From Azohydromonas caseinilytica (lineage in GTDB: Bacteria; Pseudomonadota; Gammaproteobacteria; Burkholderiales; Burkholderiaceae_C), in contig NZ_JABBFW010000001.1 in assembly GCF_012927045.1 (NCBI RefSeq), positions 186,001 to 250,000 on the forward strand: a stretch of DNA of 64,000 bases, given 5' to 3'. The position numbers and the translations under genes were made by a program. Under the pieces are notes generated by a model. That model did no database searches. It saw nothing but the letters and a program-made list of their open reading frames with translations, and had not been told where the DNA came from. Shown piece after piece: positions 1-64,000 of the stretch. Every line of letters begins with the position of its first letter. Position 1 is the stretch's first letter.

Positions 1-1396
1 GCGCGCGCGGCCCGAACTCCATGCGGCCCTGGAACCAGCCGATCACCAGGTCCTGCGCCAGCAGCTGCGCCGCTTCGGCGGCCACGTCGTCCACGCGGCG
101 GTAGCTGAGCTTGGCCCACTTGAGCAGCTGCTCGATCTCGTCGTCGCCGTAGCCCGGGCCCCAGTAGGCATGCGTCATGGACCAGTCCGAGCGCGCCAGC
201 ACCGTGGGCACGGCATTGGGCGCGGCGCGGCTTTCCAGCGCCACCTCGCGGCCGGTGGCTGACGGCGTCGAGGTCTGCGTCGCGGCGGTGGCCGTGGTCG
301 CCGCCAGCACGGCCACGGCGCCGGCGCGCTCGCGCGCGTCCACCCACAGCGCCGCGCCCAGCGCGGTGCCGGCGTCGCCCGCGGCGGGCTGCACCCAGAC
401 CTGGTCGAACAGGCCCGCGTCGCGCAGCCGCGCGTTCATCACGCAGTTCAGCGCCACGCCCCCGGCCATGGCCAGCAGCGGCTCGCCGCTGGCCTCGCGC
501 AGCCAGGCCGCGAGCTGCAGCGCCGAGCGCTCCAGCACCTGCTGCAGCGAGGCGGCCAGGTCCAGGTGCACCTGCTCCAGCGCCGCGCCGCGCTCGCGCG
601 GCGGCACCAGCGCGGCCAGGTCGATGCGGTCGATCTCGTAGCGCCCGTCCGGATGCACGCGCACCTGGCGCTGCAGGGCCTCGGCAAAGCGCGGCTGGCC
701 CAGCGCGGCCAGCGCCATCACCTTGTACTCATCGCTGCTGTGCAGGAAACCGAGGTGGCTGGTGACGCGCTCGTAGAGCAGGCCCAGCGAGTGCGGCATG
801 TCCACCTCGCCCAGCGGCCGGTACACGCCCTCGGCCCACAGGCCGTAGGCGGTGGTGGCGTCCTCGCCGCGGCCGTCCAGCGTCATCACCGCGCAGCGCT
901 CGAAGGGCGCGGCCAGGAAGGCGCTGGCCTGGTGGCAGAGGTGGTGGTCGATGTAGTGCCACTGCCAGGGCCCGTCGAAGCGGCAGCCCTTGAAGCGCTT
1001 TTTCAGGTGGTGCGGCGCGCCGTCGGCGAGCTGGCGCGGGGCGTTGCTGACGTAGGCGGCGAACAGCGGGTCCCAGGGGTTGTCCCAGCCCGGCGCGGGT
1101 TGCGCCGACGGTTGCAGCGGCAAGGTGATGGTGTCGCCCGAGAGCCGGCCGCGGATGAAGCGCTGCGGGTCGTAGCTGTAGGCCACGTGGTCCACCTGCG
1201 CCAGCGTCAGCCCGGCCTCGGCCAGGCAGTAGTCGATGGCGTGGTAGGGCAGCTCCCAGGCCGTGAACGGCAGGGGCCGCTTGCCATGCTTGATGCGCGT
1301 GAAGCGCTCCTCCTCCGCGGCAGCGACCAGCCGGCCGTCGTGCACGAGGGCGGCGGAAGAGTCGTGGAAGGCTGCGTTGATGCCGAGTGTGATCAT
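1..1396 (-). CDS. NodU/CmcH-type carbamoyltransferase, C-terminus cut by window edge
   Basis: Reading from the ATG at 1396 down to the left edge gives about 465 residues with no stop. The start MITLGINAAFHDSSAALV and the following AAEEERFTRIKH segment are typical of the NodU/CmcH O-carbamoyltransferase family, which moves carbamoyl from carbamoyl phosphate to a hydroxyl on a sugar or antibiotic. Further in are HHLCHQASAF and a GGVALNCVMN glycine-rich motif, and the last readable residues (GRMEFGPRA) begin the conserved C-terminal domain, so roughly 100 residues lie outside. The start overlaps the upstream glycosyltransferase stop as ATGA. Membership of a glycan operon suggests a surface-polysaccharide sugar as substrate; that is inference. 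Confidence 0.85.
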   Translation of the reverse strand, partial: MITLGINAAFHDSSAALVHDGRLVAAAEEERFTRIKHGKRPLPFTAWELPYHAIDYCLAEAGLTLAQVDHVAYSYDPQRFIRGRLSGDTITLPLQPSAQPAPGWDNPWDPLFAAYVSNAPRQLADGAPHHLKKRFKGCRFDGPWQWHYIDHHLCHQASAFLAAPFERCAVMTLDGRGEDATTAYGLWAEGVYRPLGEVDMPHSLGLLYERVTSHLGFLHSSDEYKVMALAALGQPRFAEALQRQVRVHPDGRYEIDRIDLAALVPPRERGAALEQVHLDLAASLQQVLERSALQLAAWLREASGEPLLAMAGGVALNCVMNARLRDAGLFDQVWVQPAAGDAGTALGAALWVDARERAGAVAVLAATTATAATQTSTPSATGREVALESRAAPNAVPTVLARSDWSMTHAYWGPGYGDDEIEQLLKWAKLSYRRVDDVAAEAAQLLAQDLVIGWFQGRMEFGPRA

Positions 1397-2559
1397 CCGA
1401 GTGCCGTGACGGGGTGGGGAATGCAGGGGCTGGCGGGGTGCAGCGGCACGCCCGGCAGGGTCCCCATGAGCTCCAGCGCGGCCTGGGCCACCTCCTGCGG
1501 CGGCACGCGCTCCAGGCAGTCGTGATGACGCTCGGGGCACACGCTCTTGAGGCAGTGGCGGCAGGGCACGGGATGGTTGAGCACACGCGCGCGCGCCTGC
1601 CAGGGCGTGTGCTGCGGATTGGTCAGGGCGTAGAGCACCACCACCGGCGCGTCCAGCGCCGCGGCCAGGTGCGCCGGCGCGCTGTTGTTGCACAGCGTGA
1701 CCTGCGCCCCGGCGATCAGCGAGGCCAGTTCGCCCAGCGACAGCTGCCCGGCCAGCGAGATCGCCGGGCTGCGCATGGCGGCCATGGCCTGCTCCACCAG
1801 CGGCAGCTCGTCCGGGCCGCCGCTGAACACGGCCTGGCAGCCGGTGGCGTCCACCAGCGCCTGCGCCGCCTGGCCGAAGCGCTCGGCCGGCCAGCGGCGC
1901 GAGGCGGCGGTGGCGCCGGGATGCACCACGATGTAGGGCCGCGTCAGGTCGCCGCCGGCGCACTCGAACTTGTGGCGCATGGTCAGCGCCTCTTCGACCT
2001 TGAAGCGGAACATCAGGCGCTGCGCATCGGCCTGCAGCCCGACGTGGTGCACCAGGTCGAGCTGGCGCTGCGCCTCGTGGCGCATGCCGTCGGAGGGCAC
2101 CTCGGTGTCGGGCACCCAGTCGGTGAGCAGCTCGTAGGGGTTCTCGCGGCTGTAGGCCAGGCGCAGCGGGATGCCCGCCTGCAGGCACAGCAGCGCCGCG
2201 GGCAGCGCGCTCTGGGTGCAGACGGTGAAGATCACCGCGGCGTCGAAGCGGCGCGATTTCAGCGCCTCGATCAGCCGCTCCTCGGCCTGTCCCGGCTCCA
2301 GCGCGCGCTCAAGCGCGGCATCGGGCCGCTTGACCCAGGGCGCGTCGAAGGCCAGCACCTCGTCCACGACCGGCACATGCGAGGCCAGCGCCGCGCCGGC
2401 GCGCGAGGCCAGCAGCGTGATGTGCGCCTGCGGCAGCGAGGCGCGCAGCGCCACCAGCGCGGGCGTGGTCATGAGCAGGTCGCCCAGGTTGTCCAGCCGC
2501 ACGGCCAGCACCCGCTTCACGGACTGCCAGCGGCGCTGGCGTTCGCAGGGCGCGCTCAT
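1393..2559 (-). CDS. Glycosyltransferase family 9 (heptosyltransferase-like)
   Basis: The product has 388 residues. The N-terminal RLDNLGDLLMTTPAL (residues 21-35) is the GT9 signature, containing the conserved Asp of the WaaF/WaaC family. HPGATAASRRWPAERF (213-228) and FSGGPDE (245-251) form the nucleotide-sugar half, and CNNSAPAHLAAALDAPVV (290-307) is the typical C-terminal motif. The Cys-rich stretch near 333-350 is common in family members annotated as heptosyltransferases. The ATG is shared with the stop of the upstream phosphatase gene (ATGA) and the stop overlaps the downstream carbamoyltransferase start. It probably adds a sugar to LPS core or another surface glycan; donor and acceptor cannot be read from the sequence. 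Confidence 0.85.
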   Translation of the reverse strand: MSAPCERQRRWQSVKRVLAVRLDNLGDLLMTTPALVALRASLPQAHITLLASRAGAALASHVPVVDEVLAFDAPWVKRPDAALERALEPGQAEERLIEALKSRRFDAAVIFTVCTQSALPAALLCLQAGIPLRLAYSRENPYELLTDWVPDTEVPSDGMRHEAQRQLDLVHHVGLQADAQRLMFRFKVEEALTMRHKFECAGGDLTRPYIVVHPGATAASRRWPAERFGQAAQALVDATGCQAVFSGGPDELPLVEQAMAAMRSPAISLAGQLSLGELASLIAGAQVTLCNNSAPAHLAAALDAPVVVLYALTNPQHTPWQARARVLNHPVPCRHCLKSVCPERHHDCLERVPPQEVAQAALELMGTLPGVPLHPASPCIPHPVTALG

Positions 2560-3191
2560 GCCGCCACCCCGCTCATCCGGCCCGTGCCTGCAGCGGCGCC
2601 GGTGTGTGCTTGCGTCGCAAAGCTCATGTCGTCGTTCTCCAGAATGAATCGGGCCGCGTCGTGCAGGTCCTTGGCGCGGTGCCGCGGCCGGCGCAGCGGG
2701 GTGAACTGCCACAGCGTCTCGTGGCCCACGTCCAGCAGCAGGCCGCGGCAGCCCGCGCGCTGCCCGGCCTCCACGTCGTTGAGGATGTCGCCCACCATCC
2801 AGGAGCGCGCCAGGTCCAGCCGCAGCTCGGCCGCGGCCCGCAGCAGCAGCCCCGGCGCGGGCTTGCGGCACGCGCAGCCGGCCTCGGGCGCATGCGGGCA
2901 GAAATAGAAACCGTCGAGCCGCACGCCGGCCTCGCGCAGCAGCCGCTCCTGCAGGGCCCGGCGCAGCGTCCCGAACTCGGCCGCGCTGAAGTACCCCAGC
3001 GCCAGCCCCGGCTGGTTGCTGATGACGACCAGCGCGTAGCCCGCGTCGCGCAGCCGCTGCAGCGCCGCCAGTGCGCGCGGCGTGAAGCGCAGCCGCGCGG
3101 GGTCGGCGCTGTAGGGCACGTCCTCGATGAGCGTGCCGTCCTTGTCCAGGAACACCGCCGGGCGCGGGGCCGCGGCGCCGTCAGGCCTCAT
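2556..3191 (-). CDS. HAD-superfamily heptose-bisphosphate phosphatase-like protein (GmhB type)
   Basis: This 211-residue protein has the HAD nucleophile motif DKDGT at 16-20 (Asp16 nucleophile, Asp18 acid/base), motif II SNQ at 58-60, Lys110, and the GD/ND acid pair near 135 and 139. The zinc-binding residues Cys98, His100, Cys106 and Cys108 (CPH...CAC) mark the GmhB/HisB-N subgroup, which dephosphorylates D-glycero-D-manno-heptose 1,7-bisphosphate or, in HisB, histidinol phosphate. A glycosyltransferase on either side favours a nucleotide-heptose role. The start at 3191 gives an ATGA overlap with the upstream glycosyltransferase; an upstream extension in the same frame would only read antisense through that gene. 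A C-terminal tail of about 45 residues is unusual in length. Confidence 0.8.
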   Translation of the reverse strand: MRPDGAAAPRPAVFLDKDGTLIEDVPYSADPARLRFTPRALAALQRLRDAGYALVVISNQPGLALGYFSAAEFGTLRRALQERLLREAGVRLDGFYFCPHAPEAGCACRKPAPGLLLRAAAELRLDLARSWMVGDILNDVEAGQRAGCRGLLLDVGHETLWQFTPLRRPRHRAKDLHDAARFILENDDMSFATQAHTGAAAGTGRMSGVAA

Positions 3192-4480
3192 GCCATGGCT
3201 CCCGGCTGCGACTTCAGCTCGGCAGCGGGCACGGCCGCCGCCTCGCGCGGGCGGCGCACGCCCTGGTACACGCCCAGCAGTTCGTCGGCCACGCGGTCCC
3301 AGGTGAACATGGCCCGCACGCGGCGGATGCCGGCACGGCCCAGCGCATGCGCCAGCACCGGGTTGTCGTGCAGATGCGCAATGCGCTGCGCCAGCGCCGC
3401 CGGGTCGCGCGGCGGCACCAGGAAGCCGGTGACGCCGTCGTCCACCGAATACTTGATGCCGCCCACGTCCGAGCCGATCACCGGCACCCCGCAGGCCATG
3501 GCCTCCAGCGGCGTGATGCCGAAGGGCTCGTACCAGGGCGTGGTCACGAACACGTCGGCCGCGCCGTAGCACTCGGGCAGCTGCTCGCGCCGGCGCTGGC
3601 CGGTGAACACCACCCGGTCCGCCACGCCGAGATCGTGCGCCAGCGCGCGCAGGCGGCCGATCTCGGGCGTGAGCCGCTCGTCGGGCTCGGCCGCGTCGCC
3701 ACCGACGATCAGCAGCTTGAGCTTGGGGACGTGCTGCAGCTGCGCCACGGCGCGCACCACGTTGTCCACGCCCTTGCGCGGCACCAGGCGACCGAGCTGC
3801 AGCACCACGAAATCGTCCGGCGCCAGGCCCAGGCGGCGCCGCGCGCGCGCCTTGTCCACCGGCGAGAACTCCTCCAGATCCACGCCGCAGGGCACGGTGA
3901 CGATGCGGCGCTCGTCGGCGCCGTACAGCCGCAGCAGGTCGAGGCGGTCCTGCGGGCACTCGGCCACCACGCGGTCGGCCAGGCGCACGATGCGCTCCTC
4001 GATGGCGGTGCGCATGGGCGGGAAGGCATCGGCGCTGCCCTGGTGCTCGCGCCGCACCAGGCCCAGCGCGTGGAAGGTCATGACCAGCGGCAGCCCGAAG
4101 CTGGCCTTCAGCCGCAGCCCCACCAGCCCGGACATGAAGAAGTTGGCGTGCACCACGTCGTAGGGCACGCTGTGCGCCAGCAGCTGCCGCGCCGCGCGCG
4201 TGAAGGCCGGCATGTGCGCAAGCAACTGCTCCTTGGGCACGAAATGCGCGGGGCCGGCCGGGATGTGCAGCACGCGCACGCCCGGGCGCAGGTCCACCGC
4301 CGCGGGCAGCGACGCATCGTCGCGCCGCGTCAGCACGTCCACATGGTGGCCGCGCTTGGCCAGACTGCGCGCCACATGCGCGACGTAGGTGTTTTGACCG
4401 CCCGAGTCGACCCCGCCGAGCGTGGCGAGCGGCGAGGCGTGTTCGCTGATCAAGGCGATGCGCAGCGGCGGAGAACTCAT
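3188..4480 (-). CDS. Group 1 (GT4-like) glycosyltransferase
   Basis: This 430-residue GT-B-fold enzyme opens with MSSPPLRIALISEHASPL and a GGVDSGGQNTYV loop like those of sucrose-phosphate-synthase-like GT4 enzymes. The C-terminal half carries QLGRLVPRKGVDNVV, the donor-binding EPFGITPLEAMACGVPVIGS with its E-x7-E arrangement, and a GGIKY segment. It is retaining and cytoplasmic by family analogy. It is the first gene of a four-gene minus operon in which every junction is an ATGA overlap. The gene upstream is divergent, across about 520 noncoding bases, so the promoter should lie in that gap. Confidence 0.88.
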   Translation of the reverse strand: MSSPPLRIALISEHASPLATLGGVDSGGQNTYVAHVARSLAKRGHHVDVLTRRDDASLPAAVDLRPGVRVLHIPAGPAHFVPKEQLLAHMPAFTRAARQLLAHSVPYDVVHANFFMSGLVGLRLKASFGLPLVMTFHALGLVRREHQGSADAFPPMRTAIEERIVRLADRVVAECPQDRLDLLRLYGADERRIVTVPCGVDLEEFSPVDKARARRRLGLAPDDFVVLQLGRLVPRKGVDNVVRAVAQLQHVPKLKLLIVGGDAAEPDERLTPEIGRLRALAHDLGVADRVVFTGQRRREQLPECYGAADVFVTTPWYEPFGITPLEAMACGVPVIGSDVGGIKYSVDDGVTGFLVPPRDPAALAQRIAHLHDNPVLAHALGRAGIRRVRAMFTWDRVADELLGVYQGVRRPREAAAVPAAELKSQPGAMA

Positions 4481-5000
4481 GAGGCCAATCCCATTGCAGC
4501 GGTGTCGTTTTCCAAGGCAATCGCCGTGCCCCTATTCCCCGCTTGCGGGGTTGGCGCGGTGTGAGTGCGAAAGGGCCTTGACAAGGACTCTTCCTGGCCC
4601 TGCAACCTGGCACCTTGCTTGCCCTCGAAGCGCCAGGACGACCAGACCCAGGCCTTGGCGGGTACTCCCGTGGAGGGCCGGGGCGGGTTCGGTCCAGTGC
4701 GGTACCGACCGCGACGACGCGCCTTGCGGCACCGATCGCGCTGTGTGGGCACCCGGTGTCGCCGCTCCGGGTCGGGCGGCATGAGCCGGCCGCCACGGCG
4801 CGGAACCCGGCACGCCGGCCAGGGTTGCGCTGTCAACGTCAGCGGCCCCTGCGCCGCTAGACTGCCCCGGACCGCCCGTACCGCTTCCGCCTTGGCGCCC
4901 ACGCCGCGGCGCCCTTCCCTCCACCGCGAGCAACGATGACGCACCCTGTCCTGTCTTTCGCGCCGCACGGGCACCATGCTTGCCCGGCAGCGTGCCTGTG
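4481..5000. other. 520-base noncoding gap between divergent genes
   Basis: No ORF here has codon use or a start signal that I trust; those present are shadows. The gap must hold promoters for the glycan operon (minus) and the sensor kinase (plus). TAGACT at 4858-4863 resembles the CTAGAnT -10 elements seen before other genes in this window and could serve the kinase, but no good -35 is paired with it. TTGACA at 4577 on plus and its complement TGTCAA near 4830 have no -10 at a workable distance. Confidence 0.5.
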
Positions 5001-7985
<2,985 letters not shown>

Positions 7986-8009
7986 CCCGTGGAGAGCAGT
8001 GGCCGCAGG

Positions 8010-8039
8010 ACGCCAAGAAGGCCCCGGCTTCGTTGGCGT
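8010..8039 (+). terminator. Hairpin downstream of sensor kinase
   Basis: ACGCCAA at 8010-8016 pairs with TTGGCGT at 8033-8039, with partial GAAG/CTTC pairing inside. It starts 25 bases after the kinase stop. There is no T-tract, so it may be an mRNA-end stabiliser rather than a Rho-independent terminator. Confidence 0.4.
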
Positions 8040-8078
8040 GCGGATGGCGGATGACGGCGCAGGCCGTAGAAGGAATGT

Positions 8079-8106
8079 CGTCATGCCCGCCTGCGCGGGC
8101 ATGACG
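8079..8106. repeat. REP-like palindrome CGTCATGCCCGC...GGCATGACG
   Basis: A near-perfect inverted repeat, GTCATGCCCGC against GCGGGCATGAC, around a short centre in the gap between convergent genes. It belongs to the same sequence type (GTCATnCCCGC, CAGGCGGG) as the elements at 48259-48414 and more loosely 21138-21165, consistent with a dispersed intergenic repeat family. Confidence 0.6.
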
Positions 8107-8143
8107 AGGCAGGGTACGAAGCGCCCCGGCTGACGGGCGGCGT

Positions 8144-8719
8144 TCAGCGCTCGTCGCCCTCCTCGTCATCCTCACCCGCGTCGCCCAGGTCGGGCACGTC
8201 GCCGCTGTCGTCGGCGTCCAGGCCCTCGTCGTCCTCGACGTTGGCATCGGCCTCTTCCTCTTCGTCGAGGTCTTCCTCCAGGTCATCGTCGTCCTCCAGG
8301 GTGGAGGCATTGACCATGTCGGCGGCGGCGTCCTCGCGGGCGCGGGCCTCCTCGGGCGACATGCCGGCGCTGGCGTCGCCGTTGAAGTCGCCGTCCACCA
8401 GCGTGTCGATGTCGCCCACGGTCTGGATGCTGTCGGGCGCGATGTCGGCGGCCTCGTTGCCGGCGTCGCTGCCGGCGCTGCGGCGCTCGCCCGTGCCCTG
8501 GGAATCGCTGTCGGCCGACAGGGCCTCGGGGCCGCTCATGGGCCGCAGGCTGTCGGGCTCGGCGATGGAGTCCAGCGTGCCGCCGGGATTGAGATCGTCC
8601 TCCAGGCCCGCGATGTCGCTGCCGGAGTCGGTGGTATCGCTGGGGCCCAGCGCCGCCGTGTCGCGGCCGGAAACCGGCACGGGGGTCTGGTCGGGTCCGA
8701 GGATGGAACTGGTGGCCAT
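8144..8719 (-). CDS. Highly acidic low-complexity protein of unknown function
   Basis: The 191-residue product has no signal peptide, membrane segment or recognisable domain. Residues 1-130 are rich in Asp, Ser, Gly, Pro and Ala. The last 55 are dominated by Asp and Glu, with runs such as EDDDDLEEDLDEEEE. The start at 8719 has a good Shine-Dalgarno (AAGGAGCAC), which rules out the longer frame. It is divergent from the Gln-rich gene 124 bases away, so the two may share a control region. An intrinsically disordered protein is likely; similar proteins are annotated in Comamonadaceae without function. Confidence 0.75.
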   Translation of the reverse strand: MATSSILGPDQTPVPVSGRDTAALGPSDTTDSGSDIAGLEDDLNPGGTLDSIAEPDSLRPMSGPEALSADSDSQGTGERRSAGSDAGNEAADIAPDSIQTVGDIDTLVDGDFNGDASAGMSPEEARAREDAAADMVNASTLEDDDDLEEDLDEEEEADANVEDDEGLDADDSGDVPDLGDAGEDDEEGDER

Positions 8720-8843
8720 GGTGTGCTCCTTGTCGTTGCCCCGAAATCGGCAAGCGCCATGCCGCGCCGCACTGGGCACAGGCGTTGCCGACCTGGAGGG
8801 CGTACGGCCCCCGGTGGCCGCAGCCCTTTCAGAGGAGACCGAC

Positions 8844-9527
8844 ATGAGCCGCAAGCAGGACCCCAACCAGGACCCGGACCTGAGCAAGCAGATGGGCAAC
8901 AACCCCTCCGACGCCGGGTCGAACCGGCAGCAACAGCAGCAGCAAGGCCAGCAAGGCCAGCAAGGCGCGCAGGGCTCCGACGAGCAGCGTGTGAGCAGCT
9001 CGGTGGGCAGCGAGCAGGGCCATGCGCGCGTCACCCCCGGCGGCGGCCAGAGCGCGCAGCACAGCCAGAGCGCACGCGGCGCCGGCCAGTTCGGCGACGA
9101 CCAGGGCGGCGCGGACATGGCACGGGCGCAGAATCAGGGCCAGGGACGCGACCGCTCCGCCGGCTACAGCGCCAGCACGCAGGTCCAGCAGCAGCCGCCG
9201 CAACAGCAGCAGCCCGGGCGGCAGCAGGCCGGCGAGGACCAGCAGGCGCAGCAGTCCCAACAGCAGCAGCAGCAGCAGCCCCAGCAGCAGAACCTGCAGG
9301 AAGCGGTACGCACGGCGCAGCAGAACGCCGAGAGCCAGAAGGCTCAGCAGCAGCAGAGCGCGGGCGGGACGCTGCAGCAAGGCAGCAACGGTCCGCAGAA
9401 CCCGGCGGCCAGCGGCTCGCACCAGACGCTGCAGCCCCACTCCAGCGGCCATGACCAACCCGGCAAGAGCGCGGGCCGCACCAACAGCAACGACGACTCC
9501 GGCAACAGCCCGCACCGGGGCGGCTGA
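8844..9527 (+). CDS. Gln-rich low-complexity protein of unknown function
   Basis: The 227-residue product starts at ATG 8844 behind a strong AGAGGAGA ribosome site. It is built almost entirely of Gln, Gly, Ser, Asn and Ala, with poly-Gln runs of six and seven residues and repeated QQG units. It has no Cys, no transmembrane helix and no catalytic motif. It is hydrophilic throughout, ends in a His/Arg/Gly tail (SPHRGG), and is probably disordered. The good ribosome site and the divergent pairing with the acidic gene argue that it is real rather than a by-product of CAG repeats. Confidence 0.7.
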   Translation: MSRKQDPNQDPDLSKQMGNNPSDAGSNRQQQQQQGQQGQQGAQGSDEQRVSSSVGSEQGHARVTPGGGQSAQHSQSARGAGQFGDDQGGADMARAQNQGQGRDRSAGYSASTQVQQQPPQQQQPGRQQAGEDQQAQQSQQQQQQQPQQQNLQEAVRTAQQNAESQKAQQQQSAGGTLQQGSNGPQNPAASGSHQTLQPHSSGHDQPGKSAGRTNSNDDSGNSPHRGG

Positions 9528-9846
9528 GCCGCATCCCACTCAGTCCTTGAACACGGGAAGTCCGTTCGTGCTGAGGTATCGAAGTACGAACGGGCGCTGC
9601 GGCCTGCCGCGCAGCAGGGGCCGTTCACCCTTCGATCCTTCAGGGCGAACAAAAATCAAAGTTCCGAAGTTTCCTGTAGTCCTGGCCGTGAGCGTGTAGG
9701 CGGCGCCTCGAAGGCTTTTACGAGCGGGGATGAAGGCGAAGCCCGGGAGCAGGGGCGTACCCATCGCGGTGTCCCGCCATGACGACAGCCGGGAGCTGGT
9801 CATGGCGGAACAGCGCGTGCCAATCCACCGCCGGGGTGGGACCGCT
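9528..9846. other. 319-base intergenic gap with dispersed repeats
   Basis: The gap separates the ends of the convergent Gln-rich and lipocalin-fusion genes. It holds two inverted copies of a GTTCGCCCTGAGGTATCGAAG-like repeat (annotated separately) and a G+C-rich hairpin between them. The rest shows no gene. Confidence 0.6.
9562..9650. repeat. Inverted pair of GTTCG-CTGAGGTATCGAAG dispersed repeats
   Basis: The left copy lies at 9562-9584 (GTTCGTGCTGAGGTATCGAAG) and the right at 9628-9650 (CTTCGATCCTTCAGGGCGAAC), in opposite orientation. They match the perfect pair at 16502-16597 with a few changes. The left copy is itself flanked by GTTCGT and ACGAAC. The pair sits between convergent gene ends, the usual place for this abundant type of repeat in Burkholderiales. 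Confidence 0.65.
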
Positions 9847-10758
9847 TCAGGAGCGGTGCACGCCCTGGGGCGTGCGCATCAGCTGCGTGGTGTCGAAGCC
9901 CTGGGCACGGGCGTGCAGCAGAAGACGCTGCAATTGCGAGTCGTCCATGAAGGGCGATCGCGACAGCAGCCACAGGTGCTTGCGGTCGGGCGTGCCGACC
10001 ACGGCGGCGCCGTAGTCGGGATCGACATGCAGCACCCAGTACGGCGCCCAGGAGCCGGGCAGCCAGCGCAGCGCCTTGGGCATGAAGCAGACCTCCAGCT
10101 TCGCACCGTCGGAGCCGGTGGGGCGGGCCACGCCGCGCACCTCTTCGAGCACGCCGTCGCGGGTGTAGCAGCTGTTGACGATGCGCAGCCGGTCGCGGCC
10201 GAGCAGCGTGTAGGTGGCGGTGACGTCGCTGTCGCACTCGCGCTCGGTGGTGAGCGGCAGCCGCGCGATCTCGAACCAGCGCCCGGCGTAGCGGCGCAGG
10301 TCCAGCAGCGGCGCGGTCGCCACCGGCGCCTGCCGCGCGACGCGGAAATGCGCCACGGCCAGCGGCACGGCGGTGGCCATCAGCGTGGCCACCAGCTTGG
10401 GATTGACGCGGTTGCGCACCGTCAGCGGCAGCAGCGGCCAGAGGAACGCGCTGAGCTGGGCCCAGGGCAGCTGCGCCAGCCAGCTGGAGCCCGTGCTCAC
10501 GGCGCTGGTGTCGGCCACGCCACGCTTGTGGCGGAAGAGACGGCGCAGCACCACGCCGCCGACCATGCTGGCCGCGCCGGCCCCCAGCGTGGGCAGCTTG
10601 TCGTGGACCTGCTGGCCGATGCGGCTGGCGTGCTGGCGCAGCCGCTGTTCCCGCGCCAGGATGGCCATCTCGGCCGCCAGGATCTGGCTGTCGAGGCTGG
10701 CGGGCGCGATGCCGCCCGGTACTTCAGGGCGTGCCGGCGACTGAAGCTGGGCGCTCAT
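9847..10758 (-). CDS. Lipocalin-domain protein with long N-terminal extension
   Basis: The product has 303 residues. Residues 152-300 form a Blc-type bacterial lipocalin, with the YAGRWFEIARLP motif (Gly159-x-Trp161), a TYTLLGRDRLRIVN strand, CFMPKALRW, and WVLHVDPDYGAAVVG. Such proteins bind lipophilic ligands, usually as outer-membrane lipoproteins. Here no lipoprotein signal is present; instead there is a 150-residue N-terminus with a charged helix (about 25-55) and hydrophobic stretches near 60-72, 103-113 and 122-137. It overlaps the upstream YqjE-like gene by 35 bases, so the two are translationally coupled. A GGAG ribosome site precedes 10758. The role is probably envelope stress, by context. 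Confidence 0.75.
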   Translation of the reverse strand: MSAQLQSPARPEVPGGIAPASLDSQILAAEMAILAREQRLRQHASRIGQQVHDKLPTLGAGAASMVGGVVLRRLFRHKRGVADTSAVSTGSSWLAQLPWAQLSAFLWPLLPLTVRNRVNPKLVATLMATAVPLAVAHFRVARQAPVATAPLLDLRRYAGRWFEIARLPLTTERECDSDVTATYTLLGRDRLRIVNSCYTRDGVLEEVRGVARPTGSDGAKLEVCFMPKALRWLPGSWAPYWVLHVDPDYGAAVVGTPDRKHLWLLSRSPFMDDSQLQRLLLHARAQGFDTTQLMRTPQGVHRS

Positions 10759-11266
10759 CGGGGGCTCCTGCGGAAGGGGTGGAAAGGTCGGTCCCCGCGC
10801 CACGGCGCGGGGACGGCTCGGGCGAGCGCAGCGTCAGCCGCCGCAGCGTGGCCGGCAAGGCCAGGTAGCGCGCCAGTGTCAAGGCCCGCTTGACCGCCAG
10901 CCAGGCCGCGCCCAGGTTGAGCAGCAGGATCAGCAGCAGCGCCCAGCCCCAGGCCAGGCCGGCCTGGACCAGGGCGATGCCGATACCGACCCACAGCGCC
11001 AGCCACGCCGTGCACAGCAGCACGCCCGCGGCTATCACCAGACCGACCATCTGCGCCAATGCCAGGCCCGAGCGCTTGAGCTCCAGCGCCAGCAGGTGCA
11101 CGCGGTCGCTCACCAGGCCGGGGAGCTCACGCAGCAACTGCTTGACGTTGGTCAGCAGCGAGTCGGAAGGATTCACCCCGTCCAGGCCGGGCGGGACCGC
11201 GTCGGGCGCGGCCGTGGCCTGGGCGGTGGTGGCCTGGGATGCGGGCTGAGGCTGCAGGTCGTCCAT
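10724..11266 (-). CDS. YqjE-like (phage-holin-family) inner-membrane protein
   Basis: The 180-residue protein has an Ala/Pro/Gln-rich start, then a conserved LLRELPGLVSDRVHLLALELKRSG amphipathic segment (about residues 40-64) and two transmembrane helices (about 65-92 and 95-120). This is the YqjE/DUF1469 pattern; the phage-holin label is only a family name and nothing here is phage. It lies between a DUF883 (YqjD-like) gene and the lipocalin-fusion gene, like the E. coli yqjCDEK order. ATG 11266 overlaps the DUF883 stop by one base (TGATG). The tail is a charged Pro/Ser-rich stretch. Confidence 0.75.
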   Translation of the reverse strand: MDDLQPQPASQATTAQATAAPDAVPPGLDGVNPSDSLLTNVKQLLRELPGLVSDRVHLLALELKRSGLALAQMVGLVIAAGVLLCTAWLALWVGIGIALVQAGLAWGWALLLILLLNLGAAWLAVKRALTLARYLALPATLRRLTLRSPEPSPRRGAGTDLSTPSAGAPDERPASVAGTP

Positions 11267-11841
11267 CAGCGCGAGGACAGCATGCGGCTGAGCAGCACAC
11301 CCGCGGCCGCGGCCACGGCCAGCGACGCGATCGGATGCTCGCGCACGGTATCGCGCAGGCTCGTCACCCACTCTTCCTGCATGGCGCTGAGTTCATCCTT
11401 GCTCATGGGCAGCTTCTCGGTAGCGCTGCCCATGGTGCTGCGCAGCCGCTCCAGGGCCGGAGCCGCCTTCTCGGCCAGGCGGTCCACCGCCTCGTGCGCG
11501 CTCTGCACCATGCGGTCCATCGAGGCGCCGCTGCCCTGGGTGCCCTGCGCCATGGCGCTGTTGCCGCTGCCCGAGAGCCCGCCGCCCGTGGACGACATGC
11601 CGGAAGACGACATGCCTGACGTTCCGGAAGACATGCCCGCAGAAGACGACATGCCCGAGGTGCCGGAGGACATCCCGGAAGACGACATCCCCGACGAGGA
11701 GGACGACAGCCCGGAGGACGAGGACGACAGGCCGCTGGAGCTGTCGCCCGTGCCGCTGCTCATGCCGCTGCCGCCGAGGGTGGAGCCGCCCGTGGTGCCG
11801 GTGCTGCCGGAGGTCGGGAAGGGGCTGGAAGTCGAGGCCAT
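11266..11841 (-). CDS. DUF883/YqjD-like protein with Ser-Gly-Met repeat region
   Basis: The product has 191 residues. The C-terminal 90 are a DUF883-type domain: an amphipathic helix with MVQSAHEAVDRLAEKA, a second helix, then REHPIASLAVAAAAGVLLSRM, a C-tail membrane anchor. Family members such as YqjD and ElaB bind ribosomes at the inner membrane in stationary phase. The first 100 residues are unlike the family: imperfect repeats of SSGMSSGTSG/SSSGL type. A good AGGAGAG ribosome site precedes 11841. First gene of a three-gene operon. Confidence 0.75.
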   Translation of the reverse strand: MASTSSPFPTSGSTGTTGGSTLGGSGMSSGTGDSSSGLSSSSSGLSSSSSGMSSSGMSSGTSGMSSSAGMSSGTSGMSSSGMSSTGGGLSGSGNSAMAQGTQGSGASMDRMVQSAHEAVDRLAEKAAPALERLRSTMGSATEKLPMSKDELSAMQEEWVTSLRDTVREHPIASLAVAAAAGVLLSRMLSSR

Positions 11842-11919
11842 GAATAACTCTCCTGTGCTTTAGAACGCTTGGAGTGTCGGCGGCTGCCGACGGTAGGACG
11901 TGGCACGCCCCGATGCCAG

Positions 11920-11925
11920 CTTATA
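11920..11925 (-). promoter_or_regulatory. Candidate -10 element for the DUF883 operon
   Basis: On the minus strand TATAAG lies about 80 bases before the DUF883 start, in a G+C-rich setting with no convincing -35. Stationary-phase sigma factors tolerate that, but the call is weak. Confidence 0.25.
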
Positions 11926-11977
11926 CACGGCACCGGGGCGGCCGCAGGGAGCTCGGTAAGGGTTGCCGCAGGCCGCC

Positions 11978-12250
11978 TTAGCGTACGCTGCCCCGACGCA
12001 CGAGGTTGACGATGGCCAGCAGGACCACGGCGCCTACGAGCGAGACCAGCAGGGAACCGATGCTGAATGAATTGGCGTTGATGGAGGGGATGCCCACCAG
12101 TGGCGAGATGAACCAGCCCGCCAACGCGGCGCCGACGATGCCGACGATCACGTTGAGGAACATGCCCTGTTGGGCATCGGTGCGCATCATCAGGCTGGCT
12201 ACCCAGCCGATCAGACCGCCAACGAACAGCCAGACAATCAGGTTGATCAT
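11978..12250 (-). CDS. GlsB/YeaQ/YmgE-family small membrane protein
   Basis: This 90-residue protein with three hydrophobic helices is the transglycosylase-associated (GlsB/YeaQ/YmgE) type. It has the N-terminal WLFVGGLIGWVASLMM, the central GMFLNVIVGIVGAALAGW and the C-terminal LLVSLVGAVVLLAIVNLV segments. Members are induced by general stress and their biochemical role is not settled. The start at 12250 has an AGGAGTAAAG ribosome site. Just upstream on minus, the divergon-free gap of 60 bases contains TTGACA without a matching -10. Confidence 0.85.
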   Translation of the reverse strand: MINLIVWLFVGGLIGWVASLMMRTDAQQGMFLNVIVGIVGAALAGWFISPLVGIPSINANSFSIGSLLVSLVGAVVLLAIVNLVRRGSVR

Positions 12251-12310
12251 GGTGCTTTACTCCTGTTTCAGAGGTTGCAGAACACGGCGCCCTGATGCGC
12301 GAGTCCCGTG

Positions 12311-12946
12311 TCAAGGCTGAGGCAAACGGTGTGCCGCAGCCGTGCTGTCGCAGGTCTCGGCCTTGAACACGCGGGCGATGTAGTCCAGCGCGGCCTGCTT
12401 GAGCTCGGGCGTTTCGGAAGCGGTGCAATCCGCGGGGGCCCACACCGAGTAGCCGCGCAGGTAGGCATCCATGGCGGTGAGCTGCACGCACATGTCGGCC
12501 GAAAGCCCGACCACGATGAGCTCATGGGCATGCATCTGGGTCAGCAACAACTCCAGCGGGGTGGCATAGAAACCCGAGTGGCGTGGCTTGAGGATCGTCA
12601 GGTCGCCCTCGGCCGGTGCCAGCAGCCGGGCGATCTCGCCGGCCTCGCCTGGCAACCCCTGGCAGTAGTCCAGCACGTCGCTGAACTGCGAGCGCCACGT
12701 GCCATAGTTGTCATTGGCGTACACGGCCGGTACGCCTCGTTGTGCAAGCACCTGTTTCAAACGCGCCGTACAGTGCGCTGCCCGCAGGGCCGCGGGCGCG
12801 ATACTGTCGGCACCCGGGAACTGCAGCGGATTGATGAAATCCACGAGCAGCAGCACGCTGCGGCTTCGAGGCAAGGCATTGTCGCCAGCACCGATGGTGA
12901 GGGCTGGCCGATGCGGGGGCTTCACGTCCATGTGCCATTGCGGCAA
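12311..12946 (-). CDS. Isochorismatase-family cysteine hydrolase
   Basis: From the TTG at 12946 the product has 211 residues. The family triad is present: Asp36 in LLLVDFINP, Lys120 in ILKPRHSGFY, and Cys153 in VVGLSADMCVQLTA, with the non-prolyl cis-peptide-like region before it. Members hydrolyse isochorismate, nicotinamide or other amides; the substrate cannot be told from this sequence. AGGA lies eight bases before TTG 12946, whereas ATG 12931 has none. It is divergent from the NtrC-type regulator, 52 bases apart. Confidence 0.8.
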   Translation of the reverse strand: MPQWHMDVKPPHRPALTIGAGDNALPRSRSVLLLVDFINPLQFPGADSIAPAALRAAHCTARLKQVLAQRGVPAVYANDNYGTWRSQFSDVLDYCQGLPGEAGEIARLLAPAEGDLTILKPRHSGFYATPLELLLTQMHAHELIVVGLSADMCVQLTAMDAYLRGYSVWAPADCTASETPELKQAALDYIARVFKAETCDSTAAAHRLPQP

Positions 12947-12998
12947 CTTCAGTTCCTGACCCCGTGCGGGGATGCCCCGACACCTGAGGAGAGCACTC

Positions 12999-14420
<1,422 letters not shown>

Positions 14421-14536
14421 CGCCCTGCCCGACTTGGGTCAAGCGGCCGCCCCCCGGCGGCCGTTTCCTTTGGCGCGGCGCACGGCGCTTGCTGGAACCG
14501 GCCGGGGTGCCCGCCGCCGGCGCCCGGGATGCCGCC

Positions 14537-15988
14537 ATGACCGCCGATCCGCCTTCCGCTTCCTCGCCCTCCTCCGCCTCAAGGCCCGCCGCCACGTCCG
14601 CCTCGGGCGACGCCGCCTGGCGCGAGGAAAAGGACAGCATGGGCCCCGTGCGCGTGCCCGCGCAGGCCCTGTGGGGCGCTCAGACGCAGCGCGCGGTCGA
14701 GAACTTCGGCTTCGGCGGCGGCGGCATGCCCGCCGCCTTCGTGGAAGCCTTGCTGCACATCAAGGCAGCCGCCGCGCGCGCCAACGAGCAGCTGGGGCTG
14801 CTGGAGCCGCCCCTGGCGCAGGCCATCGCCGAAAGCGCCGACGCGCTGCTGGCCGACCCGCAGCGCATGGCGCACTTTCCGGTCGAGGTGTTCCAGACCG
14901 GCTCGGGCACCAGCTCCAACATGAACGCCAACGAGGTCCTGGCCACGCTGGCGGCGCGCCGCCTGGGCCGCGCCGTCAGTGCCAACGACCACGTCAACTT
15001 CGGCCAGAGCAGCAACGACACCATCCCCTCGGCCATCCACGTCGCCGCGGCGCTGCTGCTGGAGCGCGAGCTGCTGCCGGCGCTGGCGCACCTGGCGCTG
15101 GCGCTGGAGAACAAGGCGCCGACGCTGCGCCAGCATGTGAAGACCGGGCGCACGCACCTGATGGACGCTATGCCGGTGCGCTTCGACCAGGTGCTGGGCG
15201 GCTGGCGCGCGCAGGTGCAGCAGGCCATCAACGGGCTGTGCGCGGTGCAGCCGGCCGTCGCCACCCTGGCGCAGGGCGGCACGGCGGTGGGCACCGGGGT
15301 CAACACCCATCCCGATTTCGCCGCCAGCCTGTGCGCGCTGCTGCAAAAGCGTACCGGCATCCACTTCCAGCCCGCGGCCGAGCGCTTCTCGCTGATGGGT
15401 GCGCAGGACACGGCGGTGCAGCTCTCGGGGCAGCTCAAGGCCTGCGCGGTGGCGCTGATGAAGATCGCCAACGACCTGCGCTGGATGAACTCCGGGCCGC
15501 TGGCCGGGCTGGCGGAAATCGAGCTGCCGGCGCTGCAGCCGGGCAGCTCGATCATGCCGGGCAAGGTCAACCCGGTGATCCCGGAGGCCGTGGCGATGGT
15601 GGGCGCGCAGGTCATCGGCAACGACGCCGCCATCACCGTGGCCGGACAATCCGGCAATTTCGAGCTCAACGTGATGCTGCCGCTGGTGGCGCGCAACCTG
15701 CTTGAGAGCCTGCAACTGCTGGCCGCCGCCGCCCGCGCCCTGGCCGACCGCGCCATCGCAGGATTTACCGTCAACGAGACCAGCCTGCGCGCCGCGCTGG
15801 CGCGCAACCCGGTCCTGGTGACGGCGCTGAACCCGCTGGTGGGCTACCTCAAGGCCGCCGAGATCGCCAAGGCGGCCTACAAGCAGGGCCGCCCCATCAT
15901 CGACGTGGCCGACGAAATGACGGATCTGGGCCGGGACAAGCTGCAAGAGTTGCTGGACCCGGCACGATTGACGGAGGGAGGACTTTGA
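14537..15988 (+). CDS. fumC: Class II fumarate hydratase
   Basis: The product has 483 residues. It interconverts fumarate and malate in the TCA cycle without an iron-sulfur cluster. Seen motifs are REEKDSMGPVRVPA, GSGTSSNMNANEV, HVNFGQSSNDTIPSA, KTGRTHLMDAMPV and the flexible catalytic loop GSSIMPGKVNP at 336-346. Residues 1-27 are a Ser/Ala/Pro-rich extension absent from E. coli FumC, so the true start may lie slightly downstream; no clear ribosome site marks 14537. The stop overlaps the TTG start of the next gene. Confidence 0.93.
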   Translation: MTADPPSASSPSSASRPAATSASGDAAWREEKDSMGPVRVPAQALWGAQTQRAVENFGFGGGGMPAAFVEALLHIKAAAARANEQLGLLEPPLAQAIAESADALLADPQRMAHFPVEVFQTGSGTSSNMNANEVLATLAARRLGRAVSANDHVNFGQSSNDTIPSAIHVAAALLLERELLPALAHLALALENKAPTLRQHVKTGRTHLMDAMPVRFDQVLGGWRAQVQQAINGLCAVQPAVATLAQGGTAVGTGVNTHPDFAASLCALLQKRTGIHFQPAAERFSLMGAQDTAVQLSGQLKACAVALMKIANDLRWMNSGPLAGLAEIELPALQPGSSIMPGKVNPVIPEAVAMVGAQVIGNDAAITVAGQSGNFELNVMLPLVARNLLESLQLLAAAARALADRAIAGFTVNETSLRAALARNPVLVTALNPLVGYLKAAEIAKAAYKQGRPIIDVADEMTDLGRDKLQELLDPARLTEGGL

Positions 15989-16455
15989 TTCGCATACGCC
16001 CCTACGCCAGCTCGGACCTGAGCACCGTCGTGGCGCTGTTCACCGCCTCGGTGCACACCCTGGGCGCCAAGCACTACGGTCCCGAGCAACTGGACGCCTG
16101 GGCGCCGCGCCCGCCCGACCTGGAGGCCTGGCGCCAGCGGCTGGAGCCGCTGCGCATCCTCATGGCCGAGGATGCGCTGGGCCCCTGCGGCTTCATCGCC
16201 TGGCGCGACGACGGCCTCATCGATCTGCTCTACACCGCGCCGCGCTGCGCCCGCCGCGGCGTGGCCTCGCGGCTGGTGCAGGCGGCCGAGGACGACCTGA
16301 GCGCCTCGGGCGTGACCGAGCTCAGCACCGAGGCCAGCCTGGGCGCCTGGCCCTTCTTCGAGACCCAGGGTTTTACCGTCGTCGAGCCGCAGACCGTGAC
16401 CCGCCGCGGCGCCACCTTCACGCGCTTCCTGATGAAAAAGGAAAACGCCGCCTGA
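15985..16455 (+). CDS. GNAT-family N-acetyltransferase (YafP-like)
   Basis: The 156-residue protein has the GNAT acetyl-CoA loop in the APRCARRGVASRLVQAAE region (about residues 86-103) and a typical N-terminal IRIRPYASSDLSTVVALF start. The FFETQGFTVVEPQTVTRRG ending resembles the YafP subgroup. The start is TTG 15985 within TTGA, overlapping the fumC stop, with GGAGGGAGG before it, so translation is coupled to fumC. The acceptor substrate is unknown. Confidence 0.82.
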   Translation: MIRIRPYASSDLSTVVALFTASVHTLGAKHYGPEQLDAWAPRPPDLEAWRQRLEPLRILMAEDALGPCGFIAWRDDGLIDLLYTAPRCARRGVASRLVQAAEDDLSASGVTELSTEASLGAWPFFETQGFTVVEPQTVTRRGATFTRFLMKKENAA

Positions 16456-16466
16456 GCGGCGGCGTT
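16444..16466 (+). terminator. Hairpin overlapping the GNAT stop codon
   Basis: AACGCCGCC (16444-16452) pairs with GGCGGCGTT (16458-16466) around a five-base loop that contains part of the TGA stop. A weak pyrimidine run follows. It is a likely transcription terminator for the fumC-GNAT unit. Confidence 0.6.
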
Positions 16467-16501
16467 CTCCTCATTCCATTACCTGCGGCCAATGATGTAT
16501 T

Positions 16502-16597
16502 CCGTTCGCCCTGAGGTATCGAAGGGTGAGCGGCCCTCACTGTGATGCAGCCATCGCAGCCTCTCGGATTCGCCCTTCGATACCTCAGGGCGAACGG
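16502..16597. repeat. Perfect 25-bp inverted repeat pair, dispersed family
   Basis: The 25 bases at 16502-16526 (core CGCCCTGAGGTATCGAAGGG) recur as an exact reverse complement at 16573-16597, 46 bases apart, between the convergent GNAT and SDR genes. The same unit occurs degenerately at 9562-9650. RNA from either strand would form a long hairpin. Confidence 0.8.
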
Positions 16598-16620
16598 GTC
16601 CGAGGTCGTCCAGCATCAAG

Positions 16621-17370
16621 TCAAGGCCAGCTGCTCTCGCGCATCGGGATCACCGTCACCTCCGGAATGACGGTTTCCTCGTCCTGCAGCAGGCAGAAGC
16701 GCACGGCCTTGGCCACCTGCACCGGGTCCTGGAGCACGCCGGGGTCGATGTCGGGGAAGCGGTCCAGCAGGAAAGGCGTGCGCATGCCGCCGGCCACCAC
16801 CGCCGTCACCTTGATGCCCCTGGGCCGCAGCTCGGCATGCAGCGCGTGCGACAGCCCCAGCAGGCCCCACTTGGTGGCGTGGTAGGCCGCGGCGTTGGGC
16901 CAGGCGCGCTTGGAGGCGGTGGAGGCGATGTTGACGATGTGGCCGCCGCCGCAGGCCGACTCGCGACCCATCAGCGCCGCGGCATGCTTGGCCACGTAGA
17001 ACGGGCCGCTGAGGTTGGTGCGCACTATGCGTTCCCAGTCGAAGCCGTGCAGCTCGGCGATGGGCACCGTGATGTCGATGGCGGCGTTGTTGACCACGGC
17101 ATCGAGGCGGCCGAAGCGGTCGTGCACGCGCTGCATCAGCTCCAGCACCTGCGTCTCCTCGCCGACGTCCAGCGGCTCGGCGATGGCCTCGATGCCCTGC
17201 CGGGCCAGCTCGGCCGCCTGCTCCTTGGCGCGCTCCAGCACCAGGTCGGCCAGCACGACCGTGGCGCCCTCGGCGCCCAGCACCTGCGCGATGGCGGCGC
17301 CCAGGCCGCGCGAGCCGCCGGTGATGACGATGCTGCGGCCCTTGAGGGCATTGCCGGGGGGGAAAGTCAT
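16621..17370 (-). CDS. SDR-family NAD(P)-dependent oxidoreductase
   Basis: The 249-residue classical short-chain dehydrogenase has the cofactor motif TGGSRGLGAAIA (about 18-29), an ADL motif suggesting NAD preference, NNAA (about 90-93), and the catalytic Ser/Tyr/Lys in NIASTASKRAWPNAAAYHATK. The substrate is unknown. CGGAGG precedes ATG 17370. It follows the unknown 168-residue gene on the same strand by 77 bases, and is probably co-transcribed from the ABC fusion gene. Confidence 0.85.
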   Translation of the reverse strand: MTFPPGNALKGRSIVITGGSRGLGAAIAQVLGAEGATVVLADLVLERAKEQAAELARQGIEAIAEPLDVGEETQVLELMQRVHDRFGRLDAVVNNAAIDITVPIAELHGFDWERIVRTNLSGPFYVAKHAAALMGRESACGGGHIVNIASTASKRAWPNAAAYHATKWGLLGLSHALHAELRPRGIKVTAVVAGGMRTPFLLDRFPDIDPGVLQDPVQVAKAVRFCLLQDEETVIPEVTVIPMRESSWP

Positions 17371-17447
17371 GGGAAGTCCTCCGAGGGGGTTTGCAATGTG
17401 TCGAGATCTCGACGGGTAGGAAAAACCGGTCCGGCGCGGACGGACCG

Positions 17448-17954
17448 TCAGCCGCCGGCGTTGAGCTGGCGCTTCTCCAGCGCCGCGGCATGGCGCTGCT
17501 TGGCGATGGCGCGCAGGTTGGCGGCCAGCGCGGTGGCAAAGGCTTCATCGAACCAGGGGAAGGCGCCGCTGGCGGCCACGACAATGCCGTCCAGGCAGAC
17601 GCTGCCCCACAGCAGGCTGTCGCCCTCGCGCAGCCGGTGAGGCTGCAAGGCCTGCAGCGCATGGGTGTCGCCGCGGCTCCAGGCCAGGCGCGCCTTGGCG
17701 CGGGCGAAGCCGGCGTAGTCCGCATCCCAGCGGCTGCGGTCGCCCACGGCGTGCTCCAGCAGGATCGCCTCCTCGAACGGGCAGTCCGCCGGCGTGAGCG
17801 CTGGGTCCATCACCACCAGGTAGAAAAAGCCGCAGCCGCTGACCTGCGGGTCGGCCATGGCCGGCTCGATCATGGGAAGCGTCATGGCCAGCGCCTGCTC
17901 GGCGGCGTGGCGGTCGGCGAAATGGCTGCCGCGGCGGGGGGCTTGTTTGTCCAT
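17448..17954 (-). CDS. Conserved-looking protein of unknown function
   Basis: The 168-residue product is soluble, with no signal peptide. Its C-terminal half (LWGSVCLDGIVVAASGAFPW followed by two helices) loosely recalls the GlcG/HbpS fold, but the match is too weak to name. The start at 17954 (MDKQAPRRGSHF) sits 37 bases after the ABC fusion gene stop. A longer in-frame start at 18038 would run into that gene. Codon use matches its neighbours. Role unknown. Confidence 0.6.
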   Translation of the reverse strand: MDKQAPRRGSHFADRHAAEQALAMTLPMIEPAMADPQVSGCGFFYLVVMDPALTPADCPFEEAILLEHAVGDRSRWDADYAGFARAKARLAWSRGDTHALQALQPHRLREGDSLLWGSVCLDGIVVAASGAFPWFDEAFATALAANLRAIAKQRHAAALEKRQLNAGG

Positions 17955-17991
17955 GGCGCCGACAGGGCAACTGGCGCTCCCACCGGCGCCG

Positions 17992-20832
17992 CTACACCTC
18001 GATGGGGGGCGATGGCGGCCCGGTGCCCTCCGCCACACCCTGCGCGCTTGACAGCGGCCGCCCGATCTCCAGCAGCTCCGTGAGCAGCCGCTGCGGCTGG
18101 GCCGGCTTGGACAGGTGGGCGTGGAAGCCGGCGGCCAGCACCTGCGCCCGCACCTCCGGGCCGGTGAAGCCCGACAGCGCCAGCGCCGGCAGCCGCTGCG
18201 CCACCGGCACGCCGCGGCGCGATTCGAGCTGGCGCAGCGCGCGGATGAACTGCAGGCCGTCCTCCCCGCCCAGCGCGATCTCGCTGAGCAGCCGCTGCGG
18301 CCACATCGCGGTGGGATGGCGCTCCAGCCACTGCAGCGTCGCGCCGGCGCTGTCGAACAGCAGCACGTCGGCGCCCGACCCTTCCAGCAACTGCTGCAGC
18401 GCCAGGCGCGCCTCCGGGCGCGGCTCCAGGCACAGCACGCGCAGCCCGGCCAGCACCGGCAGCGGGGGCGCCTCGGCCGGGTCCTCCACCAGCCCGGGCA
18501 CCGTGTCTTCGTCCTGCGGACCGGCCGCGGCCACCGGGCGCAGCGGCAGCTCCACCACGTAGCGCAGCCCGTGCGAGGCGCTGGGCGGGTCGATGCTGAA
18601 GCGCCCGCCCTGGCGCTCCACCGTGGAGCGCAGCGTCAGCGGGTCCAGCGGCGTGTCCAGGCCGAAGGGCAGGCGCAGCGGCGCAAGCTCGTCTCCGGCC
18701 GCCGCCGTGCCGGCCTCGGGCGCGCCGGGCGAGGCCAGCGCCGGCACGGCATGGCGCCCGTCGCCGATGGTCAGCCGCGCCAGCTCGCCCTGGCGCTCCA
18801 GCCGCACCTCGATGCGCCGCCCGCGCGGCGTGGCCTGGATCGCGGCCACGCACAGCTCGCGCGTGAGCTGCGCCAGCGTGGTGGGGTCGCCGGTGACGCT
18901 GGCGTTGCCCAGGTCGATGTGCGCCGACAGCCGCACCTGGCGCGCGTCGAGCTCGGCGGCGAGGCCGTCCACCGCCTGGGCGATGAGCACCGCCAGGTTC
19001 ACCGGCTGGCGCGCCATGCGCCGCTCCAGCTTCTCGAACTGCTCCTGCTGCAGCTGCAGGTTCCAGAGCTGCGCGTACAGCCCCTCCTTGGCCAGCAGCT
19101 CCTCGTGGCGGCCGCGCTCGACGATACGGCCGCGGTCCATGACCACGATCTGGTCGGCGCCGACGATGGTGGAGAGGCGGTGGGCGATGATCAGCGTGGT
19201 GCGCCCCTGCGCGATGCGATCCAGCTCATGCTGGATGGCGCGCTCGGCGCGCGTGTCCAGCGCTGAGGTGGCCTCGTCGAAGATCATCAGCGGCGGGTTC
19301 TTGAGGAAGGCGCGCGCGATGGCGATGCGCTGCTTCTCGCCGCCGGAGAGCTTCATGCCGCGCTCGCCCACCACGGTGTCGTACTGCTCGGGCAGCGACA
19401 TGATGAACTCGTGCACCTGCGCCGCCTGGGCCGCGGCAATGATGTCCGCCATGCCCGCGCCCTGGCGCCCGTAGCCAATGTTGTAGGCGATGGTGTCGTT
19501 GAACAGCACCGTGTCCTGCGGCACCACGCCCACGGCGCGGCGCAGCGAGTCCAGCTGCACGTGCTTGAGGTCCTGCCCATCCACCGTGACGCGGCCCTGC
19601 TGCGGGTCGTAGAGGCGCAGCAGCAGCCGCGCCAGCGTGCTCTTGCCCGAGCCGCTGCCGCCCACCACCGCCACCGTCTGCCCGGCGCCGATCTCCAGGC
19701 TCAGGTCGTGCAGGATCGGCCGACCCGGCTCATAGCCGAAATGCACCTGCTCGAAGGCCACCGCGCCGCCGGCCAGCTTCAGCGGCGGCGCCTCGGGCGC
19801 GTCCTGGATCTCCACCGGCTGCTGCAGCAGGCCGAACAGCTTCTCGGTGTTGACCAGCGCGTCGCGCGCCTCGCGGAACACGAAGCCCAGCGCATTGAGC
19901 GGCAGGCAGATCTGGATGATGTAGCTGTTGACCAGCACCAGGTCGCCCACCGTCATCTGGCCGCGCACGGTCTGCTCGGCGGCCAGCAGCATCACCGCCG
20001 CGACGCCGGCGGCGATGATGGCGCTCTGGCCGATGTGCAGGCCCGAGAGCGCGCGCTGGTTGCGCACGCCCTCCTCCACCCAGGCGCCCAGCACGCTGGC
20101 GTAGCGCTGGCGCTCGAAGCCCTCGCGCGCATGGGTCTTGACGGTCTCGTAGTTGAGCAGCGTGTCCACCATGCGGCCGTTGGCGCGCGAGTCCATGTCG
20201 TTGACGCGGCGCTGGCGCAGCGCGCGCGTGGCCGTCTTGGCGGTGGTGAAGGCGGCGTAGACGAAGAACGTCACCATGATCACCAGCGTGAACCACAGGC
20301 TGTAGCCCGCGGCCATCACCGCCAGCACGGCGGCGAACTCCACCAGCGTCGGCACCACCGTGAACAGCCCCGAGCCCAGCAGGAAACCCACGCCTGCCGT
20401 GCCGCGCTCCACGTCGCGGATGAGCGCGCCGGTGTTGCGCTGCACGTGAAAGCGCGGGCTCAGGGACAGCAGGTGCGCGAAGCAGCGCTCGGCGAAGTCG
20501 GTGACGGTGGACAGCGTCACGCGCGCGAACACCAGGTCGCGCAGCTCGGTGAACAGCGTGCCGGCAAAGCGCAGCAGCGCGTAGCCCAGCAGCAGGAACA
20601 CCGGCAGCACCAGCACCGTGGCCACGCCGCGGGTGGTGGAGGTGGTGAGCGAGGCCGGCTCGCTGAAGCGGTCGATGACCTCCTTGAGCAGCAGCGGCAC
20701 CGCCACGGCCGCCAGCTTGGCCGCCACCAGCAGCGCCATGGCCAGCAGGGTGCGGTTGCGGTGGCGCCAGGCCGCCTGGGCCAGGCCGACGAACACGTGG
20801 GCTTTGCCGTTGCCTGGAGGGGTGTCTGCCAT
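17992..20832 (-). CDS. Atm1-like ABC exporter fused to degenerate kinase ATPase and receiver domain
   Basis: The product has 946 residues. Residues 1-340 are an ABC exporter membrane domain of Atm1/HMT1 type (NTGALIRDVERGTAGVGFLL, NYETVKTHAREGFE). An intact nucleotide-binding domain follows: GGSGSGKST with Lys397, LSGGEKQRIAIARA, MIFDEATSALD, AHRLST. After a short coiled linker, residues about 620-780 resemble a histidine-kinase HATPase, but the N-box reads RELCVAAIQATPRG and no DxGxG box remains. Residues about 800-930 are a receiver in which the phospho-acceptor position is Glu851 (SEIALGGEDG), while Lys909 is kept. There is no HisKA. ATG 20832 lacks a clear ribosome site; GTG 20910 is an alternative. 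Divergent from the small basic gene. Confidence 0.85.
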   Translation of the reverse strand: MADTPPGNGKAHVFVGLAQAAWRHRNRTLLAMALLVAAKLAAVAVPLLLKEVIDRFSEPASLTTSTTRGVATVLVLPVFLLLGYALLRFAGTLFTELRDLVFARVTLSTVTDFAERCFAHLLSLSPRFHVQRNTGALIRDVERGTAGVGFLLGSGLFTVVPTLVEFAAVLAVMAAGYSLWFTLVIMVTFFVYAAFTTAKTATRALRQRRVNDMDSRANGRMVDTLLNYETVKTHAREGFERQRYASVLGAWVEEGVRNQRALSGLHIGQSAIIAAGVAAVMLLAAEQTVRGQMTVGDLVLVNSYIIQICLPLNALGFVFREARDALVNTEKLFGLLQQPVEIQDAPEAPPLKLAGGAVAFEQVHFGYEPGRPILHDLSLEIGAGQTVAVVGGSGSGKSTLARLLLRLYDPQQGRVTVDGQDLKHVQLDSLRRAVGVVPQDTVLFNDTIAYNIGYGRQGAGMADIIAAAQAAQVHEFIMSLPEQYDTVVGERGMKLSGGEKQRIAIARAFLKNPPLMIFDEATSALDTRAERAIQHELDRIAQGRTTLIIAHRLSTIVGADQIVVMDRGRIVERGRHEELLAKEGLYAQLWNLQLQQEQFEKLERRMARQPVNLAVLIAQAVDGLAAELDARQVRLSAHIDLGNASVTGDPTTLAQLTRELCVAAIQATPRGRRIEVRLERQGELARLTIGDGRHAVPALASPGAPEAGTAAAGDELAPLRLPFGLDTPLDPLTLRSTVERQGGRFSIDPPSASHGLRYVVELPLRPVAAAGPQDEDTVPGLVEDPAEAPPLPVLAGLRVLCLEPRPEARLALQQLLEGSGADVLLFDSAGATLQWLERHPTAMWPQRLLSEIALGGEDGLQFIRALRQLESRRGVPVAQRLPALALSGFTGPEVRAQVLAAGFHAHLSKPAQPQRLLTELLEIGRPLSSAQGVAEGTGPPSPPIEV

Positions 20833-20921
20833 CGCCGCGCGGCGGCAAGCCGAGTGCCCAGCCCCCGAGGGCACGGGCCTTGCCAGGATGCCGGCCTGAC
20901 TTGTCTTCACAGGAGTCCCGC

Positions 20922-21083
20922 ATGGGCAACCAGATCAAGACCGAAGCCGACGCGCAAGCCACCATCCCGCTGCGCCCCGCGCAGGAGCAGAAGGCCACCG
21001 GCCAGAAGCGCAGCAAGGCGCGCGGCGTGGCCACGCGCAGCAAGAAGAACCCGGGCAAGCGCTCGCACCAGGGCGGGAGCTGA
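20922..21083 (+). CDS. Small basic protein, 53 residues
   Basis: ATG 20922 follows an AGGAG ribosome site. The product (MGNQIKTEADAQATIPLRP, then a Lys/Arg-rich tail with KRSKARGVATRSKKNPGKRS) is hydrophilic and strongly basic at its C-terminus. It could bind nucleic acid or be disordered; no family was recognised. It is divergent from the ABC fusion gene, 89 bases apart, and is followed by a hairpin. Confidence 0.65.
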   Translation: MGNQIKTEADAQATIPLRPAQEQKATGQKRSKARGVATRSKKNPGKRSHQGGS

Positions 21084-21100
21084 GTTCCGGTTGAAGTCAC

Positions 21101-21124
21101 GGCCTGCGCGCTGCTGCGCAGGCC
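21101..21124 (+). terminator. Hairpin after the small basic gene
   Basis: GGCCTGCGC (21101-21109) pairs with GCGCAGGCC (21116-21124) around six bases, 17 bases after the stop. It has no T-tract. Confidence 0.5.
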
Positions 21125-21137
21125 GCAGTCAATACAG

Positions 21138-21165
21138 CCTCAGGCCCGCGCAAGCGGGCATGAGG
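21138..21165. repeat. Palindrome CCTCAGGCCCGC-GCAA-GCGGGCATGAGG
   Basis: Two 12-base arms with one mismatch surround a GCAA loop, immediately before the convergent hemerythrin stop. It can act as a bidirectional terminator and resembles the other GCCCGC palindromes here. Confidence 0.5.
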
Positions 21166-21175
21166 CAACCCCCGC

Positions 21176-21661
21176 TCACTCCAGCGGCGCCGCCTTGTCC
21201 GTCTGCTCGGCGATGGCCTCGCGCGGGTCGCCCTCGCGCTTGAGCTGCTGCTGCAGCCCGTGCATCTGCTCGCCCAGCGTGCTGCGCGCCATGGGCTCCA
21301 GCAGCTGCTTCACCTTCGGGAACAGGTGCTCCTCCTCTTCCTTGTGGTGATGCTCGGCCTGCTCCTTGAGCACGTGGAATTTGGCCTCGAAGCTGGGGTC
21401 GTCGGGCGACAGCGCCAGCAGGTCGGCCATCACGCGCTTGAGCGAGAGGTGCTCCTCCAGCGACTCCAGCAGGATGTCCTCGGTGCGGTGCGCCTTCACG
21501 GCCGGATAGAAGATCTGCTCCTCCGAGCTGAGGTGCACCGTGAGCTCGTCGCCCACGCGCTTGAACAGCGCCTCGCGCTGCCAGGCCTCGGCCTCCATCC
21601 AGGCCTTCATCAGCGCCTCCAGGCTGCGGTGCTGGCCGGTGAGCAGTTCAATGGCGTCCAT
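21176..21661 (-). CDS. Hemerythrin (HHE) domain protein
   Basis: The 161-residue four-helix protein has the HHE-type iron ligand pattern: His10 in TGQHRSLE, HLSSEEQIFYP, EEHLSLKRVM, and HHHKEEEEHLFPKV. Such proteins bind a di-iron centre and act in oxygen, NO or peroxide sensing or iron handling. The start at 21661 is preceded by AAGGA. It is divergent from the FMN reductase gene. A second, membrane-tailed hemerythrin lies 2 kb away. Cytoplasmic, since no signal peptide is seen. Confidence 0.85.
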   Translation of the reverse strand: MDAIELLTGQHRSLEALMKAWMEAEAWQREALFKRVGDELTVHLSSEEQIFYPAVKAHRTEDILLESLEEHLSLKRVMADLLALSPDDPSFEAKFHVLKEQAEHHHKEEEEHLFPKVKQLLEPMARSTLGEQMHGLQQQLKREGDPREAIAEQTDKAAPLE

Positions 21662-21817
21662 GGCAGTGTGTCCTTTTGAGGTGGTCGGTCGATGCGGGCC
21701 AGCTTGGCAGCCGGCATGCCCACGCCCGGCTGGAGGGAGTTCCGGGCGCGGTACGGGCGTGCCGCTTGCCCACCGCGCGGCAACCCGCGGCACCGGCCGC
21801 GACCGGAGCACGTCACC

Positions 21818-22387
21818 ATGGCCGATCCCCATCCCATCGCCGTCATCGTCGGCAGCCTGCGCAAGGGCTCCTACAACCGCCTGGTGGCGCAGGCGCTGAT
21901 CCAGCTGGCGCAGCCCGCGCTGCAGCTGCGCCTCCTGGAGATCGGCAAGCTGCCGCTCTACAACCAGGACCTCGAAGGCGGCGATCTCACGCCGCCGCAG
22001 CCCTGGACCGATTTCCGCGAGGCGCTGCGCCCGATGCACGGCGTCATCTTCGTGACGCCCGAATACAACCGCGGCGTGCCGGCCGCGCTCAAGAACGCCA
22101 TCGACGTGGGCTCGCGCCCCTACGGCGCGGCGGCCTGGACGGGCAAGCCGGCGGCCATCATCAGCGCCTCGCCCGGCGCCATGGGCGGCTTCGGCGCCAA
22201 CCACCAGCTGCGCCAGTCGCTGGTGTTCCTGGACATGCCGCCGCTGCAGCAGCCCGAGTGCTACCTCAGCCACATCGACAAGGCCTTCGGCCCGGACGGC
22301 CAGCTCGGCGACGAGCGGCTGCGCGGCCTGCTGCAGAAGCTGCTGCGGACCTTCGAGCACTGGGTGGAGTGCCACCACGGCCATTGA
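21818..22387 (+). CDS. NADPH-dependent FMN reductase family protein
   Basis: The 189-residue flavodoxin-like protein has the family motifs IVGSLRKGSYNRLVA (phosphate loop), FVTPEYNRGVPAALKNAID (flavin contact) and a SPGAMGGFGANHQLRQ loop. This matches the ChrR/YieF/AzoR-type NAD(P)H:quinone or chromate reductases. GGAG precedes ATG 21818; the frame is open upstream but lacks support. It may supply reduced flavin or detoxify quinones alongside the adjacent hemerythrin. Confidence 0.88.
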   Translation: MADPHPIAVIVGSLRKGSYNRLVAQALIQLAQPALQLRLLEIGKLPLYNQDLEGGDLTPPQPWTDFREALRPMHGVIFVTPEYNRGVPAALKNAIDVGSRPYGAAAWTGKPAAIISASPGAMGGFGANHQLRQSLVFLDMPPLQQPECYLSHIDKAFGPDGQLGDERLRGLLQKLLRTFEHWVECHHGH

Positions 22388-22439
22388 GCCGCCCGCGCCG
22401 CGCGTATACCCCACATCCCACGCGACCCAGGAGAACGCC

Positions 22440-22874
22440 ATGAACGCCCACGCCCCGCTGACCGTCGTTTCATCCCCCACCGAGGACGCCGGCAAGCTGG
22501 TGCTGCGGGTGGTGCTGGGCGTGCTGATCCTGCTGCACGGCATCTCCAAGCTCATCAACGGGCCCGGCTTCATCATGGGGCTGCTGGCCAAGAGCGGGCT
22601 GCCCACGGCGCTGGCCTACGGCGTCTACATCGGCGAGGTGGTGGCGCCGCTGCTGCTGATCGCGGGGCTGTTCACGCGCGCCGCGGCGCTGATCGTGGTC
22701 ATCAACATGCTGGTGGCCCTGGGCCTGGTGCACATGGGGCAGCTCGGCCAGCTCAACAAGACCGGCGGCTGGGAGCTGGAGCTGCAGGGCATGTACCTGT
22801 TCGGCGCGCTGGCCGTGGCGCTGCTGGGCGCGGGCCGCTACAGCCTGGGCGGGCTGCGCGGGCGCTGGAACTGA
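22440..22874 (+). CDS. DoxX-family membrane protein
   Basis: The 144-residue protein has four predicted helices and the DoxX signature LRVVLGVLILLHGISKLING near 22-41, plus GEVVAPLLLIAGLFTRAAAL. DoxX proteins are quinol-oxidase-related or redox membrane proteins of broad and often unknown role. CAGGAGAA precedes ATG 22440, 52 bases after the FMN reductase stop, so an operon is likely. Confidence 0.85.
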   Translation: MNAHAPLTVVSSPTEDAGKLVLRVVLGVLILLHGISKLINGPGFIMGLLAKSGLPTALAYGVYIGEVVAPLLLIAGLFTRAAALIVVINMLVALGLVHMGQLGQLNKTGGWELELQGMYLFGALAVALLGAGRYSLGGLRGRWN

Positions 22875-22878
22875 AAAC

Positions 22879-22903
22879 CGCCTCCGGCGCGGCGCCGGAG
22901 GCG
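22879..22903 (+). terminator. Hairpin after doxX-like gene
   Basis: CGCCTCCGGC (22879-22888) pairs perfectly with GCCGGAGGCG (22894-22903) around five bases, four bases after the stop. A short mixed run follows, without a clean T-tract. Confidence 0.55.
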
Positions 22904-22954
22904 CGTTAGGCTGGCGGCCCCGCCTGTCCCGCGCCGTCGCGCGCTCATGTCTCC

Positions 22955-23362
22955 ATGGCCCTGACCGAGCACTACTTCGCCCTCAAGCACGCCCACATGG
23001 GCTTCGTCTACCTCAGCGGCAGCCTGTTCGCCGTGCGCGGCCTGGGCGCCCTCGCCGGCGCACGCTGGGCCATGCTCAAGCCGCTGCGCATTGCCAGCGT
23101 GCTCATCGACACGCTCCTGGTCACGGCCGCGCTGCTGGTGCTGGCGGCGCTGCAGTTCCAGCCGCTGGGCGCCTCCTGGCTGTGGGTGAAGCTGGCGCTG
23201 CTGCCGGTGTACGTGGCGCTGGGCACCTTCGCCCTGAAGCGCGCGCGCTCCACGGGCCAGCGCGCGCTGTACTGGCTGCTGGCGCTGGCGGTTTTCGGGT
23301 TCATGATCTCCGTGGCGCGCGCCCACCATCCGCTGGGACTGCTGCACGGCCTGGCGGGCTGA
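22955..23362 (+). CDS. SirB2-like membrane protein
   Basis: The 135-residue protein has four hydrophobic helices. LKHAHMGFVYLSGSLFAVRG near the start, the LIDTLLVTAALLVLAAL helix, and the VARAHHPLGLL ending match SirB2 family members, whose function is not firmly known. ATG 22955 has no strong ribosome site. It lies between the DoxX gene and a hemerythrin gene on the same strand. Confidence 0.78.
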   Translation: MALTEHYFALKHAHMGFVYLSGSLFAVRGLGALAGARWAMLKPLRIASVLIDTLLVTAALLVLAALQFQPLGASWLWVKLALLPVYVALGTFALKRARSTGQRALYWLLALAVFGFMISVARAHHPLGLLHGLAG

Positions 23363-23426
23363 CGGACGTGCGCGCACGGGAATGCGGCTTGCCCCCCGTG
23401 AGGCTCACTTCCCGGAGGCCCTCGTC

Positions 23427-24017
23427 ATGAACCAGTTCCTGAACAAGCTCTCGCCCAGCATCACCAACATGATCCGCATGGATCACACCCATGTGCTGGC
23501 CACCTTCCACCAGTACGAGGTCGACACCCCGCCCAAGACCAAGCAGGCCCTGGCCAAGACGGTGTGCCTGGCGCTGGAGATCCACGCCCAGCTGGAAGAG
23601 GAAATCTTCTACCCCGCCTTGCGCGAGGCGCAGAGCGACAACGCGGTGCTCGACAAGAGCGTCCCGGAGCATGACGAGATGCGCACCCTCATCGCCCGGC
23701 TGCGCACGCTGGACCCGACCGACCCCGAGCACGACCGTGTCTTCATGTCGCTGATGCGCGCCGTGATGCACCACGTGGCCGACGAGGAGACCACGCTGCT
23801 GCCCCAGGCCGAGCTGGGCCTGGCCGACCGCCTCAACGAGCTGGGCGCCAAGATGACCAAGCGCCGCCTGGAGCTGACCGCGCCGCATGCCGGCGAGATC
23901 GCCGCCAACACCGTGCGCACCATGCCCGCCAGCTCCATGGCGCTGGCCGCCGGCGCGCTGCTCATGGGCGGCTACATGCTCAAGCAGACCTTCCGCCACC
24001 GCCGCCACATGGGTTGA
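23427..24017 (+). CDS. Hemerythrin domain protein with C-terminal membrane tail
   Basis: Residues 1-140 of 196 carry the HHE pattern: RMDHTHVLATFHQYE, LEIHAQLEEEIFYPA, VPEHDEMRTL, MHHVADEETTLLPQ. The last 35 contain a hydrophobic helix (MALAAGALLMGGYMLKQ) and a basic RHRRH end, a C-tail anchor orientation with the di-iron domain in the cytoplasm. CGGAGG precedes ATG 23427. A clear terminator follows. Possible role in oxygen, NO or iron handling at the inner membrane. Confidence 0.85.
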   Translation: MNQFLNKLSPSITNMIRMDHTHVLATFHQYEVDTPPKTKQALAKTVCLALEIHAQLEEEIFYPALREAQSDNAVLDKSVPEHDEMRTLIARLRTLDPTDPEHDRVFMSLMRAVMHHVADEETTLLPQAELGLADRLNELGAKMTKRRLELTAPHAGEIAANTVRTMPASSMALAAGALLMGGYMLKQTFRHRRHMG

Positions 24018-24043
24018 AGCGGGCCGCTTTGCCTCCTCCACCG

Positions 24044-24067
24044 ACCGGGCCTGCGGGCCCGGTTTTC
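24044..24067 (+). terminator. Rho-independent terminator
   Basis: ACCGGGCC (24044-24051) pairs with GGGCCCGGT-side bases to 24063 around a TGCG loop and is followed by TTTTC. It lies 27 bases after the hemerythrin stop and is the cleanest intrinsic terminator in this part of the window. Confidence 0.75.
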
Positions 24068-24291
24068 ATTGCGGCGCGGACTTTGTCCAGGCCCGGTGCG
24101 GCATCAATCACAAGGCACCGGAAAACTCGGTTACGGGGTGTACGAGAAGGCTGAAATTCCGGGGCGAATCGCGGCTTGGTCGGCCGATTGAGGGATTTGG
24201 CGATGGGGCTCAATGAGGACATGGACCCCGCGGTCCCGCCCCCGGCTTCCGGCTTCCGGCCCGTGGCGGGTCCGCCTGCTGAAAGCCCGCC

Positions 24292-24612
24292 GTGAACGAA
24301 CTCGCCCACAACCGCCATCTCTTCATCGAAGACCTCGCGCGCCGGCTGCACGCGCTCGAAACCGGCCAGCGGCGCATGAACGCGCTGGACTACCGGGTGC
24401 ACGCCCGCATGCTGCGCCACGCCCTGGCCGGCGTGCCGCGCCGCCAGCTGCACGTGCTCATGACCTACCCCGTCGTGTGCGAGGTGGTGGACAACCGCGG
24501 CTTCGACGAGTGCGGCCTGCTGCAAAGCGCCGGCGACGAGGCGCGCGAGCTGCGCGAGCTCACCGACGTGCTGCTGCAGCACTTGCAGCGCAGCAGCCGC
24601 AAGGCGGCGTGA
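24292..24612 (+). CDS. Small helical protein of unknown function
   Basis: The 106-residue product starts at GTG 24292. It is predicted mostly helical, charged and cytoplasmic, with one HVLMTYPVVCEVVDN hydrophobic strand. I recognise no family. No good ribosome site is visible, but the frame has coding-like third-position G+C bias and ends before the convergent DUF1854 gene. The 274 bases upstream hold no other gene. Confidence 0.55.
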   Translation: MNELAHNRHLFIEDLARRLHALETGQRRMNALDYRVHARMLRHALAGVPRRQLHVLMTYPVVCEVVDNRGFDECGLLQSAGDEARELRELTDVLLQHLQRSSRKAA

Positions 24613-24702
24613 TCGGGCGCCGGCCTGCACGCCGGCCGCCATTGCTCTCAAGGGGTTTACAAGACTCTCACTCGACACAACCGCGTGAGAATTTCGTTGC
24701 CT

Positions 24703-24721
24703 GCCGGGTGACAAACCCGGC
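24703..24721. terminator. Bidirectional hairpin between convergent genes
   Basis: GCCGGGT (24703-24709) pairs with ACCCGGC (24715-24721) around GACAA. It lies 18 bases from the DUF1854 stop on minus and about 90 bases past the small plus gene. Confidence 0.5.
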
Positions 24722-24739
24722 CATCCCTTGGGGAACGTC

Positions 24740-25216
24740 TTACAGAAACCGCTCCAGCAGCTTCTTGGACGCCTTGTCCAGCGCGAAGCGGTCGGCCAGG
24801 AACTGCACGCCGTCGGCGCTGGTGATCAGCAGCAGCGTCCCGCCGGGCAGGCGGCGGATGTCCTCCTCGGCCTTGAGCACGAACCGCGCCGTGCCGCGGT
24901 CGGTGCGCACGCGCCAGGTGCTGGGCGTGGCGAAGCTCGACACCGACTCCAGCTGCTCGATGCGCGGCATGAACTCGCGCAGCGCCAGCTCCTCCTCCAC
25001 CAGCACGCGGGCCGCGGGCGTGAGCGCATCCATGCGGTCCACCCAGGCCAGTTCGTGGCCGTCGGGCCCCACCAGCGAGAGGCCCTCCTGCGGCGCGGCG
25101 ATCGGGAAGGCGCGCACCGGCGTCACGCCCACATGCTCGCGCCCGGCCGCGTCGGTCAGCACCAGGCGGCCGAAGGCGTTGCGCGAGAGGCGGAAATCCT
25201 CGTTCTTGGCATCCAT
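24740..25216 (-). CDS. Cyanophycin-associated DUF1854 protein
   Basis: The 158-residue soluble protein is of DUF1854 type, with FRLSRNAFGRLVLTDAAG at the start, a central YxGVxPVRAFPI-like strand (VGVTPVRAFPIAAP) and a LLITSADGVQFLADRF ending. Family members are regularly found beside cphA with an ABC transporter, and databases label them as cyanophycin metabolism-associated; their biochemistry is not known to me. It starts three bases after the ABC transporter stop, so the two are co-expressed. Confidence 0.85.
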   Translation of the reverse strand: MDAKNEDFRLSRNAFGRLVLTDAAGREHVGVTPVRAFPIAAPQEGLSLVGPDGHELAWVDRMDALTPAARVLVEEELALREFMPRIEQLESVSSFATPSTWRVRTDRGTARFVLKAEEDIRRLPGGTLLLITSADGVQFLADRFALDKASKKLLERFL

Positions 25217-25219
25217 GGC

Positions 25220-27481
25220 TTAGACCTCCCCGGTCTGGCGCGCCAGATGCGCCTCCACGGCGCGCGGCGTCTGCGGCTCGGTATCGACGTTGCGCGCCTG
25301 CGCCTCGTACAGCCGCCAGTAGGCGCCCTGCTTTTCCATCAGCTCGTCGTGCGGGCCCACTTCCACCACGCGGCCGCGGTCCATCACCACCAGGCGGTCG
25401 GCCTTGCGCAGCGTCGAGAGGCGGTGCGCGATGGCGATGGTGGTGCGGCCCTGCACCAGGTTGTCCAGCGCCTTCTGGATTTCGCCCTCGGTCTCCGTGT
25501 CCACGCTGGAGGTGGCCTCGTCGAGGATGAGGATGCGCGGGTCGATGAGCAGCGCGCGCGCGATGGAGATGCGCTGGCGCTCGCCGCCGGAGAGGCCCTG
25601 GCCGCGCTCGCCCACCAGCGAGTCGTAGCCGTGCGGCAGGCGCAGGATGAACTCGTGCGCGTGCGCCGCGCGCGCCGCCGCCACGATCTGCTCGCGCGTG
25701 GCGTCGGGCCGGCCGTAGGCGATGTTCTCGGCGATGGTGCCGAAGAACAGGAAGGGCTCCTGCAGCACCAGGCCGATGTGGCGCCGGTAGTCGGCCACGG
25801 CGAAGCGGCGGATGTCGGTGCCGTCCACGCGGATGGAGCCGTCGGTGACGTCGTAGAAGCGGCAGATCAGGTTGACCAGCGTGCTCTTGCCCGAGCCGCT
25901 GTGGCCGACCAGGCCGATCATCTCGCCGGGGCGGATGTCGAGGTCCAGCCCGCGGATGACGCCGCGGTTGCCGTAGCGGAAGGTCAGCCCGCGCATCTCG
26001 ATGCGGCCCTGCACCGCCGGCAGCGGCACCGGGTTGGCCGGGTCGGGCACGTTCGAGACATGGTCCAGGATGTCGAAGATGCGCTTGGCGCCGGCGGCGG
26101 CCTTCTGCGTCACCGACACGATGCGGCTCATCGAGTCCAGCCGCGAGTAGAAGCGGCCGATGTAGGCGATGAAGGCGGTGAGCACGCCCACCGTGATCTC
26201 GTTGCGGCTGATCTGCCAGATGCCGAAGGCCCACACCACCAGCAGCCCGATCTCGGTGAGCAGTGTCACCGTGGGCGTGAACAGGCTCCAGGTCTTGTTG
26301 AGCCGGTCGTTGACCTCCAGGTTGTGGCGGTTGGCGTCGCGGAAGCGCTGCGCCTCGCGCGCCTCCTGCGCGAAGGCCTTGACCACGCGCACGCCGGGAA
26401 TGGTGTCGGCCAGCACGTTGGTGACCTCGGACCAGACCCGGTCGATCTTCTCGAAGCCCGTGCGCAGCCGCTCGCGCACCGCGTGGATGAGCCAGCCGAT
26501 GATGGGCAGCGGCACCAGCGTCACCAGCGCCAGCCAGGGGTTGATCGAGAACAGGATCGCCGCCGTCATGGCGATCATCAGCACGTCGGTGGCGAAGTCG
26601 AGCGCGTGCAGCGACAGGAAGACGTTGATGCGGTCGGTCTCGGAGCCGATGCGCGCCAGCAGGTCGCCGGTGCGCTTGTTGCCGAAGTAGTCCAGCGACA
26701 GTGTCAGCAGGTGCTCGTAGGTGGTGGTGCGCAAATCCGCGCCAATGCGCTCGCTCACCAGCGCCAGCAGGTACGTGCGGGCCCAGCTCAGGCCCCAGGC
26801 CAGCAGCGCCGAGCCCAGCAGCCCGGCCAGCAGCAGCATCACCAGGCCGGTGTCGATCTGCTGCCCGTTCTGGAACGGGATCAGCACCCGGTCCATCAGC
26901 GGGATGGTCAGATAGGGCGGCACCAGCGTCGCCGCGGTGGAGGCCAGCGTCAGCACGAAACCCAGGAACAGCCGGCCCTGGTAGGGCCTGGCGAAACGCC
27001 ACAGCCGCAGCAGCACCCAGGTCGAGGTGGGCTTGCGGGGCGCCTTGGCGGCGTGGTCCTCGGCCTCCTCGTCCGCCGCCTCGTCGTGCTCCTCGGCCAG
27101 CATGCCGGCGCGCCGGGCCTGCTGGCGCTCGAAGGCGGCCATGAACTGCTGCGCCGCCGGCCCCTGCGCCAGCGTGAAGTGCCACTGCGCCAGGCGCCGG
27201 TGCGCGTCCAGCAGTTCCAGCGTGCCCACGCCGGCGTGGTCGCTCAGGCGCAGCGCGAGGTCCCGGGTCAGCGGCCAGTCGAGCCAGCGCCCGTCCGGGA
27301 GCGCCGCCTGCAGGGTGCGCTCGGTGAGCACCAGGCCGGCGTCGGTAAAGCGCAGCTGGGCATCGAGGTCAACCTGCAGCGTCGCCAGCACGTTGTCGCC
27401 AGCATCGAGGCGGGAAGGCAAGGCCCCGCGCCAAGCGGCGCCAGCCTCACCGGACAAGGGAGCGGAGTGTGAATGTGACAT
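25220..27481 (-). CDS. Cyanophycin-associated ABC transporter, fused membrane and ATPase domains
   Basis: The product has 753 residues. An unusual soluble N-terminus of about 150 residues, ending in a Glu/Asp/Ala-rich linker, precedes an ABC exporter membrane domain with six helices (about 175-470). The ATPase is intact: GHSGSGKSTL, LSGGERQRISIARA, LILDEATSSVD, AHRLST. This is a type IV exporter half-transporter, probably a homodimer. The partner DUF1854 gene lies directly downstream and the cyanophycin synthetase genes are divergent, 145 bases away. The cargo is unknown. ATG 27481 has no obvious ribosome site. Confidence 0.88.
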   Translation of the reverse strand: MSHSHSAPLSGEAGAAWRGALPSRLDAGDNVLATLQVDLDAQLRFTDAGLVLTERTLQAALPDGRWLDWPLTRDLALRLSDHAGVGTLELLDAHRRLAQWHFTLAQGPAAQQFMAAFERQQARRAGMLAEEHDEAADEEAEDHAAKAPRKPTSTWVLLRLWRFARPYQGRLFLGFVLTLASTAATLVPPYLTIPLMDRVLIPFQNGQQIDTGLVMLLLAGLLGSALLAWGLSWARTYLLALVSERIGADLRTTTYEHLLTLSLDYFGNKRTGDLLARIGSETDRINVFLSLHALDFATDVLMIAMTAAILFSINPWLALVTLVPLPIIGWLIHAVRERLRTGFEKIDRVWSEVTNVLADTIPGVRVVKAFAQEAREAQRFRDANRHNLEVNDRLNKTWSLFTPTVTLLTEIGLLVVWAFGIWQISRNEITVGVLTAFIAYIGRFYSRLDSMSRIVSVTQKAAAGAKRIFDILDHVSNVPDPANPVPLPAVQGRIEMRGLTFRYGNRGVIRGLDLDIRPGEMIGLVGHSGSGKSTLVNLICRFYDVTDGSIRVDGTDIRRFAVADYRRHIGLVLQEPFLFFGTIAENIAYGRPDATREQIVAAARAAHAHEFILRLPHGYDSLVGERGQGLSGGERQRISIARALLIDPRILILDEATSSVDTETEGEIQKALDNLVQGRTTIAIAHRLSTLRKADRLVVMDRGRVVEVGPHDELMEKQGAYWRLYEAQARNVDTEPQTPRAVEAHLARQTGEV

Positions 27482-27626
27482 GGGCTTTGAGCGCCCCGGC
27501 GGACGCCGGGGGCGCAGGATTCTCGCGCAAGCCGGTATCTGTACCGGTCCGGGGCAGGCCCGGTGCCGGGACCATTCGCCGCGAGCGGCACAATCCCGCA
27601 CTCGACCGGGACAGCATTAACTGACC

Positions 27627-29801
27627 ATGAGCGCCAAGAACGACATCCGGCTGCTGCGCATCAACCACCTGCGCGGGCCCAACATCTGGACCTACCGACC
27701 GGCCCTGGAGGTCTGGCTGGACCTCGGTGAGCTGGAGGACTATCCCTCCAACCTGCTGCCCGGCTTCACCGACCGGCTGCTGGGCCTGCTGCCCAACCTG
27801 ATGGAGCACCACTGCGGCGTGGGCGAGCGCGGCGGCTTCGTGGAGCGGCTGCGCGAGGGCACCTGGGCCGGCCACATCCTGGAGCACGTCGTCATCGAGC
27901 TGCTCAACCTCGCCGGCATGCCCACGGGCTTCGGCCAGACGCGCAGCACCTCGCAGCACGGCGTCTACCGCATGGTGTTCCGCGCCCGCGACGAGCAGGT
28001 GGCGCGCGCCGCGCTGGCCCAGGGCCACGCGCTGCTGATGGCGGCCATCAACGAGCGGCCCTTCGACGTCGAGGCCGCCGTCAACGTGGTGCGCGAGGAG
28101 CTCGACGACTGCTACCTCGGCCCCAGCACCGCGGCCATCGTGGAAGCCGCCACCGAGCGCCGCATCCCGCACATCCGCCTCAACAGCGGCAACCTGGTGC
28201 AGCTGGGCCATGGCAAGCGCCAGCGCCGCATCTGGACCGCCGAGACCGACCGCACCAGCGCCATCGGCGAAGGCATCGCCGGCGACAAGGATTTGACCAA
28301 GACGCTGCTGGCCGCCTGCGGCGTGCCGGTACCCGAGGGCCGCGTGGTCGAGAGCCCGGCCGAGGCCTGGGATGCCGCCGAGGACATCGGCGTGCCGGTG
28401 GTGGTGAAGCCCTCGGACGCCAACCACGGCCGCGGCGTGTCGCTGGAGCTGATGGAGCAAGCCGACATCGAAGCCGCCTTCGGCATCGCCGACGCCGAAG
28501 GCTCGGAGGTGATCGTCGAGCGCTACGTGCGCGGCAACGAGCACCGGCTGCTGGTGGTGGGCGGCAAGCTCGTGGCCGCCGCGCGCGGCGAGAGCCTGTG
28601 GATCACCGGCGACGGCGAGAGCACCGTGGTGCAGCTCATCGACAGCCAGCTCAACACCGACCCGCGCCGCGGCGAGACCGAGGACCTGCCGCTGGAGACC
28701 ATCCGCCTGGAGCGCGAGCCCGTGATGCGGCAGCTGCTGCAGCGCCAGGGGCTGGACGGCGACTCCGTTCCCGCCGCCGGCCGCCGCGTGCTGGTGCAGC
28801 GCAACGGCAACATGGCTTTCGACTGCACGCACGAGGTCCATCCCGAGGTTGCCGCGATGGCGGTGCTGGCCGCCAAGGTGGTGGGCCTGGACATCGCCGG
28901 CATCGACCTGGTGGCCGAGGACATCTCCAAGCCGCTGGAAGCCCAGGGCGGCGCCATCGTCGAGGTCAACGCCGGGCCCGGCCTGTTGATGCATTTGAAA
29001 CCCGCGGTGGGCACGCCGCAGCCGGTGGGCCGCGCCATCGTGGACCACCTCTTCGCCGAGGGCGAGAGCGGGCGCATCCCCATCGTCGGCGTGGCCGGCA
29101 CGCGCCACACGCACACCGTGGCGCGGCTGGTGGCCTGGCTGCTGCACCTGCGCGGCCAACCCGTGGGCCTGGCCTGCCGTGACGGTCTGTTCATGGAGAA
29201 CCGCCCGGTGCAGGGCGGCGACTGCGCCCACTGGGAAGCCGGCCACCGGCTGCTGATGAACCGCCGCATCGAGGCGGCCGTGATCGAGAACGGCCCGCTG
29301 GCCATCCTGCGCGACGGCCTGCCCTACGACCGCTGCCACATCGGCATCGTCACCGACGCCGAAGGCGCCGACACGCTGGCCGAGCACGACATCCGCGACG
29401 CCGACCAGATGCCCAAGGTGCTGCGCACGCAGATCGACGTGGTGCTCGAAGACGGCGTGGGCGTGCTCAACGCCGCCGACGAGCGCGTCGCCGCGCTGGC
29501 GCCGCTGTGCGACGGCGAGGTGATCCTGTACGCGCCGGACCCGGCCAACGCCGCGCTGGCCGCGCACGTGGAAGCCGGCGGCCGCGCCGTGCGGCTGCAG
29601 GGCCGCAGCGCCGAGCTGCTGGCGCCGGACGCGCAGCCGCAGCGCATCGAGCTCAGCGCCTGGGGCGAAGCCACCCGCGCCGAGGCCGTGCTGCCGGCCG
29701 TCGCCGCCGCCTGGGCGCTGGGCGTGGCCCCGGCCCTGATCCGTGCCGGCATCGAGACCTTCGATGCCGAGCTCGCGCGCAACCCGAACCCGACCCGCTG
29801 A
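27627..29801 (+). CDS. CphA-prime: cyanophycin synthetase-like protein with dead Mur-ligase P-loop
   Basis: The 724-residue product shares the cyanophycin synthetase layout: an N-terminal CphA domain, an ATP-grasp domain (AGDKDLTKTLLAACGVPVPEG, VVKPSDANHGRGVSLEL, VNAGPGLLMHLKP), then a Mur-ligase-like domain. In the latter the ATP-binding GTNGKT is replaced by GTRHTH at 491-496, with no Lys, and the domain is about 130 residues shorter than in CphA. It should therefore add Asp or a dipeptide through ATP-grasp but not Arg. Its stop overlaps the cphA start (TGATG). A role beside full CphA is inferred. Confidence 0.88.
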   Translation: MSAKNDIRLLRINHLRGPNIWTYRPALEVWLDLGELEDYPSNLLPGFTDRLLGLLPNLMEHHCGVGERGGFVERLREGTWAGHILEHVVIELLNLAGMPTGFGQTRSTSQHGVYRMVFRARDEQVARAALAQGHALLMAAINERPFDVEAAVNVVREELDDCYLGPSTAAIVEAATERRIPHIRLNSGNLVQLGHGKRQRRIWTAETDRTSAIGEGIAGDKDLTKTLLAACGVPVPEGRVVESPAEAWDAAEDIGVPVVVKPSDANHGRGVSLELMEQADIEAAFGIADAEGSEVIVERYVRGNEHRLLVVGGKLVAAARGESLWITGDGESTVVQLIDSQLNTDPRRGETEDLPLETIRLEREPVMRQLLQRQGLDGDSVPAAGRRVLVQRNGNMAFDCTHEVHPEVAAMAVLAAKVVGLDIAGIDLVAEDISKPLEAQGGAIVEVNAGPGLLMHLKPAVGTPQPVGRAIVDHLFAEGESGRIPIVGVAGTRHTHTVARLVAWLLHLRGQPVGLACRDGLFMENRPVQGGDCAHWEAGHRLLMNRRIEAAVIENGPLAILRDGLPYDRCHIGIVTDAEGADTLAEHDIRDADQMPKVLRTQIDVVLEDGVGVLNAADERVAALAPLCDGEVILYAPDPANAALAAHVEAGGRAVRLQGRSAELLAPDAQPQRIELSAWGEATRAEAVLPAVAAAWALGVAPALIRAGIETFDAELARNPNPTR

Positions 29802-32356
29802 TGAACGTCTCCCGCATCCGCGCCCTGCGCGGCCCCAACCTCTGGAGCCGGCACACCGCCATCGAGGCCGTCGTGGCCTGCGAAGGCGCTGAGAACTCCA
29901 TCGACCAGCTCCCGGGTTTCGAGAACCGGCTGCGCCGGCGCTTCCCCGGCATGGGCCCGCTGCACGGCGGCAGCTCGCTGGCGCATGTGCTGGAAATGGC
30001 CACGCTGGGCCTGCAGGCCCAGGCCGGCTGCCCCGTGACCTTCAGCCGCACCCAGGCCACGCTGGAGCCGGGCGTGTACCAGGTGGTGGTCGAGTACAGC
30101 GAGGAGCCCGTGGGCCGCATGGCCTTCGACACCGCGCGCGCCCTGGTGGAATCGGCGCTGGCCGACGAGCCCTTCGAGCTCGACGGCGCGCTGGCCGCGC
30201 TGCGCGAGAAGGACGAGGACGTGCGCCTGGGCCCCAGCACCGGCTCGATCGTGACCGCCGCCCTGGCGCGCGGCATCCCGTACCGGCGCCTGACCGAGGG
30301 CAGCCTGGTGCAGTTCGGCTGGGGCTCCAAGCAGCGCCGTATCTGGGCCGCCGAGGTGGACACCACCAGCGCCGTGTCCGAATCCATCGCCCAGGACAAG
30401 GATCTGACCAAGAAGCTGCTGGCCGCCGCCGGCGTGCCGGTGCCCATCGGGCGGCCGGTGTCCAGCGTGGACGAGGCCTGGGCCGTGGCGCAGGAGATCG
30501 GCCTGCCCGTCGTGCTGAAACCGCAGGACGGCAACCAGGGCAAGGGCGTGACGGTCAACGTCGTCACGCGCGAGCACCTGGAGATCGCCTACAAGGCCGC
30601 CGCCGAGATCGGCGAGGTGCTGGTCGAGAAGTACCTGCCCGGCTGCGACTACCGGCTGCTGGTGGTGGGCGAGCGGCTGGTGGCCGCGGCGCGGCGCGAC
30701 CCGCCGCAGGTCATCGGCGACGGGCGCCACACCGTGCGCGAGCTGGTCGAGCAGGTCAACGCCGACCCTAAGCGCGGCGACGGCCATGCCACCTCGCTGA
30801 CCAAGATCCGGCTCGACGAGATCGCGCTGGCGCGGCTGGACGTGCAGGGCCTCACGCCCGAGTCCGTGCCCGAGAAGGGCCGGCGCGTCATCCTGCGCAA
30901 CAACGCCAATCTCTCCACCGGCGGTACCGCCACCGACGTCACCGACGACGTGCACCCGGACGTCGCGGCGCGCGCCGTGGCGGCGGCACAGATGATCGGG
31001 CTGCACATCTGCGGCGTGGACGTGGTGTGCGAGAGCGTGCTGCGCCCGCTGGAGGAGCAAAGCGGCGGCGTGGTCGAGGTCAACGCCGCGCCGGGCCTGC
31101 GCATGCACCTCTCGCCTTCCTACGGCAAGGGCCGCAACGTGGGCGAGGCCATGATCAGCCACCTCTACGCCCCGGGCGACGACGGGCGCATCCCGGTGGT
31201 GGCCGTCACCGGCACCAACGGCAAGACCACCGTCACGCGGCTGATCGCGCACCTGTTCGCCAGCACCGGGCTGCGCGTGGGCATGACCAACACCGACGGC
31301 GTCTACGTCAACGGGCGCCAGACCGACAGCGGCGACTGCAGCGGCCCTAAGAGCGCGCGCAACGTGCTGCTGCACCCGGAGGTGGACGCGGCGGTGTTCG
31401 AGACCGCGCGCGGCGGCGTGCTGCGCGAGGGCCTGGGCTTCGACCGCTGCAGCGTGGCGGTGGTGACCAACATCGGCGCCGGCGACCACCTGGGCCTGAA
31501 CTACATCACCACGCTGGACGACCTGGCGGTGCTCAAGCGCGTGATCGTGCACAACGTGGCCGAGTCCGGTTACGCGGTGCTCAACGCCGCCGACCCGACC
31601 GTGGCCGCCATGGCCAACGTCTGCCCGGGCAAGGTGATCTTCTTTGCCGCCGACCGGCACCACCCGGTGATGGCCACGCACCGCGCGCAGGGCCAGCGCA
31701 CCGTGTTCGTGGACGGCGACGCCGTGGTCGCGGCCGAGGGCACCTGGCGCGAGAGCCTGCCGCTGCGCGACATCCCGCTGACCCGCGGCGGCGCCGTCGG
31801 CTTCCAGGTCGAGAACGTGATGGCGGCCGTGGCCGCGGCCTGGGCCTCGGGGCTGAGCTGGGACGCGGTGCGCCGCGGGCTGGCGAGCTTCGTCAACGAC
31901 GCGCACAACGCCCCGGGCCGCTTCAACGTCATGGACTACCGCGGCGCCACGCTCATCGCCGACTACGGCCACAACCCCGACGCCATGCGCGCGCTGGTGG
32001 CGGCCATCTCCACCATGCCGGCCAGGAAGCGCTCGGTGGTGATCAGCGGCGCCGGCGACCGCCGCGACGAGGACATCACCGAGCAGACGCAGATCCTGGG
32101 CGCGGCCTTCGACGAGGTGGTGCTGTACCAAGACGCCGCCCAGCGCGGGCGCGCCGACGGCGAGGTGATCGCGCTGCTGCGCCAGGGCCTGGAGGGCGCG
32201 CAGCGCACGCGCCACGTCGAGGAGATCCGCGGCGAGTTCGTCGCCATCGACTCGGCGCTGTCGCGGCTGGAGCCGGGCGACCTGTGCCTGATCCTGATCG
32301 ACCAGGTCGAGGAGGCGCTGGAGCACCTGGCCAAGCGCATCGCCGAGGTGGTCTGA
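29801..32356 (+). CDS. cphA: Cyanophycin synthetase
   Basis: The 851-residue enzyme builds the storage polymer cyanophycin from Asp and Arg with ATP, without ribosomes. It has the N-terminal domain (RIRALRGPNLWSRHTAIEA), an ATP-grasp domain (VVLKPQDGNQGKGVTVNV, VEVNAAPGLRMHLSPS) that attaches Asp, and a Mur-ligase domain that attaches Arg with an intact P-loop GTNGKTT (Lys475) and later NAPGRFNVMDY. The start is ATG 29801 (MNVSRIRALRG), sharing one base with the preceding stop. No cyanophycinase or isoaspartyl dipeptidase gene is in the window. Confidence 0.95.
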   Translation: MNVSRIRALRGPNLWSRHTAIEAVVACEGAENSIDQLPGFENRLRRRFPGMGPLHGGSSLAHVLEMATLGLQAQAGCPVTFSRTQATLEPGVYQVVVEYSEEPVGRMAFDTARALVESALADEPFELDGALAALREKDEDVRLGPSTGSIVTAALARGIPYRRLTEGSLVQFGWGSKQRRIWAAEVDTTSAVSESIAQDKDLTKKLLAAAGVPVPIGRPVSSVDEAWAVAQEIGLPVVLKPQDGNQGKGVTVNVVTREHLEIAYKAAAEIGEVLVEKYLPGCDYRLLVVGERLVAAARRDPPQVIGDGRHTVRELVEQVNADPKRGDGHATSLTKIRLDEIALARLDVQGLTPESVPEKGRRVILRNNANLSTGGTATDVTDDVHPDVAARAVAAAQMIGLHICGVDVVCESVLRPLEEQSGGVVEVNAAPGLRMHLSPSYGKGRNVGEAMISHLYAPGDDGRIPVVAVTGTNGKTTVTRLIAHLFASTGLRVGMTNTDGVYVNGRQTDSGDCSGPKSARNVLLHPEVDAAVFETARGGVLREGLGFDRCSVAVVTNIGAGDHLGLNYITTLDDLAVLKRVIVHNVAESGYAVLNAADPTVAAMANVCPGKVIFFAADRHHPVMATHRAQGQRTVFVDGDAVVAAEGTWRESLPLRDIPLTRGGAVGFQVENVMAAVAAAWASGLSWDAVRRGLASFVNDAHNAPGRFNVMDYRGATLIADYGHNPDAMRALVAAISTMPARKRSVVISGAGDRRDEDITEQTQILGAAFDEVVLYQDAAQRGRADGEVIALLRQGLEGAQRTRHVEEIRGEFVAIDSALSRLEPGDLCLILIDQVEEALEHLAKRIAEVV

Positions 32357-32384
32357 GGCGGGCGCGGCGCGACCGGAGCCCTGC

Positions 32385-32996
32385 ATGGACGCCGCCGCGC
32401 CGCAGAACCTGACCCAGCTCGCCGCGCTGGCCGCGGCACTGGGCTGGGCCAGCGGGATGCGGCTCTATGCCGCGCTGTTCCTCACCGGGCTGGCCGGCTG
32501 GCTGCAGTGGATCGCCCTGCCCCCGGGCCTGCAGCTGCTGCAGCATCCGCTGGTGCTGGGCGCCTCGGGCGCGATGCTGGTGGTGGAGTTCATCACCGAC
32601 AAGGTGCCGGCGCTGGACTCGCTGTGGGACGCGGTGCACACCTTCATCCGCATCCCGGCCGGCGCGGCGCTGGCCGTGGGGGCGCTCTCCGGCGCCTTCG
32701 GCGGCGACGCGCTGGTCTGGGGCACCGTCACCGCGCTGCTGGGCGGCACGCTGGCCGCCACCGCGCATGCGGGCAAGGCCAGCACGCGCGCGGCGGTGAA
32801 CACCTCGCCGGAGCCCTTCTCCAACCTCGCATTGTCCCTGGCCGGCGACGCCGCCGTGCCGGGCCTGCTGTGGCTGGCGTGGACGCACCCGCTGCCCTTC
32901 TTCGCCGTGCTGGCGCTGGCCGTCGCGGCGGCACTGGGACTGAGCTTCACCTTGTGGCGCTTCGTGCGGCGGCGGCTGGGGCGGCTGCGGCAGTGA
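32385..32996 (+). CDS. DUF4126 membrane protein
   Basis: The 203-residue protein has five or six hydrophobic helices. LGWASGMRLYAALFLTGLAG near the start and VVEFITDKVPALDSLWDAVH match DUF4126 proteins, whose role is unknown. GGAG precedes ATG 32385, 28 bases after cphA, so co-transcription is likely. It ends in an Arg-rich cytoplasmic tail. Confidence 0.8.
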   Translation: MDAAAPQNLTQLAALAAALGWASGMRLYAALFLTGLAGWLQWIALPPGLQLLQHPLVLGASGAMLVVEFITDKVPALDSLWDAVHTFIRIPAGAALAVGALSGAFGGDALVWGTVTALLGGTLAATAHAGKASTRAAVNTSPEPFSNLALSLAGDAAVPGLLWLAWTHPLPFFAVLALAVAAALGLSFTLWRFVRRRLGRLRQ

Positions 32997-33060
32997 AGAC
33001 AAGGCGGGTCGCCTGCCCTTGCTGCCGGTCCTGCCGTTTCCCGCGGGTTCACAGTCATGA

Positions 33061-33079
33061 CACCCAGGTTCACTGGGTG
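33061..33079. terminator. Hairpin CACCCAG-GTTCA-CTGGGTG
   Basis: A perfect 7-bp stem lies in the gap between the convergent DUF4126 and LrgB genes, 65 bases past the first stop. It is a possible two-way terminator without a T-tract. Confidence 0.4.
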
Positions 33080-33155
33080 ACGCAGTCGTCCCCTGCTTGT
33101 TGACAGTGCAACCCGGCTGCCGGGCCGCCTCAACCTGCAGCCGTCTTGTCCGCGC

Positions 33156-33872
33156 TCAGCCCACCAGCCGTGCCGCCAGCGGCATCAATACCGCGGCCAG
33201 CAGCACCTGCAGTCCCAGCGCCATGCCGGCGTAGGCGCCGGCGTCGGGGTGCACCTGCAGCGCCCGCGCCGCGCCGATGCCGTGCGCGGCGGTGCCCAGC
33301 GCGAAGCCGCGCACGGCCCAGTCGTGCACGCCCAGGCCGTCGAACAGGTACTTGGCCGACAGCGCGCCCACCATGCCGGTGAGCACCGCGAACAGCGCGG
33401 CCAACGCCGGGATGCCGTTGAGACGCTCGGCGATGCCCATGGCCACCGGCGCGGTGACGGATTTCGGCGCCAGCGAGCGCAGCACGTCCGCGGGCAGGTC
33501 CAGCGCCCAGCCGATGAGCAGCGCGCTCAGCGCCGCCGCGGTGCCGCCGGCCAGCGCCGCCAGCACCAGGGCCACGCCGCGCCGGCGCAGCGCCTGGCGC
33601 CGCTGCCACAGCGGCCAGCCCAGTGCCACCACCGCCGGCCCCAGCAGCGCGTGCACGAACTGCGCGCCCGCGAAATAGGCCGGATAGGGCGTGCGCGTGG
33701 CCAGCAGCAGCGCGCCCAGCATCACCACCGACCACAGCACCGGGTTGGCCCAGGGCGCGTGGTCCACGCGCGCGTACAGCGCCTGCGCCGCCACGTAGGT
33801 CACCAGCGTGGCCGTCAGCCCGAACAGCGGCGTCGAGGCCATGTAGACCCAGAGCTGGACGAAGTCAGCCAT
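33156..33872 (-). CDS. lrgB: LrgB/CidB-family membrane protein
   Basis: The 238-residue protein has about seven helices and the LrgB motif LRSLAPKSVTAPVAMGIAERLNG, together with GTAAHGIGAARALQ near the C-terminus. LrgB/CidB proteins pair with LrgA/CidA and are tied to control of autolysis or to export of small metabolites such as pyruvate or glycolate. The start at 33872 overlaps the lrgA-like stop by eight bases and follows GGGAGAGACGG. Confidence 0.87.
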   Translation of the reverse strand: MADFVQLWVYMASTPLFGLTATLVTYVAAQALYARVDHAPWANPVLWSVVMLGALLLATRTPYPAYFAGAQFVHALLGPAVVALGWPLWQRRQALRRRGVALVLAALAGGTAAALSALLIGWALDLPADVLRSLAPKSVTAPVAMGIAERLNGIPALAALFAVLTGMVGALSAKYLFDGLGVHDWAVRGFALGTAAHGIGAARALQVHPDAGAYAGMALGLQVLLAAVLMPLAARLVG

Positions 33873-34290
33873 CCGTCTCTCCCTTGTCGATGCGCCCGAC
33901 GCCGCCCGGCGACGTGCCGTCCGTCGCGTCGCCCTCGGCGGGCTGTGGCGCCGTGCGCTTGAGCAGCGCGCGCAGCACCAGCGCCGTCACGGCCATGCCG
34001 ATCCAGGTGGACAGCACGATGGCCACCAGCAGCTTCAGCCCGTACTGCGACAGCAGCCCCAGGTGCGTGATGACGCCCACGCCCACCGGCACGAACAGCA
34101 GCGACAGGTGCGTGAGCAGCATGTCGGCCGCCGCGGCCACGGGCTCGCGCACCGGCGGCAGCCGCAGCGCCGGCAGCAGCAGCGCCAAGCCCAGCACCGG
34201 GCCGGGCAGCGGCAGCGCGAAGGCGCGTGCCAGGATCTCGCCCAGGGCCTGCAACAGCAGCAGCAGGGCCAGTCCGCGCAGGGCCTGCAT
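33865..34290 (-). CDS. lrgA: LrgA/CidA-family membrane protein
   Basis: The 141-residue protein has four holin-like helices with the LrgA/CidA LPGPVLGLALLLPAL and LLFVPVGVGVITHL motifs, followed by a polar 30-residue tail rich in Gly, Asp and Thr. It is the upstream partner of the LrgB gene, which it overlaps by eight bases. It follows the shortened GDPD gene by six bases on the same strand. Confidence 0.87.
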   Translation of the reverse strand: MQALRGLALLLLLQALGEILARAFALPLPGPVLGLALLLPALRLPPVREPVAAAADMLLTHLSLLFVPVGVGVITHLGLLSQYGLKLLVAIVLSTWIGMAVTALVLRALLKRTAPQPAEGDATDGTSPGGVGRIDKGETDG

Positions 34291-34296
34291 GGCGCC

Positions 34297-34794
34297 TCAG
34301 CCCCGGCAGGCCGCGCGGGCCGTCACGGCCTGCCGCCCCAGCGCCGGGTGGTCCGTCAAGAAGCCGTTCTGGCCGGGGGCCAGGTCGCCGTGCGCGTCCG
34401 GGTCGATCCAGCGCCTGAACCGCGCCGGCAGGGACGGGTTTTCCGCCCGGAAGGCCCAGGCATGCGCCCGCAGGCCCGCGTCATGGGCCTGTGCCGCCAG
34501 CGGCGCGAAGGTGGGCACGCTGGAGCGGTCGTCGAAGGCCGTGCCGCGCAGCGCCGGCAGCCGCTCGCGCACGCGCAGCTCGGCCCCGCCGGTGGCGGCT
34601 TCGAGCAGCAAGCCGTCGGAGTCGGGCAGCGCCAGCGCGTTCTCGTGCCGCGCCACCAGCACGCCCGCGCGGGTGTCGGCCCGGTCGGGCTCGATGAAGT
34701 CGATCCCCTGCTCGATGGCCAGCGCATGGGCGGCCCGGGTGTGCTCGGGGCGGCAGCCGCTGGCGCCGCGATGGGCAATGACAAGTGGCCTCAT
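34297..34794 (-). pseudogene. Internally deleted glycerophosphodiester phosphodiesterase
   Basis: The frame is open for 165 residues. The first 52 match a GlpQ/GDPD N-terminus ([29 protein letters not shown]), with the catalytic His-Arg and Glu. The next part jumps directly to a GDPD C-terminus ([28 protein letters not shown]). The middle of the TIM barrel, at least 100 residues with further metal ligands, is missing. Normal family members have about 240-380 residues. The reading frame is kept across the gap, so a product may be made but is unlikely to be active. Confidence 0.6.
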
Positions 34795-35063
34795 GGCCGC
34801 AGCATCGCATGGGCGCGCAGCATTCCGTGCATCGGTGCGACCGCCCGTTTTGGCCTGTCCAGCAGCGAAAAACCGCAGTCGTGGCAGTGGCGTGCGCAAG
34901 CAAGCCACGCCTTCGGCAAGCCCCATTCCCAGCCCCGTTTTCCTAGCGCACTCCAACCCGCGTTGGTACGTTCCCACACACCCCATAGGACAACCCGAAT
35001 GGGCGTGGAAGTGGGCGTGGTTCGCAGTATCGTGAGTGCCAACCTCATACAAGTTGTGCTGCC

Positions 35064-38000
35064 TTGAAGCCCTCCCTCACGTGGCGAATGCTTGGCCGCC
35101 TGGTGGTGCCAAGCGTAGGGATCGCGGCCGTAGCGGCGGCCGCCTATGCGCTGGTCAAGGAAGCCCAAAGCTCCCGATGGCAGGCGCAGCAGCTCAGCGA
35201 GCTCAACCAGGAGCTGGGTTTCGAGCTTCAGCCCGGTCCCACCGACCAAGTGCGCTATCCCGGCGACGGCCCCTACGACCTGCGGCTGGGCTACACGCAG
35301 CTGCCCATGTTCATCGACCGGCTGCGGCGCCAGGGCTACGAGGTGCAGGCGCAGGCGCGCATGTCGCCCCGCATGGTCAGCCTGGCCGAGCAGGGACTGT
35401 TCCCCACCTACCACGAGAAGAACCAGGGCGGCCTGGAACTGCTGGACTGCCGCGGGCAGCCCATGTTCTGGACGCGCTACCCGGAGCGCGTGTACGCGGA
35501 CTTCGAGGCGGTGCCGCCGCTGCTGGTGCAGGCGCTGCTGTTCATCGAGAACCGCGAGCTGCTCGACGTCGACGCGCCGCAGCGCAATCCGGCGGTGGAG
35601 TGGGACCGGCTGGGCAAGGCGGCGATGTCGCTGGGGCTGCGGCTGGTGGGCCAATCGGGCCGCTCGCCGGGCGGCAGCACGCTGGCCACGCAGATCGAGA
35701 AGTACCGCCACTCCCCCGAGGGCCGCACCGAGGGCGTCAAGGACAAGCTGCGCCAGATGGCCTCGGCCTCGCTGCGCGCCTACATGGACGGCCCCAACAC
35801 GCTGGAGCGGCGCAAGCAGATCGTCACCGACTACCTCAACACCGTGCCGCTGGCGGCCAAGCCCGGCTTCGGCGAGGTCAACGGCCTGGGCGACGGGATG
35901 TGGGCCTGGTACGGGCGCGACTTCGACGAGCTCAACCGCCTGCTCACCGACACCGGCGAAGATCCGCGCCCGGAGCTGCTGGCGCAGCAGGCGCTGGCCT
36001 TCAAGCAGGCGCTGTCGCTGATGATCTCGCAGCGCCGGCCCTCGCATTACCTGGCCGAGGCCGATCCGGGCCTCAACGAGCTCACCAACAGCTACCTGCG
36101 GCTCATGGGCGATGCCGGGCTCGTCAGCCCGGCGCTGCGCGACGCGGCGCTGCCGCTGACGCTGGAGCTGCAGCCCCAGGTCGCGGCACGCGCGCAGCAG
36201 AGCTTCATCGAGCGCAAGGCCGCCACGGCCGTGCGCACGCGGCTGTCAGCCATGCTGGACGTGCCGCGCGCCTACGACCTCGACCGCATCGACCTGCGCG
36301 CCAGCGCCACGCTCGACACCCCGGTGCAGCGCACCGCCACCGAGCTGCTGCGCGGGCTGCGCACCCCCGAAGGCGCGCGCGCCGCGGGCCTTTACGGCTT
36401 CCACCTGCTCAAGGACGGCGACGACCCGAGCAAGCTGGTGTTCAGCTTCACGCTCTTCGAGCGCGGCGAGGGCGTGAACCGGCTGCGCGTGCAGACCGAC
36501 AACTGGGACCAGCCCTTCGACATCAACGAGGGTGCGCGGCTGGACCTGGGCTCCACTTCCAAGCTGCGCACGCTGGTCACTTACCTGGAGATCGTGGCCG
36601 AGCTGCACGAGCGCTGGAGCAAGCTCGACGGCATCGCCCTGGCCGCGCAGGAGGTGCCCGAGCGCGACAACATCGGGCGCTGGGCGCGCGACTACCTGAT
36701 AAAGGCAAGCGACCGCAGCCTGCAGGCCATGCTCGACGCCGCCATGCTGCGCAAGTACTCGGCCAGTCCCGGCGAAGGCTTCTTCACCGGCGGCGGGCTG
36801 CATTACTTCGCCAACTTCGAGCCCGACGACAACGGCCGCATCATGACCGTGGCCGAGGCGATCCGGCACTCGGTCAACCTGCCCTTCATCCGGCTCATGC
36901 GCGACGTGGTGCAGCACGTCATGTACAACGCGCCCGACGCCAACCCGGCCCTGTTCACCGACCCCACCGATCCCCAGCGCCGCCAGTACCTCGAACGCTT
37001 CGCCGACAAGGAAGGGCGCGCCTACCTGCTGCGCTTCTGGCGCAAGTACCAGGGCAAGGACTGGGCACAGGTGCGCGAGACGCTGCTGCAGGGCGTGCGC
37101 GAGACGCCGCCCAAGCTCACGGCGGTGTTCCGCACCATCCAGCCCCAGGCCAGCATGCAGGACCTCAGCGACTTCCTGGTGCAGCGCCTGGAAGGCGAGA
37201 TGCCCGACTACACCGACAAGGCCCTGCGCGTGCTCTACGACACCTACGATCCGCAGCGCATGTCGCTGGCCGACCGCGGCTACGTGGCCAGCGTGCACCC
37301 GCTGGAGCTGTGGCTGGTCGGATGGTTGCGCGAGCACCCCAACGGCACCTTCAGCCAGGCCGCCGAGGCCAGCACCAAGGAGCGCCAGGAGGTCTACGCC
37401 TGGCTGTTCAAGACCAAGTACAAGGGTGCGCAGGACGTGCGCATCAAGAACCTGCTGGAGATCGAGGCCTTCCTCGAAATCCACCGCCGCTGGAAGCGCC
37501 TGGGCTACCCCTTCGAATCGCTCACGCCCTCCTACGCTTCGGCATTGGGCGCCTCGGGCGACCGGCCGGCGGCGCTGGCGGAATTCATGGGCATCCTGGC
37601 CAACGACGGCGTGCGCCAGCCCGCAGCGCGCATCGACGAGTTGCGCTTCGCCACGGGCACGCCCTACGAGGCCAGGCTGGTGTTGCGGGGCAACCCGCCC
37701 GAGCGCGTGCTGCCGCCCGAAGTCGCCGCCACGGCGCGGCGCGCCGCCTTCGACGTGGTGGCCAACGGCACGGCACGGCGCCTGAAGGACGCGCTCAAGC
37801 TGCACGACGGCACCATCGTGCCCATCGGCGGCAAGACGGGCACCGGCGACCACCGCAAGGACAGCTTCGGCCGCTACGGCCAGGTGCTGTCCTCGCGCGT
37901 GATCAGCCGCTCGGCCACCTTCATGTTCGTCATCGGCGACCGCTACTTCGGCACCATGATGGCCTACGTGCAGGAGCCCTACGCCGCCAGGTACAAGTTC

Positions 38001-38159
38001 ACCAGCGCGTTGCCCTCGCAGCTGATGAAGTCGCTGGTGCCGGCGCTGGTGCCGCTGCTGGAAAAGGGCTCGTGCGAGGCGCCCAAGCCCGAGCCGGTGC
38101 CCGCCGCGCTGCAAAGCGTGCAGGTGCGCGCCGAGGTTCAGCAGCAGGCCGCGCGCTGA
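35064..38159 (+). CDS. Bifunctional class A penicillin-binding protein
   Basis: The 1031-residue protein has one N-terminal transmembrane helix (about 13-30). Its GT51 transglycosylase domain carries [10 protein letters not shown] (catalytic Glu), [20 protein letters not shown] and [20 protein letters not shown]. The transpeptidase domain carries Ser497-x-x-Lys500 (GSTSK), Ser603-Val-Asn605, and Lys924-Thr-Gly926. It polymerises and crosslinks peptidoglycan on the periplasmic side. It is longer than PBP1a/1b because of inserts in the transpeptidase half, as in a betaproteobacterial subgroup. Start TTG 35064 is tentative; ATG 35088 is possible and neither has a clear ribosome site. No partner lipoprotein gene is nearby. 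Confidence 0.87.
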
Positions 38160-38254
38160 GCCCGGCAACACCGGCCCGGCGGCACGCCGCCGCGCACTGA
38201 AAAAGAGACCTGGGCCGGCACCAGGCCGCGCGCGGCGCGCCGAGATACAAAGCC

Positions 38255-39340
38255 TCAGCGGCAGGCCGTGTCCTGCAGCCGGGCGCGGCGCCGTGCCGCC
38301 GCGCCCACCACCCCCAGGCCGGCGAGCCACATTGCCCAGGCCTGCGCTTCGGGCACCGGCGTGGCGACGAAGCCGCGCAGGTAGCCATGGAACAGGCCAT
38401 AGCCGACGATCTGGCCGCGCTCGTTGATGCTCTGCGCCGACAGCAGCTGCCAGCGGCCGGCCTGGTCACTGGCCACCAGCTCGTCGAGCTTCCAGCGCGT
38501 GCCGCCATGCCAGAGCGCGGCGCTGAGGTCCAGGCTGCCCACGATCCAGCCCTGGTCGTTGATGTCCAGCGCCTCGCCGAAGCCTGCGGGCGCCAGCGCG
38601 GTCATGGCGCCGCCGCTGTAGAGAAAAGGCAGCAGCTCCCCGCCGGCGGTGTAGCTGTAGCCCACCACCTGCCCGGCGTTGTTGACGGCCCAGGCCTGGC
38701 CGAAGGTGCCGCCCAGCGAGGGCAGCAGCGTGGTCTTGCCCTCGGCGTACAGGAAGGGCCGGCGCACCACGTCGCCAGCCATCACCGCGCCGCCCACCAC
38801 CACACCGTGGTCGTTGATGTCCAGGCCTTCGCTGGTGTTGCCCACGCGCAGCTCCCGGCTGCGCGTGCCGTCGTAGACGAAGGCATGGGCGCCGATCTGC
38901 CCTGCGGCCTGCCCCGCGGCGTTGACGGCGTTGGCCACGCCTTCAGTGAAGGTGTCGGCGGGGTCGGCCAGGTCCCGCCAGCGCCCGCCGCTGTAGAGCG
39001 CCGGGCGGCGCACGCCGTCGGCGTTGAGCGACCAGCCCGCCACGTCGCCGCGGTCGTTGAGGCCCATGGCGACGCTGAGGCTGCCGCCCAGCGTGCCCAG
39101 CAGCCGCAGGTCGCTGCGGCCGGTGCCCAGGAAGGCCTCCCGGGTGCCGTCGCCGCCGTTGTTCATCGTGCCGGCGATCAGCCCGGACTCGTTGATCGCC
39201 GCGGCCGTGCTGCTGCTGCGCGGCGCCAGCGTGCCCAGGTTGTGCACCCGGTAGCGTGGCGCCTCGGCCGCCTGCGCCACGCCGCCGAGGGCGGCCGCGG
39301 CCCACACCAGCCCCTGCAGATAGCCCTTGCGTTGCTTCAT
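38255..39340 (-). CDS. HAF-repeat extracellular protein with PEP-CTERM tail
   Basis: The 361-residue protein has a signal peptide (MKQRKGYLQGLVWAAAALGG, cleaved near AQA). About seven HAF-type repeats of pattern LGTLGG...AxxINxxGxVVG follow, probably building a beta-propeller. The C-terminus has a VPEAQAWAMWLAGLGVVG helix and a RRRAR end. This is a PEP-CTERM-like exosortase sorting tail with a variant PEA motif. An exosortase should process it, but none is in the window. GGAGG precedes ATG 39340. It is paralogous to the gene at 44577. Confidence 0.83.
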   Translation of the reverse strand: MKQRKGYLQGLVWAAAALGGVAQAAEAPRYRVHNLGTLAPRSSSTAAAINESGLIAGTMNNGGDGTREAFLGTGRSDLRLLGTLGGSLSVAMGLNDRGDVAGWSLNADGVRRPALYSGGRWRDLADPADTFTEGVANAVNAAGQAAGQIGAHAFVYDGTRSRELRVGNTSEGLDINDHGVVVGGAVMAGDVVRRPFLYAEGKTTLLPSLGGTFGQAWAVNNAGQVVGYSYTAGGELLPFLYSGGAMTALAPAGFGEALDINDQGWIVGSLDLSAALWHGGTRWKLDELVASDQAGRWQLLSAQSINERGQIVGYGLFHGYLRGFVATPVPEAQAWAMWLAGLGVVGAAARRRARLQDTACR

Positions 39341-39468
39341 GCCGTACCTCCGTGCCCGCGCCTGGGCACGGCCGATGCCTGAGCAACTTCCCGGCAAGGC
39401 TGGAAGCGTTTCTTACCCGCCTGCAATACAGCCGTCGCGATCGGGCGCCACGGTGCGGCGCCCCGGGC

Positions 39469-40740
<1,272 letters not shown>

Positions 40741-40912
40741 GGAAAGCTCCTCCAAACGATGGGGACACGCAGTGTAGGCAGGGCGTGCCAGGGTGCGGCC
40801 GCACCGGGTGTTGCGTTGGCTCAAACCGCTGCCGCACCGCGTTTTGAGCCTGCGCAAAGGGCTTTTTCATATGCAGGAGTCAGATAAGCGCACCCATTAC
40901 AAGGAGGACACC

Positions 40913-41065
40913 ATGCATGCGCTGAAGGACCTGCTGACCACCGACTACGGCCTCATGAGCATCGCCGTGATCGTCCTCGTGCTGGGCATGGGCGGCTGGT
41001 ACGTCCGCTACTTCCTGCGGCACATCCAGGAAGACACGGCCCGCCACGCCGCCGCCAAGCACTGA
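40913..41065 (+). CDS. DUF3149-like single-helix mini-protein
   Basis: The 50-residue protein begins MHALKDLLTTDYGLMSIAVI and has one transmembrane helix (about 14-34), then a charged tail ending AAAKH. This fits DUF3149 mini-proteins of betaproteobacteria, function unknown. A perfect AAGGAGG ribosome site precedes ATG 40913. The longer in-frame start at 40871 is less supported. Confidence 0.75.
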   Translation: MHALKDLLTTDYGLMSIAVIVLVLGMGGWYVRYFLRHIQEDTARHAAAKH

Positions 41066-41149
41066 AGCCGCCGCCGCGGTTGCCTGATGTGGGCGCCGTG
41101 CCGGTGGCGCCCCCTTCGCCGCGGCGGGACCGCGTGTTTCCGCGCGGAC

Positions 41150-42193
41150 TCAGCGGGCTTTCAGGGCGGATGCCGGCCTGCCCTCGCGCGCCTCCCCGCG
41201 CGCCTCTTCCACCTGCCGCGCTTCCCCCGTGTCGCGCGTGTCCCGGGTCTTCCACAGCGACACCAGCACGCCGGCGGCGATCAGCGCGCCCGTCACCGAC
41301 AGGCTGATCGTGGGCGGGATCTTGCCGACGATGTTGACCAGGAAGATCTTGCCGCCGATGAACACCAGTACCAGCGCCAGCGCGTACTTGAGGTAGGCGA
41401 AGCGGTGAATCATCGCCGCCAGCGCGAAGTACAGCGCGCGCAGGCCCAGGATCGCGAAGATGTTGCTGGTGTAGACGATGAAGGGGTCGGTGGTGATGGC
41501 GAAGATCGCCGGCACCGAGTCCACCGCGAACACCAGGTCGGCGAACTCCACCATGCACAGCGCCAGGAACAGCGGCGTGGCCCACAGCACCGTCTTGCCG
41601 CTCACCGGATGCGGCTGGCGCACGAAGAAGTCATGGCCGTGCAGCCCGTCGGTCACGCGCATGCGCCGGCGCAGGAACTTCAGCAGCGGGTTGCCCGCCA
41701 GGTCGGTCTGGTGGCCGCTCATCCACAACATCTTCAGGCCGGTGAGCACCAGGAAGGCGCCGAACAGGTACAGCACCCAGCTGAACTGCGACACCAGCGC
41801 CGCGCCCAGGCCGATCATGAGCGCGCGCAGCACGATCACGCCCAGGATGCCCCAGAACAGCACGCGATGCTGGTACTGCCGCGGCACGGCGAAGTAGCCA
41901 AAGATCAGCGCGATGACGAAGACGTTGTCCATCGACAGCGACTTCTCGATCAGGTAGCCCGTGAAGTACTCCAGGCCCGGCTGCGGGCCCAGGTGGTGCC
42001 AGACCCAGGCGCCGAAGAGCACCGCCACCCCGATGTAGCCCGCCGACAGCCACAGGCTCTCGCGCACGCCGATCTCGCGGTCGTCCCGGTGCAGCACGCC
42101 CAGGTCCAGGGCCAGCAGCAGCGCCACGATGGCCAGGAAGCTCAGCCACAGCCACAGCGGCTGGGTCAGGAAGGGGGTATGAAGGAATTCCAT
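41150..42193 (-). CDS. TerC-family integral membrane protein
   Basis: The 347-residue protein has about nine helices and TerC landmarks: LALDLGVLHRDDREIGVRES, EKSLSMDNVFVIALIFGYF, and MVEFADLVFAVDSVPAIFAI with the paired acidic residues. TerC and Alx proteins are linked to tellurite resistance and manganese export. The C-terminus has a hydrophilic Arg/Glu tail. The TerB-like gene lies 93 bases upstream on the same strand. Confidence 0.92.
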   Translation of the reverse strand: MEFLHTPFLTQPLWLWLSFLAIVALLLALDLGVLHRDDREIGVRESLWLSAGYIGVAVLFGAWVWHHLGPQPGLEYFTGYLIEKSLSMDNVFVIALIFGYFAVPRQYQHRVLFWGILGVIVLRALMIGLGAALVSQFSWVLYLFGAFLVLTGLKMLWMSGHQTDLAGNPLLKFLRRRMRVTDGLHGHDFFVRQPHPVSGKTVLWATPLFLALCMVEFADLVFAVDSVPAIFAITTDPFIVYTSNIFAILGLRALYFALAAMIHRFAYLKYALALVLVFIGGKIFLVNIVGKIPPTISLSVTGALIAAGVLVSLWKTRDTRDTGEARQVEEARGEAREGRPASALKAR

Positions 42194-42286
42194 GGTTCTG
42201 CCGGCGGCAGCGGTTGTGGAGGGGGTCGGTGTGCGATGGGGCCGGCTGGCCGCCCGGCGCACCGGTCCGGGCGGCGCCGTGATGCG

Positions 42287-42715
42287 TCAGGCGGCGGCGC
42301 GCGGCGCCTCCCGCAGGGACGGCAGGGGATCGGGCAGCTGCCACCACGCCGCCACGGTGGCCAGCATCACCGCCTCGCCCTCGGCGATGTGCCGGTCGGC
42401 CTGGGCCAGCGTGCGGCAGCACTGCAGCACCTGGCGGCGCAGCGCGGGGTCGCTCACCTCGTCGAGCAGGGTGCTCAGGGTGGCCTGGTCGACGCGGCAG
42501 GCCTCGTCCCAGGCCAGTTGCGGATGCGACTGCAGGTCCTCGCAGCAGTCGTGCAGCACTTCCATGAGCTCGGACGGCAGCAGCCCCAGGCCCTGCGCGG
42601 CCTGCATGCGCTCCAGCGCCTGGAACTCGTCGTGGGAGAAGTGCCCGTCGGCCAGCATGGTCAGCGCCACGATGCGGGCGGCGGCCTGGGGACTGTTGTG
42701 CGGATAGCTGCGCAT
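42287..42715 (-). CDS. TerB-like tellurite-resistance family protein
   Basis: The 142-residue helical protein has the TerB pattern: RIVALTMLADGHFSHDEFQAL near the start and QCCRTLAQADRHIAEGEAVML near the end, both acidic, metal-binding-like motifs (ADGHxxxxE and ADxxxxxxE). It is cytoplasmic. GAGGAG precedes ATG 42715; the upstream frame extension is antisense to the LysR gene. It is transcribed with terC and divergent from the nhaR-like regulator. Confidence 0.82.
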   Translation of the reverse strand: MRSYPHNSPQAAARIVALTMLADGHFSHDEFQALERMQAAQGLGLLPSELMEVLHDCCEDLQSHPQLAWDEACRVDQATLSTLLDEVSDPALRRQVLQCCRTLAQADRHIAEGEAVMLATVAAWWQLPDPLPSLREAPRAAA

Positions 42716-42865
42716 GAACGCTCCTCGCAAGGGAAGGACGGTTGAACGGAAGTGCCTCGCCGCCGTCCGCGAACCGCGCTGCGGCGGCGGGCACGGCTGG
42801 AAGTTAGGGGCAACGAAACTTCCAAAAAAGCAGCGAATCCAAGAGCGACACTTCGCTGAAACCTG

Positions 42866-43753
42866 ATGAACCCCGACTTCAGCTACCGCCACCTTCACTA
42901 CTTCTGGGTCGTGGCCCAGGAAGGCGGCATGGCGCGCGCGGCGGCGCGGCTGGGCGTGGCGGTGCAGACCGTCAGCGCCCAGGTGCGCGAGCTGGAGCGC
43001 GCGCTGGGCCACACGCTGCTGCGCCCGGCCGGGCGCGGGCTGGCGCTCACCGAGGCCGGCCGGGCGGCGCTGCGCCAGGCGGACCAGATCTTTGCCCTGG
43101 GCACGCAGCTGCCGGCCGTGGTGCGCGAGGCCGCCGGCACGCCGGTGGTGCGGCTGCACGTGGGCCTGTGCGACGGGCTGCCCAAGCTCGCGGTGCACCG
43201 CCTGCTGCAGCCGGTGCTGCAGCAGCCCGACCTGCGGCTGCTGTGCCATGACGACGAGTTCGAGGACCTGCTCGCGGCGCTGGCGCTGCACCGGCTGGAC
43301 CTGGTGCTGGCCGACCACCCCGCGCCGCCGCATCCGGGCCTGCGCATCCATGGCCATGAGGTGGGCCGCTCCGCCCTGGCCTGGTACGCCGCGCCGGCCC
43401 TGCAGGCCGCCGCGCAGGAGGACTTTCCCCGCTCGCTGGCGCGGCTGCCGGTGCTGCTGCCCACCGGCCATGCCGCGATGCGCGCCACGCTGGACCGCTG
43501 GTTCGAGCAGATCGGCGTGCAGCCGCGCGTGGCCGGGGAGTTCGAGGACAGCGCGCTGCTCAAGACCTTCGGCGCCGGCGGCCTGGGCGTGTTCCCGGCG
43601 GTGGAGATGGTGGACGAGGAGCTGCGCCGCCACTACGGCGTGGCCTGCGTGGGCCGCAGCGCCGGGGTCGAGCAGCGCTTCTTCGCCTACTGCAGCGAGC
43701 GCAAGGTGCAGCACCCGCTGGTGCAGCGCGTGCTGGCCGGCGCCGCCGACTGA
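42866..43753 (+). CDS. nhaR: LysR-family regulator, NhaR-like
   Basis: The 295-residue LysR protein has an N-terminal winged helix (YRHLHYFWVVAQEGGMARAA with AVQTVSAQVRELE as recognition helix) and the LysR effector domain. FEDSALLKTFGAGGLGVFPA and the C-terminal QRFFAYCSERKVQHPLV segment match NhaR, the Na+/H+ antiporter activator. No nhaA gene is nearby; the divergent TerB/TerC pair, 150 bases away, is the likely target. Confidence 0.85.
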   Translation: MNPDFSYRHLHYFWVVAQEGGMARAAARLGVAVQTVSAQVRELERALGHTLLRPAGRGLALTEAGRAALRQADQIFALGTQLPAVVREAAGTPVVRLHVGLCDGLPKLAVHRLLQPVLQQPDLRLLCHDDEFEDLLAALALHRLDLVLADHPAPPHPGLRIHGHEVGRSALAWYAAPALQAAAQEDFPRSLARLPVLLPTGHAAMRATLDRWFEQIGVQPRVAGEFEDSALLKTFGAGGLGVFPAVEMVDEELRRHYGVACVGRSAGVEQRFFAYCSERKVQHPLVQRVLAGAAD

Positions 43754-43759
43754 CAGCGC

Positions 43760-43791
43760 CCCGTCCGGCGGCAGGCCGGGCCCTGGACGGG
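43760..43791 (+). terminator. Hairpin after nhaR-like gene
   Basis: CCCGTCC (43760-43766) pairs with GGACGGG (43785-43791), with GGC/GCC pairing inside. It lies seven bases after the stop and has no T-tract. Confidence 0.45.
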
Positions 43792-43867
43792 CCGCCCACG
43801 ACAGTGAAGCCCGCCGGCTGCGGCACGGCTCTGCTCCCGGACAAGGACGCTGTGCGGCCGCAGTGAC

Positions 43868-43897
43868 CTTTTGCGCACGAATGCCCAACTTTTGCGC
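43868..43897. promoter_or_regulatory. Direct repeat CTTTTGCGC spaced 21 bases
   Basis: CTTTTGCGC occurs at 43868-43876 and again at 43889-43897, two helical turns apart, 41 bases before TAGAGT (43938-43943), a possible -10 for the zinc-ribbon gene at 43993. This layout would suit an activator site, but no family can be assigned. Confidence 0.3.
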
Positions 43898-43992
43898 CCG
43901 CCGTCGCGCCGCGGCGCGACAGCGCGTTTCGATCTCCTAGAGTGTGGGGCCCTTCGGCGGCGGAACCGCTTCCGCACCGGCCGTCCACGACC

Positions 43993-44433
43993 ATGACGCA
44001 CAAGAAAGACCCCCCTGCCGCCTCTTTCACCGGCCTGCTCACGCGGCTGCCCTGGTGGGTGGGCGTGGCCCTGGCGCTGGCGGCCTTCACCGGGCTGGAC
44101 CGCCTGACCCAGCCGCCGGCCAGTGCCACGGCGCAACTGCTGGCCAGCGTGGGCCGGGTGCTGCTGCCGCTGCTGTGCCTGCTGGCCGCCGCCGTCTCGG
44201 CCTGGCAGCGCCGCCTGGGGGCCGACGCGTCGCTGCACGCCGCGGCGCAGGACACCACCGCGCCGCTGTTCGCGCCGGCGCAGCCGCCGGACTTCGAGGA
44301 CACCGTGCCGCCCTGCCCCATGTGCAACGGCGCCATGGTGCGCCGCATCAGCCGCCGCGACGGCGAGGCCGGCCGCGTCGTCTGGCGCTGCATGAGCCAC
44401 CCCGGCTGTGCGGGCAAGCGCGAGGCGGAGTGA
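43993..44433 (+). CDS. Two-helix membrane protein with C-terminal zinc ribbon
   Basis: The 146-residue protein has two transmembrane helices (about 20-38 and 48-67). An Ala/Pro linker follows, then a cytoplasmic zinc ribbon with CPMCNGAMVRR and, 21 residues on, CMSHPGC. The Cys4 spacing and the HPGC motif match topoisomerase-type C4 zinc fingers. It may bind nucleic acid at the membrane; the function is unknown. ATG 43993 was preferred to the longer frame from 43942, since the preceding bases look regulatory. Confidence 0.7.
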   Translation: MTHKKDPPAASFTGLLTRLPWWVGVALALAAFTGLDRLTQPPASATAQLLASVGRVLLPLLCLLAAAVSAWQRRLGADASLHAAAQDTTAPLFAPAQPPDFEDTVPPCPMCNGAMVRRISRRDGEAGRVVWRCMSHPGCAGKREAE

Positions 44434-44576
44434 GCCTCGCCCGGGCGCCGCGCCGACACGCCGCGTTGCCGCCTGAACGAGCCGTTTCCTCGCGGCCTCC
44501 AGCCATGTGATGCCGCAGCGCCAGGCGCGGGCGCACCCTGCCCGACGCAGCCCCTCGGCTGTGCAGGAGTCTGGAC

Positions 44577-45698
44577 ATGCGCACTTCGAGCTTCACCACG
44601 CCCAGGTCCGGTCCATGGAGGGCGGCGCTGCTGGCGCTGCTGGTGGCCGCCGGCACGGCCCAGGCCGCGCCGCGCTACCGGGTGCTGGACCTGGGCCTGC
44701 TGAAGGATTTCCACTCCTCCAGCAACGCGCTGGACATCAACAACCGCGGCGAGATCGTCGGCTGGTCGCTCGACGGCGTGCCCGACGGCGAGCTTGTCGG
44801 CTTCCTGTGGCGCAACGGCACGATGCAGGCGCTCAAGGCGCCGGAGTACGGCAACAGCATCGCCAACAGCATCAATGACCGCGGCCAGGCGGCCTTCACC
44901 GCGCTGGAGCGCGACGACAGCATGCCTCCCACGCCCTACGTCTACGACAGCGCCGGCGGCCGCCTGCAGCGCATCCCCACGCCCTCCGGCCTGGGCGGCA
45001 CGGCCATCGCCATCAACGACGCGGGCCAGGTCGTCGGCCTCGACGCCAATGGCGGGCCGGCCCTGGTGTACCTCTACGACGGCGGCACCAGCCGCCTCAT
45101 CCCGCCGGACAACCCTTTCAGCTCCGCCGAGGACCTCAACGACGCCGGTGCGGTGGTCGGCCGCGCCAACACCGGGCAGCCCTACAGGTACCGGGACGGC
45201 ACGCTCACGCTGCTGAGCGAGCGCCGCGGCCTGGGCCTGGCCGTCAACGACCGCGGCCAGGTAGTGGGCGAGCTGGACGCCACCGGCACGCAGCCCGGCG
45301 AGCTCTTCCTCTACAGCGACGACCGTCTCCTGCTCCTGGACACCGGCGGACGCGGCGCCACGCCCACGGACATCAACGAGCGCGGCTGGGTGGTGGGCAC
45401 CCTGCAGGACGACAGCGGTGGCGCCGGCCGGCTGCCCTTCGTGTACCGCGACGGCGCGCTGCAGGACCTCAACACCCTGCTCACGCCCGAAGCCGACGCG
45501 GCGTGGACCCTGTTCGAGGCCAACGCCATCAACGACCGCGGCTGGATCGTCGGCATGGGCGAGCGGGTCGGCGGCGCCGACAACAACGCCTTCCTGGCCA
45601 TCCCGGTGCCCGAGCCCGGTACGGTGGCGCTGATGCTGGCCGGGCTGGGCGTGGTCGGCGCGGCGGCGCGGGCGCGGGCCCACTCAACGGCGCCGTGA
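44577..45698 (+). CDS. HAF-repeat extracellular protein with PEP-CTERM tail
   Basis: The 373-residue protein has a signal peptide ending near GTAQAA, about seven repeats of ALDINNRGEIVGW type, and a textbook PEP-CTERM tail (IPVPEPGTVALMLAGLGVVG followed by Ala/Arg). It is exported and presumably processed by an exosortase encoded elsewhere. GCAGGAG precedes ATG 44577. The repeats and the AGLGVVGAAAR tail match the product at 38255-39340, so the two are paralogues. Confidence 0.85.
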   Translation: MRTSSFTTPRSGPWRAALLALLVAAGTAQAAPRYRVLDLGLLKDFHSSSNALDINNRGEIVGWSLDGVPDGELVGFLWRNGTMQALKAPEYGNSIANSINDRGQAAFTALERDDSMPPTPYVYDSAGGRLQRIPTPSGLGGTAIAINDAGQVVGLDANGGPALVYLYDGGTSRLIPPDNPFSSAEDLNDAGAVVGRANTGQPYRYRDGTLTLLSERRGLGLAVNDRGQVVGELDATGTQPGELFLYSDDRLLLLDTGGRGATPTDINERGWVVGTLQDDSGGAGRLPFVYRDGALQDLNTLLTPEADAAWTLFEANAINDRGWIVGMGERVGGADNNAFLAIPVPEPGTVALMLAGLGVVGAAARARAHSTAP

Positions 45699-45746
45699 AA
45701 AGCAGAACGCCGCGGCCGCCTCCCGGCGCTGCGGCGTCGTGCGCGA

Positions 45747-45764
45747 GCCCGGCGCAGGCCGGGC
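45747..45764. terminator. Hairpin between convergent PEP-CTERM gene and glmS
   Basis: GCCCGGC (45747-45753) pairs with GCCGGGC (45758-45764) around GCAG. It lies 10 bases from the glmS stop and 50 from the PEP-CTERM gene stop. Confidence 0.45.
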
Positions 45765-45773
45765 CGGGTTGGA

Positions 45774-47603
<1,830 letters not shown>

Positions 47604-47677
47604 ATGAGGACTCCCCTCTTATTAGGAGCCGGCATCTTAGGAAGGGAGCGCCGCAAGGTGCTTGCGAATTTCGGCAC

Positions 47678-47756
47678 CAATTGACGCTTTCTTTCATGTT
47701 AGCAATTGAACAAATATTCCTTTCAGCGTGTTAGGCAACGATGAAATAATATTTCA
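47678..47756. promoter_or_regulatory. A+T-rich divergent control region with palindrome at the Lrp start
   Basis: This part of the glmS/lrp gap is strikingly A+T-rich for the window. TGAAATAATATTTCA (47742-47756) is a perfect 15-base palindrome ending one base before the regulator ATG, occupying the place of a ribosome site. Two CAATTG copies lie at 47678-47683 and 47703-47708, 25 bases apart. Lrp/AsnC regulators often bind A+T-rich palindromes near their own promoter, so autoregulation is plausible. Confidence 0.5.
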
Positions 47757-48221
47757 ATGACTCCCCTGGATGAAGTAGACCACCGGCTGCTGGCGTTGCT
47801 GCAGGACGACGCCAGCCGGTCCAATCAGGCGCTGGCCGAGGCGGCGGGCATCTCGCCGGCCACGGCGCTGCGCCGCGTGCGGCGCCTGGTGGACGAGGGC
47901 GTGATCGAGCGCCAGGTGGCGCTGGTGTCGCCGGCGGTGCTGCCTGACAGCCTCACCGCCATCGTCGAGATCACGCTGGACCGCCAGGGCGCGGAGCACC
48001 AGGCGGCCTTCGAGGCGCGCGTGCGGGGCGAGCCGGCGGTGCAGCAGTGCTACCGCGTCGCCTCGGGGCCGGACTTCGTGCTGGTGCTGTGGGTGCCGGG
48101 CATGACGGCCTACCAGGCGCTGGTGCAGCGCCTGTTCACCCAGGACGCCAACGTGCGCAACGTGCGCGCCTTCTTCAGCGTGCAGCGCACCAAGTTCGAG
48201 CCGAGGATCAGGGTCGGTTAG
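47757..48221 (+). CDS. Lrp/AsnC-family transcriptional regulator
   Basis: The 154-residue protein has the AsnC-type helix-turn-helix (LDEVDHRLLALLQDDASRSN, then AEAAGISPATALRRVRRL) and the RAM effector domain ending in TQDANVRNVRAFFSVQRTKF. It may respond to an amino acid. ATG 47757 gives the standard family start, yet no Shine-Dalgarno is present; the palindrome sits there instead. It is divergent from glmS, which it may also regulate. Confidence 0.88.
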   Translation: MTPLDEVDHRLLALLQDDASRSNQALAEAAGISPATALRRVRRLVDEGVIERQVALVSPAVLPDSLTAIVEITLDRQGAEHQAAFEARVRGEPAVQQCYRVASGPDFVLVLWVPGMTAYQALVQRLFTQDANVRNVRAFFSVQRTKFEPRIRVG

Positions 48222-48258
48222 GGCCGTTCGCCAAGAGCTGACGCGCTCCGCACCCCAC

Positions 48259-48414
48259 TTCGTCATCCCCGCGCAGGCGGGGACCCAGGCGGTCCCACGT
48301 CAGCGCGCGAGCCAAGACGCAGCGCCACAAGCCCAAGATTTACGGTGTGCCATCCAACCTGCTGACGGCTGGCTTGGGGACCGCCTGGGTTCCCGCCTGC
48401 GCGGGGATAACGAA
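48259..48414. repeat. Inverted 38-base REP-like repeat pair
   Basis: Bases 48259-48296 (core TCATCCCCGCGCAGGCGGGG) recur in reverse complement at 48377-48414 with only two differences in 38. Each arm is itself hairpin-forming (CCCCGC, CAGGCGGGG). The pair lies in the 291-base gap between the convergent Lrp and RlmI genes, which holds no gene. Confidence 0.8.
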
Positions 48415-48512
48415 TCAGGGGGCGGACATCGCAGCGACGCGGCAGCGCCTTGCAGCCCAACAGTGCATTTCTGGCTGGCTTCCGCGCCCTGCCCTGCCTG
48501 CCCTGAATCCCA

Positions 48513-49694
48513 TCACCGCTTCATCACGATCAACCCCTTGAGGTACTCCCCTTCCGGGTAGCTCAGCGTGGTGGGGTGGTCGCAGGCGGCTTCCAGGCGG
48601 GCGAGCAGGTAGCCGTCCACGCCGGCGTCGCTGCCGGCGCCGGCCACGATCTTGTGGAACAGGTCCAGGTCCACGCCGCCGGAGCAGGAGAAGGTCAGCA
48701 GCAGCCCGCCGGGGTTGAGCAGCTTGAGCGCCAGGCGGTTGATGTCCTTGTAGGCGCGCGCGGCGCGCTCGGCATGCGCGGCCGAGGGGGCGAACTTGGG
48801 CGGGTCCAGCACGATGGCGTCGAAGCGCTCCTCGCGCTGCAGGCAGCCGCGCAGGTACTGGTTGACGTCGGCATCGACGAACTCGGCGCGCGCCGCGTCG
48901 AAGCCGTTGAGCGCCACGTGCGCCTGCGCGCGCGCCAGCGCCGGGGCGGAGGAGTCCACGCTCACCACGTGCTGCGCGCCGCCGGCCAGCGCCGCGACGC
49001 TGAAGCCGCCCGTGTAGCAGTAGCAGTTGAGCACGCGCTGCGAGCCCAGGCGCTTGACCCACTCCATGAAGCGCAGCCGGTTGTCGCGCTGGTCCAGGTA
49101 GTAGCCGGTCTTGTGGCCCTCGGCCACGTCCAGCGTCAGGCGCCAACCGTGCTCGCGGATCGTCACCGCGGTGTCGCCCTCGCCGCGCAGCCAGCCGCTC
49201 ACCGGCTCCAGGCCTTCCAGGCCGCGCACGCCGGAGTCGGAGCGCTCGTACAGCCGTGTCAGGCCCGTGGCGGCCAGCAGCGCGTCGGCGATGGTTGACT
49301 TCCAGCGCTCCACGCCGGCGCAGAGGAACTGCGCGCTGAGCACGTCGGCGTAGCGGTCCACGATCAGCCCGGGCAGCCCGTCGGCCTCGCCGTGGACCAG
49401 GCGCACGCCGTCGCTGTTGATGGGCAGCCGCGAGCGCAACTGCACGGCCTCCTGGATGCGGCGCTGGAAGAAGGCCGCGTCAATGCGCTCGGCCTCGTCG
49501 AAGCTCCAGGCGCGCACGCGGATGGAGGAAGTGGGGCTGAAGGCGCCCCAGGCCAGGAAGCGGCCGTCGTGGCTTTCCACGCGCACGGTCTCGCCGGGAT
49601 CGGCCTTGCCCTTGGCGATGGAGCCTTCGAACACCCAGGGATGCTTGCGCAGCAGCGAGCGCTCTTTGCCCTCGCGGATTCGGATCGATTTCAT
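48513..49694 (-). CDS. rlmI: 23S rRNA (cytosine-5) methyltransferase, RlmI-like
   Basis: The 393-residue protein has an N-terminal PUA domain (IREGKERSLLRKHPWVFEGS) and a Rossmann SAM methyltransferase with LNCYCYTGGFSVAALAGGA (SAM loop), a DQRDNR motif and LDPPKFA, followed by SCSGGVD with the catalytic Cys region. The layout matches RlmI, which methylates C1962 of 23S rRNA. ATG 49694 begins MKSIRIREGK. Divergent from the large sensor kinase. Confidence 0.87.
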   Translation of the reverse strand: MKSIRIREGKERSLLRKHPWVFEGSIAKGKADPGETVRVESHDGRFLAWGAFSPTSSIRVRAWSFDEAERIDAAFFQRRIQEAVQLRSRLPINSDGVRLVHGEADGLPGLIVDRYADVLSAQFLCAGVERWKSTIADALLAATGLTRLYERSDSGVRGLEGLEPVSGWLRGEGDTAVTIREHGWRLTLDVAEGHKTGYYLDQRDNRLRFMEWVKRLGSQRVLNCYCYTGGFSVAALAGGAQHVVSVDSSAPALARAQAHVALNGFDAARAEFVDADVNQYLRGCLQREERFDAIVLDPPKFAPSAAHAERAARAYKDINRLALKLLNPGGLLLTFSCSGGVDLDLFHKIVAGAGSDAGVDGYLLARLEAACDHPTTLSYPEGEYLKGLIVMKR

Positions 49695-49839
49695 GGGGCC
49701 GGATTGTCCATCCCCCGCCCGACCGCCCCGGAGCGCGGGACTTGCGCCACAGTCCGGGGCGGCGCGGCGCCTGCGTTGCGCTGGCTTGTGCCGGCCCCGG
49801 CGCCGGCCTTGCTCCATCCCTGGGCCGAATCAAGAAACC

Positions 49840-52800
49840 ATGCCGACCTTCCGAAGCCGCTTGCATGAATGGCGCTGGCCGCTGCTGGTCCTGGCGCTGG
49901 GCCTGCTGGCCGCGCTGGCGGCGGCCTGGTCGCAGCAGCGCGACAACGAGCTCCACCTGCATGAGCAGCTCGACGCCGCCAGCGAGCGCGTGGCCGACCA
50001 GTTGGTCCGGCGCCTGCAGAGCTACGAGTTCGGGCTGATCGCCGACCGCGCCGCCGTGCTGGCCGCCGGCAGCGACGACCTGGCGCTGCAGCACCAGAGC
50101 TTCCAGCGCTTCGCCGACACCCTGCCGCTGCAGCAGCATTTCCCCGGCGCGCGCGGCATCGGTTTCACCCGCCGCGTGCCGCACGCGCAGGAGGCGGACT
50201 TCGTGGCGGCGGTGCGGCGCGCCACCGGGCAGCCCGGCTTCCGCATCCACGAGGTGACGCCGCAGCTCGACCGCCCGGCCGCGACGCCGCTGCCCGAGCG
50301 CTACGTGGTGAACTTCCTCGCGCCGCCCCGGGGCAACGAGGGTGCCCTGGGGCTGGACGTGGCCACCGGCGCGGTGCGCCGCGAGGTGCTGCAGGCGGCG
50401 ATGCGCAGCGGCGAGGCCCGCCTGTCCGCCCCGCTCACCCTGCCGCAGGCCCTGGACCACCCGGGGCGCGGCCTGCTGCTGGTGCTGCCCGTGTACGCCC
50501 GGGGCGTGCCGAGCACCCAGGCCGAGCGGGAGGCCCTGGCCATCGGCTGGACCTTCATGCCGCTGGTCATCGACGAGGTGCTGCGGGACTTCGATCTGCA
50601 GGACGACAGCCTGGGCATGGCGCTGAGCGACGTGAGCGACCCCCGCGCGCCGCAGCGCTTCTTCGCGGCCGCGGGCTGGCGCGAGGCCGCGCCCGCGGCG
50701 CTGTCGCACCGGGTGGTGCTGCCCTTGTTCGGGCGCCGCTGGCAGGTGGACGTGCAGGCGCAGCCCGCCTTTGTGGCGCAGCTGCACCTGCGTCCCCCCG
50801 CCGCAGTGGCCGGGAGCATCGTGCCGCTGGCCGTGCTGCTGGCGCTGCTGCTCTACGCCGTGAGGCGCCTGTACCGCGAGCACGCCAGCCTGGCGGCGCT
50901 GGTGCAGGCCTCGCACGACGCCATCGTCGGCCACGACGCCGCCGGCCGCGTCACCAGCTGGAACCCGGCGGCCGAGCGCATCCTGGGCTGGACGGCGCGG
51001 CAGGCGCTGGGGCGCGACCTGTTCGGGCTGCTGGCCGCGCCCGGCATGGAGCCGCTGCTGCAGCGCACCCGGTCACAGGTGCTGGCCGGGCAGAGCGTGC
51101 CGCCCTTCGACGCCCGGGTGCGCGACGCCGGCGGCACGGTGGTGCCGGTGTCGATGTCGCTGGTGCCGATCCGCGACCGCGCCGGGCGCTGGCTTGCCGC
51201 GGCGGCGACGCTGCGCGACATGCGCGACATGCGCGAGCAGCGCGCGGCGCAGGCCCACATCCTGGAGCTCAATGCCCGGCTGGAGGAGCAGGTGCAGCGC
51301 GCGCGGCTGCTGCTGCTGCTGAGCGAGCAGCTGCGCGACCTGGGCGAGCCGCAGGCCATGGTCGACGCCGCCAGCGCCGCGCTGGCCGCCCACCTGCGCG
51401 TGGCCCAGGTCGGCTACGGCGAGGCCGATGCCGCCCAGACGCAGGTCACGGTGCACCGGGACTGGAACGACGGGCGCATCGCCTCGGCCGCCGGCACCTG
51501 GCGCATGGACAACTTTGGCGCGTCGCTGCTGGCCGAGCTGCGCGCCGGGCGCAGCATCGCCGTGCCCGATGTGCGCCAGGACCCGCGCATCAACACGCCC
51601 GCCCGGCTGCCCGCCTATGAGCGCGTGGGCATCCGCAGCCTGCTGCTGGTGCCGCTGGTCAAGCAGGGGGGGCTGGTGGCGCTGCTCTTCATCCAGGACG
51701 CGCAGCCGCGCCAGTGGTCGCCGGCGGAAGTGACGCTGGCCGAGCAGGCCTGCGAGCGGCTGTGGGGCGCCGTCGAGCGCGCTCGCGCCGAGCGCGCGCT
51801 GGCGGCCCAGGAAGCGCACCTGAGCGCGGTGCTCGAAGCGCTGCCGGTGGGCGTGCTCATCGCCGATGTCCAGGGCCGCGTCACCCGCGACAACGCGGCG
51901 CACCGCGCGCTGTGGGGAATGGGGCCCGAGACGCCGAGCTGGGAGCGCTACGGCGAGTGGGTGGGCTTCTGGCCCGACAGCGGCGCGCGCATCGCCGCCC
52001 CCGAGTGGGCCATGGCGCGCGCGCTGCGGCACGGCGAGCTGGTGCGCGACGAGCTGGTCGAGTGCCAGCCCTTCGGCGGCGGCCCGCGCCGCTTCTACCT
52101 CGCCAACGCCGCGCCGATCCGCGATGCCTCGGGCGCCATCGTCGGCGGCGTGCTGGCCGAGCTCGACATCACCGAGCGGCGCCAGGCCCAGGAGCAGCTG
52201 CGGCTGTCGCAGGAGATGTTCGCCGCCGCCTTCGCCAACAACCCCGCGGCCATCCTGCTGACCCGGCTGGAGGACGGCGTGGTGCTGGACCTCAACGACA
52301 CCTGCCTGCGCCTGATGGGCGAGTCCGATCGCGCGGCCGTGATCGGCCGGCGCAGGGTGCGCGAGCTGTGGCTGCAGCCCGAGGACAGCCGCCGCTTCGT
52401 GGATCAGCTGCGCAGCCAGGGCACGGTGCGCGACTGGGAGCAGGCCTTCCACAACGCCACGGACGAGGTCTTCCACGTGCAGCTCTCGGCGCAGCTGCTG
52501 ACCCTGCACGGCGAGGCGGTGGTGCTGACCACGGTGGTGGACATCACGGCGCGCAAGCAGGTCGAGGCGCAGCTGCAGGCGCTCAACGCCACGCTGGAGC
52601 AGCGCGTGGCGCGGCGCACCGCCGAGCTGGCCGCGGCGCGCGACGCGGCCGAGGCTGCCAACCGCGCCAAGAGCGCCTTCCTGGCCACCATGAGCCACGA
52701 GTTCCGCACCCCGCTCAATGCCGTCATCGGCCTGAGCCAGCTGCTGGTGCGCATGGCGCTGCCGGAGCGGGCGCTGGGCTTCGTTCGCCACATCGAGCAG

Positions 52801-53460
52801 GCCGGCGAGCAGCTGCTGGGCCTGACCAACGACGTGCTGGACCTCTCGCGCATCGAGGCCGGCGAGATGCGGCTGGAGTGCGTGCCCTTCGAGCTGGTGC
52901 CGCTGCTGGACGCGGTGCACGCCCTGCTGCAGCCGCAGGCCATGGCCAAGGGGCTGGACTTCGAGTTCGAGTTCGCGCCCACGCTGCCCTGGGCCTTGTG
53001 CGGCGACCCGCTGCGGCTGCGGCAGGTGCTGATCAACCTGCTGGGTAACGCCATCAAGTTCACCGCGGCCGGCAGCGTGCGGCTGCAGGTGCGCCCGCTC
53101 GCGCGCGAGCCCGGGCGCGTCACGCTGCGCATGGACGTGGTGGACACAGGCATCGGCATCCCGGCCGAGGCGCAGCAGCGCATCTTCGAGCCCTTCACCC
53201 AGGCCGACAGCTCCACCACGCGGCGCTTCGGCGGCACGGGTCTGGGCTTGTCCATCGTGCGCCGGCTGGTGGCGATGATGGGCGGCACGCTGGAGCTGCG
53301 CAGCACGCCCGGAGCCGGCAGCGTCTTTTCCGTGACGCTGACGCTGGAGGTGGCGGAGGCGGGAAGGGAGGAGCGCCGGGACGCGCCCTCGCCCTCGCTG
53401 GAAACCGCCTCGTCGGCAGCGCCCGCGGCCGGGGCGGGAGGGATTGGTCAGGAAAGCTGA
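49840..53460 (+). CDS. CHASE-PAS-GAF-PAS sensor histidine kinase
   Basis: The product has 1206 residues. A transmembrane helix (about 14-31) precedes a periplasmic CHASE domain (about 70-290, with FPGARGIGFTRRV), and a second helix lies near 325-345. In the cytoplasm come a PAS domain (ASHDAIVGHDAAGRV), a GAF domain (about 500-650), two more PAS domains, a coiled coil, HisKA with MSHEFRTPLNAVIGLSQ (His953), and HATPase with INLLGNAIKFTAAG and VDTGIGIP. No receiver is attached and no response regulator is adjacent. ATG 49840 follows CAAGAAACC with no real ribosome site; the longer frame would be antisense to rlmI. Confidence 0.87.
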   Translation: MPTFRSRLHEWRWPLLVLALGLLAALAAAWSQQRDNELHLHEQLDAASERVADQLVRRLQSYEFGLIADRAAVLAAGSDDLALQHQSFQRFADTLPLQQHFPGARGIGFTRRVPHAQEADFVAAVRRATGQPGFRIHEVTPQLDRPAATPLPERYVVNFLAPPRGNEGALGLDVATGAVRREVLQAAMRSGEARLSAPLTLPQALDHPGRGLLLVLPVYARGVPSTQAEREALAIGWTFMPLVIDEVLRDFDLQDDSLGMALSDVSDPRAPQRFFAAAGWREAAPAALSHRVVLPLFGRRWQVDVQAQPAFVAQLHLRPPAAVAGSIVPLAVLLALLLYAVRRLYREHASLAALVQASHDAIVGHDAAGRVTSWNPAAERILGWTARQALGRDLFGLLAAPGMEPLLQRTRSQVLAGQSVPPFDARVRDAGGTVVPVSMSLVPIRDRAGRWLAAAATLRDMRDMREQRAAQAHILELNARLEEQVQRARLLLLLSEQLRDLGEPQAMVDAASAALAAHLRVAQVGYGEADAAQTQVTVHRDWNDGRIASAAGTWRMDNFGASLLAELRAGRSIAVPDVRQDPRINTPARLPAYERVGIRSLLLVPLVKQGGLVALLFIQDAQPRQWSPAEVTLAEQACERLWGAVERARAERALAAQEAHLSAVLEALPVGVLIADVQGRVTRDNAAHRALWGMGPETPSWERYGEWVGFWPDSGARIAAPEWAMARALRHGELVRDELVECQPFGGGPRRFYLANAAPIRDASGAIVGGVLAELDITERRQAQEQLRLSQEMFAAAFANNPAAILLTRLEDGVVLDLNDTCLRLMGESDRAAVIGRRRVRELWLQPEDSRRFVDQLRSQGTVRDWEQAFHNATDEVFHVQLSAQLLTLHGEAVVLTTVVDITARKQVEAQLQALNATLEQRVARRTAELAAARDAAEAANRAKSAFLATMSHEFRTPLNAVIGLSQLLVRMALPERALGFVRHIEQAGEQLLGLTNDVLDLSRIEAGEMRLECVPFELVPLLDAVHALLQPQAMAKGLDFEFEFAPTLPWALCGDPLRLRQVLINLLGNAIKFTAAGSVRLQVRPLAREPGRVTLRMDVVDTGIGIPAEAQQRIFEPFTQADSSTTRRFGGTGLGLSIVRRLVAMMGGTLELRSTPGAGSVFSVTLTLEVAEAGREERRDAPSPSLETASSAAPAAGAGGIGQES

Positions 53461-53519
53461 ATGATGAGCCCGCTGGGTGGGCGGACTGTTCAGTCTTTCC
53501 GGACAATCTCCAGCCCCCC

Positions 53520-54506
53520 TCACTCCTTCTTCTTCGCCCTCGGATGCGCCGCGTCGTACACCTTGGCGAGGTGCTGGAAGTCCAGCCGCGTGTAGATCTG
53601 GGTGGTGGTGATGCTGGCGTGGCCCAGCAGCTCCTGCACGGCGCGCAGGTCGCCGCTGGACTGCAGCAGGTGCGAGGCGTAGCTGTGGCGCAGCATGTGC
53701 GGATGCACCGAGGTCGGCAGCCCGGCCTGCAGCGCCTGGCGGCGCAGGCGCGAGCGCACCTGCGAATCCGTCAGCCGCGTGCCGCGCTTGCTCACGAACA
53801 GCGCCCGCTCGCCCGGCGCGGCCAGCAGCGCTCGCTGCGCCAGCCAGCGCCGCAGCGCCGCCAGCGCAGCGGTGCCCACCGGCCCGCTGCGGCGCTTGGA
53901 GCCCTTGCCCAGCACGTGCACGGTGGCGTCGGCAATGTCCACCCAGCCCGCGGCGCCCTCGCCGGCACCGACGTCCAGCCCGACCAGCTCGCCCACGCGC
54001 AGCCCGCAGCCGTAGAGCAGCTCGACGATGCAGTGGTCGCGCGCGGCCAGCGCCGGATCGGCGTCCGAGGGCTCGTGCTCGGCCAGCGCCACCGCCTGCT
54101 CCACCGACAGCGCCTTGGGCAGCGGCTTGGGCGCCTTGGGCGGACGCAGCCCGGCCACGGGGTTCTGCGCCACCAGGCCGTTCTGGCCCCACCAGCGGTA
54201 GAGGCCGCGCCAGGCCGAGAGGATCAGCGCGATGCTGCGCGGCGCCAGGCCGCCGGCGTGCAGCGCCGCCATCCAGCCGCGCACATGGTGCGGCTGGGCC
54301 TGACGCAGCACCACACCGTCCTGGCCGGACAGCGCCACCAGCCGGCGCAGCGCGTCGCGGTACAGCTCCAGGCTGCGCGGCGCCAGGCGCCGCTCCACCT
54401 GCAGGTGCAGCAGCCACTGCTCCAGCTCCTCCGGCAGCACGATGGACGCGGCGTCCACCGGCGCCGCGGGCGCGGCAACGGCCGCCTTCTTCCCTGCGCG
54501 GGCCAT
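53520..54506 (-). CDS. xerC: Tyrosine recombinase XerC
   Basis: The 328-residue site-specific recombinase resolves chromosome dimers at dif with XerD. The N-terminal SAM-like core-binding domain (about 28-115) and the catalytic domain carry the full set: Arg in GCGLRVGELVGL, Lys in LGKGSKRR, His-x-x-Arg in HMLRHSYA, His in LGHASITTTQIYTRLD, and nucleophile Tyr305. The start at 54506 is two bases after the DUF484 stop. The dapF-DUF484-xerC order is conserved in proteobacteria. Confidence 0.93.
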   Translation of the reverse strand: MARAGKKAAVAAPAAPVDAASIVLPEELEQWLLHLQVERRLAPRSLELYRDALRRLVALSGQDGVVLRQAQPHHVRGWMAALHAGGLAPRSIALILSAWRGLYRWWGQNGLVAQNPVAGLRPPKAPKPLPKALSVEQAVALAEHEPSDADPALAARDHCIVELLYGCGLRVGELVGLDVGAGEGAAGWVDIADATVHVLGKGSKRRSGPVGTAALAALRRWLAQRALLAAPGERALFVSKRGTRLTDSQVRSRLRRQALQAGLPTSVHPHMLRHSYASHLLQSSGDLRAVQELLGHASITTTQIYTRLDFQHLAKVYDAAHPRAKKKE

Positions 54507-54508
54507 GC

Positions 54509-55192
54509 TCAGCGCGGCAGCAGCCGCGACAGCGCCGCCGAGGCGATGTCGCCGATGCGCACCAGGAAGTCCACGCCCATGTCGCTCTGGAAGCGGGTGG
54601 CGTCGGGCGAGCCCAGCATCAGCAGCCCGAAGGCGCCCCGGGCGCTGTCGTGGCGCAGCGGGACGCAGGCAATGGACAGTGCCGGCGTGCCGTCGAACAG
54701 CCATTGCGCCGCCTCCACCTCGCCGGTGTTGAGGGCGCACAGCGGCAGCGCCAGCTCGTCGGCGAAGCCGCGCACGGTGCCGGGCTCGGCCAACACGAAG
54801 CCCTCGCTGGCGTAGGCAACGTCCACGTCCCACAGCCGCAGCGCGGCCTGCGGCACCAGGAACTGCTGCTTGAGCTCTTCCACCAGCAGCAGCGGCAGCG
54901 AGCGCGAGTCGCGCTGCAGCATCACGGCGCGGGTCCAGGCGTGCAGCCGCTCGGCGATGGCGGTGTTCTCCTGGCCGTGGCGGATCATCTCCATCAGCCG
55001 CTGCTCCAGCCCCTTGATGCGCTCGCGCAGCAGCGCGGCCTGGCGCTCCTGCAGCGACACGGCCCGCCCGCCATGCGGGCTGGCCAGCCGGATCTCGCCC
55101 AGCAGCTCGGCATGGCGCTCGAAGAAGCCGGGGTTGAGCGACAGGTACTGGGCGAGGTCGTCCTCGGTGATGCCGTCGATGCCGCCGCTCAC
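54509..55192 (-). CDS. DUF484 (GAF-like) protein
   Basis: The 227-residue protein starts at GTG 55192, overlapping the dapF stop (GTGA). The start [22 protein letters not shown] and the following FFERHAELL are the DUF484 signature. The C-terminal part has a GAF-like fold with [20 protein letters not shown]. It is the homologue of E. coli YigA, encoded between dapF and xerC; no biochemical function is established. Confidence 0.85.
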
Positions 55193-56046
55193 AGCTCGAC
55201 CTCCCCTTCGAACACCGTCTGCGCCGGGCCGGTCATCAGCACATGCGCGTCGCCGCCGGCCCACTCGATGGTCAGCCGCCCGCCGGGCGCGTCCACGTCC
55301 ACGCGGTGGTCCAGCCAGCCCAGCCGGATGCCGGCCACCACCGCCGCGCAGGCGCCGGTGCCGCAGGCCAGCGTCTCGCCGGCGCCGCGCTCGTACACGC
55401 GCAGCCGGATGTGGCTGCGGCTGACCACCTCCATGAAGCCGGCGTTGACGCGGCGCGGGAAGCGGTCGTGGCCTTCGATCTGCGGGCCCTCGATGTCCAC
55501 CGGCGCGCGCTTGACGTCGTCCACGCGCCGCACCGCGTGCGGGTTGCCCATCGAGACCACCGCCACCTCGATGTCGTCGCCGTCGCCCAGTGCCAGCGGC
55601 CAGAGCTGGAACCCGTTGAGCTCGCGCGGCGTCAGGCCGCTGGCGTCGAAGGGGATGCGCGCGTGCTCGAACACGGGCGCATTCATGTCCACGGTGACGC
55701 GGCCGTCGTCCTGCAGGCGCAGCTCCAGCAGCGTGTTCATGGTTTCCACGCGCACCGTGCGCTGGGTGGTCAGGCCCTTGTCGTGCACGAAGCGCACGAA
55801 GCAGCGCGCGCCGTTGCCGCACTGCTCGACCTCCTCGCCGCTGCCGCCGTTGAAGATGCGGTAGCGGAAATCGACGCCGGGCGTGGCGCTCTTCTCCACC
55901 ACCAGGATCTGGTCGGCGCCGACGCCGAAGCGGCGGTCGCCCAGGCGGCGGTAATGCTCGGCCGTGAGTTGCAGCGGCTGCTGCGTCGCGTCGAGCACGA
56001 CGAAGTCGTTGCCGGCGCCCTGCATCTTGGTGAAGCGGAGTTTCAT
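55189..56046 (-). CDS. dapF: Diaminopimelate epimerase
   Basis: The 285-residue enzyme converts LL- to meso-diaminopimelate for lysine and peptidoglycan. The two catalytic cysteines are Cys76 (EQCGNGARC) and Cys228 ([11 protein letters not shown]); the start [18 protein letters not shown] is diagnostic. ATG 56046 heads a three-gene unit with DUF484 and xerC. No ribosome site stands out. Confidence 0.97.
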
Positions 56047-56119
56047 GCGCCGGATTATCGGCCGCCGCCCGCGGGCCTCCGGCCGGGCCGGGGCCGCGCG
56101 GACGGCGCGGCGCCAGGGC

Positions 56120-56377
56120 TCAGGAATGCTCGGCCGCGGCAATGGCGGCGAGCAGTTCCTCGTCGGAGGCGCTTTCCTCCCAGCCGCGCGGCATGCGGAT
56201 GCGCAGGCTGGAGGCGCCGCCGCTGGGCGTGCAGGCCACGGGCACGGTGCCGTCGCCGTTCTCCAGCTTGTCGGCGGCGGCCTCGGCGGAGGCGTCGCTG
56301 GCATCACCGACGCCGGAGAGGGCTTCCACGCAGGTCCAGCGCATGTTGTTGGCGTCCTGCACTTCGCGCTGCTTCAT
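56120..56377 (-). CDS. Small acidic protein of unknown function
   Basis: The 85-residue product ([20 protein letters not shown] start) is acidic, soluble and has two Cys. It ends in a short helix, [16 protein letters not shown] recognise no family. It is 13 bases downstream of another small gene on the same strand; its own ribosome site is weak. The reading frame has normal coding bias. Confidence 0.55.
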
Positions 56378-56389
56378 GGCCGGCCCCGC

Positions 56390-56692
56390 TCAGGCGTGGT
56401 CCTTGCGCGAGCTGCCGCCCTCGGGGCCCATCTGGCCGCCGCGGCTCTGTTCCTGGCTGGTGGCGCGCTGCGGGCTGCCCAGGCCGCCCTGCGAGTCGAC
56501 GCGGCCGTCGGTCGAGCCCATGCCGCCCTGCTCGGCGCGGCTCTCGTCGGCGCTGCGCGCGCCCAGCTGCGTGCCGCTGGTCTGGCCGGCGGTGGTGCCG
56601 CCCTGCATCTGCTTGTGCGGCGCGGTCTTGTCGCCCTGGGCGTCGGAGCTGCCCTGCTGGTCTTGCTGGTCGGACTTTCTGCGGTTGGTCAT
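56390..56692 (-). CDS. Small Gln/Gly/Ser-rich hydrophilic protein
   Basis: The 100-residue product starts MTNRRKSDQQDQQGSSDAQG behind an AGGAG ribosome site at ATG 56692. It is rich in Gln, Gly, Ser and Asp, without hydrophobic segments, and ends SSRKDHA. It is probably disordered and resembles in style the Gln-rich product at 8844, but no clear homology is visible. Confidence 0.6.
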   Translation of the reverse strand: MTNRRKSDQQDQQGSSDAQGDKTAPHKQMQGGTTAGQTSGTQLGARSADESRAEQGGMGSTDGRVDSQGGLGSPQRATSQEQSRGGQMGPEGGSSRKDHA

Positions 56693-56923
56693 GGCGGTCT
56701 CCTGTTCGATGTGCACGGCACACCCCGGCACAGGCGGCAACCGGGAGTCCCGCGCCCCGCGGCCTGCCCGCGGCACGGGCACCGCCGGCGCCTGGAAACC
56801 CTGCATTTCCCGGAAAGCTTGCACCGAGGGTTTTTTCCTCTCCAGACAGGACAAAGCTCCTATGGGGACCAGGCACACCGGAGCGTAAAAAACAATTTCC
56901 CAAAGCAAAGAGGGACCAGTTCC

Positions 56924-57490
56924 ATGAACAAGCCTGCGGCAGCAAGAATATTGCTCTGTATTTCCACCTTGATTCTGGCGGGATGGCTGCAAGGCTGCGC
57001 GACCGCCACGGGCCCGGCATTTTCAAATGCCCAGGCACCCGAAAATGGAAAAGGCCTCGTCTATCTCTACCGCACCAGCGCCTTCTTCGCGATCGCGCAG
57101 TCGTTCCTGGTCCATGCCGACGGCAAGGAGGCCGGCCGGCTGCCCAACGCCTCCTACCTGGCGCTGCAACTGCCGCCCGGTGTGCACTCGCTCAAGGTGA
57201 CGCCGGGCGGGCTCGGGCGCACCAGCGTTCTCGACATCGAGGTCCGTGCCGGAACCACGAGCTTCTACCAATACGACTTCGCGACCGGGGCGCTGGCGAA
57301 CAGCTTCTTCATCGGTGCGTCCATCAAGCCGCGCGATCCCGCCATGGCACTCGTGAATTTGAAAAACCTCACGGCAGCCTCACCCCGGCCGGGCCCGGAT
57401 TCCAATTCAACCAGCCTTTACGGGCGACTGGATGAGACCAATACCGTCTCCGCCGTGAGCGGCAGTATTCAGGCCGGATACAGGAAATAA
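56924..57490 (+). CDS. DUF2846-like lipoprotein
   Basis: The 188-residue protein has a lipoprotein signal (ILLCISTLILAGWLQGCATA) with lipobox Leu-Gln-Gly-Cys, acylated at Cys25. The mature part has GLVYLYRTSAFFAIAQSF and LALQLPPGVHSLKVTP, the DUF2846 pattern. It is probably a membrane-anchored periplasmic protein of unknown role. The signal-peptide region and both flanks are much richer in A and T than the surroundings, which may mark recent acquisition. Confidence 0.75.
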   Translation: MNKPAAARILLCISTLILAGWLQGCATATGPAFSNAQAPENGKGLVYLYRTSAFFAIAQSFLVHADGKEAGRLPNASYLALQLPPGVHSLKVTPGGLGRTSVLDIEVRAGTTSFYQYDFATGALANSFFIGASIKPRDPAMALVNLKNLTAASPRPGPDSNSTSLYGRLDETNTVSAVSGSIQAGYRK

Positions 57491-57695
57491 TATTTTCAGC
57501 GAAGAGCCGATTTTCACGCACGGCAATGACGGGCCATGAATTCAGCCCGATCCTTGAGAATCGGTGATTCCATGATTTTTGGAGCCGGCGCAGGCAGGGT
57601 CTGTGCCATGGCCCGCGGCGCGCAAGCGCTCCCTGCAAGGTTTACGCAACCGATGCGCCGGCGGGCTGGCGGCCGTGACGGCCCCGCCCCAGCGC

Positions 57696-58580
57696 TCAGC
57701 CGTACAGCGACGGCTGCCCCGGCGGCCGCGTCTTGAAGCGCTTGTGCACCCACAGGTACTGCGCCGGGCAGTGGCGGATTTCCTCTTCGATCCAGCGGTT
57801 CATGCTGGCGGCGTCGGCTTCGAGGTCGCCGGTGGGCCAGTCGTCCCAGGGCGGCAGGAACTTCACCTTGTAGCCCTGGCCGCCGGGCAGCATCTCCACC
57901 ACCACCGGCTGCACCACCATGTCCAGCGAGCGCGCCATCCGCGCCGGCGCCAGCAGCGTGGCCGCGGGCACGTCGAAGAAGGGCACGAAGGCGGCGTCCT
58001 TGATGCCGAAGTCCATGTCGGGCAGGTTGAAGAAGGCCCAGCCGCGCATGATGGCGCGCACCAGCGGCAGCGCGCGCTCGCTGCGCGCAAACACGTCGCC
58101 CTGCCCGAAGCGCAGCCGGCCCTTGCGGATCTCGGCGTCCCACACCGGGTTGCTCTGCGCCTGGTAGATCGAGCCCACCTTCTGCTTCTGGAACAGCTGC
58201 GTGGCCACGCCGGCCACGTCCAGCCCCACGAAGTGCGGCACCAGCCACATCACCGGCCGCGGGCTGCGCTCGGCCAGCCCCACGTCGCCCTCGACGTGGA
58301 TGAGCTTCCTGAGCCGCTGCGCCGGCGCATACCACAGCAGGCCGCGCTCGATCAGGCTGCGGAACAGCCAGCCGAAATGCTCGCGCACCAGGCGCCGGCG
58401 CTCCTGGGCATCGAGGTGCGGGAAGCACAGCGCCACGTTGCGCAGCGCGATGCGGCGGCGGCTGCCGGCCAGCGCGTAACCCAGCGCCCCCAGCCCCCGC
58501 CCCAGCGCTGCCTGCACGCCCAGCGGCAGGCGGTACACCAGGCGCAGCAGCCCGATGCCCAGCTTGGCGCCGACACTCAC
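57696..58580 (-). CDS. LpxL/HtrB-family acyltransferase (second of pair)
   Basis: The 294-residue protein starts at GTG 58580, overlapping the upstream paralogue stop (GTGA). The catalytic HX4D motif is HFVGLD. A single N-terminal hydrophobic segment and the AQYLWVHKRFKTRPPGQPSLY ending match lipid A late acyltransferases, which move an acyl chain from acyl-ACP to Kdo2-lipid A at the inner membrane. Two paralogues in tandem suggest distinct acylation positions. Confidence 0.87.
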   Translation of the reverse strand: MSVGAKLGIGLLRLVYRLPLGVQAALGRGLGALGYALAGSRRRIALRNVALCFPHLDAQERRRLVREHFGWLFRSLIERGLLWYAPAQRLRKLIHVEGDVGLAERSPRPVMWLVPHFVGLDVAGVATQLFQKQKVGSIYQAQSNPVWDAEIRKGRLRFGQGDVFARSERALPLVRAIMRGWAFFNLPDMDFGIKDAAFVPFFDVPAATLLAPARMARSLDMVVQPVVVEMLPGGQGYKVKFLPPWDDWPTGDLEADAASMNRWIEEEIRHCPAQYLWVHKRFKTRPPGQPSLYG

Positions 58581-59473
58581 GACGCCGACCCTTGCGCGGC
58601 GGCGGCGTCGGGCGCCTCGGCCGGGCGCGGCGTCTTGTAGCGGTGGTAGCCCCAGAGGTACTGGGCGGGGTTGAGCATGATCAGGCGTTCCATTTCTTCG
58701 TTGATGCGGCGGGCACAGGCGCGCTGCAGCGCCTCGCTGTCGGGCTCCCCGGCGCCGGGCAGCGGCTGCCGCGGCGCGCTCACGTGCAGGATGTAGCCGC
58801 GGCCCTGGGGCAGGCGCTCGGCCCACATCAGCAGCCAGTCGGCGCCGGTCTGGCGCACCAGCTTGGCCGCCAGCGTCATGGTGTAGGCCTCGCGGCCGAA
58901 GAACGGCGCCCACACGCCCATGCCCTCGGGCGGCACCTGGTCGGGCAGCAGGCCGATGGTCTCGCCGCGCTTGAGCGCGCGCAGCATCTGGCGCACGCCG
59001 GAGAGCGTGGCCGGCGCGGTGGCCATGCCGGGGCGCCCGCGCGCCGTCTCCTCCAGTTCGCGCAGCGCGGCCTTGCGCGAGGGGCGGTAGAGCACGGTCA
59101 GCGGCTTCGAATCGCCCCAGCGCTCGGCAAAGGCACGGGCGGTGATCTCGAAGCAGCCCAGGTGCGGCGTGAGGATCACCAGCCCCTTGCCGCGCGCGAA
59201 GGCCTGCTCGATGAGCTCGGCCCCCTCCCAGCGGCAGTAGGGCGAGACGGTGCCGTCGCGCAGCCACAGCCACGGCGCCTCGGCGGCCATCTTGCCGGCC
59301 TGCGTCACGGCCTCGCGACGCTGCGCCGGCGTCAGGCCCGCCAGGTCCGCATTGGCGCGCAGCCGGCGCCGGTAGGTGGGCGACAGCAGGTAGCTCAGCC
59401 AGCCCAGGCAACTGCCGGCAACGTGCAGCCAACCCAGCGGCCAAGTGGCCATCCAGCGCAGAAGTGCGTTCAT
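58577..59473 (-). CDS. LpxL/HtrB-family acyltransferase (first of pair)
   Basis: The 298-residue protein has an N-terminal anchor helix (WLHVAGSCLGWLSYLLS), a variant HX4E catalytic motif HLGCFE (as in LpxL-type enzymes), the VLYRPSRKAALRELEE and IGLLPDQVPPEGMGVWAPFF motifs, and the AQYLWGYHRYKTPR ending. The start is ATG 59473; longer in-frame extension would cross the metK gene on the other strand. Divergent from metK. Confidence 0.88.
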   Translation of the reverse strand: MNALLRWMATWPLGWLHVAGSCLGWLSYLLSPTYRRRLRANADLAGLTPAQRREAVTQAGKMAAEAPWLWLRDGTVSPYCRWEGAELIEQAFARGKGLVILTPHLGCFEITARAFAERWGDSKPLTVLYRPSRKAALRELEETARGRPGMATAPATLSGVRQMLRALKRGETIGLLPDQVPPEGMGVWAPFFGREAYTMTLAAKLVRQTGADWLLMWAERLPQGRGYILHVSAPRQPLPGAGEPDSEALQRACARRINEEMERLIMLNPAQYLWGYHRYKTPRPAEAPDAAAAQGSAS

Positions 59474-59480
59474 CGTTGAA

Positions 59481-59638
59481 TAGAATCGAAGCGTCGCCGG
59501 TTTAAAGGACAACTTGCGGGGCGACGTGGGTGTGAACCCCACCGGGCCGGAAAGCCTGACAAGTACCGCTAAAGCGTTCGCCGCCTCACTCCCGAGCAGG
59601 GCCGGCAACGCAGCCAGCAAACCCAGGAGTGTAGAAAA
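59481..59638 (+). promoter_or_regulatory. Structured metK leader, candidate riboswitch or attenuator
   Basis: TAGAAT at 59481-59486 is a possible -10, giving a leader of about 145 bases. ACTTG (59512-59516) can pair with CAAGT (59560-59564), enclosing two hairpins: GTGGG/CCCAC (59526-59542) and GGC-CGGAAA-GCC (59545-59556). A CGCTAAAGCG element follows, and GCGGGGCGACG (59517-59526) can pair with CGTTCGCCGC (59575-59584), which would form a pseudoknot or a competing fold. An AGGAG ribosome site precedes the GTG start. The layout suggests SAM-linked control; no known class matched by eye. Confidence 0.45.
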
Positions 59639-60826
59639 GTGGCGAACGACTTCCTCTTCACCTCGGAGTCCGTCTCCGAAGGCCATCCCGACAAGGTCGC
59701 GGACCAGATCTCGGACGCGATCCTCGACGCGATCTTCACGCAGGACCCGCGCAGCCGCGTGGCGGCCGAGACGCTGTGCAACACCGGCCTCGTGGTGCTC
59801 GCCGGCGAGATCACGACCAACGCGCACGTGGACTACATCCAGGTCGCGCGCGACACCATCAAGCGCATCGGCTACGACAACACCGAGTACGGCATCGACT
59901 ACAAGGGCTGCGCCGTGCTCGTGGCCTACGACAAGCAGAGCAACGACATCGCCCAGGGCGTGGACCACGCCAGCGACGACTACCTCAACATCGGCGCCGG
60001 CGACCAGGGCCTGATGTTCGGCTACGCCTGCGACGAGACGCCCGAGCTCATGCCCGCGCCGATCTACTACGCGCACCGCCTCGTCGAGCGCCAGGCCCAG
60101 CTGCGCAAGGACGGCCGCCTGCCCTTCCTGCGCCCGGACGCCAAGAGCCAGGTCACGATGCGCTACGTGGACGGCAAGCCCCACAGCATCGACACCGTGG
60201 TGCTCTCCAGCCAGCACGCGCCCGAGATGAGCGACGGCAAGCACATGAAGCCCGAGTTCGTCGAGGCGGTGATCGAGGAGATCATCAAGCCGGTGCTGCC
60301 CACCGAGTGGCTCAAGGAAACGAAGTACCTGGTCAACCCAACCGGCCGCTTCGTCATCGGCGGCCCGCAGGGCGACTGCGGCCTGACCGGGCGCAAGATC
60401 ATCGTGGACACCTACGGCGGCGCCTGCCCCCACGGCGGCGGCGCCTTCTCGGGCAAGGACCCGACGAAGGTGGACCGCTCCGCCGCCTACGCCGCGCGCT
60501 ACGTGGCCAAGAACATCGTCGCCGCCGGCCTGGCGCGCCAGTGCCAGATCCAGGTCGCCTACGCCATCGGCGTGGCCCAGCCGATGAACGTCACGGTCTA
60601 CACCGAGGGCACCGGCAAGATTCCCGACGCGCGCATCGCCGAGATCGTGCGCGAGGTCTTCGACCTGCGCCCGAAGGGCATCATCCAGATGCTCGACCTG
60701 CTGCGCCCCATCTACGGCAAGACCGCCGCCTACGGCCACTTCGGCCGCGACGAGCCGGAGTTCTCCTGGGAGCGCACCGACAAGGTCGCCGTGCTGCGCG
60801 ACCTCGCCGGCCTGTCGGGCAAGTAA
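59639..60826 (+). CDS. metK: S-adenosylmethionine synthetase
   Basis: The 395-residue enzyme makes SAM from methionine and ATP. It starts at GTG 59639 ([20 protein letters not shown], with the ATP-binding His) behind AGGAGT. It includes [15 protein letters not shown], the [21 protein letters not shown] loop (residue run split by the glycine-rich turn) and the ending [14 protein letters not shown]. It is flanked upstream by the structured leader and downstream by a strong terminator, so it is likely monocistronic. Confidence 0.97.
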
Positions 60827-60877
60827 GCCCTGCGCCGGCGGCCGCAGCGCGCGCCGCCGGCTGAAAGCGCCCTTCCG

Positions 60878-60925
60878 ACGCCCGGCCCGGGCTGCCCCGC
60901 GCAGCGCGGGCCGGGCGTTTCGTTT
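60878..60925 (+). terminator. Rho-independent terminator of metK
   Basis: ACGCCCGGCCCG (60878-60889) pairs with CGGGCCGGGCGT (60907-60918). A GCTGC/GCAGC pair lies inside, and TTTCGTTT follows. It lies 50 bases after the metK stop. Confidence 0.8.
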
Positions 60926-60974
60926 GCGGCACGCACGGCCGCCGCGCCCGTCACGCGGCCGACTCCGGGACTTC

Positions 60975-60980
60975 CCTAGA
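60975..60980 (+). promoter_or_regulatory. Candidate -10 (TAGAAT) for the DUF2760-Hsp70 operon
   Basis: CCTAGAATCGC lies about 105 bases before the DUF2760 start and just after the metK terminator. It matches the CTAGAnT elements before other genes here; no convincing -35 is seen. Confidence 0.35.
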
Positions 60981-61084
60981 ATCGCCCGCATTCCTCGCGG
61001 CCGCGGCCGGGCTCCCGGGCCCGCGGCTCCGCCTGACCTGCCGTCCTCCGGCGCCCGTGCCGGACCACCACGGAGAACCCACCG

Positions 61085-61717
61085 ATGCCCACCCCCAGCC
61101 AGGATCAAAAACCTTCGTTCCTGCGCCGCATTCCGATGGCCTTCGGGGCCTTCTTCAGCCTGCTGGGCAATGCCGACAAGGCCGCGCGCTACGAGCGGCT
61201 GGACGAGCCGCCCGCGCCCGCGCCCACGCCCGTCGCCCCGCCGCCCCCGGCTCCCGTCGCCGCGCCCAAGCCGGCGCCGGCGCCCGTGCCGAAGCCCGCC
61301 CCCGTGCCCGCCCCGGCCCCCGTGGTGCTGCGCGAATCCGGCCCCGACGCCGCGCTGCAGCTGCTGGCGCTGCTGCAGCGCGAGGCGCGCTTCATCGACT
61401 TCATGCAGGAAGACCTCGCCGGCCATGCCGACGCCGACATCGGCGCCGCCGTGCGCGTGGTGCACGCGGGCTGCCGCAAGGTGCTGCAGGAGCACTTCCG
61501 CATCGAGCCGGTGCGCAGCGAGAACGAAGGCAGCCGCGTCACGCTGCAGCCGGGCTTCGATGCCTCGCTGGTGAAGCTCACCGGCAACGTGGTGGGGCAG
61601 CCGCCCTTCACCGGCACGCTCAGCCACCGCGGCTGGCGCGTGAGCGAGGTGAAGCTGCCCAAGCTGGCCGAGAAACATGACGCGCGCGTGCTGGCGCAAG
61701 CGGAGGTGGAGCTGTGA
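61085..61717 (+). CDS. DUF2760 protein
   Basis: The 210-residue protein has an N-terminal hydrophobic stretch (PMAFGAFFSLLGNADKAARY, about 17-36), an Ala/Pro/Lys-rich linker (about 42-83), and a DUF2760 domain with LQLLALLQREARFIDFMQED and a GTLSHRGWRVSEVKLPKLAE ending. Its function is unknown. GGAGAA precedes ATG 61085. The stop overlaps the GTG start of the Hsp70-like gene. In Burkholderiales this gene typically precedes Hsp70-like genes, which points to a shared task. Confidence 0.85.
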   Translation: MPTPSQDQKPSFLRRIPMAFGAFFSLLGNADKAARYERLDEPPAPAPTPVAPPPPAPVAAPKPAPAPVPKPAPVPAPAPVVLRESGPDAALQLLALLQREARFIDFMQEDLAGHADADIGAAVRVVHAGCRKVLQEHFRIEPVRSENEGSRVTLQPGFDASLVKLTGNVVGQPPFTGTLSHRGWRVSEVKLPKLAEKHDARVLAQAEVEL

Positions 61718-63621
61718 GCGACGAAACGAATTTCGCCCCCGAGGGCACCGAAACCCCGGCCCAGGCCGGCCCGCGCTACGCCATCGGCATCGACCTGGGC
61801 ACCACGCACTGCGCGCTGTCCTGGGTCGATCTGCAGGCCAGCGACGGCGAGAACACGGTGCAGGGCTCGATGGACATCCCGCAGCTCACCGCGCCCGGCA
61901 GCGTCGAGGAGCGCTCGCTGCTGCCCTCGTTCCTGTACCTGCCGCATGCCGACGAGCTGGCGCCGGGCGACATGGCCCTGCCCTGGACCGCGGACCAGGA
62001 CTTCATCGCCGGCGAGCTGGCGCGCAGCCGCGGCGCCACCACGCCGATCCGCCAGGTGTCGAGTGCCAAGAGCTGGCTGGGCCACACCGGCGTGGACCGC
62101 CGCGCCGCCATCCTGCCCGCCGGCGCCCCGGCCGAGGTCAGCAAGATCTCGCCGGTGACGGCCTCCATCCGCTACCTGGAACACCTGCGCAACGCCTGGA
62201 ACCATGCGCACCCGGAGGCGCCGCTGGATCAGCAGAGCCTCACGGTCACCATCCCCGCCTCCTTCGACCCGGCCGCGCGCGAGCTGACGGCCGAGGCCGC
62301 CACCGCCACCTTCGGCACCCAGTTCACGCTGCTGGAGGAGCCGCAGGCCGCGCTCTACAGCTGGATTCAGGGCAGCCACGGCGCCTGGCGCAAGCAGGTC
62401 AAGCCGGGCGACGTGATCCTGGTGGTGGACGTGGGCGGCGGCACCAGCGACTTCAGCCTCATCGCCGTGGTCGAGCGCGAGGGCAACCTGGAGCTGCACC
62501 GCGTCGCCGTGGGCGAGCACATCCTGCTCGGCGGCGACAACATGGACCTGGCGCTGGCCCACGTGGTGGCGCGCAAGCTGGCAGCCTCCGGCACCACGCT
62601 GGACCCCTGGCAAATGCGCTCGCTGACCCAGGGCTGCCGCGTCGCCAAGGAGACGCTGCTGGCCGACCCCGAGGCGCCGGCGCAGCCGATCGTGGTGCCC
62701 AGCCGCGGCTCCAAGCTCATCGGCGGCACGATCCGCACCGAGCTCACGCGCGAGGAAGTGGCCGCCACGCTGGTGGAAGGCTTCTTCCCGCAGGTCGGCG
62801 CCGAGGCCCGGCCCATCACGCGCACCCGCGCCGGCCTGACGCAGGTGGGCCTGCCCTACGCGCAGGACGCCGCCGTCACCCGCCACCTCGCCGCCTTCCT
62901 GGGCCGCCAGGCCGGCGCCACCGCCGAGCTGGAGGGTTTCGGCAACGCCGCCCCCGAGGGTGCGTCGTTCCTGCACCCGACGGCGCTGCTGTTCAACGGC
63001 GGCGTGTTCAAGTCGCAACTGCTGGCGCAGCGCGTGCTGGACGTGCTCAACGGCTGGCTGGCCTCCGAGAACGCGCCGCCGGCGCGGCTGCTCGAAGGCG
63101 CGGACCTGGACCGCGCCGTGGCGCAGGGCGCCTCCTACTACGGCTACGTGCGGCGCGGACGCGGCGTGCGCATCCGCGGCGGCACGGCGCAGGCCTACTA
63201 CGTGGCGGTCGAGTCGGCCATGCCGGCCGTGCCGGGCATGGAGCCGCCGATCTCGGCGCTGTGCCTGGCGCCTTTCGGCATGGAGGAAGGCACCGAGGCC
63301 GACGTGCCGGAAATGGAGTTCGGCCTGGTGGTGGGCGAGCCGGTGCATTTCCGCTTCTTCGGCTCCACGGTGCGGCGCCAGGACCAGGTCGGCACGCTGC
63401 TGGACTTCTGGGCCGAGGACGAGCTGCATGAGCTGGAGGAAATCCAGGCCACGCTGCCCGCGGAAGGGCGCACCCCCGGCGAGGTGGTGCCGGTGAGCCT
63501 GCAGGCGCGCGTCACCGAGACCGGCACGCTGGAGCTGTACGCCCTGCCGCGCGACGGCAGCGCGCTGTGGAAGGTGGAGTTCGACATGCGCGGCACCGAA
63601 GGGCAGCTCGCGGCGGCATGA
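61714..63621 (+). CDS. Hsp70-family (DnaK-like) protein, first of tandem pair
   Basis: The 635-residue protein starts at GTG 61714 (GTGA overlap). The actin-like ATPase has phosphate 1 motif AIGIDLGTTHCALSW, a LTVTIPASFDPAARELTAEA segment, and phosphate 2 motif VVDVGGGTSDFSLI; the adenosine motif includes LFNGGVFKS. The C-terminal part differs from DnaK: there is no recognisable substrate-binding lid or EEVD-like tail, but a beta-rich domain. It may act on a specific client together with DUF2760 and the second Hsp70. Confidence 0.88.
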   Translation: MSDETNFAPEGTETPAQAGPRYAIGIDLGTTHCALSWVDLQASDGENTVQGSMDIPQLTAPGSVEERSLLPSFLYLPHADELAPGDMALPWTADQDFIAGELARSRGATTPIRQVSSAKSWLGHTGVDRRAAILPAGAPAEVSKISPVTASIRYLEHLRNAWNHAHPEAPLDQQSLTVTIPASFDPAARELTAEAATATFGTQFTLLEEPQAALYSWIQGSHGAWRKQVKPGDVILVVDVGGGTSDFSLIAVVEREGNLELHRVAVGEHILLGGDNMDLALAHVVARKLAASGTTLDPWQMRSLTQGCRVAKETLLADPEAPAQPIVVPSRGSKLIGGTIRTELTREEVAATLVEGFFPQVGAEARPITRTRAGLTQVGLPYAQDAAVTRHLAAFLGRQAGATAELEGFGNAAPEGASFLHPTALLFNGGVFKSQLLAQRVLDVLNGWLASENAPPARLLEGADLDRAVAQGASYYGYVRRGRGVRIRGGTAQAYYVAVESAMPAVPGMEPPISALCLAPFGMEEGTEADVPEMEFGLVVGEPVHFRFFGSTVRRQDQVGTLLDFWAEDELHELEEIQATLPAEGRTPGEVVPVSLQARVTETGTLELYALPRDGSALWKVEFDMRGTEGQLAAA

Positions 63622-64000
63622 GGAAGAGCGGCGCCGCGGCCTCGCCCTGCCTGGTCGGCATCGACCTGGGCACCACGCACACCGTGGTGGCCTGGGCCGA
63701 GCCCGGCGCCACCGAGATCCGGCTGTTCGAGGTCGATCAGCTGATCGGCCCCGGCGAGATCGGCCGCCCGCCGCTGCTGCCCTCGCTGCGCTACCACCCC
63801 GCGCCGGGCGAGCTGCCGCCACAGGCGCTGCAACTGCCCTGGCCCTCGGACGAGCCCGCCGTCATCGGCGCGCTGGCACGGCGCCTGGGCGCGCAGGTGC
63901 CGGGGCGGCTGGTGGCCAGCGCCAAGAGCTGGCTGTCGCACGCGGCGGTGGACCGGCTCGCGCCCATCCTCCCCTGGGGCGCCGAAGCGGAGGTGCCCAA
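63618..64000 (+). CDS. Hsp70-family protein, second of tandem pair, cut by window edge
   Basis: ATG 63618 overlaps the preceding Hsp70 stop (ATGA). The 127 visible residues include phosphate 1 motif CLVGIDLGTTHTVVAW and VASAKSWLSHAAVDRLAP, which parallels SAKSWLGHTGVDRRA in the first protein, so this is a diverged paralogue. The rest lies beyond the right edge. It forms one operon with DUF2760 and the first Hsp70. Confidence 0.85.
   Translation, partial: MRKSGAAASPCLVGIDLGTTHTVVAWAEPGATEIRLFEVDQLIGPGEIGRPPLLPSLRYHPAPGELPPQALQLPWPSDEPAVIGALARRLGAQVPGRLVASAKSWLSHAAVDRLAPILPWGAEAEVP

Follow-up and report, generated by a model that had tools for sequence, protein, structure and literature searches.

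An Atm1-like ABC exporter with a hybrid-kinase-derived tail, possibly gated by its own receiver domain

A minus-strand gene of Azohydromonas caseinilytica raises the question of whether an ABC exporter has acquired its C-terminal tail from a hybrid histidine kinase and, if so, what such a tail might do for a transporter. The gene lies in a 64,000-nucleotide stretch of DNA, here called the window, and its frame runs uninterrupted from an ATG at 20832 to a stop at 17992 (946 codons); upstream of the ATG the frame stays open, with a GTG at 20910. Its domains and the neighboring genes discussed below are collected in Table 1.

Table 1. Positions in the window of the fused exporter, its domains and associated genes
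Feature	Position	Strand	Basis
ABC exporter, HATPase-like domain and receiver in one 946-aa protein	17992..20832	-	intact ORF, orthologues
Transmembrane domain, residues 25-336; pocket positions R203, Q207, H266, Q269, R320	19825..20760	-	
Nucleotide-binding domain (NBD), residues 355-584; Walker A Lys397, signature Ser496, Walker B Glu520, His551	19081..19770	-	
Exporter C-terminal helix, residues 585-607, continuous with the HATPase-like domain	19012..19080	-	predicted structure
HATPase (Bergerat-like) fold without N-box Asn, G1 glycines, G2 or lid, residues 608-765	18538..19011	-	
Receiver domain, residues 796-922; Glu803-Pro804, Glu851 (18280-18282), Lys909	18067..18447	-	
cl2, protein of ~168 aa, candidate partner of the tail	17448..17954	-	
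Short-chain dehydrogenase of the conserved glycan cluster	16621..17370	-	
GT4 glycosyltransferase of the cluster, 58% to the Rhodocyclales copy	3188..4480	-	
HAD phosphatase (GmhB-like) of the cluster; start approximate	2556..3170	-	family named from Rhodocyclales copy
GT9 heptosyltransferase-like enzyme of the cluster; start approximate	1393..2601	-	family named from Rhodocyclales copy
Carbamoyltransferase (NodU-like) of the cluster, running past the left window edge	1..1396	-	family named from Rhodocyclales copy

Domains of the fused exporter

Pfam profiles matched ABC_membrane at residues 29-309 (7e-30), ABC_tran at 374-523 (6e-36) and Response_reg at 799-919 (2.6e-10), with a sub-threshold HATPase_c match at 648-692 (E 0.006). 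No HisKA match was obtained in the window protein or in the 55 tails compared, in agreement with an earlier note on this DNA. All NBD motifs, including His551 as the H-loop, and the half-transporter fold of an ABC exporter are present, and Foldseek searches with the full model gave Atm1-family exporters as best matches. The description of a complete Atm1-type exporter in the earlier note thus stands for the ABC motifs and the fold and requires amendment for the substrate pocket.

To compare the pockets, positions were mapped to NaAtm1, using residue numbers that we take to be those of that protein, by spacing and the AtAtm3 alignment; the pocket Gln is presumably also a contact. All 55 tailed exporters compared carry R-Q-H-Q-R (52 sequences, including the window protein) or R-E-H-Q-R (3 sequences). 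Among 28 tailless candidates, one (L172) gave no frame; 25 of the 27 controls aligned carry R-R-N-Q-R, the other two being distant exporters. The glutathione contacts of the Atm1 family are given as Arg, Arg, Asn and Arg (PMC6424863), and two of these four are replaced in 55/55 tailed exporters (Arg by Gln or Glu, Asn by His). The tailed exporters most likely form a distinct, Atm1-like subfamily.

The alignment of the tail to hybrid kinases starts at their PVNL-like motif, which in these kinases follows HisKA. When compared with 25 hybrid kinases, the HATPase-like domain of the window protein is missing the N-box Asn, the G1 glycines and G2, confirming the reported loss of the N-box and G-box, and has kept the G1 Asp (residue 691), which is likewise kept in 33 of the 55 tails. 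The Mg-ligand Asn of the N-box is found in 5/55 tails versus 25/25 kinases, and the G2 region is a gap in 47-48 of the 55. An AlphaFold model of the tail (mean pLDDT 86) contains a HATPase-like fold and a receiver fold, with low confidence at about residues 691-727, the expected lid site. The top Foldseek match of the tail is the hybrid kinase ShkA (6qrj; E 1e-11), although the TM across both domains is just 0.30; kinase catalytic domains and receivers come next. As judged from its missing ATP-binding motifs in the 55 sequences compared, the HATPase-like domain is dead and, with neither HisKA nor an ATP site, the tail should be unable to start a phosphorelay itself.

The receiver has fared differently. 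Response_reg was matched in 55/55 tails, and 51 of the 55 sequences carry the canonical Asp-Asp, acceptor Asp and Lys, the Lys being present in all 55; these counts leave out six further tailed proteins from the exporter-core scan described below. With these residues kept, the usual module should be phosphorylatable, and the retention of the receiver site while the ATP-site motifs are gone suggests that selection has preserved a phospho-switch and not a kinase. In the window protein, the comparison confirmed Glu851 at the position normally occupied by the acceptor Asp and Lys909 in its usual place; Glu803-Pro804 replaces the normal Asp-Asp, and residue 887 is Ser. Among the 55 sequences compared, Glu851 and the change of the Asp pair to Glu-Pro occur only in the four from Azohydromonas, so that the alignment supports the earlier reading of position 851 for this genus and not for the other 51. 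The Glu is a state derived within Azohydromonas, and the tail cannot be called fixed or phosphomimetic as a general trait. Because the Mg-binding Asp pair is also lost, even the Azohydromonas receiver may be locked in either state, not phosphomimetic.

Distribution, neighborhood and a candidate partner

The fusion is present in 4/4 Azohydromonas genomes of the draw. A scan over species confirmed 372 loci; of the 80 best, which were kept, 54 have the fusion in an open frame, in Burkholderiales, Rhodocyclales and one Solimonas. The earlier note named a sequencing frameshift between two genes as a possible refutation. Such a frameshift, or a misassembly that fused separate exporter and kinase genes, is excluded by the same junction being open in all four genus genomes and in these 54 loci, more than 50 further cases from independent assemblies; we give such an artefact practically no weight. 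The earlier idea that a transporter had captured a hybrid-kinase C-terminus lacking HisKA is upheld, and the fusion is conserved.

The patterns of the species scan were derived from the tail, so that it favors tailed genes. To offset this bias, a second scan used the exporter core alone, and the sequences of 29 among its 78 matches outside the window were examined; the remaining 49, whose pockets lie outside the count, have no room for the tail, their open frames spanning 594-722 aa. Tailless Atm1-type exporters share ~49-56% identity over the core and have a glutathione-type pocket. Three tailless exporters have the tailed type's own pocket and the same gene cluster, which indicates that the tail is an add-on not needed for transport. 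Homologues ending near residue 600, which the earlier note had named as a finding that would refute its reading, do exist in these two groups and show the tail to be an addition, not an artefact. In a phylogenetic tree, the tailed exporters form a separate branch beside the tailless Atm1-type sequences (SH-aLRT 84); when the three tailless kin were included, the support was 83.5 and the kin formed a separate group next to the tailed branch. The exporter probably captured the hybrid-kinase C-terminal half a single time, although the SH-aLRT values behind one origin reach only 84 and 83.5.

Most tailed exporters sit in a cluster of heptosyltransferase, glycosyltransferase and carbamoyltransferase genes. 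Among the best 80 of 372 loci, at least one of nine cluster genes lies within up to 6 kb at 45 of the 54 tailed loci and at least two at 35. Of the 26 remaining loci, one has such a gene, and its own frame is cut at the contig end. None of the nine was found at the other 9 of the 54 tailed loci (some loci end at contig edges); two longer stretches, L154 (Aromatoleum) and L209, have cl2 alone in ~20 kb. Genes outside annotated records were called with a simple GC3 script, and the annotation of four plasmid-collection records agrees with the cluster context, a fifth such record carrying no annotation. A mycothiol-like pathway (MshA-like GT4 plus PIG-L deacetylase) was considered and set aside, the profile match being below the cut-off. 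Cyanophycin genes lie upstream within the window. A cyanophycin link was also rejected: in the neighborhood clustering, the neighboring DUF1854 gene occurs in the window, L066 and L067 only and is thus genus-local.

The gene termed cl2 gave no NCBIfam, PDB or Pfam match, and an HbpS-like assignment was dropped (E 0.03-0.05 in single members only, no PDB match). With matches at E up to 1e-40, cl2 is present in 7/7 tailed versus 1/392 other genomes of the order draw, the exporter and cl2 scans being taken as covering the same 399 genomes, and in 9/15 tailed versus 1/185 other genomes of the family draw (Fisher test, which ignores kinship). At 1e-6, the counts are 7/7 versus 2/392 and 10/15 versus 1/185, respectively. 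A strong cl2 match is absent from six of the 15 tailed family genomes, of which one has a 46-residue match and another is an assembly with 76% completeness. Full-length matches occur in two genomes without the tail, G585 and G147. cl2 tracks the tail even where it is unlinked to the exporter gene.

A regularly linked cognate kinase was sought by motif scan and rejected as a feature of these loci. Kinase-like ORFs occur at 7 of the 54 tailed loci (best 80 of 372), roughly the chance expectation by our own estimate; among 15 longer tailed stretches (20-31 kb), 6 contain one. We claim no enrichment. The window itself holds a hybrid kinase at 4980-7985.

A proposed receiver switch and its alternatives

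The occurrence of the fusion in many related bacteria, often beside sugar-building genes, suggests that the pump may be switched directly by a signaling pathway. We propose, at a probability of about 0.5, that the protein is a dedicated exporter of a glycan-cluster product, gated by phosphorylation of its receiver and locked in Azohydromonas. The putative substrate would be a product or intermediate of the heptose/carbamoyl glycan cluster. The dimeric C-terminal helices of the exporter would, we infer, occupy the place of the HisKA helices of a kinase, with the dead HATPase-like domain as a rigid coupler and the receiver as the input. The receiver Asp would in most species be phosphorylated by a histidine kinase whose gene generally lies elsewhere in the genome. 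This would change the receiver, and the change, passed on by the HATPase-like domain and the C-terminal helix, would either accelerate or block the ATPase cycle; cl2 may be a binding partner in this signal path. In Azohydromonas, the Asp-to-Glu and Asp-Asp-to-Glu-Pro changes would prevent the usual phosphorylation, leaving the module locked, yet retained. The fullest form of the proposal, a two-component pathway with transport as its output, in which aspartyl phosphorylation of the exporter's own receiver is relayed by the dead kinase domain and the C-terminal helix, with cl2 as partner, within a widespread heptose/carbamoyl pathway and with Azohydromonas as a naturally locked case, is more tentative, and we lean somewhat against its holding in every part.

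The retention under purifying selection of a non-phosphorylatable tail in four Azohydromonas species would also fit a docking scaffold, in which the HATPase-like domain and receiver bring cl2 and/or glycosyltransferases to the exporter. Phosphorylation would then not be the point, and Azohydromonas would be free to lose the phospho-site and keep the tail; the tracking of the tail by cl2, unlinked cases included, agrees with this. However, a pure scaffold could do without a phosphorylation site, and the site is complete in each of the 51 non-Azohydromonas receivers examined; we consider the scaffold possible and rather improbable. In signaling in the opposite direction, the exporter would sense its substrate and signal its conformation through the tail to an independent histidine kinase, much as transporters signal to kinases in CbrA or Ks-Amt5. 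This reading draws on the homology of the tail to hybrid-kinase C-termini and on known transporter-kinase fusions, which act as sensors (PMC5764959, PMC7096432). A tail that cannot itself start a phosphorelay and a partner kinase that is not regularly linked both speak against it, making it unlikely.

The tail might, finally, be a phosphate sink or a leftover of the fusion with little effect on transport, its HATPase-like domain having decayed first and the Azohydromonas receiver thereafter. The motifs were indeed lost stepwise, and pairwise NG86 estimates, from few sequences at low dS, place ω within Azohydromonas at 0.30-0.48 for the receiver, 0.16-0.32 for the HATPase-like domain, 0.46-0.86 for the linkers and 0.07-0.17 for the NBD, as compared to 0.21-0.29 for the canonical receivers of three Rhizobacter sequences. 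The Azohydromonas receiver is thus faster than both its own NBD and the Rhizobacter receivers, and some relaxation is possible. Yet even there its ω stays below 0.5, and the site is intact in the 51 other sequences examined, from many genera; we judge a relic slightly less likely still than the sensor.

Response regulators are mostly regarded as switches for genes. If gating by the receiver is correct, this family would place a receiver on the pump itself. It also comes with natural controls: exporters that have the altered pocket and no tail, the Azohydromonas proteins with a receiver that should no longer be phosphorylatable, and cl2, the candidate partner that tracks the tail. The finding also points to a conserved glycan cluster.

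Relation to known systems

Among the literature matches listed, in a search with most subscription journals outside its scope, we found no description of an exporter-HATPase-receiver fusion. What is new is the altered pocket, the cluster association, the tracking of the tail by cl2 and the tailless kin with the same pocket. The exporter part shares its half-transporter fold, the C-terminal helix after the NBD and the ABC motifs with Atm1/ABCB7-type exporters (NaAtm1 4MRN, CtAtm1, AtAtm3, Rhodobacter PexA), and structural alignments with NaAtm1, CtAtm1 and AtAtm3 give 42-44% identity to the window protein. Unlike that type, tailed exporters add ~350 residues, have a glycan-cluster neighborhood and have two contacts replaced. 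The tail shares the order of HATPase fold and receiver with hybrid histidine kinases (ShkA; cyanobacterial and Methylococcaceae kinases), whereas it lacks HisKA, the N-box Asn, the G1 glycines, G2 and the lid and is preceded by an ABC exporter. The regulatory folds of MetNI and ModABC are unrelated to HATPase and receiver. These importers carry a soluble C-terminal regulatory domain on the NBD that binds substrate for transinhibition (PMC10710835), whereas the window protein is an exporter. CbrA/CrbS (SLC5) and Ks-Amt5 place a transporter fold N-terminal to histidine-kinase modules in one polypeptide (PMC5764959, PMC7096432, PMC5715377). Those proteins are sensors with working kinase modules; the window protein has, by sequence, a dead kinase part, a terminal receiver and an ABC exporter with ATPase motifs. 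Direct phosphorylation control of bacterial transporters is nearly undocumented; a 2023 review gives one case, LacS. In LacS, an EIIA-like phospho-accepting domain is fused to a lactose antiporter, and the likeness lies in a phospho-accepting domain on a transporter; the donor to LacS is HPr, whereas the window protein carries an aspartyl receiver, with putative phosphorylation, on an ABC exporter.

Architecture and distribution of the tailed exporter

As the earlier note had it, the exporter, the HATPase-like domain and the receiver lie in one frame. This frame has 946 codons, and the same fusion recurs in relatives from the genus. The ABC exporter occupies the first ∼600 residues (ABC_membrane and ABC_tran matches) and the receiver, of ∼125 residues, the last part, while the stretch between them matches HATPase_c weakly. 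An AlphaFold prediction for the full-length protein (mean pLDDT 85) shows the exporter C-terminal helix, residues 585-607, to be continuous with the HATPase-like domain; its top structural matches are NaAtm1 and other Atm1-family exporters. When the tail was modeled by itself (pLDDT 86), the top Foldseek match by E-value was ShkA, a full-length hybrid kinase (1e-11, TM only 0.30 over the two domains), followed by kinase catalytic domains and receivers.

All four Azohydromonas genomes of our first draw encode the tailed exporter (the window and L002-L004, whole genes read; the other three species are Azohydromonas australica, lata and aeria), as do 15 of 200 genomes drawn from the family (tails read). 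We also used the tail alignment to scan 84,980 species and kept the best 80 of 372 confirmed loci; at 54 of these, a single frame encodes the exporter, the HATPase-like domain and the receiver. The tailed genera among these best 80 of 372 include Azohydromonas, Rhizobacter, Methylibium, Pseudorhodoferax, Aquabacterium, Roseateles/Pelomonas/Mitsuaria, Pigmentiphaga, Bordetella, Castellaniella, Ralstonia, Cupriavidus, Methyloversatilis, Azoarcus, Aromatoleum and one Solimonas. In a plasmid collection, seven records (Burkholderia multivorans, Cupriavidus, Paraburkholderia and Caballeronia) contain a single region that spans at least 80% of the query; where annotated, these copies are simply named ABC protein.

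Features of the window
Feature	Position	Strand	Remarks
GT4 glycosyltransferase	3188-4480		cluster member
Hybrid histidine kinase	4980-7985		HELRNPL H-box, N- and G-boxes, receiver; between glycan genes and exporter
NtrC-like sigma-54 response regulator	12972-14420		own receiver; near exporter gene; no NCBIfam model above cut-off
cl2	17448-17954	minus	small protein, candidate partner of the tail
Tailed exporter	17992-20832	minus	single open frame
Hemerythrin HHE protein	21179-21670		just upstream of exporter gene
Hemerythrin-like protein (tentative reading)	23382-24014		farther from exporter than HHE protein
DUF1854 protein, cyanophycin gene	24743-25216		NCBIfam
Cyanophycin-associated ABC transporter	25223-27484		NCBIfam
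Cyanophycin synthetase	27627-29801		NCBIfam: above subfamily-model cut-off, below equivalog cut-off
Cyanophycin genes together	24743-29801

A decayed HATPase domain and a conserved receiver

We aligned 55 tails to 25 hybrid kinases from the same scan (best 80 of 372 loci). The N-box Asn that binds Mg occurs in 25/25 kinases but in only 5/55 tails; the second Gly of G1 is found in 6/55, and the G2 region is an alignment gap in 47-48 of the 55. The HATPase domain had been described as lacking N-box and G-box, which is largely borne out, except that the G1 Asp is retained in 33/55 tails, the window's included. Domain profiles matched Response_reg in 55/55 tails, HATPase_c in 28/55 (E ≤0.01) and HisKA in none of the 55, in line with its reported absence. 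The N-box Asn is kept in tails of Pigmentiphaga and Aromatoleum (L089, L090, L115, L112, L113) that have lost other ATP-site motifs; these are intermediate states of HATPase decay.

Of the 55 receivers, 51 have the Asp-Asp pair, the acceptor Asp and the Lys together, and the four exceptions, with Glu-Pro, Glu and Lys, are the Azohydromonas sequences. Glu851 in place of the acceptor Asp thus stands for this genus but does not extend to the other tails, and because only these four depart from the canonical receiver, it is a derived, genus-wide change. Across the four Azohydromonas species, omega of the HATPase-like part (0.16-0.32) is like that of the membrane domain (0.17-0.34); the receiver evolves somewhat faster (0.30-0.48), and the linkers are looser (0.46-0.86). 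Three Rhizobacter sequences with canonical receivers gave receiver values of 0.21-0.29.

Substrate pocket, gene neighborhood and cl2

We take a Gln to belong to the glutathione pocket, and likewise assume the NaAtm1 numbering of the pocket residues. Alignment to AtAtm3 places the pocket at positions 203, 207, 266, 269 and 320 of the window protein. PMC6424863 gives Arg, Arg, Asn and Arg as glutathione-binding residues of Atm1-type exporters. The tailed pocket reads R, Q (52) or E (3), H, Q, R in 55/55, and 25 tailless Atm1-type exporters, the window genome's own tailless copy (G000:C1:9400-11103, L163) among them, have R, R, N, Q, R. To avoid tail-biased sampling, we used just the exporter core as query against 399 genomes of the order. 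Among the best 29 of 78 nonwindow matches, 6 exporters are tailed and have the new pocket. The remaining 23 are tailless: 20 have the glutathione pocket and 3 (L179, L181, L184) the new one. In maximum-likelihood trees the tailed rows fall on one side of a branch whose support is not strong (84 and 83.5 in two trees), and these three form their own group (support 98). The simplest order of events is that the pocket changed before the tail was gained; alternatively, the three may have lost the tail.

Clustering of neighbors, with a tblastn count using nine reference proteins, yielded a conserved set: two GT4 glycosyltransferases, a GT9 heptosyltransferase-like enzyme, a GmhB-like HAD phosphatase, a NodU-like carbamoyltransferase, an SDR, a UDP-glucuronate-decarboxylase-like enzyme, a PIG-L deacetylase and cl2. 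Within up to 6 kb, at least one of the nine lies at 45 of the 54 tailed loci (among the best 80 of 372), at least two at 35 and none at 9. Only 1 of the other 26 loci has a cluster gene (L145, its frame interrupted by a contig end), and it looks like a piece of a tailed-exporter gene. The exporter gene of the window is directly followed by cl2 and the SDR; carbamoyltransferase, GT9, HAD and GT4 genes occupy 1-4480, and further members lie beyond the window's left edge. This conserved proximity suggests that the cargo of the tailed exporter is a product or an intermediate of the cluster pathway. L179, L181 and L184 lie in the same cluster, with five of the nine genes; the carbamoyltransferase and cl2 are absent from the ∼20 kb read around them. 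The L152 copy of the cluster GT4 (L152:4787-6196) resembles MshA (E 9e-94), though it falls short of the equivalog cut-off; with the PIG-L deacetylase, this gives the cluster a faint likeness to low-molecular-weight thiol pathways.

The cl2 protein (∼170 aa) has no NCBIfam match (3 copies scanned), no Pfam match below E 0.03 (9 copies) and no PDB match. In the 399-genome draw, the seven genomes with a tailed exporter are the same seven with cl2 at E below 1e-60, even though the two genes can be distant (different contigs in G551, about 400 kb apart in G304 and about 60 kb in G525). In the family draw, at E up to 1e-40, cl2 occurs in 9/15 tailed genomes versus 1/185 others, and a tenth tailed genome has a match of 46 residues. 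Fisher P values at E up to 1e-40, which ignore shared descent, are 3e-14 (399 genomes) and 4e-11 (200 genomes). The clear exceptions are G147 (L219, family draw) and G585 (L224, 6e-45, 399-genome draw), with full-length cl2 and no tailed exporter found. G247, from the 399-genome draw and also without a tailed exporter found, has a 40-residue match (1.5e-10, L225 about 7879-7998) near glycan-cluster-like genes, possibly a remnant. None of the three genomes of the 399 with tailless new-pocket exporters gave a cl2 match, so cl2 accompanies the tail rather than the exporter core.

Proposed mechanism and relation to known systems

In Atm1 exporters, according to PMC6424863, the C-terminal helices reach the opposite NBD. 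In the tailed exporters, these helices are predicted to enter the kinase-derived tail where HisKA helices would sit. The NBD dimer could thus sense a receiver change by way of the dead HATPase domain. That 51/51 non-Azohydromonas receivers examined retain the whole phosphorylation site while the kinase motifs decay argues, at the sequence level, for the receiver as the working input of the tail. In most cases the phosphoryl donor would be a kinase whose gene lies elsewhere: a kinase-like ORF is present at 7 of the 54 tailed loci (among the best 80 of 372) and in 6 of 15 longer stretches.

Among the literature matches listed, none describes an ABC exporter that bears both a dead HATPase and a receiver. 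Transporter-kinase fusions are known as sensors (Ks-Amt5, CbrA/CrbS). LacS is a transporter with a phospho-accepting domain, and a 2023 review names it as the sole example from bacteria of control through direct phosphorylation. We file the tailed exporters as a subfamily of Atm1-like exporters that carries a regulatory tail, neither a kinase nor a standard Atm1.
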